NCBI GenBank assembly: GCA_002840355.1
Contig: PHAL01000020.1
Coordinates: forward strand, 1-40,149
DNA: 40,149 nt
Direction: 5' to 3'
Origin: Elusimicrobia bacterium HGW-Elusimicrobia-3
GTDB taxonomy: Bacteria; Elusimicrobiota; Elusimicrobia; Elusimicrobiales; UBA9959
Shown piece by piece: positions 1-40,149 of this stretch. The stretch's first letter is position 1. Every line of letters starts with the position of its first letter. The notes below the pieces were generated by a model, which was not told where the DNA came from, made no database searches, and saw nothing but the letters and a program-made list of their open reading frames with translations. The position numbers and the translations under genes were made by a program.

Positions 1-1361
1 CCGGCGGCGGCGAGGGCGGCCAGGCCGGCGGCCGCCCGCCCCACGACGGCGGCCCTGGCGGCTTTATAAAACAGCGGGGTCCCGCCCGGCCCGGCGGCGG
101 CGAGGCGCCCGGCGGTAAACGACCGCTCGGGCAGGAGGTCTTCAAGCCGCTCGCGCAGCCAGCGGGCGCCGTACCTGACCGTGAACTCCCGCTCCAGCGT
201 TTTCTGCAGCCGCACGTGTATGCGGTCCAGCAGCGCCATCCTGAAGTTCAGCAGTTTCAGCGCGGCAAAAAGTTTCGTCACGGAGAGCGAACCGGCGCGC
301 CCCGCGGCGGCAGACCCGGACAGCAGGAAAGCGTAGAATTTATCCTTGAAGAGGGCCAGGAAGCGCGGGTCCAGCGCCTTGAGGGCGATCTCGTAGTCGA
401 GGCGGAACAGGTCCGAACCGCGCAGGTAGGCCCCGCCCGGGGTCACCGAAATTTCGGCCGGCGCCGGCAGGCCCAGCCCGCGCAGCGCGGAGCGGAAAGC
501 CGGCGCCGAAAAGTCCCCGGGGTGGCAGCTGCACGATTCGGGGCAGGGATAGGCGTAGCGCCGCGCGCCCGGGTCGAAAGCGGCCGTCAGCGGGCGCGAC
601 TGCAGCAGCAGCACCTCGCCGCGGGCCACCGCGAATTCCACGTCGAGGGCGGGCCCCCGCCCCGTGCGCAGCGCGCGCACCCGCCGCTCCAGCCCGCCGA
701 GCCACCCGGCGTGCTCCTCCGGGTCCGGCAGACTGGAGTAGACCTCGCCGCCGCGGGACAGCCAGGCGGCGGGCAGCACCCGGCCCAGCTCCACGGCGTC
801 GCTGCTGCCGGCGCAGTACTCGGCGTAAAACCCCCCTTCTTCGTCTAGGAAGCAGACGCCGCTGAAGTCGGGCTTTATGAATTTCTGTATCACCACGGCC
901 ATGCCCCCGCCGGCGCCCCCGTAGGCCAGGACATCCCGGCCGAAAGTGGCGGCCCAGATCTCCCTGACCGCATCGAACGGGTCGGCGGGGCCGGGGCGGC
1001 GCAGCGAGCGGAACAGGCCGGCGTAGCTGCGCCCGCGGGAGTCTTCGGCGGAGAAGGAGGAGCGGTAGATCAGCGGGCCGGGGCCCAGCCTTTTCACTGC
1101 GGCGCGCAGGGCCCGCAGCAAGCCGGGGGGCGGCCGCAGGGCCCTTATCCGTCTGGCCGCCTCGGCCGGGGCCGGAGCGCGCCCGGGGGCCTTCAGCCAG
1201 GCGCGCAGGAGCGGGTCGCGCCGGGCGGCCGCTCTCAGGGCGCCCGCCGAAACGACCGCGAAATCGGGCGTGAAACCCCGGCGGTCGAGCTTCAACAGGT
1301 TGAAGCCCTTACCGCCCAGGTTTTGCGGGGTCAAAGCCCCGCCGCCCACGATGATATGCAT
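1..1361 (-). CDS. PEP/pyruvate-binding ATP-grasp protein (PPDK/PEP synthase N-domain), partial
   Basis: The minus strand is open without a stop from an ATG at 1361 to the left edge, about 453 codons, so the C-terminus is missing. The N-terminus (GGKGFNLLKL), then YRSSFSAEDS followed by SYAGLFRSL, then VVIQKFI with SGVCF, and finally EFAVARGEVLLLQSRPLT are the ordered signatures of the nucleotide-binding domain of pyruvate phosphate dikinase and PEP synthase. That domain carries out ATP-dependent phosphoryl transfer to a histidine domain. No histidine or PEP-binding domain is visible in the part present, so the exact substrate is unknown. The gene starts 24 bases after atpC on the same strand and is probably read through from the ATP synthase operon. 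A G-rich stretch precedes the ATG. The family is fairly secure; the function is not. Confidence 0.75.
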   Translation of the reverse strand, partial: MHIIVGGGALTPQNLGGKGFNLLKLDRRGFTPDFAVVSAGALRAAARRDPLLRAWLKAPGRAPAPAEAARRIRALRPPPGLLRALRAAVKRLGPGPLIYRSSFSAEDSRGRSYAGLFRSLRRPGPADPFDAVREIWAATFGRDVLAYGGAGGGMAVVIQKFIKPDFSGVCFLDEEGGFYAEYCAGSSDAVELGRVLPAAWLSRGGEVYSSLPDPEEHAGWLGGLERRVRALRTGRGPALDVEFAVARGEVLLLQSRPLTAAFDPGARRYAYPCPESCSCHPGDFSAPAFRSALRGLGLPAPAEISVTPGGAYLRGSDLFRLDYEIALKALDPRFLALFKDKFYAFLLSGSAAAGRAGSLSVTKLFAALKLLNFRMALLDRIHVRLQKTLEREFTVRYGARWLRERLEDLLPERSFTAGRLAAAGPGGTPLFYKAARAAVVGRAAAGLAALAAA

Positions 1362-1385
1362 TCAGCCGCGCCCCCCGGGAACAGC

Positions 1386-1811
1386 TTATTGTTTGTGTTT
1401 CCGCTTGAACTCCGCCACCTTCATGCGCACGGCGGCGCGTCGCAGCGCGGCGTTGGCCTCGTCGAGGTCCAGGTCCGCCCCGCGTATGGCCAGGCTCTCC
1501 TTGGCCTTCTGGTAGGCCTGCCTGGCCCGTTCCTCGTTGACCTCTTTGGAGAGCTCGGCGGCCTCGGCGAGCACCAGCACCTTGTCATGGTGCACCTCGG
1601 CGAAGCCGGAGAGCACGGCGAAGATCTCCCGGTGGTGGCCGTCGCGGTAGTGCATGACGCCCTCTTTGAGCTGCGCGGCAAAAGAGGCGTGCCCGGGCAG
1701 CACGCCCATCTCGCCCCCGAAGGCGGGGATCGTGACGGCGTCCACCGGTTTCTCGGAGAGGACGGTCTTTTCCGGCGTTACGATCGTTAGGAGCAGTCTC
1801 TTCTTTTCCAT
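1386..1811 (-). CDS. atpC: ATP synthase F1 epsilon subunit
   Basis: This 141-residue protein is the epsilon subunit of the F1 rotor stalk, which couples rotation to catalysis and can inhibit ATP hydrolysis. The N-terminal beta-sandwich is clear (LTIVTPEKTVLSEKPVDAV, then GGEMGVLPGHA) and a C-terminal two-helix region rich in Ala, Arg and Lys follows. Length is normal for the family. It begins 4 bases after the atpD stop and is the last atp gene in the operon. Confidence 0.95.
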   Translation of the reverse strand: MEKKRLLLTIVTPEKTVLSEKPVDAVTIPAFGGEMGVLPGHASFAAQLKEGVMHYRDGHHREIFAVLSGFAEVHHDKVLVLAEAAELSKEVNEERARQAYQKAKESLAIRGADLDLDEANAALRRAAVRMKVAEFKRKHKQ

Positions 1812-1815
1812 GCTG

Positions 1816-3249
<1,434 letters not shown>

Positions 3250-3256
3250 TCAAACC

Positions 3257-4159
3257 TCAGCCGCCCAGCGCCTCGGAGCCGCTCACGATCTCGTTGAGCT
3301 CCGTAGTGATCATCGTTTGGCGGGTCTTGTTCATCTTCAGCGTCAGATCTTCTATCAGCTCGGAGGCGTTCTTGGAAGCGGCCTCCATGGCGCTCATGCG
3401 CGCGGCCAGCTCGGCCGCCTGCGACTCCAGCAGCATGCGGTACAGCTGCGCGCCGATGTGGCGGGGCAGCAGCGCGCCCAGCAGCTCGGCCTTGACCGGC
3501 TCGAAAATAAAGTCCCCCGGCTTGCGCCCGCCGGCGGAGGCGTCCTGGGCTATATGCATCTTGAGGGGCAGCAGCCGGTCGGTGACGATGCGCTGGGCCA
3601 GCAGCGACTTGAATTCGTTGTAGATCAGCGTGACGCTCTCCACCGGCTGCTCGCCGTAGAGCTTCAGCACGGCGTCGGCCAGCAGCTGCGCGTGCACGTA
3701 GCCCGCCTTGGGGAAGACGCCCACCAGCTCGTGGACGACCTCCATGTCCAGGCCCTTGAGGCGCTTCAGGAAGTCGCGGCCCTTTCGCCCCACCGCCAGG
3801 GCGTAGATCTTGCGGCCGCGGTTCTCCTTGAGCCAGGCCGCGGCGGCCTTGAGCAAATTGGTGTTGAAGGAGCCGCAGAGCCCCTTGTCGGCCGTGACCA
3901 GCACCAGGCACAGCGGGCCGCCGGCCGGCCGCTCGGAGAACAGCGCGCTCGCCTGCGTGCCCTCCAGGTCCTGCTCGCCGAGTTCGGAGTACAGGTCCGC
4001 TATCAGGCGGTCCATCTCCACCGCGAACGGGCGCGAGGCCAGGATGGAGCTCTGCGCGCGCTTGATGCGGGCCGCCGCCACCATCTTCATGGCGTAGGTG
4101 ATCTGCTTGATGCTCTTGACGGAAGATATATGCTTCCGGATGTCGCGCAGTGAAGCCAT
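3257..4159 (-). CDS. atpG: ATP synthase F1 gamma subunit
   Basis: This 300-residue protein is the central rotor shaft of F1. The typical N-terminus (MASLRDIRKHISSVKSIKQI, then TYAMKMVAAARIKRAQ), the central LVLVTADKGLCGSFNTNL and the C-terminal helix ending in TTELNEIVSGSEAL all match the gamma family. It starts 6 bases after the stop of the inserted epimerase gene and is followed by atpD, so it is still co-transcribed with the rest of the operon despite the insertion. Confidence 0.97.
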   Translation of the reverse strand: MASLRDIRKHISSVKSIKQITYAMKMVAAARIKRAQSSILASRPFAVEMDRLIADLYSELGEQDLEGTQASALFSERPAGGPLCLVLVTADKGLCGSFNTNLLKAAAAWLKENRGRKIYALAVGRKGRDFLKRLKGLDMEVVHELVGVFPKAGYVHAQLLADAVLKLYGEQPVESVTLIYNEFKSLLAQRIVTDRLLPLKMHIAQDASAGGRKPGDFIFEPVKAELLGALLPRHIGAQLYRMLLESQAAELAARMSAMEAASKNASELIEDLTLKMNKTRQTMITTELNEIVSGSEALGG

Positions 4160-4165
4160 AGTGCC

Positions 4166-5089
4166 TTAGATCCTGGTCTTCTCCAGTATTTTCACGTAGT
4201 CGGCGATGCCGTCGGCCAGGCTCCACTCGGGCCTGTAGTTCAGCAGCGCCTTCGCCTGGCGCAGGTCGGCCTGCGTCTTGTTCTGGTAGAACCCGTAAGG
4301 GTTGTCGAAATATTCGGGGGCGAGGTCGGTCTTAAGCGCCTTGTTGAGCGCCTCGATGACCTCGTTGAAGTTGCCGGGCTTGCCGGTGGCCAGGTTGCAG
4401 ACGCAGGACCGCTTGGCGTCGAGCGCGTTGAGGTTGCCGCGCACCAGGTCTTTGACGTAGACGAAGTCGCGCATCTGCTCGCCGAACTTGAAGATGCGGG
4501 GGCGCTTGCCGGCCTTGAGCTGGTTGTAGAGCTGGAAGACCATGCTGGCCATCTTGCCCTTGTAGTACTCGCGCGGGCCGTAGACGTTGAAATAGCGCAG
4601 GCCCACTATCGTCATGTCCTTGTGCGCGGCCGCGAAGTCGCGGGCCACGTTATCCATGATGGCCTTGGAAAAGCCGTAGACGTTCTCGGGGGTAGGCGTC
4701 TGGTCCTCGTGCATCGGGCACGGGGAGTTGCCGTAGACGGCGGCCGAGGACGCGTAGATCACGCGCTTGACGCCGTATTCCAGCGCGTACTCCAGCACGT
4801 TGCGGAAGCCGTCCACGTTGGCGGCCATCATCCTGCGCTGGTCGGCCTCGGTGGTATCCACCACCGCCGCCTGGTGGAACACCGCGTCCACCTTGCCGGC
4901 GCGGGCGAACCAGCCGCGCGACAGGATATCGTCGGCTATCACGTCCCCGCCGAAACCGAGCAGGTTCTTGTAGTTGCCGGAAGAGAAATTATCCAGCACG
5001 GCCACGCGGGCCTTGCGCTCGCCCTCGAGGGCGAACGCTATGTTGGAACCTATGAACCCGGCGCCGCCGGTGACGAGGTACTTTTTCAT
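4166..5089 (-). CDS. hldD: NAD-dependent epimerase, HldD/RfaD-like (ADP-glycero-manno-heptose 6-epimerase family)
   Basis: This 307-residue protein is a short-chain dehydrogenase-type sugar-nucleotide epimerase. It has the Rossmann motif TGGAGFIGSN at residues 7-16, the SSAAVYG strand and the catalytic YxxxK (YGFSK). The segments RYFNVYGPRE, KGKMASMVFQLYNQL, QMRDFVYVKDL and NKTQADLRQAKAL resemble HldD, which makes the ADP-L-glycero-D-manno-heptose used in LPS inner core. A related nucleotide-sugar epimerase cannot be excluded. Its position is odd: it sits between atpA (7-base gap) and atpG (6-base gap) in the same direction, so it must be transcribed with the ATP synthase. Confidence 0.8.
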   Translation of the reverse strand: MKKYLVTGGAGFIGSNIAFALEGERKARVAVLDNFSSGNYKNLLGFGGDVIADDILSRGWFARAGKVDAVFHQAAVVDTTEADQRRMMAANVDGFRNVLEYALEYGVKRVIYASSAAVYGNSPCPMHEDQTPTPENVYGFSKAIMDNVARDFAAAHKDMTIVGLRYFNVYGPREYYKGKMASMVFQLYNQLKAGKRPRIFKFGEQMRDFVYVKDLVRGNLNALDAKRSCVCNLATGKPGNFNEVIEALNKALKTDLAPEYFDNPYGFYQNKTQADLRQAKALLNYRPEWSLADGIADYVKILEKTRI

Positions 5090-5096
5090 AAATCCT

Positions 5097-6611
5097 CTAG
5101 GCGAACCGCTTCTTGAAGTCGGTGACCGCGTCGGCCAGCCGCTTTTCCAGCTCTTCGTCCAGCTGCTTCTTCTCCAGGATGTCGGCCAGCAGGTTGGCGT
5201 AGGAGTCGCGCAGGAACTTCACCAGCGAGGCCTCGAACTGCCGCACCTTCTCCAGCTCTACGTCGTCGAGGTAGCCGCGCGTGCCGGCGAACAGCACCGC
5301 CACCTGCTCGTGCGCGGGCATCGGGGCGTACTGGTCCTGCTTGAGCAGCTCCACCATGCGCTGGCCGCGCTTGAGCAGGTCGGTGCTGGCCTTGTCCAGG
5401 TCGCTGCCGAACTGCGCGAAGGCCGCGAGCTCGTTGTACTGCGCGAGGTCCAGGCGCAGCTTGCCGGCCACCTGGCGCATCGCCTTGATCTGGGCGCTGC
5501 CGCCCACGCGGCTCACCGAGATGCCCACGTTGACGGCGGGCTTGATGCCGGAGTGGAACAGGCTGGACTCCAGGTAGATCTGGCCGTCCGTGATGGAGAT
5601 GACGTTGGTCGGGATGTAGGCCGTCACGTCGCTGGCCTGCGTCTCGATGATCGGCAGGGCCGTCAGCGAGCCGCCGCCGTTCTTGTCGCACAGTTTACAG
5701 GCGCGCTCGAGCAGGCGGGAATGGAGGTAGAACACGTCGCCGGGGTAGGCTTCGCGGCCCGGCGGGCGGCGCAGCAGCAGCGACATCTGGCGGTAGCTCT
5801 GCGCGTGCTTGGAGAGGTCGTCGTAGATCACGAGCGCGTGCTTGCCGTTCCACATGAACTCCTCGCCGATCGCGCAGCCGGTGTACGGGGCGAGATAGAG
5901 CATGGAGGCCGGGTCGGAGGCGGAGGCGGAGACGATCACCGAGTACTCCATCGCGCCGTTGTCCTCGAGGATCTTGGCCACGCGGGCCACGGTGGACTGC
6001 TTCTGGCCCACGGCCACGTAGATGCAGATGGGGCGCTTGTCGGCGGGCTCGTTCTTCTGGTTGATGATGGCGTCCAGGGCCACGGCGGTCTTGCCGGTCT
6101 GGCGGTCGCCGATGATGAGCTCGCGCTGGCCGCGGCCTATCGGGATCATGGCGTCTATGGCCTTGAGGCCGGTCTGCAGCGGCTCCTTGACCGGGGCGCG
6201 CTCCACGACGCCGGGGGCGATCACTTCCACGGGGCGCCGCTTCTTGGCGTTCAGCGGGCCCTTGCCGTCTATCGGGTTGCCGAGGGCGTCCACCACGCGG
6301 CCTATCAGTTCGGGGCCCACCGGGACCTCGAGCACGCGGCCGGTGCGCTTCACGCGGTCGCCTTCCTTGATCAGCGTGTCGGAGCCCATGATGACGGCGC
6401 CCACGTTCTCGCGCTCGATGTTGAGCACCATGCCGGACACGCCGCCCTCGAACTCCAGCAGTTCGCCCACGACGGCGCTGTTGAGGCCGTAGATGCGCGA
6501 GATGCCGTCGCCGATCTGCAGCACCTGGCCGGTCTCGGAGAGCTGCGCCTCGGGGATGAATTTCTCTATCCGTCCCTTGATGATCTCTGTAATTTCCTCA
6601 GGTCGTATCAT
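5097..6611 (-). CDS. atpA: ATP synthase F1 alpha subunit
   Basis: This 504-residue protein is the non-catalytic nucleotide-binding alpha subunit. The P-loop [11 protein letters not shown], the preceding [13 protein letters not shown], the segment [14 protein letters not shown] and the arginine-finger region [19 protein letters not shown] are intact, and the length is standard. It begins about 50 bases after atpH. It is followed by the epimerase gene rather than directly by atpG, which is the usual neighbour. Confidence 0.98.
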
Positions 6612-6660
6612 GGTGATCCTTGTTGTATCGGGGCTATCTAGGCGAAGCCTCGATAACTCC

Positions 6661-7215
6661 TTATCCTTTCAGCAGGCGGGCCTTCATGGCCTCCAGCCTG
6701 CCGCGCACGGTGGCGTCGATAATGGTGTCGCCCAGCTTGATCTCGAAACCGCCCAGCACCCGCTCGGCTATCACCTGGCGCAGGCTTATCTTCCTGCCGG
6801 CGGCGCCGGCGAGCAGGGCGGTTATCCTTTTAACTTCGCCTTCGGAGAGCGGGTAGCGGCTGAACACCTCCGCCCGCACTATCCCGCAGAAATCGTCGTT
6901 GAGGCGCAGGCACTCCTGCATGATGTCCTCGAGCAGGCCGAACCTGTTCTGCCGCACCAGCAGGTCGGCGAAGCCGGCCGCCGGGCCGAAGTTGCCCTGG
7001 CCCAGTATCTTCGCCAGCGCGGCGAGCTTGACCTCGGAATTAACCGCCGGGTGCGTCAGGTTCTTCAAATGCGGCCGGGCCGCCTCGAAGACCTTGCGCA
7101 GGCCCTCGAGCTTGACCTGGGCCGCGGACCCGGCCGCGGCCGAATGCGCCTTGCCGTCCAGGTCCATGTAGGCCCGGGCGTAGCGCTTGGCGAGTATCCT
7201 GGCGGAGGAATCCAT
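6661..7215 (-). CDS. atpH: ATP synthase F1 delta subunit
   Basis: This 184-residue protein is the delta (OSCP-type) subunit linking F1 to the peripheral stalk. The N-terminal [14 protein letters not shown] opening and the C-terminal [20 protein letters not shown] and [13 protein letters not shown] motif are characteristic. Its ATG overlaps the last base of the atpF stop codon (TAATG), which suggests translational coupling. Confidence 0.94.
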
Positions 7216-7736
7216 TATTCCCCCCCGAGTTTAAGCTCGGGGCGCTCCTTCTCCAGCTCGGCGAGGTACTTGGAGGCCAGGTCGGTATTGGCGCGGTGGT
7301 CCAGCTGCTTGAGCAAAATGCGCTCGGCGGCCAGGATGGACAGCTCCGCCACCTTGCTCTTGAGTTCGCGGGCGGCGTCCAGCTTCTGCGCTTCTATCTC
7401 GCGGCGGGAGGCCTCCACTATGACGCCGGCGCTCTTGCGGGCCTCTTCTATGAGGATGTCCTTCTCTTTCTCGGCCGAGACGCGCGCCTCGTCCAGGCGG
7501 CGGGAGATCTCGGCCTTCAGCTCGGCCAGCTTGGCGTCGAGCTCGGCCTTGAGCTTTTCAGCCTCGGCGCGGGCGGTCTCGGCGGTATTCCGGTCGTGCT
7601 TGATGGCCCGCTCGCGCTCCTCCACGGCCTGCAGCAGCGGCTTCCACGCGGTGCGCGAGAGCAGCAGCGCCAGCAGGACAAAGCAGGTTATAGTCCAGAA
7701 CATCAGCCCTATTTCGGGCCTGATCAATGCTTCCAT
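7215..7736 (-). CDS. atpF: ATP synthase Fo b subunit
   Basis: This 173-residue protein is the membrane-anchored peripheral stalk. One N-terminal transmembrane helix (residues about 10-28, FWTITCFVLLALLL) is followed by a long charged coiled coil typical of subunit b, with a repeated Ala/Glu/Lys/Arg pattern. It lies between atpE and atpH, and its stop overlaps the atpH start by one base. Confidence 0.94.
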   Translation of the reverse strand: MEALIRPEIGLMFWTITCFVLLALLLSRTAWKPLLQAVEERERAIKHDRNTAETARAEAEKLKAELDAKLAELKAEISRRLDEARVSAEKEKDILIEEARKSAGVIVEASRREIEAQKLDAARELKSKVAELSILAAERILLKQLDHRANTDLASKYLAELEKERPELKLGGE

Positions 7737-7790
7737 GGTTCACCTCCCGGGCCGCGGACGGCCGCGGCCCGGAGCTTGCCTAAAGACCCT

Positions 7791-8084
7791 TTAGTGGGTG
7801 GTCTGGCTCTGCGCCGCGCCGGGGGCCGCGGGGGCCTTCGGCATCGCCAGGTTCATCACGGCGAAGAAGCAGATGACCAGCGCGAGGAAGCCGAGGCCTT
7901 CGATAAGGGCGGCGGCGATGATCATCGTGGTGCGCAGCGCGGGGCCGGCTTCGGGCTGGCGGGCGGTGCCTTCGAGGGCGGCCGCGGCCAGCTTGCCGAT
8001 GCCGAGGCCGGCGCCGATGAGCGTCAGGCCGGCGCCGATGCCCGCGCCGATGTAGCCGAGTCCGAGGAATGTAAGGTCGTTCAT
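7791..8084 (-). CDS. atpE: ATP synthase Fo c subunit
   Basis: This 97-residue protein forms the rotor ring. There are two hydrophobic helices, a polar RQPE loop at residues 42-45, and the ion-binding glutamate at residue 62 (ALIEGLGF). The glutamate is followed by Gly rather than Ser, and the first helix lacks the Gln seen in sodium-binding rings, so I infer proton coupling. The C-terminal tail after about residue 80 is an unusual Ala/Pro-rich extension. Confidence 0.95.
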   Translation of the reverse strand: MNDLTFLGLGYIGAGIGAGLTLIGAGLGIGKLAAAALEGTARQPEAGPALRTTMIIAAALIEGLGFLALVICFFAVMNLAMPKAPAAPGAAQSQTTH

Positions 8085-8125
8085 TGTACTACCTCCGTTA
8101 AGTTTGAAACCAGAAAACTTCCCGC

Positions 8126-8887
8126 CTAGTGCGGGTGCATCGCCGCGCCGGTGAAGATGGCCGTCAGCGTGACGAAAATATAGGCCTGCAGGAAAGCCAC
8201 CAGCAGCTCCAGTAGCAGCGTGAACAGCACCAGGCCGATGGAGACCGGCGCCACGAGGAAACCGAAAGCCGCGTTGAAGGCGCCAAAGATGAAAATGAAG
8301 CAGATGAAGACCAGAATGACGATATGCCCGGCTATCATGTTGGCGAAGAGACGGATGCAGAGCGCAAAGGTCTTGATGAACAGGCCCATCAGCTCTATCG
8401 GGAACATCAGGGGGTACAGCCAGGCCGGCACGCCCTTGGGGACCAAATGGGCGAAGTAGCCTATCAGGCCCTGCTCGCGGATGCCGGTAAAGTTGATCAG
8501 GGCGAAGGTGGTAAGGGCCAGGCCGCCCGTGACGGCCAGGTTGCCGGTAGCGGTGGCGCCGTAGGGCACCAGGCCGATGAGGTTCATCAGCAGGATGAAG
8601 AAGAACAACGTGGCGAAGTAGCCGGTATAGGCGGCGCCCTTGTGGCCCATGTTCGGCACCACCACCTCGTCGCGCAGGAACAGCACCGTGGCCTCTATCA
8701 TGCCGCGGAAAGGCGCGAGCGCGGCGGAGCGGCTGCGTATTATAAGGGGAAAGACCACCAGCAGGATGAGGGAGGCTATGCCCATCATCAGCAAATGTTT
8801 GGAAAGAGGCAGGTCCAGGGGGCCGAGCGCGACGCGGGCCCAGATCTGGTCCGTTACGTGGTGTTCAAGTATCGCTTTTAGGTCCAT
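8126..8887 (-). CDS. atpB: ATP synthase Fo a subunit
   Basis: This 253-residue polytopic membrane protein is the ion-channel subunit. The essential arginine lies in LCIRLFANMIAGH, and the C-terminal helix LLLELLVAFLQAYIFVTLTAIF is typical. Its first 23 bases overlap the 3' end of the atpI-like gene upstream, and atpE follows after about 40 bases. Confidence 0.96.
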   Translation of the reverse strand: MDLKAILEHHVTDQIWARVALGPLDLPLSKHLLMMGIASLILLVVFPLIIRSRSAALAPFRGMIEATVLFLRDEVVVPNMGHKGAAYTGYFATLFFFILLMNLIGLVPYGATATGNLAVTGGLALTTFALINFTGIREQGLIGYFAHLVPKGVPAWLYPLMFPIELMGLFIKTFALCIRLFANMIAGHIVILVFICFIFIFGAFNAAFGFLVAPVSIGLVLFTLLLELLVAFLQAYIFVTLTAIFTGAAMHPH

Positions 8888-9146
8888 GCTTTATCGGGAA
8901 CGCTTCAAAAATCATCTGCGCCAGTATCATCGGCGCTATAAATAAGACAATTATTGTATAACTTTCTCGGCGCAAAAGACAAACCGCCGCCGCCAGCAAC
9001 CCCAGCCTGGCGAACACCCCGCCCACGAAAACGGAATAAAAAACGCTGTCGGAGGATCGTATGACGCGCTTGAGCGCCAGCCGCGACAGCCAGCCCGCCG
9101 CGGCCCCCAGCAGCGCGCCGCCCAGTACCGCCTGCCAGCCGGTCAC
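8865..9146 (-). CDS. atpI: ATP synthase subunit I-like membrane protein
   Basis: This 93-residue protein has about four predicted hydrophobic segments and ends in a lysine-rich tail. I chose the GTG at 9146 because it overlaps the stop of the preceding gene in a GTGA arrangement, and its 3' end overlaps atpB. Position and size fit AtpI, which helps assemble the c-ring or supply Mg2+ in other bacteria. Sequence similarity is weak, as is usual for this family, so the call rests mostly on context. Confidence 0.7.
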   Translation of the reverse strand: MTGWQAVLGGALLGAAAGWLSRLALKRVIRSSDSVFYSVFVGGVFARLGLLAAAVCLLRRESYTIIVLFIAPMILAQMIFEAFPIKHGPKSDT

Positions 9147-9361
9147 TTCTTCCCCCCGCCGGGGGGCTCTATCCTGAACAGCTCCCTGGCCACCAGGAAG
9201 AAACCGCCGGCCAGGCCGGCCACCGCCCCGGCCAGCGTCAGCCAGGGCAGGGTGTCCAGCCGCCGGTCCAGCCAGTAGCCGCCGAAAAAGCCCAGCAGCA
9301 CGGCGCCGGCCAGTTCCAGCCCTATCTGGGCGTAACCCCAAGGATTTTCTTTGTCGGCCAC
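9143..9361 (-). CDS. atpZ: AtpZ-like small membrane protein, first gene of the atp operon
   Basis: This 72-residue protein has two transmembrane helices with the glycine-rich GLELAGAVLLGFFGGYWLD and GAVAGLAGGFFLVARELF pattern of the AtpZ (formerly F0F1-ATPase subunit, putative Mg2+/Ca2+ transporter) family. The start is a GTG at 9361 with an AGGGG directly upstream. It heads the operon and overlaps the next gene by GTGA. Confidence 0.75.
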   Translation of the reverse strand: MADKENPWGYAQIGLELAGAVLLGFFGGYWLDRRLDTLPWLTLAGAVAGLAGGFFLVARELFRIEPPGGGKK

Positions 9362-9422
9362 CCCTGAATTCTACAAATATTGGGGGCGCGCAAACCCATT
9401 TTATAAATGTTAAAATCACAGC
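9362..9422. promoter_or_regulatory. Divergent promoter region between atp operon and response regulator
   Basis: This 61-base AT-rich gap separates two divergent genes and must hold both promoters. On the plus strand TATAAA and TTAAAAT occur just before the regulator's ATG. On the minus strand TAGAAT lies close to the atpZ-like start. No convincing -35 with ideal spacing is seen for either, so exact starts are not assigned. Confidence 0.4.
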
Positions 9423-11144
9423 ATGGACGCCGCAGCCAAGAAGATCCTCCTCGTTGACACCGACGCCCCCGCGGCGGCGGCGCTTACCTCTTTCCTGGAG
9501 GGCCGCGGCTACAAGGCCCAGACCGTAGCCAACTACCAGCAGGCCCTCACGGCCGTGCAGAACTGGAAGCCCGACCTCGTCATCCTCAACATCCTCATCC
9601 AGGCCTTCAACCCGCTGGAGTTCATCAACGAGCTCAAGAAGAACCCCTTTACCGAGGCGCAGAAGATCATAATCTTCTCGCAGACCCGCAAGACCGAGAT
9701 CGTGACGGGGCCGTCGCCCCGCGTCTGCGGCTACCTCACCAAGCCCGTGGATTTCGAGGCCCTCAAGGCCGCGCTGCTCAAGGCCGCCCCGCCGGCCGAA
9801 GGCCGCCAGCAGACCGTGGTGGTCGCCGACGACGACACCGAATTCTCCGACCTCGTGCAGATGTTCCTGGAAGCCAACAATTACCGCCCCGTGGTGGTCA
9901 ACAACCCCCTGGCCGTGATAGACGTGCTGCGCTCCGAGGAGCCTGACGCGCTGCTGCTCGACATCATGATGCCCGGCAAGGACGGCTTCGCCATCATGGA
10001 CGAGATGCAGGAATCGGCCGACACCGCTAAAATACCCATCATCGTGCTCAGCGCCCTGCGCCTGGACAACTACCAGGAACGCGGCATCCTCACCGGCCTG
10101 CCCGAGATCGTCTCGCGGGATATCCCGGCCGATTTGCTGGTCAAGCTGATAGAGGAGCAGACCTCGCAGGAGCCCGCGCCGGCGCCTGAGGGTTTCCCGG
10201 CGCAGCTGTCGCCCTCCAAGCCGCGCGTGCTGATGGCCGACGACCAGACCGAATTGCTGTACCTGATGAAGGAGATGGTGGAGTACTCCGGCTTCGACGT
10301 CATCACCGCCACCGACGGCGTGGAGGCCATGAAGGCCGTCTTCGAGACCCACCCCGACATCATCGTGCTGGACTACAACATGCCGCGCAAGAACGGCCTG
10401 GAAGTGGCGCAGGACCTCAAGAACAACCCGCTGTTCGCCCATATCCCGATCATGATCGTGACGGCCTTCGGCGAAAAGCACGCCAAGCTCAAGGGCCTGA
10501 GCATGGGCATAGACGATTACCTCATCAAGCCGGTGGACGCCGACGAGCTGGTGGCGCGCATCCGCATGATCCTCAAGCGCAACAAGCAGGTGCTCGACAC
10601 CAACCCGCTCTCCCGCCTGCCCGGCAACCCGTCCATCCAGGCCCGGGTGGAGCGCGAGATACAGAAGGGCGGGCCGTTCGCCGTGCTGTACCTGGACCTC
10701 AATAATTTCAAGGCCTACAACGACATCTACGGCTTCGAGGCCGGCGACCGCATCCTGAAGGCCACCGCCAATCTGCTGGTCAAGCTGACCATACAGAACG
10801 AGAACTCCGAGGATTTCATCGGCCATATCGGCGGCGACGACTTCATCGTGGTCACCACCTACGAGCGCTCGGAGGAGCTGGCCAAGCGCATCGTGCACGC
10901 CTTCGACGAGATCGCCCCCTCCTTCTACAGCAAGGCCGACCGCGAGCGCGGCCACATCGTGGCCACCGACCGCCAGGGCAATATCAGGAAGTTCCCCTTC
11001 CTGTCCATCGCCATCGGCATCGTGCACAACACGGTCCGCCCGCTGCAGTCCTTCGCCCATGTCAGCAATATCGGCACCGAGCTCAAGAAAGCCGCCAAAA
11101 CCTCCGACAAGAGCCACTACATAGTGGACCGCCGCAAGGACTAA
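9423..11144 (+). CDS. Multi-receiver response regulator with GGDEF-like domain
   Basis: This 573-residue cytoplasmic protein has three receiver domains at about residues 5-122, 127-245 and 265-385, then a GGDEF-type domain at about 400-570. The first receiver has Asn (residue 56) in place of the phosphorylated Asp, so it is probably a pseudo-receiver. Asp180 and Asp317 are in place in receivers 2 and 3, and receiver 3 also has the conserved Lys (YLIKPVD). The GGDEF-type domain keeps LDLNNFKAYNDIYGFEAGD but its signature is GGDDF (470-474), so c-di-GMP synthesis is possible but uncertain. No inhibitory RxxD site precedes the motif. It is monocistronic, divergent from the atp operon, and followed by a strong terminator. 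The partner kinase is not obvious. Confidence 0.88.
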   Translation: MDAAAKKILLVDTDAPAAAALTSFLEGRGYKAQTVANYQQALTAVQNWKPDLVILNILIQAFNPLEFINELKKNPFTEAQKIIIFSQTRKTEIVTGPSPRVCGYLTKPVDFEALKAALLKAAPPAEGRQQTVVVADDDTEFSDLVQMFLEANNYRPVVVNNPLAVIDVLRSEEPDALLLDIMMPGKDGFAIMDEMQESADTAKIPIIVLSALRLDNYQERGILTGLPEIVSRDIPADLLVKLIEEQTSQEPAPAPEGFPAQLSPSKPRVLMADDQTELLYLMKEMVEYSGFDVITATDGVEAMKAVFETHPDIIVLDYNMPRKNGLEVAQDLKNNPLFAHIPIMIVTAFGEKHAKLKGLSMGIDDYLIKPVDADELVARIRMILKRNKQVLDTNPLSRLPGNPSIQARVEREIQKGGPFAVLYLDLNNFKAYNDIYGFEAGDRILKATANLLVKLTIQNENSEDFIGHIGGDDFIVVTTYERSEELAKRIVHAFDEIAPSFYSKADRERGHIVATDRQGNIRKFPFLSIAIGIVHNTVRPLQSFAHVSNIGTELKKAAKTSDKSHYIVDRRKD

Positions 11145-11160
11145 GCGCGCCACAATTAAA

Positions 11161-11197
11161 GAGAGAGGCCCGGCTTAAACCGGGCCTCTCTCTTTTT
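11161..11197 (+). terminator. Rho-independent terminator after the response regulator
   Basis: A perfect 13-bp inverted repeat (GAGAGAGGCCCGG at 11161-11173 and its complement at 11180-11192) with a 6-base loop is followed by five T. It lies 17 bases after the regulator's stop. Confidence 0.92.
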
Positions 11198-11210
11198 GTC
11201 GCTCCCGGAT

Positions 11211-12236
11211 TTACGGGAAGGCGCCGAACCGGGACAGGTCCGCCCGACCGGCTGGAATATCGGTTACCGGCATGTCCACGACTTCAGGCGCGGCGCCGCG
11301 GGCGTCGCCGCGCAGCAGGGCGGCCAGGCCGGGAATCTTGGAGAGCACATAGCCCTTCTTGCCCCTGCCGCCATCCTGCTCCAGGGCGGTAATGGTCTTG
11401 CATTTCCCCGCCTTTACGCGGGCGTCGTCGGCCCGCAGGCCGTGGTTGGGAGGCAGCGGTATTTCCACCAGGTCAGGGTCCCAGCTGGCGGTATGCACTC
11501 CGATCAACGCCCCGTCGCGAGCGGCGAAAATGCCGCCGCCGGAATTGCCGCCCGAAGTGTCCAGGTTAGTGCCGAAGAAGGTCCCGGCCTCGTTGATGAA
11601 GCGCACCGAAGCGTCGTTGACCACTTTTAGCGGCAGGCCATAGGGCCCGCCCACGGTAAAGATGCCGCTGCCCGCAGCGGGGAAAGCGCCGGCGTGCAGC
11701 CTGGCGGCGGCGCGCCCCTGTACCGGCCTGTCCAGCCGGACCACGGCGTAGTCTCCCGCCGCCCCATTGGCGTAGATCTCGACCTTGCCGCAGGAGTAGA
11801 CATTAGATTTAGCTACCGTGTCCGTAGCCGATCCCTCCGAGGAGACGGCATAGCCGAAAACAAAACGCGTCCTCTCGCAGCGGCTGGGCGGTTTGTTCTT
11901 GTCACCCATGCAATGCCCGGCGGTAAGCACCAGGTCGGGCGCTATCAGCGTGCCGGAGCAGAAGGCCGCGCTGCGCTGCTCAAAGAACTTCTGACCGGGG
12001 CAGATGGCGCGGCGCTCGTCCCCGAAAAGCGCGCCTTTCACGGTCAGCACGGCCTCCTCGCCGGCCAGCGTGGTGTCGCGGAACAGGGAAACGGCCGACA
12101 TCATGGCCGCGCGCTCGGCGCGGGCGGTAACCTCGTAAAAGTCCAGGCGGCTGTCGTCGCCGTATATGGTCTTATTCTGCGCGGCGGCCTGCAGGGGCAG
12201 GGCGAGCGTGAAAGCCAGTGCAAGGATATTCTTCAT
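11211..12236 (-). CDS. Secreted trypsin-like serine protease (S1 family)
   Basis: This 341-residue protein has a Sec signal peptide (about residues 1-19, cleavage near LQAAAQ). The catalytic triad is visible: His108 in LTAGHC, Asp162 in GDYAVVRL and Ser232 in GGNSGGG. The Ser motif and the FCSGTLIAPDLVLTAGHC segment place it among bacterial V8/trypsin-like endopeptidases acting in the periplasm or outside. A tail of about 80 residues follows the protease fold and has no recognised domain. It starts 9 bases after a second protease gene and is probably its operon partner; the two share order and motifs, so they look like an old duplication. The substrate is unknown. Confidence 0.88.
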   Translation of the reverse strand: MKNILALAFTLALPLQAAAQNKTIYGDDSRLDFYEVTARAERAAMMSAVSLFRDTTLAGEEAVLTVKGALFGDERRAICPGQKFFEQRSAAFCSGTLIAPDLVLTAGHCMGDKNKPPSRCERTRFVFGYAVSSEGSATDTVAKSNVYSCGKVEIYANGAAGDYAVVRLDRPVQGRAAARLHAGAFPAAGSGIFTVGGPYGLPLKVVNDASVRFINEAGTFFGTNLDTSGGNSGGGIFAARDGALIGVHTASWDPDLVEIPLPPNHGLRADDARVKAGKCKTITALEQDGGRGKKGYVLSKIPGLAALLRGDARGAAPEVVDMPVTDIPAGRADLSRFGAFP

Positions 12237-12245
12237 AATAGCGCC

Positions 12246-13433
12246 TCAGATCCGCACCGGCTGGGGGGCGGAAGGCTCGGGGGCGTAGTAGACGGCGGGC
12301 TGTACCGAGCCGCCCTGGCCGGGAGAGTAGATGGCGGGCACCGCTTTGGGGGCGGAGCTCGCGGGCCGGGAGACCTGGCGCGCGGCCTGGTCCAGCGCGG
12401 CCTCGAAGCGGGTAACCGGTATCAGGGCCTGCACTTCGCCTATCAGGGTCACTTCCTCGCCGTCGCCGCCGTCCTGGGCGTAGTAGTTGGCGCGGCCGGG
12501 GGCGTACTGGTAGGGGCGGCGGGGGTCGTTCACCACGGCGCCGCTGGAGGTATTGGAGGCGTAGGCGTAATCGGGGTCGCCGCGCACCAGTATGCCCTCT
12601 ATCTTGTAGGTGTCCAGGTTGAAAACGGGGCTGCCGGAATTGCCGCCGAAGGTGTCGAGGTCGGTCACGAAGTAGCCGTTGGCGTTGAGGCTCCTGACGC
12701 TGGCGCCCGCTTCCTGCACCTTCACGGGCATGCCGCTGGGGTAGCCTATCGCGCCCACCCTGGCGCCGGCTTTGACGGCGGCGCGGCTTATGGCCAGCGG
12801 CACGCGGTTCTGGACGGGCCGGTTCAGGCGGACCAGGGCGTAGTCGGCGCCCTTGCCGTTCACCGCGAAAGTCTGACAGCTGCCGCCGCGGCAGGTGAAG
12901 TGCTCGCCGAAGCCTTCCTTATCCTGCTCGCGCACGTGCTGAACCACCACCTCGGAGCAGCCGTACACGTCCTCGGCCGGTATGGAGGTCGGGGCGGCGC
13001 CGGCGCGGCTGTAGGCGAAACCGAAAGCGAAGAGCACGCTGCCGCAGGGGCCGCCCTTGGGATGCGGGGCCAGGCAGTGGCCGGCCGTCAGCACCAGGTC
13101 TTCGCCCACCAGGACGCCCGAGCAGAAGGCGCCGGAGGGCTGGTCGTTGAAGGTCTCGCCGTCGCGCAGGTTGAACTTCTGCTTAACGTTGAGCTTTTTC
13201 AGATTGTAATTGCCGGTGGCCTCGTCCAGCATCAGGTTCCTGGGGGAGAACAGCGCCACGGTGGACTCGGACAGCATGCGCATGCGCGCGCTGGCCTCGT
13301 AGGCCTCGCGCAGATCGTTGTCGCCATGGTAGGCGGCGGGGGTTACCGAAGGGTCGCCGCTTCCGGCGCGCGCGGCGGAGCCGGCCCCCAGGGCCAGCGT
13401 CAGTGTCATCAGTATGTTCAGCGCGCGTTTCAT
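12246..13433 (-). CDS. Secreted trypsin-like serine protease (S1 family), paralog
   Basis: This 395-residue protein has a signal peptide (MKRALNILMTLTLALGAGSA, then ARA). The triad is His119 in LTAGHC, Asp197 in GADYALVRL and Ser266 in GGNSGSP. Cysteine pairs near the His loop and at residues 181/186 could form disulfides. The C-terminal 60 or so residues are Pro/Ala/Ser-rich and low in complexity. It is first in a two-gene operon, behind a good promoter at 13451-13479 and with an AGGT ribosome site upstream. I chose the ATG at 13433 because the signal peptide begins there. Confidence 0.88.
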   Translation of the reverse strand: MKRALNILMTLTLALGAGSAARAGSGDPSVTPAAYHGDNDLREAYEASARMRMLSESTVALFSPRNLMLDEATGNYNLKKLNVKQKFNLRDGETFNDQPSGAFCSGVLVGEDLVLTAGHCLAPHPKGGPCGSVLFAFGFAYSRAGAAPTSIPAEDVYGCSEVVVQHVREQDKEGFGEHFTCRGGSCQTFAVNGKGADYALVRLNRPVQNRVPLAISRAAVKAGARVGAIGYPSGMPVKVQEAGASVRSLNANGYFVTDLDTFGGNSGSPVFNLDTYKIEGILVRGDPDYAYASNTSSGAVVNDPRRPYQYAPGRANYYAQDGGDGEEVTLIGEVQALIPVTRFEAALDQAARQVSRPASSAPKAVPAIYSPGQGGSVQPAVYYAPEPSAPQPVRI

Positions 13434-13450
13434 AATGTTTACCTATATAT

Positions 13451-13479
13451 ATTATGAAACAAGAGTTGACGAATGTCAA
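13451..13479 (-). promoter_or_regulatory. Sigma-70-type promoter of the protease operon with palindromes
   Basis: On the minus strand TTGACA (13474-13479) and CATAAT (13451-13456) are separated by exactly 17 bases. The -35 lies inside the inverted repeat TTGACATTCGTCAA. Further upstream (13484-13517) are overlapping repeats of TAAAGACC and its complement, including TAGGTCTTTAGACCTA. These could be operators; no regulator is identified. Confidence 0.75.
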
Positions 13480-13534
13480 TCCCTAAAGACCCAGGAAGGA
13501 ATAGGTCTTTAGACCTACGCCAAGCCTTCTTGCA

Positions 13535-13569
13535 AATAAAAACGCCGCCCGTTTTAAGCGGGCGGCGTT
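13535..13569 (-). terminator. Rho-independent terminator of the SWIB gene
   Basis: An 11-bp inverted repeat (13541-13551 with 13559-13569) of GC-rich sequence is followed on the minus strand by TTTTTATTT. It lies 17 bases past the SWIB stop codon. Confidence 0.88.
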
Positions 13570-13586
13570 AACTCGTGATTACCGGC

Positions 13587-13847
13587 TTATTTCGCGTTCT
13601 TGCCGATGATCTTGGCCAGGTCGAACATCGTGACCTGCTTTTTGCCGGCGAACAGCTTCAGCAGCTTCTCGTCAGCGTTGATGTTGCGCTTGTTCTTCTT
13701 GTCCTGCAGGTTGTTCTTCTTGATGTAGGCCCACAGTTTCTTCACGATCTCGGTGCGGGGAACCGGCTTGGCGCCGATTACCGCGGCCAGGGTCTCGTTA
13801 GGGGTGATGGGGGCCATGAACTTCGAGTTTGCTTTTGCAGCGGGCAT
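13587..13847 (-). CDS. SWIB/MDM2-domain protein
   Basis: This 86-residue basic protein is almost wholly a SWIB domain: NETLAAVIGAKPVPRTEIVK, then KLWAYIKKNNLQD, NADEKLLKLFAGKKQVTMFD and a Lys-rich end. SWIB domains occur in eukaryotic chromatin remodelers, and single-domain versions occur in a few bacterial lineages such as Chlamydiae, where a role in nucleoid structure has been suggested. The start at 13847 is fixed by a perfect AGGAGG 7 bases upstream; an in-frame ATG at 13946 lies upstream of the promoter and is rejected. It has its own promoter and terminator, so it is monocistronic. Confidence 0.88.
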   Translation of the reverse strand: MPAAKANSKFMAPITPNETLAAVIGAKPVPRTEIVKKLWAYIKKNNLQDKKNKRNINADEKLLKLFAGKKQVTMFDLAKIIGKNAK

Positions 13848-13886
13848 TGTACTTCCTCCTGTGGTATATACTTCTAAATTACCTAC

Positions 13887-13916
13887 ATATAACCTATTTT
13901 CCCTCGGCGGTGTCAA
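13887..13916 (-). promoter_or_regulatory. Sigma-70-type promoter of the SWIB gene
   Basis: On the minus strand TTGACA (13911-13916) and TTATAT (13887-13892) are separated by 18 bases. The predicted start is about 30 bases upstream of the SWIB ATG at 13847. Confidence 0.7.
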
Positions 13917-13944
13917 TAGAATAGTCCGCTGGCGGGCGGCGGGC

Positions 13945-13973
13945 AAAAAAAGGCCCCCCGGCAGCGGGGGGCC
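13945..13973 (-). terminator. Rho-independent terminator of pckA
   Basis: A 9-bp GC inverted repeat (GGCCCCCCG at 13952-13960 with its complement at 13965-13973) and a 4-base loop are followed on the minus strand by seven T. It lies 18 bases past the pckA stop. Confidence 0.9.
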
Positions 13974-13990
13974 TCTTGTCCGGGCCGTCC

Positions 13991-15568
<1,578 letters not shown>

Positions 15569-15578
15569 GGTTCTTCTC

Positions 15579-16739
15579 CTAGTCCAGAATTTTCCGTATG
15601 CGGCTGACGCCTTCCACAATATCCGCCTCGGCGCCGCAGTAGCTCAGGCGCAGGTGGCCCTCCAGGCCGAACTCCACTCCGGGCACGGCCACCACCATGG
15701 CTTTCTCCAGCAGCAGGGCGGAAAGCTTGGCCGAATCCTTCTCGTAGGCGCTGAAATCCGCGAAGCTGTAGAACGTGCCCTGCGGCTTGTGCAGTTTGAT
15801 TTTCTTGAGCTTGGCCAGCTCGGCCACCATCGTGTCGCGCTTCTTCTGCAGGCCGTCGCGCAGCGTCTCCACGAAGGCGCCGCCCTCGCGCAGCGCGCCG
15901 GCCGCGGCCGCCTGGCTGAGGGCGGAAGGACAGGAAGAAATCTGGGCCTGCACCTTGATCATGGCCTGCGTAACGGCCTCGTTGGCCACGCTCCAGCCTA
16001 TGCGGTAGCCGGTCATCGAGAAGGTCTTGGACACGCCGTTGATGGAGACGATGGGCGACTCGTTGAGGGGCTTGTTGGAGAATTCGAAAGCCGACGGGGC
16101 CTTGAGCCCGTCGAAGACCAGCCGGTTGTAGATGTCGTCCATCAGCAGGTAGACGCCGCGGTCCTCGCAGACCTCCACCATCCTGCGGATGAACTCCTCG
16201 CCGTAAACCTGGCCGGAGGGGTTGTTGGGGCTGTTGAGCAGTATGGCCTTGGTGCGGCTGGTGATGTGGGCCTCTATGTCGGCGGCCTTGGCCAGCAGCT
16301 CGCCCTCGCGCGGGCGCACTATGACCGGATTGCCGTAGGCCAGCTTTACCATCTCGGGGTAGCTCACCCAGTACGGCGCGGGAAAGACGATCTCGTCGCC
16401 CGGGTCCGTCACCGCGACGAGGAAATTATAGATGGCCTGCTTGGCGCCGGAGGCCACCACGATGTTCTTCGGGCCGGGCTTCACGCCGTAGTACTGCTCG
16501 GTGTAGGCGGCGATCTCTTTCTTAAGCGCGGCCGTGCCCGAAGTGGGCGTGTAGCGCACGAAGCCGGCGTCGAGCATCTTGCCGCTCTCCTCGAGAGCGC
16601 CGCGGGGGATCTTTTCCTCTGGCTCGCCGCCGCCGAGGTGAATGACCGGCTTGCCCTCGGCTTTGAGGTTGTTGGCTAATTCGTTTAGTTTAAGGGTGGC
16701 CGACTGGCCGAGGGATAGGGCTAATCTGCTGAGGTTCAT
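15579..16739 (-). CDS. Aspartate aminotransferase-like class I/II aminotransferase
   Basis: This 386-residue PLP enzyme is of fold type I. It has HLGGGEPEE near the N-terminus, LNSPNNPSGQVY, the internal aldimine lysine in GVSKTFSMTGYRIGW and a C-terminal LRLSYC arginine that binds the substrate carboxylate. The best match is the AspB-type aspartate aminotransferase group (aspartate plus 2-oxoglutarate to oxaloacetate plus glutamate), though aromatic or alanine specificity cannot be excluded. It is first in a two-gene unit with pckA, which favours oxaloacetate supply as its role. Confidence 0.88.
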   Translation of the reverse strand: MNLSRLALSLGQSATLKLNELANNLKAEGKPVIHLGGGEPEEKIPRGALEESGKMLDAGFVRYTPTSGTAALKKEIAAYTEQYYGVKPGPKNIVVASGAKQAIYNFLVAVTDPGDEIVFPAPYWVSYPEMVKLAYGNPVIVRPREGELLAKAADIEAHITSRTKAILLNSPNNPSGQVYGEEFIRRMVEVCEDRGVYLLMDDIYNRLVFDGLKAPSAFEFSNKPLNESPIVSINGVSKTFSMTGYRIGWSVANEAVTQAMIKVQAQISSCPSALSQAAAAGALREGGAFVETLRDGLQKKRDTMVAELAKLKKIKLHKPQGTFYSFADFSAYEKDSAKLSALLLEKAMVVAVPGVEFGLEGHLRLSYCGAEADIVEGVSRIRKILD

Positions 16740-16787
16740 GGGTGTTCAGGGGATTTCCCCTCCTCCAGATTATTTAAAAAAGAAGAC

Positions 16788-16859
16788 AGGCGCGGGCGGG
16801 AATCGAACCCGCGAATAACAGTTTTGCAGACTGTCGCCTTACCACTTGGCCACCGCGCC
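16788..16859 (-). tRNA. tRNA-Cys (GCA)
   Basis: The minus strand folds into a complete cloverleaf with a 7-bp acceptor stem starting GGCGCGG. The anticodon stem ACAGT/ACTGT has loop CTGCAAA (anticodon GCA), and the T arm is GCGGG-TTCGATT-CCCGC. The discriminator base is U, as expected for cysteine. No CCA is encoded. Confidence 0.95.
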
Positions 16860-16928
16860 GTGAAAATATCTTATCAAATATCAGCGGTTAAAGTTAAGCC
16901 GGCGCGTTTTTTTGTATCATAAAAAACC

Positions 16929-17519
16929 GTGAATAAGAAGAAATGTTTTAAATGCGGTTATTGGAATAAATGGGACGCGCTGTACTGCGGGCTCTGCTAC
17001 GAGCCCTTCAATAAGCGGGCCGCCGCGGAGAAACCGGCGCCGGCCGGCGCAGAGGCCCGGCCCGAAGAGCAGCCCCGGCTGCCGCGGCTGCTGCTCCTGC
17101 TGGCCGGGCTGACCCTGGCCGTCACCGCCGCGTTCCGGCTGCTGTCCCCGCCCGCGCAGGACGCCCCCGGCGCGGCCGCCGGCATCAACCGTTTCTCGGC
17201 GAAGACGGCCATAGCCGACAAGCTGCTTGAGGATTACACGGCGGCCAAGGAAGCGCTGCTCGCCCGGATGGGCGCCACGCCCGCCCCGGAAGGTTTCGGC
17301 ATCGCCGGAGAGTATACAGCGGAATTATTCAGGATAGAAGAGGAGTATGCCGCCGGCATGGAAGCGCTGCGGCTGCCGGGGGCCGGCGGCCTGGACCGGG
17401 CCGCGGACTCCGGCTACCTGCTCTGGCTGGAGACGCACCGCTACAAGGAAAACTCCGGCATGGAGGATTTCAGCCGGCGGTACCGGCTGCTGGCGGCGAA
17501 GGCCGGAGCCGGCGGTTAG
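16929..17519 (+). CDS. Zinc-ribbon membrane protein of unknown function
   Basis: This 196-residue protein starts with a GTG at 16929. Two CxxC knuckles (CFKCGYW and CGLCYEP, residues 6-9 and 20-23) form a zinc ribbon, followed by a Pro/Ala-rich linker, one transmembrane helix (about residues 52-70, LLLLLAGLTLAVTAAF) and a helical C-terminal domain. A ribbon facing the cytoplasm and an exported tail are likely. I do not recognise the C-terminal domain. It converges on the next gene with an 8-base gap. Confidence 0.65.
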   Translation: MNKKKCFKCGYWNKWDALYCGLCYEPFNKRAAAEKPAPAGAEARPEEQPRLPRLLLLLAGLTLAVTAAFRLLSPPAQDAPGAAAGINRFSAKTAIADKLLEDYTAAKEALLARMGATPAPEGFGIAGEYTAELFRIEEEYAAGMEALRLPGAGGLDRAADSGYLLWLETHRYKENSGMEDFSRRYRLLAAKAGAGG

Positions 17520-17526
17520 GCCGGCC

Positions 17527-18219
17527 CTATCTGCCGCAGTGGGCTTTTTTCAGGCGCAGGTCGGCGTTCTGGTAGCTGAAGTTCTTATCCAGCAGGTCGT
17601 TGTAGAAGACCTGCTCTTCTTTTAACACGGTTTCCAGCATCAGCCGGTAGCGGTAGTCCTGCTGCTCCGGAGTGCCGGTGGCGGCGCAGGCGTCGGAGGG
17701 GGTGAAATCCCCGTTCAGCCCGGCCAGGATCGCGGCGTAGCCCCGCACCTTCCACTCGTGCATCACCATATAAGTGAGCGGCCGCAGTTTGCGCCTGGTC
17801 ATCTCCCAGGCCGCGCCCACCGTTATTATGGAACTGAGGCTGCGGTACTTGGAGTCGCCGGGTTCTTTGCGCGCCTCGCCCGCCTTGAAATCCGCCGCCG
17901 CGATGAAGATGCCGCCGTTCAGCGCGCTCACGCGCACATAATCCCCCTTCTGCAGCGGCGTGAAGAAAGCGAACTGCCCCCTCGACGAGGGCAGGTAAAT
18001 GTCGAACTTCATCCCTTCCTTAAAAAGCTCGGAAGCCGCGATGCGTTCGCGGGCCGATTCCAGCGTGCCCCCCACCTCCGAGGCGGTCAGCGCGGCGCGC
18101 GAGCGCACGGTGAACTCCCGGTAGTCCACCCGCTTGTTGAAATACATATCCGGTTTGGCCAGCAGCACCGAATAAATGGCCGCCGACATCACCAGCAGGA
18201 AAATTATAGTGTTCTTCAT
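17527..18219 (-). CDS. Exported protein of unknown function
   Basis: This 230-residue protein begins with a hydrophobic segment (MKNTIIFLLVMSAAIYSVLL) that is a signal peptide or anchor. The rest is soluble with mixed alpha/beta character, ending KKAHCGR. A middle segment resembling a small beta domain (KFDIYLPSSRGQFAF, then KGDYVRVSALNGGIFIAA) is followed by a charged helical part. I do not recognise the family. It is a single gene convergent with the zinc-ribbon gene. Confidence 0.65.
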   Translation of the reverse strand: MKNTIIFLLVMSAAIYSVLLAKPDMYFNKRVDYREFTVRSRAALTASEVGGTLESARERIAASELFKEGMKFDIYLPSSRGQFAFFTPLQKGDYVRVSALNGGIFIAAADFKAGEARKEPGDSKYRSLSSIITVGAAWEMTRRKLRPLTYMVMHEWKVRGYAAILAGLNGDFTPSDACAATGTPEQQDYRYRLMLETVLKEEQVFYNDLLDKNFSYQNADLRLKKAHCGR

Positions 18220-18288
18220 GGTCCCCTCCGCCCGGCCCGCTCCGGAACAGGTTATATTCTAGCCTTAACGGCCGCCCCCGTAAAGAGG

Positions 18289-18315
18289 AAAAAGGCCGGG
18301 CGTCGCCGCCCGGCC
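18289..18315 (-). terminator. Rho-independent terminator of the Rrf2/ferredoxin operon
   Basis: A 9-bp inverted repeat GGCCGGGCG (18294-18302 with 18307-18315) and a 4-base loop are followed on the minus strand by five T. It lies 24 bases past the ferredoxin-like gene. Confidence 0.88.
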
Positions 18316-18338
18316 AACTTCCTCCCTCTTTTCCTACC

Positions 18339-19199
18339 TTACACCCAATCTTCGTTCTTGATGCCGCCCTGTATGCCTACTACCACGTGCTTGACCGGCA
18401 CCTTGCGCTTCGCGGCGGCGGCGGCCTGCTTGACCATGGCCAGCAGGCCGTTGCAGCACGGCACCTCCATCGTGACCACCGTCAGCGTGTTCACCTTGGC
18501 GTCCTCGATGAGGGCCTGCAGCTTCTCGACGTAGATCTCCTGGCCGTCGTCGAGCTTGGGGCAGGCGATAACGATGGCCTTGCCCTTTATGAAATCGTTA
18601 TGGAAGTTGCCGTAGGCGAAGGCCGTGCAGTCGGCCGCCACCACCAGGTCGGCCTTCTGGAAATACGGCGCCATCGGCGAAGCCAGGTGCAGCTGCACCG
18701 GCCACTGCCGCAGCTGGGACTGGGCCGCCGGGGCGTCCTCGCCCGCGCCGTCGTCGCAGGCGCAGGGCTCGCGGAAATCCATGGTGCGGCCGCCGGGGCA
18801 GCCGCAGGGTTCGTGCTCTTTTTTCTTGGTCATCTCTTCCTCCAGGGGGTTAGGGATCTTGTGTTTCTTCAGGTAATCGAAAGCCTGCTTCAGGAACGCT
18901 TTCTGCGCGTGGTCCCGCAGGTGCTTCAAATGGGCCTTGATGGTGTTGGGGCCGTGCTGCACCATGCCCTCCATCACCTTCACCTCGTCGTAAGGCACGG
19001 CCTCGCGGGTCTCTATCGTGATGGCGCCCCGCGGGCACTCGCCTATGCAGGCGCCGAGGCCGTCGCACAGCAGGTCGCTGATCAGCCGGGCCTTGCCGTC
19101 TATCACCTGCAGCGCGCCCTCGTGGCAGCCGGTCACGCAGTTGCCGCAGCCGTCGCACTTCGCCTCGTCTATCTTTACCATCTGACGCTTGGTCTTCAT
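18339..19199 (-). CDS. Ferredoxin-like 2x[4Fe-4S] protein with C-terminal iron-sulfur/CoA-type domain
   Basis: This 286-residue protein has two 4Fe-4S motifs near the N-terminus (CDGCGNCVTGC and CDGLGACIGEC). A Cys-rich linker (CGCPGG, then CACDDG) and a C-terminal alpha/beta domain follow, with segments ADLVVAADCTAFAYGNFH, IVIACPKLDDG and VTMEVPCCNGL. This arrangement occurs in anaerobes as a predicted redox protein, often next to an Rrf2 regulator or the hybrid cluster protein; its reaction is unknown. It overlaps the Rrf2 start region by 4 bases, so it is the second gene of that operon and probably under the same Fe-S or redox control. Confidence 0.8.
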   Translation of the reverse strand: MKTKRQMVKIDEAKCDGCGNCVTGCHEGALQVIDGKARLISDLLCDGLGACIGECPRGAITIETREAVPYDEVKVMEGMVQHGPNTIKAHLKHLRDHAQKAFLKQAFDYLKKHKIPNPLEEEMTKKKEHEPCGCPGGRTMDFREPCACDDGAGEDAPAAQSQLRQWPVQLHLASPMAPYFQKADLVVAADCTAFAYGNFHNDFIKGKAIVIACPKLDDGQEIYVEKLQALIEDAKVNTLTVVTMEVPCCNGLLAMVKQAAAAAKRKVPVKHVVVGIQGGIKNEDWV

Positions 19200-19591
19200 G
19201 CCAGGTCCTTTATCGTCACGGCGGCCACCTCGGCCAGCAACCGGCTCTCTATCCCCGCTATCTTGTGCCGCAGCACGCAGGCCGCGTGCCGCTGGCAGAT
19301 CTTCTCGCCGAAAACACAGTCGTTGAGCCGCAGCGGGCCCTGCAGCGTTTCCATCAGCTGCTTCAGGGTGACCTTGTCGGGGTTGCGGGCCATCGCGAAG
19401 CCGCCGCCCTTGCCCTTCACGGCGTGCACGATGCCGGCCTTGTGCAGTTTCTGCATGATCTTGCGCAGGAAAGGCCCGCTTACGCCCACCTGCTCCTGCA
19501 TCTGCGCCACCGAAACGGTGGGTTTATTGGCCCTGGCCATGAAAGTCAGCGCCCGCGCCGCGTAGTCCACGTCCCTGTTTATCAGTTTCAT
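19196..19591 (-). CDS. Rrf2-family transcriptional regulator (Fe-S type)
   Basis: This 131-residue winged-helix regulator begins MKLINRDVDYAARAL. The helix-turn-helix VSVAQMQEQVGVSGPFLRK and wing KGKGGGFAMARNPDKVTL are classical for Rrf2. Three cysteines in the pattern C-x6-C-x5-C (DCVFGEKICQRHAACVLR) match the cluster-binding site of IscR/NsrR-like members, so it should sense iron-sulfur status, nitric oxide or oxygen. I chose the ATG at 19591 because the upstream in-frame ATG lies within the promoter palindrome. A perfect inverted repeat overlaps its promoter, pointing to autoregulation, with the ferredoxin-like gene as co-target. Confidence 0.9.
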   Translation of the reverse strand: MKLINRDVDYAARALTFMARANKPTVSVAQMQEQVGVSGPFLRKIMQKLHKAGIVHAVKGKGGGFAMARNPDKVTLKQLMETLQGPLRLNDCVFGEKICQRHAACVLRHKIAGIESRLLAEVAAVTIKDLA

Positions 19592-19601
19592 AATGTAGGT
19601 T

Positions 19602-19631
19602 AATGATACCACACGGGTATCATTCTGTCAA
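19602..19631 (-). promoter_or_regulatory. Promoter and palindromic operator of the Rrf2 gene
   Basis: On the minus strand TTGACA (19626-19631) and TATCAT (19603-19608) are separated by 17 bases. The perfect inverted repeat AATGATACC-N5-GGTATCATT (19602-19624) covers the spacer and the -10. An Rrf2 dimer bound there would block RNA polymerase. Confidence 0.85.
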
Positions 19632-19698
19632 GCCCCTTCCGGGGGCCCCGGCCTGAGTTTAACCGGTTTTTCTTTGGTAGAATAAAGGCGGAGGGCCT

Positions 19699-20781
19699 AT
19701 GAAATACCTGCTTTATACTATTATCCTTTTTACCCCGGCCGTTTGCCGGGCCGACACCTTCCTGATGCAGGACGGCGCCAGGCTGGAAGGCGAAGTGACC
19801 GGCGAGATGGACGACACGCTGCTGGTAAAGACCCGCTATGGCGCCCTGACCATAAAGAAAGCCGACATACAGGAGCGCAAGGCACAGGAAGCGCCCCCGC
19901 TGCCCCCGGCGAAACTCGAGATCTCCTCGGCCCCCGCGGCCGTAGCGCCCTCTACCGCCCCCGCGGTGGAAGTTTCTTCGGCCCAGCCCGCCGCCGTGGC
20001 CGAACCCGCCCCGTCGCTGACCTTCGCCACCATATCCCCCAGCACCATGACGCGCCAGCTGGTCTATTCAGAGAACGGCGTGGCCATAGCCACCGAAACT
20101 TTCGAAGCCTCCGGCGGCCTGCTGACCCTGGAAGGGGCTATTAAGGACGGCACCTATACGGAATACTACTCCGACGGCGGCCTGAAGACGGTAAAGACCA
20201 TGCTGGGCGGCAAGGCCAACGGCACGCTGAAAGCCTACTACCGGTCCGGCGCCCTGCAGGCCGAGGCCTATTACCTGGCCGGCGGCAAGGACGGCCTGCT
20301 GCGCTATCACACCGAGGACGGCAAGGTGCTGATGGAAGCCTCCTACCGCAACGACCAGCTCAACGGATGGAAGCGCGAGTACGGCCCCGACGGGGCGCTG
20401 ACCTCAGAGACCTACTATGCCGACGACAAGCCGGCCGCCCCGCCCCAGGCGCAGGCCGCGCCCGCCGCGCAAGCTGCCGCCGACGGCGGGCCCGACACCC
20501 AGATCACGGTGAAGACGCTGGAGCTGGCGCGCGGCGAGCGCTTCTCCTTCCACCTCAACGGCAAATATGTGGGCAAGGTGCACCTGGACAAGGAGTACAA
20601 CCTCATCAGGCAGGGCGGCAAGGTTCCCGACGGCCTGGTGAAGGTCTACACCGAGGACGGCCGCCTGGTGAAGGAATTTCTCTTCGAGAAGAATACCCTG
20701 CGCGCGCTGCGCGTCTACGAGCCCGGCGGGCCGCTGCAGGCCGAGTACGGCTACGAGCGGGAGAAAGCCGTAAAGAAGTAG
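19699..20781 (+). CDS. Exported MORN/YwqK-repeat protein
   Basis: This 360-residue protein has a signal peptide (about residues 1-18, ending VCRA). A short beta-rich domain (LMQDGARLEGEVTG, then LLVKTRYGALTIKK) and a low-complexity Ala/Pro linker follow. After that come several repeats of about 23 residues with the pattern G-x-x-x-x-Y-x-x-x-G-x-L-x-x-x-x-x-Y, for example YTEYYSDGGLKTVKTMLGG and GTLKAYYRSGALQAEAYY. These match MORN/YwqK-type beta-hairpin repeats, often found in envelope or antitoxin-like proteins. A GGAGG precedes the ATG. Its molecular role is not known. It ends at a strong terminator. Confidence 0.8.
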   Translation: MKYLLYTIILFTPAVCRADTFLMQDGARLEGEVTGEMDDTLLVKTRYGALTIKKADIQERKAQEAPPLPPAKLEISSAPAAVAPSTAPAVEVSSAQPAAVAEPAPSLTFATISPSTMTRQLVYSENGVAIATETFEASGGLLTLEGAIKDGTYTEYYSDGGLKTVKTMLGGKANGTLKAYYRSGALQAEAYYLAGGKDGLLRYHTEDGKVLMEASYRNDQLNGWKREYGPDGALTSETYYADDKPAAPPQAQAAPAAQAAADGGPDTQITVKTLELARGERFSFHLNGKYVGKVHLDKEYNLIRQGGKVPDGLVKVYTEDGRLVKEFLFEKNTLRALRVYEPGGPLQAEYGYEREKAVKK

Positions 20782-20796
20782 CCGCCGTTAAACGGC

Positions 20797-20830
20797 AAAA
20801 AGGCCGCCCGGAAAACCGAACGGCCTTTTT
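20797..20830. terminator. Bidirectional terminator after the MORN protein gene
   Basis: A 10-bp repeat AAAAAGGCCG (20797-20806) with its complement at 20821-20830 ends in T tracts on both strands. It lies 15 bases after the MORN protein's stop and just beyond the tRNA on the other strand. Confidence 0.85.
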
Positions 20831-20843
20831 TACGCCTAAAAAC

Positions 20844-20917
20844 TGGGCCCAGTAGGACTTGAACCTACGACCCAGCGATTATGAGTCGCTTGCTCTAACC
20901 AACTGAGCTATGGGCCC
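20844..20917 (-). tRNA. tRNA with CAU anticodon, probably tRNA-Ile2 (otherwise elongator tRNA-Met)
   Basis: The minus strand gives a complete cloverleaf with acceptor stem GGGCCCA/TGGGCCC, D arm GCTC-AGTTGGTTA-GAGC, anticodon stem AGCGA/TCGCT with loop CTCATAA, and T arm GTAGG-TTCAAGT-CCTAC. The discriminator is A. The loop CTCATAA and the GAGC D arm resemble tRNA-Ile2, whose C34 is modified by TilS to read AUA; Met elongators usually have a different loop. No CCA is encoded. It marks the left border of the accessory region. Confidence 0.9.
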
Positions 20918-20990
20918 GTAAATCTCTTGGTGACTGAACAATCATTCTAGCAGTTTTAGCGCCCTATTTCAAAGCCGCCCCGCGATCGCC

Positions 20991-21086
20991 CTAATACCAG
21001 CCTTTCTCCTCAATAACGAAGGCCAGACCCGCCGAAAGAAAAACGGCGGCTATGAAAGCGAACCCCATAGAGAACAGGTAAGTCAT
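20991..21086 (-). CDS. 31-residue single-pass membrane peptide
   Basis: This 31-residue ORF (starts MTYLFSMGFAFIAAVFLSAG, ends EEKGWY) has one transmembrane helix and a charged end. I chose the ATG at 21086, with AAGGA close upstream and GGGGG further up; the longer upstream frame is not hydrophobic and overlaps the M50 gene. It follows the M50 protease gene by about 60 bases on the same strand. Small size and absence of homology I can name make it tentative. It could be a partner of the membrane protease or an unrelated short ORF. Confidence 0.45.
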   Translation of the reverse strand: MTYLFSMGFAFIAAVFLSAGLAFVIEEKGWY

Positions 21087-21147
21087 TTCCTTAATCCCCC
21101 AGTTGCGCGCGGATCGGGGCCACGGACGCGGCGCGCTGTTGCCCAGG

Positions 21148-22275
21148 CTATCCCCTTGCCGCCACCAGCAGATCATTGAGCTCTTTTTTTCCTTCCTGAA
21201 AGCGCCTGACGCCGCCAAAAAGTCCGATAAAGGCGAAATACGCGCCCATCACGACTTTGTAGCCGCCTTGCATGAAATACGCCGGCGTATTCCATAGAAG
21301 CCCAAATTCAGTCCAGATATGCCCAATATTCAGCCAGACAAATCGCAGGAAATAGACCGAGAAAGCGACAAAAGCAACGAGGTAAACATAATGCACGGCG
21401 CGCATCCAGCGTTTATGCTTTAGCGCCGAGTAGGTGTCCTTGTAAAGCCAATACCCATCGGTGCGCAGAAGCGGATTTAAATTAAAGAGCATTATAAGCA
21501 TGGTCCACCGCACGGCCTCAGCGGCGGAAGGACTGCCCAACACCACCGCGGCGACAAGCAGCATGAGCGTGTATATTGATTGCAGGATAAATCCGCCGCA
21601 ATCCACTAACGCCCGTTTTTCGAGAGGAAGCCTGTCTACGCCGGAAACATTAGTATAAAAAACAGGGTAGACCAGATATACCGAAAAGCCTATGGGCCGC
21701 AAGCCAATGCCGCTAGTCGCGGCGGCGATGGAATGCCCAAGCTCATGCACCATGCTTCCCAGTAAGACGAGGGCCAGCACCAAAAAGCCTTTGGCGCTAC
21801 CGAAGGCCGCTGCCGGCAACATCCTGTCGCCGCCACCCGCGAACAGCCAAAGCCCCGGCAGCGCGCCGGCCAGCGCTAACCACACCAGCCACGGGAAGAT
21901 CTTTTTGAGTCTCTCCGGAGTCAGCCCGAACAGATTCAGGAAGCGCTCCTGCAACTGAGCGGGAACCAGCCTTATGCTTGGAGAAAACACAGCCCCAAGC
22001 ATTGTCTTCCAGGTCTTTTCCGGCTTTTCGGTCAGCGCTCCGATAGCGAGCAGCTTCTCCAGTATTTTTTCCGGTTCGTTTATACCAAGCCGGGCCAGCG
22101 CCGATGCGTACTCGGGTTTGCGCCCGTTTTGAGGCAGCTGGCCGGCCAACCAGACCGCCTCCTCCGCGACGCTGTAGCAGGACGTATCCGTTATGGCCAG
22201 GAGTTTATCCCCGTATCGCACCGAATACGCCCTCTTTAGCGGGTTCTCATAGGTCTTAGCCGTGGCTTCCACCAT
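21148..22275 (-). CDS. M50-family (site-2 protease-like) membrane peptidase of a peptide-maturation system
   Basis: This 375-residue polytopic protein carries the zinc motif HELGH (residues 177-181) in a transmembrane helix and the second metal motif NPLLRTDGYW (267-276). The N-terminal 85 residues are soluble and look like a small winged-helix, PqqD-like substrate-binding domain (inferred, weak). Five to six further hydrophobic segments follow. Family members such as YydH are encoded beside radical SAM peptide modifiers and are thought to cut or export modified peptides. It begins 2 bases after the stop of the radical SAM gene, so it is co-translated with it. No ABC transporter is encoded nearby, which raises the chance that this protein also handles release. 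Confidence 0.85.
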   Translation of the reverse strand: MVEATAKTYENPLKRAYSVRYGDKLLAITDTSCYSVAEEAVWLAGQLPQNGRKPEYASALARLGINEPEKILEKLLAIGALTEKPEKTWKTMLGAVFSPSIRLVPAQLQERFLNLFGLTPERLKKIFPWLVWLALAGALPGLWLFAGGGDRMLPAAAFGSAKGFLVLALVLLGSMVHELGHSIAAATSGIGLRPIGFSVYLVYPVFYTNVSGVDRLPLEKRALVDCGGFILQSIYTLMLLVAAVVLGSPSAAEAVRWTMLIMLFNLNPLLRTDGYWLYKDTYSALKHKRWMRAVHYVYLVAFVAFSVYFLRFVWLNIGHIWTEFGLLWNTPAYFMQGGYKVVMGAYFAFIGLFGGVRRFQEGKKELNDLLVAARG

Positions 22276-22277
22276 AC

Positions 22278-23693
22278 TTAGCCGTGCGTTGACACCAGGT
22301 CGGGCTCTTTGTCGTCGGAAGCGCCCTCTGCGGGCCGGTTCCGATTCTGGTAGGCCAACTTTACAGACTCGATTATGACGCGCTTCGTGTCGTCACAGGC
22401 GGGCTTGAAGAGGTCCCCCGTCTTAGTGCGGCTCTTAACGCCGCATTGACCGCCGCAAGCCAGGGCCACCGGGCACTTGGCACACTCGTCCAGGTTCGCG
22501 AGGTGCCTTGTCTTGTAGGTCTCATGCAGCGGAAAGAACTCCACTCCAGACTCCGACAAGTGCCCCACGCGGTATTGCGGGTACCCGGCCTCCTCGAAGC
22601 ATCCATAGATATCCCCGAACGGGTCCACCACCACGCTCCGTTGCCGTGTTTGCATGCAGAAGCAGGTACGAGTGAGGCCGAACCCCCGCTTCAGTTTAAA
22701 AAGGTGACTAATCTCGTTGGCGCGCATGCTTACTGGATGCTCCAAGTCTATTCCCAGGTCGAACACCTTGGAGGAGAGGTCCGCCATGTCCACGAAATCG
22801 GTGGCATCCACCTTGGCTATGTTGTCGTGCAGCGGACTTGCGTATATATTGACATACTTGCTCCCAAGTATCCCGCTGTCCTTTAAATCCTTTATCAGGC
22901 GAGGCACGGACTCCATGGTCCTCTTATCAAGATTGAGCCTTATGCTCACCTGCGTCTTCCTCTCCACCATCATACGGATATTTTTCAAGATCTTGTCGTA
23001 GGTCGGCTCGCCGCCAAGAGGCACACGCGACTTATCGTGAAGCTCTTTACTGCCGTCCAGAGAAACCTGAACGCGGCTGACGAAGCCCGGGCCATCCCCG
23101 AAGATGTCCGGCATCAGGTCCACCATCGTGGCATTGCTTATCGCGGTGGACTGCATTCCGTACTTCTTAGCGTAGCCGAGCGTCTTGCGGATTACGGCCT
23201 CATTTGATGGCAGGAAAGGTTCTCCGCCGTAGAACGAAATATTAGAGAAACTCTGCTGGGCACCCTTGATGATGTTGGAGAACTGCTTCTCAAAGATGGT
23301 CTCGACCATGGCCTCACTCATGACGGCCCTGGACTTGTGCGGGCGGTGCTCCTGCTGGTAGCAGTACTTGCATGCCAGGTTACAGTTGTAACTCATCAGC
23401 AGCATGATGCCGCCGCCGCGGTCGTCCTTCCCCATATTGCCATGCATCACACTCACGAATTCCTTGAACCGGACAAGCTCTTCTTCAGGGGAGAGCGTGG
23501 TTATGTGCCCGCGCTTCAGAAGGGTTTCCAACTCTTCGCTGCCCAGAGCATTTATTCTCTCAGCGCTCCGGGAGAGGAAAGCCTCGGCAGGCTGGCCGCT
23601 GACTTCATCCATACAGCTGTTCACCCCGTTAAACAGAAGAACCGAACCGCCGAGGTCAATCACATTAAGATATCGACTGATATTGTAGTTCAT
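22278..23693 (-). CDS. Radical SAM/SPASM peptide-modifying enzyme
   Basis: This 471-residue protein has an N-terminal domain of about 90 residues that may bind the leader peptide. The radical SAM cluster follows at Cys104, Cys108 and Cys111 (CNLACKYC), then SNISFYGGEPF. The C-terminal SPASM domain has cysteines in CFCMQT, IYGCFE, CAKCPVALACGGQCG (404, 407, 413, 417) and near 433, enough for auxiliary 4Fe-4S clusters. SPASM enzymes of this shape install thioether or other crosslinks in Cys-rich peptides. The gene follows the TPR gene by 17 bases with a strong GGGGGGAG ribosome site, and it shares a sigma-54 promoter. The three Cys-rich precursors 1.5-2.5 kb upstream are its likely substrates. 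The bond made is unknown. Confidence 0.92.
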   Translation of the reverse strand: MNYNISRYLNVIDLGGSVLLFNGVNSCMDEVSGQPAEAFLSRSAERINALGSEELETLLKRGHITTLSPEEELVRFKEFVSVMHGNMGKDDRGGGIMLLMSYNCNLACKYCYQQEHRPHKSRAVMSEAMVETIFEKQFSNIIKGAQQSFSNISFYGGEPFLPSNEAVIRKTLGYAKKYGMQSTAISNATMVDLMPDIFGDGPGFVSRVQVSLDGSKELHDKSRVPLGGEPTYDKILKNIRMMVERKTQVSIRLNLDKRTMESVPRLIKDLKDSGILGSKYVNIYASPLHDNIAKVDATDFVDMADLSSKVFDLGIDLEHPVSMRANEISHLFKLKRGFGLTRTCFCMQTRQRSVVVDPFGDIYGCFEEAGYPQYRVGHLSESGVEFFPLHETYKTRHLANLDECAKCPVALACGGQCGVKSRTKTGDLFKPACDDTKRVIIESVKLAYQNRNRPAEGASDDKEPDLVSTHG

Positions 23694-23710
23694 CTTTCTC
23701 CCCCCTTAAT

Positions 23711-24451
23711 TCAATTCCCAGCCTGGCAGGCCTGAGCCTGCTGCCCGTGCTTAAAAAGTATATCACAAATGGCGGGTTTATCCGGTTTTGAGGCCAGCCA
23801 GGCGGAATCCAATCCCCTGGCCTTATCCATCGCCTCGGCGGCCTCCCGGAACTTCCCCAACCGCACCAGCGCACGGCACTTGTTCATGTGCATGAACGCG
23901 TGCACCTTGGGGGCCAGCCGCATGGCTCGATCCATATCGGCCACCGCCTCTTCGTTGCGTCCCATAAACATCGCCGCGGTACCGCGCCCCATGTACATCT
24001 GGGACACGAAAGAAGCATTCTTTTCATAGTACTGTCCGCCGGGGAAGCCGTCGGGATATTTCTTCTGGAAAGTGCGGATGGCCTCATCGTAGTTTTTATA
24101 GGAGGCGGGAAAGTCCTTCTTCCAAAAACTAATGCCACCGCGCATATAGCTGAAGGCGTGCGGCTGCTCTTTAAGTATCTCGGGATTTTCTTTCTCCAGG
24201 GTCTCCAACGCTTTTTGAGACGCGTCCGGGTCTCGCTGCGGAGAATTTACAGCGCGGATCATCTGCTGCCTGCGCGATTCAAAAAGCAGGCGCCGAATCT
24301 TTTCGGAGGTGCTTTCAACGTCGCTGCCAAATGAGGAAGAATCTATCTCCATCGGGATGGCCAGCTCTTGCGGCACAGTTTGTCCCACGGAATCATTGAC
24401 CGCGGCCCCGGCCGGCACAACTGCCATCAGGATTATTATCAGATATTTCAT
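23711..24451 (-). CDS. Exported TPR protein, first gene of the maturation operon
   Basis: This 246-residue protein starts with a signal peptide (MKYLIIILMAVVPAGAA). From about residue 95 it contains at least three tetratricopeptide repeats (YMRGGISFWKKDFPASYKNY, MYMGRGTAAMFMGRNEEAVA, HMNKCRALVRLGKFREAAEA), a fold that binds proteins or peptides. An AAGGAG lies 7 bases before the ATG, and a sigma-54 promoter about 42 bases upstream of the start drives this gene. Sitting in front of the radical SAM and M50 genes, it may hold the precursor or product in the periplasm; this is inference. Confidence 0.82.
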   Translation of the reverse strand: MKYLIIILMAVVPAGAAVNDSVGQTVPQELAIPMEIDSSSFGSDVESTSEKIRRLLFESRRQQMIRAVNSPQRDPDASQKALETLEKENPEILKEQPHAFSYMRGGISFWKKDFPASYKNYDEAIRTFQKKYPDGFPGGQYYEKNASFVSQMYMGRGTAAMFMGRNEEAVADMDRAMRLAPKVHAFMHMNKCRALVRLGKFREAAEAMDKARGLDSAWLASKPDKPAICDILFKHGQQAQACQAGN

Positions 24452-24504
24452 CGCTTTGCTCCTTAATGTGTTTCAGCCCATCTACTCGCAGCCAACAGCT
24501 TCAG

Positions 24505-24520
24505 AGCAATTATTGTGCCA
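24505..24520 (-). promoter_or_regulatory. Sigma-54 promoter of the TPR-radical SAM-M50 operon
   Basis: On the minus strand TGGCAC-AATAA-TTGCT matches the -24/-12 consensus (TGGCA with N6 before TTGC). The predicted start is near 24494, and the TPR ATG at 24451 follows. The downstream TCTGAA is also shared with the site at 25556. Confidence 0.88.
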
Positions 24521-24609
24521 TGCCCCCTATCGCCAGGTGACCCTACACCCAAGAGTCCGGATCCCTCCGGAGCGAAGCAGATACGCGAGAACAATACACC
24601 AACGCCTGA

Positions 24610-24642
24610 TTTTCATTTGAAAATATAGTTTTCACTTGAAAA
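24610..24642. promoter_or_regulatory. Tandem palindromic activator site (UAS) for the maturation operon
   Basis: Two 14-bp sequences, TTTTCATTTGAAAA (24610-24623) and TTTTCACTTGAAAA (24629-24642), have centres 19 bp apart. They lie about 115-150 bp upstream of the predicted sigma-54 start, where enhancer-binding proteins usually sit. The rest of the gene-free stretch 24452-24804 holds the sigma-54 promoter and a hairpin at 24659. Confidence 0.75.
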
Positions 24643-24658
24643 GAAGGAATCGAGAACA

Positions 24659-24689
24659 CCCCCCTAGCCGGCTAGCCTCGCTAGGGGGG
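24659..24689 (-). terminator. GC hairpin, possible weak terminator of the 85-residue gene
   Basis: A perfect 10-bp inverted repeat CCCCCCTAGC (24659-24668) with its complement at 24680-24689 and an 11-base loop. Only a poor T tract follows on the minus strand. It lies between the 85-residue gene and the maturation operon's activator site, so it may insulate the two units. Confidence 0.4.
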
Positions 24690-24804
24690 TATCGTGGTTT
24701 TCGGACTGGTTGGCGGGAAAACGGGACAGCAGACTAATGATATACCGCGACCAAACCGGCGCTTGGGCGGCGGGGATATTGCTGACTTTGACTGGTAACC
24801 GTTC

Positions 24805-25062
24805 TTATCTTCCTACTCCTGTCTGATGAAATCGGATATAGGGCTGCGAAGCAAAAGCCCCGACCCCGATCAAAAAGCCCAGGTCATACCAGCGACCATT
24901 ATTGTTGGTCTCCCATATGGCCACTTTTGCGTTAAAGAGGCTGATGATGAACGTTATTACGGCTATAAAACCATGCCACAGGCCACCCAGAAAACCCGCA
25001 GGTTTCGCCCCCTGAAGCTTATATTTTGAATTTGGTCCCGGTATGGAAAATATGTTCGCCAC
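24805..25062 (-). CDS. Conserved two-helix small membrane protein
   Basis: This 85-residue protein has a short polar N-terminus, a helix with GGLWHGFIAVITFIISLFN, then ETNNNGRWYDLGFLIG leading into a second hydrophobic stretch. The WHG and NNNG-WYD-GFL pattern looks like a widespread small-protein family of unknown function. It starts with a GTG preceded by GGGG, and an extended -10 promoter (TGATATAAT at 25095-25103) lies just upstream. It sits between precursors and maturation operon, so immunity or membrane-targeting is possible, but nothing shows it. Confidence 0.72.
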   Translation of the reverse strand: MANIFSIPGPNSKYKLQGAKPAGFLGGLWHGFIAVITFIISLFNAKVAIWETNNNGRWYDLGFLIGVGAFASQPYIRFHQTGVGR

Positions 25063-25094
25063 AATTTACCCCTTTTTATTCCTAGTATCTTCAA

Positions 25095-25103
25095 ATTATA
25101 TCA
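25095..25103 (-). promoter_or_regulatory. Extended -10 promoter of the small membrane protein gene
   Basis: TGATATAAT on the minus strand is a perfect extended -10. No good -35 lies 17 bases upstream. It is about 33 bases upstream of the GTG at 25062. This unit looks constitutive, unlike its sigma-54-driven neighbours. Confidence 0.6.
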
Positions 25104-25226
25104 CACCCAACTGGCCTATCCGTTCTTAGAGGCCCGCCGTCCGGCACGCACCCCCCGGGGCCGTCCAACTGTGGGCGAGAGAGCGCAACCTCTCCGGTTA
25201 TCCTCTTTTTGCGGGATCACCCATTA

Positions 25227-25493
25227 TCAAGTCACAGGCCGGCAGTTATTGGAAGGGCAGACCGTAAAGGGACGGCAGTTTATGTAACCGGTAGGACCAA
25301 CGCAGTCGCAGGTATCGTTGCAGTTGCCGCACGTGAGATCGATAAGACAGATATCATGCGGGCAAGTGTTGTTTCCTTTATCTATGGAGGAAACCATTGA
25401 GACCAGCGCCTCGAATTCCATGCGGTCCGGCAATTTCTCCAGAGTAAGAACCGCGCCGTCAGTCAGATTTAAGGCTTTTATTATGCTGTTCAT
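25227..25493 (-). CDS. Cys-rich RiPP precursor peptide 1
   Basis: This 88-residue peptide has a conserved leader (residues 1-38) and a core with nine cysteines (44, 49, 55, 58, 62, 64, 73, 79, 84), none of which are in the leader. Leader features shared with its two paralogs are GAVLTLEK at 13-20 and DR-hydrophobic-EFEA at 23-28, ending at a Lys-Gly (39-40). The core begins CPHDICLIDLTCGNC and contains YINCRPF. An AAGGAG lies 12 bases before the ATG. It has its own sigma-54 promoter at 25556-25571. The nearby radical SAM/SPASM enzyme is the likely modifier and the M50 protein the likely maturation protease; both are inferred from context. Confidence 0.85.
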   Translation of the reverse strand: MNSIIKALNLTDGAVLTLEKLPDRMEFEALVSMVSSIDKGNNTCPHDICLIDLTCGNCNDTCDCVGPTGYINCRPFTVCPSNNCRPVT

Positions 25494-25555
25494 TTGTTAT
25501 CTTCGCTCCTTGATTGACCGCTAGATCACATCAGCCACGCTCGCATTACGTTCAG

Positions 25556-25571
25556 AGCAATATTAATGCCA
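25556..25571 (-). promoter_or_regulatory. Sigma-54 promoter of precursor 1
   Basis: On the minus strand TGGCAT-TAATA-TTGCT lies immediately after the stop of precursor 2. The predicted start is near 25545, giving a leader of about 50 bases. No palindromic activator site is close; the nearest is at 26341, 770 bp upstream. Confidence 0.82.
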
Positions 25572-25576
25572 GACTG

Positions 25577-25798
25577 TTATTTGTACGGGTGACAATTAAT
25601 GTACCGGGGGTGGCACTGTTCGTCAAGGCAGACAGTGCATACAATGTCGATCAAGCAAGGATCAGGATTGGTGCCTTTATTAGCCTCCCCCTGGCCGGCC
25701 ATAATCAGAATTGCCTCGAACTCCATCCTGTCCTCAAGTTTCTCCAGCGTAAGCACGGCGCCTTCGTTAAGATTCAGTGATTTGATGATACTATTCAT
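25577..25798 (-). CDS. Cys-rich RiPP precursor peptide 2
   Basis: This 73-residue peptide has a leader almost identical to its paralogs (GAVLTLEK, DRMEFEA) ending at Lys41-Gly42. A short core with five cysteines follows, in the pattern CLIDIVCTVC then CHPRYINCHPYK. YINC-aromatic is shared with precursor 1. A GGAGG lies 8 bases upstream. No sigma-54 site precedes it, so it is probably read through from the promoter of precursor 3. Confidence 0.85.
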   Translation of the reverse strand: MNSIIKSLNLNEGAVLTLEKLEDRMEFEAILIMAGQGEANKGTNPDPCLIDIVCTVCLDEQCHPRYINCHPYK

Positions 25799-25914
25799 TT
25801 ATTTTTCCTCCGCTGTTTTTTCCATGGCCTGACCACCAACAAAAGTATTCAGGCTAACTTGCATACCGCTTTCCCTACTGGCGGCGGCTTAAATCGCCTC
25901 CCGGCAACACCAGG

Positions 25915-26157
25915 TCAAGGGTGTGCTTTATTCGGACAGGCCAAACCGTATGACGAACAGTCGGTAAGGCAGATAGTACAGAGTGACGAACAGTCGGGGC
26001 ATACAGTACACTCAATCTTAATCGCACAAGCGCCTTTTTCACCTGTTCCCTGGCCGAGCATAACAGCCAGCGCTTCAAACTCTATCCGGTCCGGCATCTT
26101 CTCCAAGGTAAGAACCGCACCCTCTGTCAGATTTAGTGCCGTAATAATATTATTCAT
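25915..26157 (-). CDS. Cys-rich RiPP precursor peptide 3
   Basis: This 80-residue peptide is the first of three tandem precursors. Its leader (GAVLTLEK, then DRIEFEA) ends at Lys41-Gly42, and the core has eight cysteines beginning ACAIKIECTVCPDC. The common core motif in all three is C-x-I-x-[IL]-x-C-x-x-C (CLIDLTC, CLIDIVC, CAIKIEC). A GGAG lies about 9 bases before the ATG. It is preceded by the sigma-54 promoter at 26224-26239. Confidence 0.85.
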   Translation of the reverse strand: MNNIITALNLTEGAVLTLEKMPDRIEFEALAVMLGQGTGEKGACAIKIECTVCPDCSSLCTICLTDCSSYGLACPNKAHP

Positions 26158-26223
26158 TTCCTATTTCTCCAGTATGAATTCTTCGTTTGGTTATTTGCGC
26201 CAGATTAGTCACACACTAGTCAG

Positions 26224-26239
26224 TGCAATTTCCATGCCA
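26224..26239 (-). promoter_or_regulatory. Sigma-54 promoter of precursor 3 (and probably precursor 2)
   Basis: On the minus strand TGGCATGGAAATTGCA fits the consensus most closely of the four sites (the base after TGGCA is T rather than C). The predicted start is near 26213, about 55 bases upstream of the precursor 3 ATG. Confidence 0.9.
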
Positions 26240-26340
26240 ACCCGGGAATCCGGTTGCCACCCGCTATTGTGCCGACAGTTTTGCAGTGAGTTAGCACAGC
26301 GGGCGATGTTAAGACCGCTGTAGACAGGAGCCATGGGATA

Positions 26341-26372
26341 TTTTCTTTTGAAAATATATTTTCATATGAAAA
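26341..26372. promoter_or_regulatory. Tandem palindromic activator site (UAS) for the precursors
   Basis: TTTTCTTTTGAAAA (26341-26354) and TTTTCATATGAAAA (26359-26372) have centres 18 bp apart. They lie about 130-160 bp upstream of the predicted sigma-54 start and next to the terminator of the upstream operon. They are near-identical in form to 24610-24642 and 34960-34994. Confidence 0.75.
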
Positions 26373-26380
26373 TATGGCGT

Positions 26381-26412
26381 AAAATAAAAAAGCCGGCTGG
26401 AAGCCGGCTTTT
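26381..26412 (-). terminator. Rho-independent terminator of the kinase operon
   Basis: The stem AAGCCGGCT (26390-26398 with 26402-26410), extended by A-T pairs, and a 3-base loop are followed on the minus strand by TTTTTTATTTT. It separates the kinase operon from the precursor operon. Confidence 0.9.
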
Positions 26413-26429
26413 CTGCTGAGCAATAGTGC

Positions 26430-28106
26430 CTACTGCCAGGGGGGTTCTTTGCCGTTGACTTTCAGCCAGGGGAGGTCGGCGAACTTCTCCGCGCCGTGGC
26501 CGGTGGCCATGGTGAGGTCGGTGAAGCCGCGCCCGTGCAGATCTTTGGCTATATCTTCGCCTTTCACGCCGTCGCCCAGTTCGGAGTCTATATAGACGGG
26601 AATGTCGCGCGGCAGGGTTTCGGCGGCGGCGGAGAATTCTTCGGCGGTCTTGAAGGCCTTCAGGTCGGCGCCGGCGGCACGGGCGGCCATGCGCCAGTTC
26701 ATGTGCACCAGCAGATCGTCGTCCAGCAGCACGGCGCGCAGGCCGGCGGCGGGCTTGGCCGCGGCCGGCAGCTCCATAATTACGCTCGTGCCCTTGCCGG
26801 GCGCGGATTCAATGCGCAGGCTGCCGCCCCAGCTCTCGGCGGAAGTCCTGGCATGGTAGAGGCCCAGGCCGGTGCCGCCGGCTTTGCCGTGCGTCTCGCC
26901 CTTAGCGCCCAGCCTGCCCAGTATTTCCGCCGGTATGCCCTTACCGTCGTCTTTTACCTCTATCAGAACTTTGCCGTCCGTGGCCGCCAGCCGCACCGCC
27001 ACGGTGCCGGGGCCGGCGAAGGCCTCTACCGAGTTGTTTACCAGATTGGAAATTATGCGCTGCAGCTCTTTCGGGTCCACCGCGGCCTTCACGCCGTCGG
27101 CGTCGGAGTAAAACTCTATCTTCACGCCGGCCCTGTCCTTGTGCTGAATGCGCTTCTCGGCCAGCACCTGCTCAATGAGGCCGGCAAGCGCGCAGGTTTC
27201 CGGCCTGGCGGCCGCGGCGCCTGGCGCGCGGTAACGTTGCAGCAAATCATCCGCTATGCCCTGCATGCGGGCTATGGAGCCGTCTACAAGCGTGCGCTTC
27301 TCCTCGGGTAGGGCCAAGCCTTTCGCCGCGGCCCCCAGCGCCGCCAGGGGCGAGCGTATGTCGTGCGCCACCTGCGCGGCCATGTCGGAGACGGCCTTAC
27401 TGACGGCCAGTTCGCTCTCCAGCCTGGCCGCCTGGCCCAGTGCGTCGCTCATGCGCGCGGTCATCTGCGCGAACGGCGTGCCGATGATGCCGGCCGGCAG
27501 GCTGGCTATGTTCTTCTTGATCGAATCGCGGATTATATCGCCTTGGCCGGAATCGGTTATGGAGTTAATCTCGTTGACCGACCGCTCTATGGCCAGCAGC
27601 GTCTGTATGGCGCCCATGTTGGAGAGTATCAGCAGCCCCAGGAAAAAGAACACCACGGTGACGAACAGCACGTAGTTCTGCATGAACACGGCCGCGTTCA
27701 CGTCCACCAGGTCTATCACATATTCCAGCCGGCCCAACTCGGCGCCGTTCGAGATGAAGGGGACGCTTTTATTAAGCTGCGCGCGGGGCCTGTCGTAGAG
27801 GTTGCCGACGATGGCTTCTTTGAATATCCAGCGGCTGCCTTCAAATTGCACTGGATGGAAGGTGATGCGCTTGATATTCTCGTTCTTTATGCGCCACATG
27901 ATCCGTTGCGTTTCGAAGACATCTCCCTCAAGAAAGGCCTTCTCGAAATAGGCCGCGTTCTGCCGCATGGCGGTCAGCAATTTGTCGTCCGCCACGCGTA
28001 TGGCCGAAAAAGCAGAAAAAGCCTGCCAGAAGGCGATAAAAACAAGCACCGCCAGCGCGTAGTGCCGCCAGTTGTAAATCAGTATCCGACCAAATAGCTT
28101 CAACAT
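26430..28106 (-). CDS. Hybrid sensor histidine kinase with C-terminal receiver
   Basis: This 558-residue protein has two transmembrane helices (about 16-36 and 143-163) flanking an extracytoplasmic sensor domain of about 105 residues. A linker follows, then a HisKA domain with His248 (VAHDIRSPLAAL) and a catalytic ATPase domain: N box near 354-358, DDGKGIP near 386-392, GTGLGL near 411-416. A receiver-like domain runs from about residue 455 with Asp507 as the likely phosphate acceptor (VYIDSEL). Its ATG overlaps the stop of the OppA-like lipoprotein gene, so the two are coupled. No DNA-binding output is encoded nearby. Given the sigma-54 sites around it, an NtrC-like partner outside the window is likely (inference). 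Base composition is native, unlike the genes upstream. Confidence 0.9.
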   Translation of the reverse strand: MLKLFGRILIYNWRHYALAVLVFIAFWQAFSAFSAIRVADDKLLTAMRQNAAYFEKAFLEGDVFETQRIMWRIKNENIKRITFHPVQFEGSRWIFKEAIVGNLYDRPRAQLNKSVPFISNGAELGRLEYVIDLVDVNAAVFMQNYVLFVTVVFFFLGLLILSNMGAIQTLLAIERSVNEINSITDSGQGDIIRDSIKKNIASLPAGIIGTPFAQMTARMSDALGQAARLESELAVSKAVSDMAAQVAHDIRSPLAALGAAAKGLALPEEKRTLVDGSIARMQGIADDLLQRYRAPGAAAARPETCALAGLIEQVLAEKRIQHKDRAGVKIEFYSDADGVKAAVDPKELQRIISNLVNNSVEAFAGPGTVAVRLAATDGKVLIEVKDDGKGIPAEILGRLGAKGETHGKAGGTGLGLYHARTSAESWGGSLRIESAPGKGTSVIMELPAAAKPAAGLRAVLLDDDLLVHMNWRMAARAAGADLKAFKTAEEFSAAAETLPRDIPVYIDSELGDGVKGEDIAKDLHGRGFTDLTMATGHGAEKFADLPWLKVNGKEPPWQ

Positions 28107-29527
28107 CTCAACTCCGAAACCACAGGGAACTCGAGGAATCCTTTGCCCACATTAAGATTTATTATTTCCCGAGGATACCACAATACTTTTTTATTCTGAT
28201 AAAGCGGCAGCACCAGACCTTCCTCTTCAAACTCCTTTATTATTTCTTTAGCGAGTGCCTCTTTTTTTTCGGGATTGTCCTCAAGGAGAAGTCTCTTATA
28301 ATTCGCGGCTATTTCCCGTGGCTCAAAATCCAGATAACCTATATCCTTTATGGTATAGAACAAGAAATCACTTAACTCCGGACGCATCGTATTCATTATT
28401 ATAGGAACGAGTGAATATGGGCGGTTTGGTTTATGCAAGCGTGCCACTAATTTTGCCGGCTCCCAATTTACCACAGTCAACGGGATCCCCGTTTCTTTCC
28501 GGATCTTTTTGGCGAATTCAGCCATTTCCGCGTAATTATCCCTGCGCCAATTTGCGAAAAGAATTTCTCCCGTCTCGCTGCGCCTCATTCGCTTGCCATC
28601 GCAGACCTGCCGGGGCTTTCCGGCTCTCGCCCCCGGAACTCCCAGAGGCAGGACATTACCTATATCACCGAACTCAGTGGGACCAGGAAAGAATGCTTTT
28701 CTAAGCTCAGCCACATTCAGGCAATTATAAACCCTTAGTCGAAGTTCCCGGTCCGGAATATTAAGAACAAGACTTCCGACCGTAAGCTCCACATTAACGA
28801 ACGGGACGTACTCTTTTTTAACCCATTCTGGAATATCCCCTGAATTTACCATGTTGAAATCCGCTATATCCCTGCTCTGCAGTCTTGGATCCGTCTTTCC
28901 TTTGTACTCATATATGACCACCTTGTTGTAGCCGTTAGAAATTGGGGTTTTTCGCTCTAGGACAAGTTTATCCGCAGTTAAAGACTTGACAGAAAACTGC
29001 CCAAGCCCATCCTCAATCCCGCCACCGGTGTCGATAGTGGGAGCATTTGAGTAAGATGTCAGATATCCCAAATACCCTTTTCTTGAGGATTTAAATTTCA
29101 CAACGACACAGGAGCCATTTTCACCTATTAAGACTTCCGGAGTATATTTTCTCGTGATGGACACAACGTGTTCATAGAAAGACCTGAGGGTTAATCGGGC
29201 TTTATTGTTAAACTTAAGCGTTGTATCCGGACAGAATGAATACTCAGTATAATCGACGCTCCTGTGCCATTGTTTTAATATCTGCGACGTATAGTTTTGG
29301 CCATCACTCTGCCGGAAAATGGGCTCATGCGTCTGGATTAAAACATAGTAAACCGCAGTTTGTTTCGCGTTCTTTGTGGAAACCGAATCCGGAACAACCG
29401 ACAGAACCCCCCACTCACGCTGTTTAGAGCATCCTGAAAGAAATAAACACAAAAACGCCGCCGACAATAGTCCGCACGCAAAGAACCGATTGGCGAATAA
29501 AGTTTTACGTAAAGAGTGTTTCTGCAT
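28100..29527 (-). CDS. OppA-like solute-binding lipoprotein (SBP family 5)
   Basis: This 475-residue exported protein has a long signal sequence and a lipobox LSGC at residues 30-33, so it is anchored at Cys33. Segments such as HEPIFRQSDGQNYTSQILKQ (residues 69-88), the DTTLKFNNKARLT region and the C-terminal EEGLVLPLYQNKKVLWYPRE are typical of oligopeptide/nickel-binding proteins (SBP family 5). No Opp permease or ATPase genes accompany it, so uptake is unlikely. It overlaps the upstream radical SAM gene by 23 bases and its stop overlaps the kinase's start. A receptor role, delivering a peptide signal to the kinase, fits. Confidence 0.85.
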   Translation of the reverse strand: MQKHSLRKTLFANRFFACGLLSAAFLCLFLSGCSKQREWGVLSVVPDSVSTKNAKQTAVYYVLIQTHEPIFRQSDGQNYTSQILKQWHRSVDYTEYSFCPDTTLKFNNKARLTLRSFYEHVVSITRKYTPEVLIGENGSCVVVKFKSSRKGYLGYLTSYSNAPTIDTGGGIEDGLGQFSVKSLTADKLVLERKTPISNGYNKVVIYEYKGKTDPRLQSRDIADFNMVNSGDIPEWVKKEYVPFVNVELTVGSLVLNIPDRELRLRVYNCLNVAELRKAFFPGPTEFGDIGNVLPLGVPGARAGKPRQVCDGKRMRRSETGEILFANWRRDNYAEMAEFAKKIRKETGIPLTVVNWEPAKLVARLHKPNRPYSLVPIIMNTMRPELSDFLFYTIKDIGYLDFEPREIAANYKRLLLEDNPEKKEALAKEIIKEFEEEGLVLPLYQNKKVLWYPREIINLNVGKGFLEFPVVSELRC

Positions 29528-30377
29528 TTTTCCCCAAAAAGAGGTACGAGCACAAAGTACACGGGTCGGAATGAATCGGTTCCAGGCTGGTTTCCGGAAC
29601 CTTTAAAAATTTCGCTATTCCCTTAAAAGTTTTACCGGTAATAAGCCTATAAAAAAGGCTCTCCATATGCCCCTGCAAAGTAGGGTGCGAAAACACTTTC
29701 TTTTTATCCCCCAGCACCAGTGAAGAACAGCATACGCTGAACCCGCACCCCCCGAGATACATCATCTTGCCTATTCTTGGACATTTTTTTCCAAGCACCC
29801 CCTCATCGAACGACGGGTGTTTATAGCCAAGCAAATTCCTGGCAGCTGCGCCGACCGGCAGCACCTTTTGGATACCGACGCGGAATGATCCAATCTTTTT
29901 CAATTCCGCCACAAGCGCAACATCGAGCGGATTTGAAACACAGAACGACACGCTGAAATCAATTCCCAGTTCTTTGCACGCCTGAGAGATGTTGGCTATG
30001 TTGTTAATCGGCAAGAATTCGGCATGATAGCGGTCATAAGAGACCTGCACGCTTGTAAGCCGGATAAATGACTTAAGTGTCTTTATCGCCTTTCCAAGAC
30101 TATCTCCAAAGTGCCCGTTAGTCGTCATCCGGACCCGGAACCCGGACAGACCTGGAAGTCCCCTCAGAATCTTGTTGGCTTTTGCTACATACAACGTCGG
30201 TTCTCCGCCGGCAAGCAAAACGGCCTTGACCCCAAATTCCATTATAGTGTCACGGATAAGGCCGATTTCTTTTGGTGACAGCTCGTGGGGAGCCTGGGAC
30301 GCTGTCGCGCAATGGCGGCATCGGAAATTACACTTTTCTCCCAGTGTAATGCCCAATTCGCGGACACTTGCGCTCAT
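29505..30377 (-). CDS. Short radical SAM enzyme 1
   Basis: This 290-residue protein has the cluster motif at Cys16, Cys20 and Cys23 (CNFRCRHC) and GGEPT a little further on. A C-terminal region has conserved cysteines (KKCPRI, GGCGFSVCC, DPCTLC) that could hold an auxiliary cluster, shorter than a SPASM domain. It is a paralog of the enzyme at 30836-31714, with motifs at identical positions. It follows the 68-residue peptide gene by 27 bases. No good ribosome site is seen, so translational coupling to the peptide gene is possible. Confidence 0.85.
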   Translation of the reverse strand: MSASVRELGITLGEKCNFRCRHCATASQAPHELSPKEIGLIRDTIMEFGVKAVLLAGGEPTLYVAKANKILRGLPGLSGFRVRMTTNGHFGDSLGKAIKTLKSFIRLTSVQVSYDRYHAEFLPINNIANISQACKELGIDFSVSFCVSNPLDVALVAELKKIGSFRVGIQKVLPVGAAARNLLGYKHPSFDEGVLGKKCPRIGKMMYLGGCGFSVCCSSLVLGDKKKVFSHPTLQGHMESLFYRLITGKTFKGIAKFLKVPETSLEPIHSDPCTLCSYLFLGKNAETLFT

Positions 30378-30404
30378 TAATAATTTGAGGAGGCCAAAAA
30401 CTCT

Positions 30405-30611
30405 CTAGGCGTTCTTGTTGTTATTATTCCCGCGAAGAATATCCCCAGAGCCATCGCAGACAATGATGTTGCTGTTGGACATTTTCGCTACCGAGAAAAG
30501 CGATTCTTTTTCGTTGCCGGAAAGAGAAAGCACATATTTGGTCACGTTTGCGGCCGAGAAAAGCCCGAGAGATACCAGGAAAGCCGCCACTATCTTGTCA
30601 GTATTAGTCAT
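30405..30611 (-). CDS. 68-residue candidate precursor or signalling peptide
   Basis: This 68-residue peptide has a hydrophobic stretch near the N-terminus (AAFLVSLGLFSAANVTKYVL), a polar middle with a single Cys (NIIVCDGSGD) and an Asn-rich end (NNNNKNA). It resembles neither the Cys-rich leaders nor a family I know. It is the first gene behind a sigma-70-type promoter, with an AGGGGG ribosome site, just upstream of radical SAM enzyme 1. That position, and the lack of any other small ORF nearby, make it the likely substrate of that enzyme. It might instead be a small membrane protein. Confidence 0.6.
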   Translation of the reverse strand: MTNTDKIVAAFLVSLGLFSAANVTKYVLSLSGNEKESLFSVAKMSNSNIIVCDGSGDILRGNNNNKNA

Positions 30612-30634
30612 TTATTTTTCCCCCTAACCCATAT

Positions 30635-30663
30635 ATTTTACCACTTTTAGGACTTTTCAGCAA
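30635..30663 (-). promoter_or_regulatory. Sigma-70-type promoter of the peptide-radical SAM-lipoprotein-kinase operon
   Basis: On the minus strand TTGCTG (30658-30663) and TAAAAT (30635-30640) are separated by 17 bases, with TG one base before the -10 (extended -10). It sits just after the upstream terminator, so this operon starts independently of sigma-54. Confidence 0.75.
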
Positions 30664-30672
30664 TTTGCGAAT

Positions 30673-30707
30673 AAAAAAAGGGAAAGCAAATATTACTTTG
30701 CTTTCCC
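30673..30707 (-). terminator. Rho-independent terminator of the tldDE-radical SAM operon
   Basis: An 11-bp repeat GGGAAAGCAAA (30680-30690 with 30697-30707) with a 6-base loop is followed on the minus strand by seven T. It ends the operon of TldD, TldE and radical SAM enzyme 2, 128 bases past the last stop codon. Confidence 0.9.
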
Positions 30708-30835
30708 TGGATACATCCGGTTAAGGCCGGATCGTGGATACTCTGGGGCCGATTCCCCAAATTACAAGGATATGTGACAATTATAGGATAAGAGAAAATG
30801 CCTGGGACCGAAAGGGCCCTTGGGGCCCTATTTGA

Positions 30836-31714
30836 TTACCCCAAAGACCCAGACGAGCAGCACCGGCCGATATGCCGGCACAAATTGCACGCCAAAGAAT
30901 GCTCCGGGCGTAACGTGGCCCTATCAATCCCGAATTTATCCAATAACCCGCCGAAGGTGTACTGCCTCATCGTCTTATGAAAATCGCTTTCAAGCAGTTC
31001 TCCCAGCGTTGCAAATGTTTTTTGTCCCATTTTGCCAGCCTGGGACCCGGCGGGCAGATTAAGGTCGCACAACGCAAAACCTCTTCCGCTCAAGTATACC
31101 GGCTTCTTCAAGTTTGGGCAACTTCGGCCGAGAACCTCCGGCTCAAAGGCGGGGAAGTTGTAACTGATGGCGTTGCTCTCCGCAGCCCCGGCAGATATAA
31201 CTTTCTGAATAACCACAGAAAAATCACCGACAGCCCGAAGTTTTGAAACAAGCAAAAGATCCAAGGGGGACTCTATGACCATATTTACGCTGAATTCCAC
31301 GCCAATATTACTGCACGCCAAAAAAAGATGCCCTACATTTTCAAAGGGCAGGAATTTAGCGTGCCATTTATCATAGGACAGCTGAACCTTACTCAGATGC
31401 TCTATCCTTTTCAAGGTTGCTTCAGCGACTTCAACATTTTTTGCAAAACTCCCGTTAGTGGTAATCGTAATAAAAATCTTTTCAGGGTTTTTTATTCCTC
31501 GCAAAAGATTATTGATCACAGGAATATGCAGCGTGGGCTCCCCTCCTGCGATAATTATTGATCCGATCTTGTTCTGGGCCAAGGTCTCCGCAAGTACGCT
31601 GATTTCGGCGCCAGAAAGCGTATCGCTCAGCTTTGGAACAATCAGGCAGTGGGCACAGGAAAAATTGCACCGATATCCGGGGAGCACCCCTAACTCTTCA
31701 ATTTCTTTAGCCAT
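30836..31714 (-). CDS. Short radical SAM enzyme 2
   Basis: This 292-residue protein is a paralog of the enzyme at 29505-30377. The cluster cysteines are again at 16, 20 and 23 (CNFSCAHC), followed by GGEPT, and the C-terminal cysteines are at SCPNLK, GFALCDL and CNLCRH plus CC near the end. I chose the ATG at 31714 because it gives the same N-terminus as enzyme 1 and does not overlap the TldE gene; an upstream ATG at 31786 would overlap it by 40 bases. It is the last gene of the operon with TldD and TldE. Confidence 0.82.
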   Translation of the reverse strand: MAKEIEELGVLPGYRCNFSCAHCLIVPKLSDTLSGAEISVLAETLAQNKIGSIIIAGGEPTLHIPVINNLLRGIKNPEKIFITITTNGSFAKNVEVAEATLKRIEHLSKVQLSYDKWHAKFLPFENVGHLFLACSNIGVEFSVNMVIESPLDLLLVSKLRAVGDFSVVIQKVISAGAAESNAISYNFPAFEPEVLGRSCPNLKKPVYLSGRGFALCDLNLPAGSQAGKMGQKTFATLGELLESDFHKTMRQYTFGGLLDKFGIDRATLRPEHSLACNLCRHIGRCCSSGSLG

Positions 31715-31746
31715 ATTTCCAGCAACAGGCAGGCTACAGTCCCAAT

Positions 31747-33042
31747 TTACTTTCCGGAAACAACTGCCCCAGAAAAGGAGATCCATGGAAACTCTGACCT
31801 ACCAAGATTTACCCTTTCGGAGGAAATACCGTTAATACGCTTAAGCATATCCGGAATGTTTCCTGAAACCATTGTTTCAGATATTGGATAACGTATTTTG
31901 CCGTTCTCAATGTAAAAACTATTCTTTGCTACTCCGGAAAAATCTCCAGCTTCACTAGGGGCTGCTCCTGAAAACCTGGGAATCAAAAGACCTTTTTTCA
32001 CCTTTCTAATCAAATCCACAAGCCTCTCGCTTCCGGGATCAATGGTTAGACAACCGCCGTCATTTGCTGCGCGTGTCAGCCCGCTCTTCCTCGCGCCATA
32101 AGAATCAAGCAGGAAGCTCTTCAGCATCCCTTTCTCAACAATAACCGTATTCGCCACCTTGTATCCGTCTTGTGTAAAATAATACCCGTCAGACATCTCG
32201 TGAGAAAGGGGAACCGACCGCAATGTCAGATTCTCGCAGGCTATCTTTTTTCCGCATTTATTCCTGTAAACACTTGTCCCGGGAATTATCATTTTTGAAG
32301 ACAACGCCTGCCCACAGACAAACTCAACGAAGTAGTCAAGGCAGTGAGGCATCACTACTATATCCCCGCTGAATTTACCTTTAAGCGGAGAAGGGTGGGT
32401 ATGTCTTTCGGCGTGCTGAAAAAGCACGCCAAGCGATCCGCACTGCATAAGCGGCCGGCTTAGATCCGGCAATCCAACAGAGAAGTAATTTATCGAAGAC
32501 GATTTGCCGTTATCCTGTGCGGCAAAGTTCACGGATAGTTTGTAAGCCCCGTAAACTGAAACCATATCCACACCGTCCGAGTTTAATACTCTTTCGCTTT
32601 TTTTTGTAAATTCCAGCGCCGCGTCGCGGATCCTTATTTTGGGATATTGCTTGCGGGTTTCCTTAAGAAATTCCAGGACACGGCTACACATCTTTTCCTT
32701 GTCAGGCAAAATTAGCCCATTGGAAAACCTTTGCGCTGGCTGCCGGGCTGCGATATCCCAGGACTTATCGGGCAAGGCTGCCTTGGAGGCGGCGACAGCC
32801 GCTTTCGCCCCTGCCGCTATATCTCCCGGCACCGTACCACTCACGGACACAACCCCCCTGCGGCCATTATTGACCACCTCCAGCCGTACGCTTGAGCTGC
32901 ACATTGTCCGCAATAAGGACAACTCTCCGATTTCAACATTCAGCTCGTGTTTTTCGATATCGGTAAAATAGCACTGCGCTTTTTTCGCTCCGGCTCCAAG
33001 CAGCTCGCGCAGGCAGAATTCGGGAAAGTCCTGTATAAGCAT
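31747..33042 (-). CDS. TldE/PmbA-like metallopeptidase subunit
   Basis: This 431-residue protein belongs to the TldE/PmbA family (U62), which pairs with TldD as a heterodimer and lacks the zinc motif. The N-terminal half has the fold seen in AVAASKAALPDKSWDIAARQ; the C-terminal half includes GDIVVMPHCLDYFVEFVCGQ and SFLLDSYGARKSGLTRAAND. It starts one base after the TldD stop. In other bacteria TldD/TldE cut leader peptides or degrade unfolded modified peptides (microcin B17, CcdA). Confidence 0.85.
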   Translation of the reverse strand: MLIQDFPEFCLRELLGAGAKKAQCYFTDIEKHELNVEIGELSLLRTMCSSSVRLEVVNNGRRGVVSVSGTVPGDIAAGAKAAVAASKAALPDKSWDIAARQPAQRFSNGLILPDKEKMCSRVLEFLKETRKQYPKIRIRDAALEFTKKSERVLNSDGVDMVSVYGAYKLSVNFAAQDNGKSSSINYFSVGLPDLSRPLMQCGSLGVLFQHAERHTHPSPLKGKFSGDIVVMPHCLDYFVEFVCGQALSSKMIIPGTSVYRNKCGKKIACENLTLRSVPLSHEMSDGYYFTQDGYKVANTVIVEKGMLKSFLLDSYGARKSGLTRAANDGGCLTIDPGSERLVDLIRKVKKGLLIPRFSGAAPSEAGDFSGVAKNSFYIENGKIRYPISETMVSGNIPDMLKRINGISSERVNLGRSEFPWISFSGAVVSGK

Positions 33043-33043
33043 T

Positions 33044-34420
33044 TCACTTGCCCCCGATATTAACCACGCATTTTATCGCCGGGCCGCCGATGCTTACCGG
33101 AATCGACTGCTTTTTACCGCACATGCCGGAGCAATCCCAAAGGATCTTGTCGGAAACCATTGAAACAGTTTTGAGCATTTCGTAGGCCACGCCAGAAACG
33201 GCGGTGTCATTTATTGCTTTGCCCAGCTTTCCATTTTTAATTTCGTAGCCCAAGGAGATCCCGAACATAAATTCGCTGGTTATGTCAGCCTGGCCATTGC
33301 TCGCCTGGATCAGGTAATAGCCGTCCTTGACGGAAGCTATCATGTCCTCCACCCGGCTTTTTCCCGGCAACACGGCGGTATTCCGCATTCGCACTATGGG
33401 CTCATCCGAGAAGGAGTAGGCCCTGGCGTTGCCGGTCGGGTGCATTTTGAAATAGGCGGCCGACGCGCGACTATGCATATAGGATTTAAGTACCCCTTTG
33501 TCGATGATGGTAACGTCTTCCGCCCTAGTGCCCTCATCGTCCACATGCACCGGGACGTTACACGGTTTCCCTTCATATGTGTGGGCAAGGTCAACCAAAG
33601 TAACGAGGGGACTCGCAACGGCCTTGTTTAAAAGATTTCCTGCGACAGAGCCGAAACGAACATTATCAGCCTCCGCAGTGTGGCCAATGGCCTCATGCGC
33701 GAGCATAGCGGTAACATCCGAAGCGAGAACGCATTCCGATTTACCGGATCTTGCAGACACGCATTCCGACTTTTTCATCAGATTCAAATACAGCTGATCC
33801 AACTCCCCGAAAAGATCAGATGGCTGCGGAAAGACATCCTCGATATGCCCCAACCTGGCTATTAAAGACCCAAGATTCACCAATTTCCCTTTCCTGTCGG
33901 TTGAGATACTGATAAAAGAAGTCGTCCTGGGGACCAAAGAGTAGGCTTCGGAGCCAAACGAGGTTATAAGGCTTTTTTCCATATCCAAAGCGCTGATATT
34001 AACGCTTCGGCTTTTTAACCATTTAAATTTAGACAGATAGCCGTCTATCTCTTTTGCGAATTCTATCTGTTCTTTTTGTGTCCGCCTCTTCTTCTTTGTC
34101 GAATAGTCGCGGCATGAAGTTGCCGGGGAAGCGTGCGGTCTTATAGCCCGCTTATCCAGAACGGAGCTCAAAGATCTGGCGTTTTTAGCCGCTGCTGCAA
34201 TAGCTCTTTTTACATCTTCAGGATCAGTGCCCTGTATCGCGGTAAAACCCCAAGCGCCCGCCCGGCAGACCCTTGCAGAAATCCCGCGAGAAGAAGATGC
34301 TTCGTTTGTCATGAGGCTACCGTTCAAAAGACTGAGCCTAGAAGAACGGTTTTCCTGCATCCGCAATTCTGTATGCCCGCTGAACAGCGCCGCGTATTTT
34401 TGTAGGTTTTTTTCAATCAT
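33044..34420 (-). CDS. tldD: TldD-like zinc metallopeptidase
   Basis: This 458-residue protein has the zinc motif HEAIGH (residues 242-247) in the form HExxxH typical of TldD, and a late Cys (451, in AIKCVVNIGG) as further ligand. With TldE it forms a protease for small peptides and RiPP leaders. A possible -10 (TACAAT, 34445-34450) lies upstream without a clear -35. Its low-GC composition and its place with radical SAM enzyme 2 suggest it serves the peptide system rather than general housekeeping. Confidence 0.88.
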   Translation of the reverse strand: MIEKNLQKYAALFSGHTELRMQENRSSRLSLLNGSLMTNEASSSRGISARVCRAGAWGFTAIQGTDPEDVKRAIAAAAKNARSLSSVLDKRAIRPHASPATSCRDYSTKKKRRTQKEQIEFAKEIDGYLSKFKWLKSRSVNISALDMEKSLITSFGSEAYSLVPRTTSFISISTDRKGKLVNLGSLIARLGHIEDVFPQPSDLFGELDQLYLNLMKKSECVSARSGKSECVLASDVTAMLAHEAIGHTAEADNVRFGSVAGNLLNKAVASPLVTLVDLAHTYEGKPCNVPVHVDDEGTRAEDVTIIDKGVLKSYMHSRASAAYFKMHPTGNARAYSFSDEPIVRMRNTAVLPGKSRVEDMIASVKDGYYLIQASNGQADITSEFMFGISLGYEIKNGKLGKAINDTAVSGVAYEMLKTVSMVSDKILWDCSGMCGKKQSIPVSIGGPAIKCVVNIGGK

Positions 34421-34474
34421 ACCTAATAATCAGTTTGCATACAGATTGTATCGTTTTTTGGCAGGGATATCCCA

Positions 34475-34507
34475 AAAGCCAAAAGCGGCCCGCAAAGCAG
34501 CCGCTTT
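34475..34507 (-). terminator. Hairpin between the broken small ORF and TldD
   Basis: The repeat AAAGCGGC (34482-34489 with 34500-34507) on the minus strand is followed by TGGCTTTTGG, a weak T tract. It may end the sigma-54 transcript of the small ORF before TldD. Confidence 0.4.
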
Positions 34508-34584
34508 CAATCCTCTTAGCGTTCTCACTCGGTTCTGCGCTGCCTGTAGTAGTTTGCCTGGCCCGCCATAGGCCCCTTGGCCGG

Positions 34585-34818
34585 TTACAGCAGTATGATC
34601 AGGAAGATGAGGGCGACGGTCATTATGGTCACGCCCCAGGCGAAACCCTTGAGCTTCTGCGCCTCTTCCTTCTCCTCTTTGGCGGCCTTTTTCGCGGCGG
34701 CTTACTTCGCGGCGGCAGCGGCGGAGAACTCTGCCGCCGGATCCGCGGCGGGAGCCGCCGAGGCCAGGCAGGCCTGGGCCGCTATCACCGCTGCCGCGAT
34801 CTTAACCATGTTTTTCAT
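34585..34818 (-). pseudogene. Small signal-peptide/membrane-helix protein interrupted by an in-frame TAA
   Basis: From the ATG at 34818 the frame encodes a signal peptide (MKNMVKIAAAVIAAQACLA) and an Ala-rich stretch, then TAA at codon 39 (34702-34704). The same frame continues with 38 sensible residues: KKAAKEEKEEAQKLKG, then a transmembrane helix (WGVTIMTVALIFLIILL) and a stop. A single G-to-T change of a GAA codon would explain the TAA. The gene follows a sigma-54 promoter and a 5' hairpin. It could be a recent pseudogene, a sequencing error or a case of stop readthrough. Its function is unknown. Confidence 0.7.
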
Positions 34819-34836
34819 GCTTCTGCTTAAATCCGG

Positions 34837-34876
34837 GCCGGCCGTACCCTTACCCCCACTTAGACTTACGGCCGGC
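34837..34876 (-). promoter_or_regulatory. Perfect hairpin at the start of the sigma-54 transcript
   Basis: A perfect 10-bp repeat GCCGGCCGTA (34837-34846) with its complement at 34867-34876 has a 20-base loop. It begins about 3 bases after the predicted transcript start (about 34879) and ends about 20 bases before the ATG. It may stabilise the mRNA or control translation. Confidence 0.6.
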
Positions 34877-34889
34877 TTAACCAATACGG

Positions 34890-34905
34890 AGCATTTTTAA
34901 TGCCA
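34890..34905 (-). promoter_or_regulatory. Sigma-54 promoter of the small broken ORF
   Basis: On the minus strand TGGCAT-TAAAA-ATGCT has the same spacing as the other three sites, with one mismatch (ATGC for TTGC). The predicted start is about 34879. Confidence 0.7.
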
Positions 34906-34959
34906 GGCACATAATACCCCGTCCCTCCCAATGGGGAACAATATATAGCCGAATCAATG

Positions 34960-34994
34960 TTTTCAAATGAAAATAGTTAATTTTCCAATAAAAA
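34960..34994. promoter_or_regulatory. Tandem palindromic activator site (UAS), third copy
   Basis: TTTTCAAATGAAAA (34960-34973) is perfect. The second half, TTTTCCAATAAAAA (34981-34994), is degraded and overlaps the T tract of the nifS terminator. Centres are 21 bp apart. It lies about 80-115 bp upstream of the sigma-54 start. Confidence 0.6.
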
Positions 34995-35023
34995 CAAGAA
35001 AGGCGGGTCGTAGACCCGCCTTT
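34990..35023 (-). terminator. Rho-independent terminator of the nifU-nifS operon
   Basis: An 11-bp repeat AAAGGCGGGTC (34999-35009 with 35013-35023) and a 3-base loop are followed on the minus strand by CTTGTTTTTATT, an interrupted T tract. It ends 20 bases past the nifS stop. Confidence 0.8.
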
Positions 35024-35042
35024 CGCGCCGGACTCGGACCGG

Positions 35043-36248
35043 TCAGTGCTTGTGGGTATGAGGCTCGCAGGCGTCCATGCCGAACAGCGGCTTGCCGTCG
35101 GCGAAGGGCGAGATGGCGCGCAGGCGCTCTATGATGGGCGGGAATTCGCTGATGATGTAGTCCACCTCTTCCTGGGTGTTGTAGACGCTAAGCGAGAAGC
35201 GGATGGAGCCGTGCGCGTAGGTCTGCGGCACGGCCATGGACATCAGCACGTGGGACGGCTCGAGCGATCCGGAGGTACAGGCCGAGCCCGAGGAGGCGCA
35301 GATGCCCTTCTCGCTGATCATCAGCAGTATGCTCTCGCCCTCGATGTACTCGAAGCTGATATTGGTGGTGTTGGGCAGGCGCGGGGCGCCGCCGCCGTTC
35401 ACGCGGGCGTTCGGAATCTTCAGCAGGCCGGCTTCCAGGCGGTCGCGCAGGTCTTTAACGTAAGTGTTCTCTTTCTCCAGGTTATTCTGGGCCAGCTCGG
35501 CGGCCTTGCCGAGGCCGGCGATATAGGGCACGTTCTCGGTGCCGGCGCGGCGGCCGTGCTCCTGATGTCCGCCTATCAGAAAAGGCGCGAACCGCGTACC
35601 TTTGCGAACATAGAGCACGCCTATGCCCTTGGGCGCGTGCAGCTTGTGGCCCGACAGGGAGAGCATGTCTATCTTGGTCTCTTTGAGGTTGATCGGCAGC
35701 TTGCCCACGGCCTGAACGGCGTCGGTGTGGAACAAGGCGCCCTTGGCGTGGGTTATGCGGGCCGCTTCCTCCACCGGGTAGACCACGCCGGTCTCGTTGT
35801 TGGCCCACATGATGGAGACGATGGCGGTCTCCGGGGTGAGCGCCACCTTCAGGTCTTCCAGGTTGATCTGGCCGGTGCCGTCCACGGGCAGGTAGGTGAC
35901 GCGGTAGCCCTGCGTCTCCAGGTGCTTGCAGACGTTGAGCACGGCGGGGTGCTCCACACGGGTGGTGATCACGTGCTTTTTGTCGGGGAAGGAGCGCAGC
36001 GCGCTCCAGATGGCGGTGGAATCAGCCTCGGTGCCGCAGCTGGTGAAGACTATCTCGGAGGTCTCGCAGCCCAGCAGCCTGGCCACGCGCTCGCGGGCGA
36101 GGTCCAAGTATTTCTGGTTGCCGCCGCCGAAGAAGTGCATGCTCGACGGGTTGCCGTAGAGGTCGTTGAAGAACGGCTCCATCTCTTTGGCCACTTCCGG
36201 GGCCACGCGGCTGGTGGCGTTATTGTCGAAATAATAAACCTTGTCCAT
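35043..36248 (-). CDS. nifS: Cysteine desulfurase (NifS type)
   Basis: This 401-residue PLP enzyme removes sulfur from cysteine for Fe-S cluster assembly. The PLP lysine is in LSLSGHKLHAPKG and the catalytic Cys in CASSGSACTSGSLEPSHVL. The N-terminus YYFDNNATSRVAPEV is typical of NifS. It follows nifU by 9 bases. The C-terminal end is His-rich (PHTHKH), a minor oddity. Confidence 0.95.
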   Translation of the reverse strand: MDKVYYFDNNATSRVAPEVAKEMEPFFNDLYGNPSSMHFFGGGNQKYLDLARERVARLLGCETSEIVFTSCGTEADSTAIWSALRSFPDKKHVITTRVEHPAVLNVCKHLETQGYRVTYLPVDGTGQINLEDLKVALTPETAIVSIMWANNETGVVYPVEEAARITHAKGALFHTDAVQAVGKLPINLKETKIDMLSLSGHKLHAPKGIGVLYVRKGTRFAPFLIGGHQEHGRRAGTENVPYIAGLGKAAELAQNNLEKENTYVKDLRDRLEAGLLKIPNARVNGGGAPRLPNTTNISFEYIEGESILLMISEKGICASSGSACTSGSLEPSHVLMSMAVPQTYAHGSIRFSLSVYNTQEEVDYIISEFPPIIERLRAISPFADGKPLFGMDACEPHTHKH

Positions 36249-36257
36249 ACCGCCCCC

Positions 36258-37091
36258 TTATTCCGCTTCTATCTCTATGGCCGGGTCGATGCGCTCTTTG
36301 AGCTCTTTCTCGACCACGTTCTTCAATGTGGCGCCGGAGGAGGGGCAGCCGTGGCACATGCCGAGGAAGCGCAGCTTGACCTTCTGGCCCTGTATGTCCA
36401 CCAGCTCCATCCAGCCGCCGTCGGCCTTGAGCTTGGGGTTGATCTCCTCGGCCAGCACCTTCTCTATCATCTTGATCTTCTCTACCACGGTCATGCTGGC
36501 GAACTTCTTGTGCTCGGCCTCGGCCCAGTAGTCTATAAGGATCTTCTCGATCTCGCCCTTGCACTGGCCGCAGCCGCCGCCGGCCTTGGTGAAATTGGTC
36601 ACTTCCTCCACGGTCTTGAGGTTGTTTATCTTGATGGCCTTAATGATATGGCTTTCGGTGACGCTGAAGCATTTGCAGACCACGCGCTCGCCGACGCCCA
36701 CTATCACCTTCTCCTGCTTGCCGCCGCGGTAGTTCTTGATAGCGGCCTCCAGGGCCTCCATGCCCATCACGGAGCAGTGCATCTTCTCGCCGGGCAGGCC
36801 GCCGAGGAAGTCGGCTATCTCCTGGTTGGTGATCTTGGCCGCCTCGTCGAGCTTCTTGCCCTTCACCATCTCGGTCAGGGCGGAAGAGGAGGCGATGGCG
36901 CTGGCGCAGCCGAAGGTCTTGAACTTGGCGTCGGTGATGGTGTCGGTGGCCTTGTCTATGCGCAGCGTGAGCTTGAGCGCGTCGCCGCAGACTATGCTGC
37001 CCACCTCGCCTATGGCGTCGGGGTTCTCTATCTCTCCCACGTTCTTGGGGTTCTTGAAATGCTCAAAGACTTTTTCGGTATAGTTCCACAT
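36258..37091 (-). CDS. nifU: NifU Fe-S scaffold protein, full three-domain type
   Basis: This 277-residue protein has an N-terminal IscU-like scaffold (Cys in VCGDAL, GCASAIAS and MHCSVMG), a central ferredoxin-type domain (CKCFSVTE, then GGGCGQCKG) and a C-terminal Nfu-like CxxC domain (MCHGCPSSGATL). That is the complete NIF-type NifU. With NifS it is the Fe-S assembly pair and probably serves the whole cell. Its ATG has a GAGG upstream. Confidence 0.95.
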   Translation of the reverse strand: MWNYTEKVFEHFKNPKNVGEIENPDAIGEVGSIVCGDALKLTLRIDKATDTITDAKFKTFGCASAIASSSALTEMVKGKKLDEAAKITNQEIADFLGGLPGEKMHCSVMGMEALEAAIKNYRGGKQEKVIVGVGERVVCKCFSVTESHIIKAIKINNLKTVEEVTNFTKAGGGCGQCKGEIEKILIDYWAEAEHKKFASMTVVEKIKMIEKVLAEEINPKLKADGGWMELVDIQGQKVKLRFLGMCHGCPSSGATLKNVVEKELKERIDPAIEIEAE

Positions 37092-37179
37092 AATTACCTC
37101 GGAATGACCTTAGCTACGCCAGGAGAGATTGGCGGGGGGTACATATATTTTATGATATCCCCGCCCCCTCCATCAAACG

Positions 37180-37716
37180 CTACGAGAACTCGCCCTTCAG
37201 GGCGCCCCTGTCCAGCAGCAGCGCCCACCACAGGGTGAGCGAGCCGCAGACCGCCGCGGCGAACCTGGCGAAGAAGGCCGCGGCCCTCACGGCGTCGTTA
37301 AATTCCGGCGCCAGCGAGATGCCGCGGTACACTAGCGGCTTGGGTATGGCCACCCAGGGGTAGACCAGCAGCAGCAGCGCGGCCGCCGTCGCCAGGTACA
37401 GCAGCCACACCGCGCCGCGGCGGGCCCACTCCCGGCGGGCCCACACGCCGGCGGCCAGCACCAGACCGGAGAGCCAGAACAGCAGCAGGAAAGAGAAGAA
37501 CAGGCGCACATGCCCCACGATGAAAGCCGCCATCGGCGGCATCTCCACGGGCAGCGTGGCGTGCCGCAGCGACAGGTAGAAAGCGGGGGCCGAGATCACC
37601 TGCAGCAGCATAACCAGGTCACTGGCGGCCTTGACCGTCATCGCGGCGCAGAGCGCCGCCGCGGCCAGCGAGCCGGCCGATAGCGCCTTGGATTTTCCTT
37701 CGGGCAGCAGCTTCAT
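37180..37716 (-). CDS. Polytopic membrane protein of unknown function
   Basis: This 178-residue protein has four hydrophobic segments (for example SAGSLAAAALCAAM, LFFSFLLLFWLSGLVLAAGV, LLYLATAAALLLLV and FARFAAAVCGSLTLWWALLL). A basic N-terminus precedes the first. No conserved motif is recognised. It lies 88 bases upstream of nifU on the same strand, and a GC-rich inverted repeat around a central AT stretch separates them. Confidence 0.65.
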   Translation of the reverse strand: MKLLPEGKSKALSAGSLAAAALCAAMTVKAASDLVMLLQVISAPAFYLSLRHATLPVEMPPMAAFIVGHVRLFFSFLLLFWLSGLVLAAGVWARREWARRGAVWLLYLATAAALLLLVYPWVAIPKPLVYRGISLAPEFNDAVRAAAFFARFAAAVCGSLTLWWALLLDRGALKGEFS

Positions 37717-37821
37717 TCCAAACCGATTATATAACTTTTGCCGCCTTGCCCCTGTGCCCTTAAAAATTATTTAATGGTCTACCGGGCCGCCGAGGCCCCA
37801 GTCAGCCAAGCCGGAGCTATT

Positions 37822-38232
37822 ATGTCGGTAAAACTCGTCAAACAATACACCGTGTTCCTCCCCAATGTGCCGGGCGCGCTCTCCAAGTTCGTGGAGCTGT
37901 TCGCCAACGAGGGCGTCAATATCATCGGCATCGCCTCCGAGATCCGCGACGATTCAGGCATAGTGCGCGTAGCCGTGGACGCCGAGCGCAAGGTCAGCCA
38001 GATCCTCACCGGGGCCGGCTTTACCACCATAGAGACGCAGATGATCTCCGTGAAACTGCTCGACAGGCCCGGCGAACTGCTGCGCATAGCCCGGCTGCTG
38101 GGCGAACATAACATCAATATCACCACCGTCTACGGCAGCGCCGACAGCGGCGGCACCGACAGCCTGCTCATGAACGTCTCGGACGTGGACCGGGCCTTCG
38201 AAGTGCTCAAAAAAGATCCCGAAGTAAAATAG
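37822..38232 (+). CDS. Tandem ACT-domain regulatory protein
   Basis: This 136-residue protein contains two ACT domains: about 8-65 (TVFLPNVPGALSKFVELF, then NIIGIASEI) and about 75-130 (ISVKLLDRPGELLRIARLLG, then NINITTVYG). ACT domains bind amino acids. Stand-alone pairs like this are common next to amino acid or acetyl-CoA metabolism genes, but none are seen here. I chose the ATG at 37822, with a GGAG upstream; a longer frame starting at 37738 has no ACT-like content. Confidence 0.85.
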   Translation: MSVKLVKQYTVFLPNVPGALSKFVELFANEGVNIIGIASEIRDDSGIVRVAVDAERKVSQILTGAGFTTIETQMISVKLLDRPGELLRIARLLGEHNINITTVYGSADSGGTDSLLMNVSDVDRAFEVLKKDPEVK

Positions 38233-38250
38233 CCGCGGCCGCAGGCAAAG

Positions 38251-38281
38251 AAAAAACCGCCGGACCTCCGGCGGTTTTTTT
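38251..38281. terminator. Bidirectional terminator between the ACT gene and ettA
   Basis: A 13-bp repeat AAAAAACCGCCGG (38251-38263 with 38268-38280) is flanked by A and T tracts on both strands, so it serves both convergent genes. Confidence 0.92.
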
Positions 38282-38296
38282 GCGACCCGGCGCCGC

Positions 38297-39985
<1,689 letters not shown>

Positions 39986-40030
39986 ATGGAAGTTCCTTTT
40001 TTTAACCGAGCGCTTGGAAATATTAGCAAA

Positions 40031-40149
40031 TCAGCGCGGGTCGGGGCGCTGCCCGCCTGCGGCGCGGCGCTCCAGGGCCTGCAGCAGGGCGGCGGCCGTC
40101 ACGGCGGGAGCCCCGGTGTCCGCGGCGGCCGCGGCCCGCAGCCCGGCCT
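40031..40149 (-). CDS. C-terminal fragment of an unidentified protein (partial)
   Basis: The minus strand is open from the right edge to a TGA at 40031-40033, giving about 38 residues that end QALERRAAGGQRPDPR. It is too short and too Ala/Arg-rich to name. It may be noise from high GC, but an open frame with a stop just before the ettA promoter region is plausible. Confidence 0.35.
   Translation of the reverse strand, partial: AGLRAAAAADTGAPAVTAAALLQALERRAAGGQRPDPR

Follow-up and report, generated by a model that had tools for sequence, protein, structure and literature searches.

The SCIFF peptides and other ranthipeptides (CteA-CteB, PapA-PapB) are made from precursors in which a Cys-rich core follows a leader, and their SPASM-type maturases carry an N-terminal RRE. 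Epipeptide (EpeXEP) and daptide loci encode an M50/HExxH intramembrane protease for leader removal. In the epipeptide system, the M50 protease EpeP has been proposed both to cleave and to export the product, and M50 proteases also act on the scaffold peptides of pearlins (PMC10885120). Our literature searches found no such RiPP system for Elusimicrobia, and nothing relevant on TIGR04463, TigE or a radical SAM enzyme of Lutispora. Here we describe a locus on contig PHAL01000020.1 of Elusimicrobia bacterium HGW-Elusimicrobia-3 (the window: the complete analyzed stretch of 40,149 nucleotides) that combines leader-bearing, Cys-rich peptides with a SPASM enzyme and an M50 protease. These peptides are very probably the precursors of a new RiPP family, because their leader matches no known one, the adjacent enzymes form an orthologous clade, and the enzyme scores below every NCBIfam equivalog cut-off.

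Three tandem precursors and their leader family

The candidate precursors are encoded by three ORFs:

25915-26157, minus strand: P3, 80 aa, 8 Cys; leader MNNIITALNLTEGAVLTLEKMPDRIEFEAL followed by a Cys-rich core (leader profile E 4.7e-28)
25577-25798, minus strand: P2, 73 aa, 5 Cys (leader profile E 8.1e-28)
25227-25493, minus strand: P1, 88 aa, 9 Cys (leader profile E 2.7e-28)

Each starts with ATG behind a purine-rich ribosome-binding site, as read from the sequence. A preliminary description of this DNA had listed three neighboring ORFs of 88, 73 and 80 residues with a fixed leader and completely different cores. We recovered the same ORFs, and the leader claim holds as well, since the first 30 residues are common to all three peptides with pairwise identities of 83, 83 and 73%. 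The claim about the cores stands for their Cys numbers (9, 5 and 8) and their low identity (28, 21 and 34% of the longer core), but it overlooks several short modules. The motifs C-L-I-D-[LI]-x-C and Y-I-N-C-[RH]-P-[FY] are common to P1 and P2, and C-T-V-C to P2 and P3. The tail module of P1 (CDCxGPxGYIxCRPF) is found again in relatives from other genomes in the form C-D-C-x-G-P-x-G-Y-I-x-C-x-P-[YF]. This recurrence indicates that the cores reuse modules. With P1 as the query, a genome-wide search returned just P1, P2 and P3 (E 3e-58, 3e-18 and 2e-12), and the values for the two paralogues exclude chance likeness.

The leader had also been described as unlike known families. This was confirmed by HMM comparison of P1-P3 with Pfam and NCBIfam (including NHLP, SCIFF, nif11 and lanthipeptide models), which gave no match to E = 1 save one chance Pfam match at E 0.2. 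We refer to the family as the LTLEK-leader family, with the leader consensus MNxxxIIKSLNLTxGEVLTLEKAxDRMEFEAL. A profile of this leader identified 35 distinct precursors and is matched in 15 of the 341 genomes sampled from the Elusimicrobia phylum. It also matches metagenome-assembled contigs binned as Holophagaceae, Oligoflexia and Hydrogenedentota, and more weakly peptides from bacterium UASB270 and from cultured Lutispora thermophila. The lone contigs from foreign bins may reflect mis-binning; Lutispora is an isolate.

Across the 35 precursors, Cys makes up 0.3% of the leaders and 12.8% of the cores. Every core contains at least two Cys and the number ranges up to 13; Cys and Gly are the only residues that occur in all of them, and the cores are also rich in Asp, Pro and Gly. 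Tyr at Cys+3 and Asp or Asn at Cys+1 are enriched, an observation that is descriptive only because many of the cores are related. Several core types can be recognized: some are Cys-rich sequences with CxCxGPxGYIxCxP[YF], others carry CxCN repeats or a Pro-rich tail (PPVPDPTPVP), and those of Lutispora have CDKI repeats. Distant members, from Lutispora and UASB270, carry regular Cys repeats (CDKICDKVCD and CDSDNCDSDSC), and some cores (L031, L041, L072) are proline-rich with few Cys. With Cys numbers from 2 to 13 and proline-rich cores of low Cys content, a single uniform cross-link pattern is not evident.

The maturase, the protease and their predicted activities

Downstream of the precursors follow four genes:

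24805-25062, minus strand: small membrane-protein ORF, 85 aa, GTG start, between P1 and the TPR gene
23711-24451, minus strand: TPR protein, 246 aa, probable signal peptide (assigned by Pfam TPR and synteny)
22278-23693, minus strand: radical SAM/SPASM maturase, 471 aa, with CX3CX2C, SPASM cysteines and an RRE-like N-terminal domain
21148-22275, minus strand: M50 (site-2-type) intramembrane metalloprotease, 375 aa, with a PqqD/RRE-like N-terminal domain

The CX3CX2C motif of the maturase (C104, C108, C111) is invariant in 14 homologues, and the Pfam Radical_SAM model scores 49 bits against a cut-off of 29.5. The seven SPASM cysteines (C346-X13-G-X4-C365, C404X2C407X5C413X3C417 and C433) are likewise all invariant in the homologues, and the Pfam SPASM model reaches 14.8 against a cut-off of 21.5. 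In an AlphaFold model of the enzyme (pTM 0.79) the N-terminal domain is predicted to have the β-β-β-α-α-α order of an RRE (strands 9-13, 17-22 and 28-32; helices 34-41, 44-48 and 52-61; pLDDT ~90), and in this model it aligns with CteB, itself RRE-bearing. CteB is also the best PDB match of the enzyme, both by structure (5WGG, Foldseek E 2.9e-17) and by sequence (E 1.8e-22). From these features we infer that the leader would dock on the RRE-like domain of the adjacent enzyme.

Conservation of the locus ties this enzyme to the leader. Orthologues in Elusimicrobia are 45-69% identical to the window enzyme, the enzyme gene lies directly downstream of LTLEK precursors in ~23 loci, and the order precursor(s)-(TPR)-radical SAM-M50 is kept in ~20. 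Among 101 related genomes, 13 contain both leader and enzyme, 2 the enzyme alone, 1 the leader alone and 85 neither (Fisher p = 1.8e-13); the exceptions are mostly contig breaks or fragments. The precursor-adjacent enzymes, from Elusimicrobia to Lutispora, form a single clade to the exclusion of other SPASM maturases (support 100/100). The earlier suggestion that one modifying system serves all three peptides is borne out for the SPASM enzyme by this co-occurrence and by the adjacency of the genes, and tandem precursors would then allow several products to be made by one enzyme set.

The TPR gene lies between precursor and enzyme genes in 14 related loci, which points to a putative cassette accessory. 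The small ORF is probably not a member of the cassette: one other homologue was found in 61 genomes, and it is encoded elsewhere in its genome.

The same conservation bears on a reading in which P1-P3 are unmodified metal-binding or structural proteins and the enzyme has its target elsewhere. High and variable Cys content and CxC and CxxxC spacings do resemble those of metal-binding peptides. However, a fixed and nearly Cys-free leader, hypervariable cores and an adjacent radical SAM clade with an RRE-like domain all speak for substrates of an enzyme, and metallothionein-type proteins need neither a leader nor an M50 protease. We therefore regard this reading as very unlikely.

As for the chemistry, the SPASM enzyme would cross-link core Cys, most probably through thioether bonds with residues close by, in the manner of ranthipeptides. 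By analogy, we favor thioethers as the main product with moderate confidence, and they are the likeliest chemistry. Alternatively, the same RiPP system may produce C-C or C-O cross-links, epimerized residues or cyclopropyl groups, with the Cys left for disulfides or metal binding. This tentative alternative draws on the second structural match of the enzyme, TigE (8VPO), a cyclopropyl-forming enzyme, and on the presence of SuiB (Lys-Trp C-C cross-link) among the structural matches. The abundance of Asp, Pro and Gly, the residues enriched near Cys, and the cores with just 2 Cys would also fit. On the other hand, the strong Cys enrichment of cores over leaders, with Cys and Gly as the sole universal core residues, argues for thioethers, as does the fact that the nearest enzyme models are maturases of thioether or Cys peptides (TIGR04463, PapB, CefB, CteB).

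In the protease, the HExGH motif (H177ELGH181) and N265-x2-P268-x4-D273 (N265LNPLLRTD273) are invariant in 14 homologues, and the Pfam Peptidase_M50 score of 26.7 is slightly below the cut-off of 27.2. The membrane part of its model resembles the M. jannaschii S2P (probability 0.97), a weak match with no Foldseek E < 0.001. The predicted N-terminal domain consists of three strands and three helices, and the RRE folds of McbB (microcin) and PqqD appear lower among the weak matches of the model. Profile comparison of the RRE-like N-termini of the maturase and the protease detected no relatedness (probability 1.4%) and gave no support for homology of the two domains. The M50 gene usually lies downstream of the enzyme gene; it is absent beside the UASB270 enzyme. 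Given the roles of M50 enzymes in epipeptide and pearlin systems, this protein is likely to be the leader protease of the LTLEK family. After the cross-linking step, the protease, which has an RRE-like domain of its own, would remove the leader in or at the membrane and might also release the product, as has been proposed for EpeP. The LTLEK cassette contains no dedicated exporter.

Probable sigma-54 promoters and the upstream sm68 cassette

Three -24/-12 promoter motifs punctuate the cassette:

26224-26239, minus strand: sigma-54 motif TGGCATGGAAATTGCA, 66 bp before P3
25556-25571, minus strand: sigma-54 motif TGGCATTAATATTGCT, 62 bp before P1
24505-24520, minus strand: sigma-54 motif TGGCACAATAATTGCT, 53 bp before the TPR-radical SAM-M50 genes

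The exact consensus TGGCAYNNNNNTTGCW (TGGCAY-N5-TTGCW) occurs nine times in the 2.88-Mb genome, against one occurrence of the reversed control. Three of these nine sites fall within the LTLEK cassette; by our arithmetic, the random odds of finding three of nine within one given 5-kb stretch are ~4e-7. Upstream regions of related precursors show the same pattern, with 20 of 30 scoring at least 14.5 of 16.5 for the consensus (shuffled mean ~12.3), and 19 of these 20 sites lie 37-96 bp ahead of the precursor start. No recognizable site precedes the precursors of L030, L038, L039, L084, L086 or Lutispora. Sigma-70-like promoters and terminators occur in the region at chance level.

The genome contains two rpoN-type genes (Sigma54_DBD 58.6 and 51.4 bits, cut-off 22.8), one of which has an exact sigma-54 site just upstream. 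Near LTLEK or sm68 cassettes, relatives encode NtrC-type regulators and a compact RpoN paralogue of 350 aa that is itself preceded by a sigma-54 site. This paralogue is present at L025, L145, L163, L167, L176 and L178, and Sigma54_DBD was the only domain recognized in the four proteins tested (L025, L145, L167, L178). To judge from these motifs, sigma-54 control of the LTLEK cassette is well supported. With such promoters ahead of P3, of P1 and of the TPR-enzyme-protease genes, the cassette would be a co-regulated unit that an NtrC-type activator switches on. In related genomes, sigma-54 sites (L164 2992, L166 9215, L176 11383, L146 8344, L147 10443) also precede genes for a secreted-protein family that starts like MKK..LIA...A.AxEIKVDFDGK.

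Upstream of the precursors lies a second gene set:

26430-34420, minus strand: sm68 cassette (TldD, TldE, radical SAM, sm68, second radical SAM, SBP5-like lipoprotein, histidine kinase)
30836-31786 and 29505-30377, same strand as the precursors and within 10 kb of them: epimerase-like radical SAM enzymes (EpeE/YydG-like noted for the second)
30702-30772, minus strand: 2'-dG-II riboswitch (Rfam RF03165; 84.6 bits, cut-off 60) upstream of the sm68 gene
28100-29527, minus strand: SBP5-like lipoprotein, cassette partner of the histidine kinase
26430-28106, minus strand: histidine kinase, 558 aa, apparently hybrid with a degenerate receiver-like C-terminus

The sm68 gene encodes a 68-aa membrane-anchored peptide and is preceded by the 2'-dG-II riboswitch in 12 other loci (L145, L164-L166, L170-L173, L175-L178). 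The SBP5-like lipoprotein is present in 31 of the 341 genomes of the phylum. Most of 16 further loci that we opened combine sm68, enzyme, lipoprotein and kinase, and most lack LTLEK precursors; judged by synteny, the sm68 cassette is conserved independently of the LTLEK cassette. The two adjoin in three genomes (window, L145, L149), and the gene order at L145 is that of the window (TldD-TldE-sm68-rSAM-lipoprotein-kinase-precursor). Another 2'-dG-II riboswitch in the genome of the window (C57:10505-10575, L199) lies upstream of an ORF that by eye is putatively YcaO-like.

This arrangement raises the question of whether the epimerase-like enzymes, rather than the SPASM enzyme, act on P1-P3. All genes are on one strand within 10 kb, and the LTLEK precursor of L145 comes after the epimerase cassette without an adjoining SPASM enzyme. 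In most of the 16 loci, however, the epimerase-like enzyme adjoins its own peptide sm68, mostly with no LTLEK gene nearby, whereas LTLEK precursors adjoin the SPASM enzyme in ~23 loci. We consider the epimerase-like enzymes most improbable as the modifying enzymes and retain the SPASM enzyme in this role.

In the window and at L034, L035 and L145, the LTLEK precursor genes have a histidine kinase of one family immediately upstream. As a member of the LTLEK cassette it was rejected, since locus comparison places it primarily with sm68 and the lipoprotein. From its composition, the sm68 cassette resembles a peptide signal paired with a dedicated sensor, and it may regulate RiPP production. A link from peptide sensing to LTLEK production is attractive, and we infer it from the gene arrangement. 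A complete two-tier relay, in which riboswitch-controlled sm68, altered by an epimerase-like enzyme, would act through the lipoprotein and hybrid kinase on an NtrC-type activator and compact RpoN to induce LTLEK peptides, is speculative and on balance unlikely; if true, one RiPP would regulate the production of another in this uncultured lineage. With the sm68 cassette, 2'-dG-II riboswitches also acquire a group of downstream genes that recurs among loci.

The LTLEK products themselves would be secreted peptides for communication or competition. That they are intercellular signals rather than bacteriocins, with a peptide-sensing two-component system driving sigma-54, is possible but doubtful. 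The kinase just upstream of precursors, the NtrC-type regulators and self-regulated compact RpoN near related cassettes, and the agr genes that flank the Lutispora locus are consistent with this idea. Yet a product whose synthesis responds to a signal need not be a signal itself, and no LTLEK receptor was identified.

Sister loci and relation to known systems

The cultured relative Lutispora thermophila DSM 19022 (L098) encodes three LTLEK-type precursors with CDKICDKVCD repeats, a SPASM radical SAM enzyme and an M50 protease. Its flanking agr-type genes code for a LytTR regulator, a GHKL kinase and AgrB, and an AgrD-like ORF is also present. Upstream of the radical SAM gene, the distant relatives L095, L097 and L098 carry a 557-621-aa protein in place of the TPR protein; this protein is weakly M42 aminopeptidase-like and is a possible second trimming protease. 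L097 (GWD2_63_28, 3180-4178) encodes four tandem precursors that have the leader xxIIESVEFLxxxDLxVAELDKRLSF as well as a C-terminal SAVRG in common, and its enzyme is 31% identical to the window enzyme. At L184 (G058, 12287-13802), related Cys-free peptides (EMLNExNxAVKELExRVYFEALPLLDAS..., ending in VLGVRG) lie beside an M50 protease and a different, ~600-aa protein that is like the radical SAM protein of L097 in size and position. Next to both sister families lie M50 proteases of the same type and a protein of 585-600 aa, which in L097 is a radical SAM protein. Sister leaders, some of them on Cys-free peptides, beside the same M50 type suggest that leader and protease may serve several chemistries.

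We hold the model as a whole, that is, LTLEK-leader RiPPs with SPASM cross-linking, M50 cleavage and sigma-54 expression, with high confidence. The precursors, their leader family, synteny, phylogeny and the catalytic and promoter motifs are read from sequence, and leader-RRE binding, thioether formation, M50 cleavage and the biological role are predictions. The known RiPPs would be extended by a family whose leader is distinct, whose radical SAM enzymes lie as one clade outside all curated equivalogs, and which keeps a tight protease partnership. The Lutispora isolate makes this family testable, and the sigma-54 promoters suggest what turns the peptides on.

No NCBIfam equivalog model reaches its cut-off on the enzyme. 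The best is TIGR04463, whose name (rSAM_vs_C_rich) implies a Cys-rich target peptide, and at 140.3 against 525 bits the enzyme is not a member. Scores for the ranthipeptide models (PapB, SCIFF/CteB) are 121.7 against 340 (NF047865) and 90.4 against 425 (TIGR03974). CefB is the best model for the enzymes of Lutispora and UASB270, whose cores share regular Cys with the Cys-every-fifth (CefB) and CXXX-repeat systems; the window cores, in contrast, are irregularly spaced, and all enzymes score far below the CefB and CXXX-repeat cut-offs (~127 of 600; 61 of 350). The protease reaches 43 of 300 for the daptide model and 38 of 225 for LiaK/YydH. A pearlin reading was rejected because the cluster contains no PEARL enzyme: none of ten neighboring proteins matches this LanB-like family.

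By analogy, the LTLEK system would work much like a ranthipeptide system while scoring below the curated ranthipeptide models. Unlike SCIFF/ranthipeptides, it has an unrelated leader, and its cores contain 2-13 Cys rather than six in forty-five. Its main enzyme is of the SPASM type, in contrast to the epimerase of the epipeptide and daptide loci with which it shares an intramembrane protease, and this M50 protease and the sigma-54 promoters set the LTLEK cassette apart from the SCIFF/ranthipeptides.
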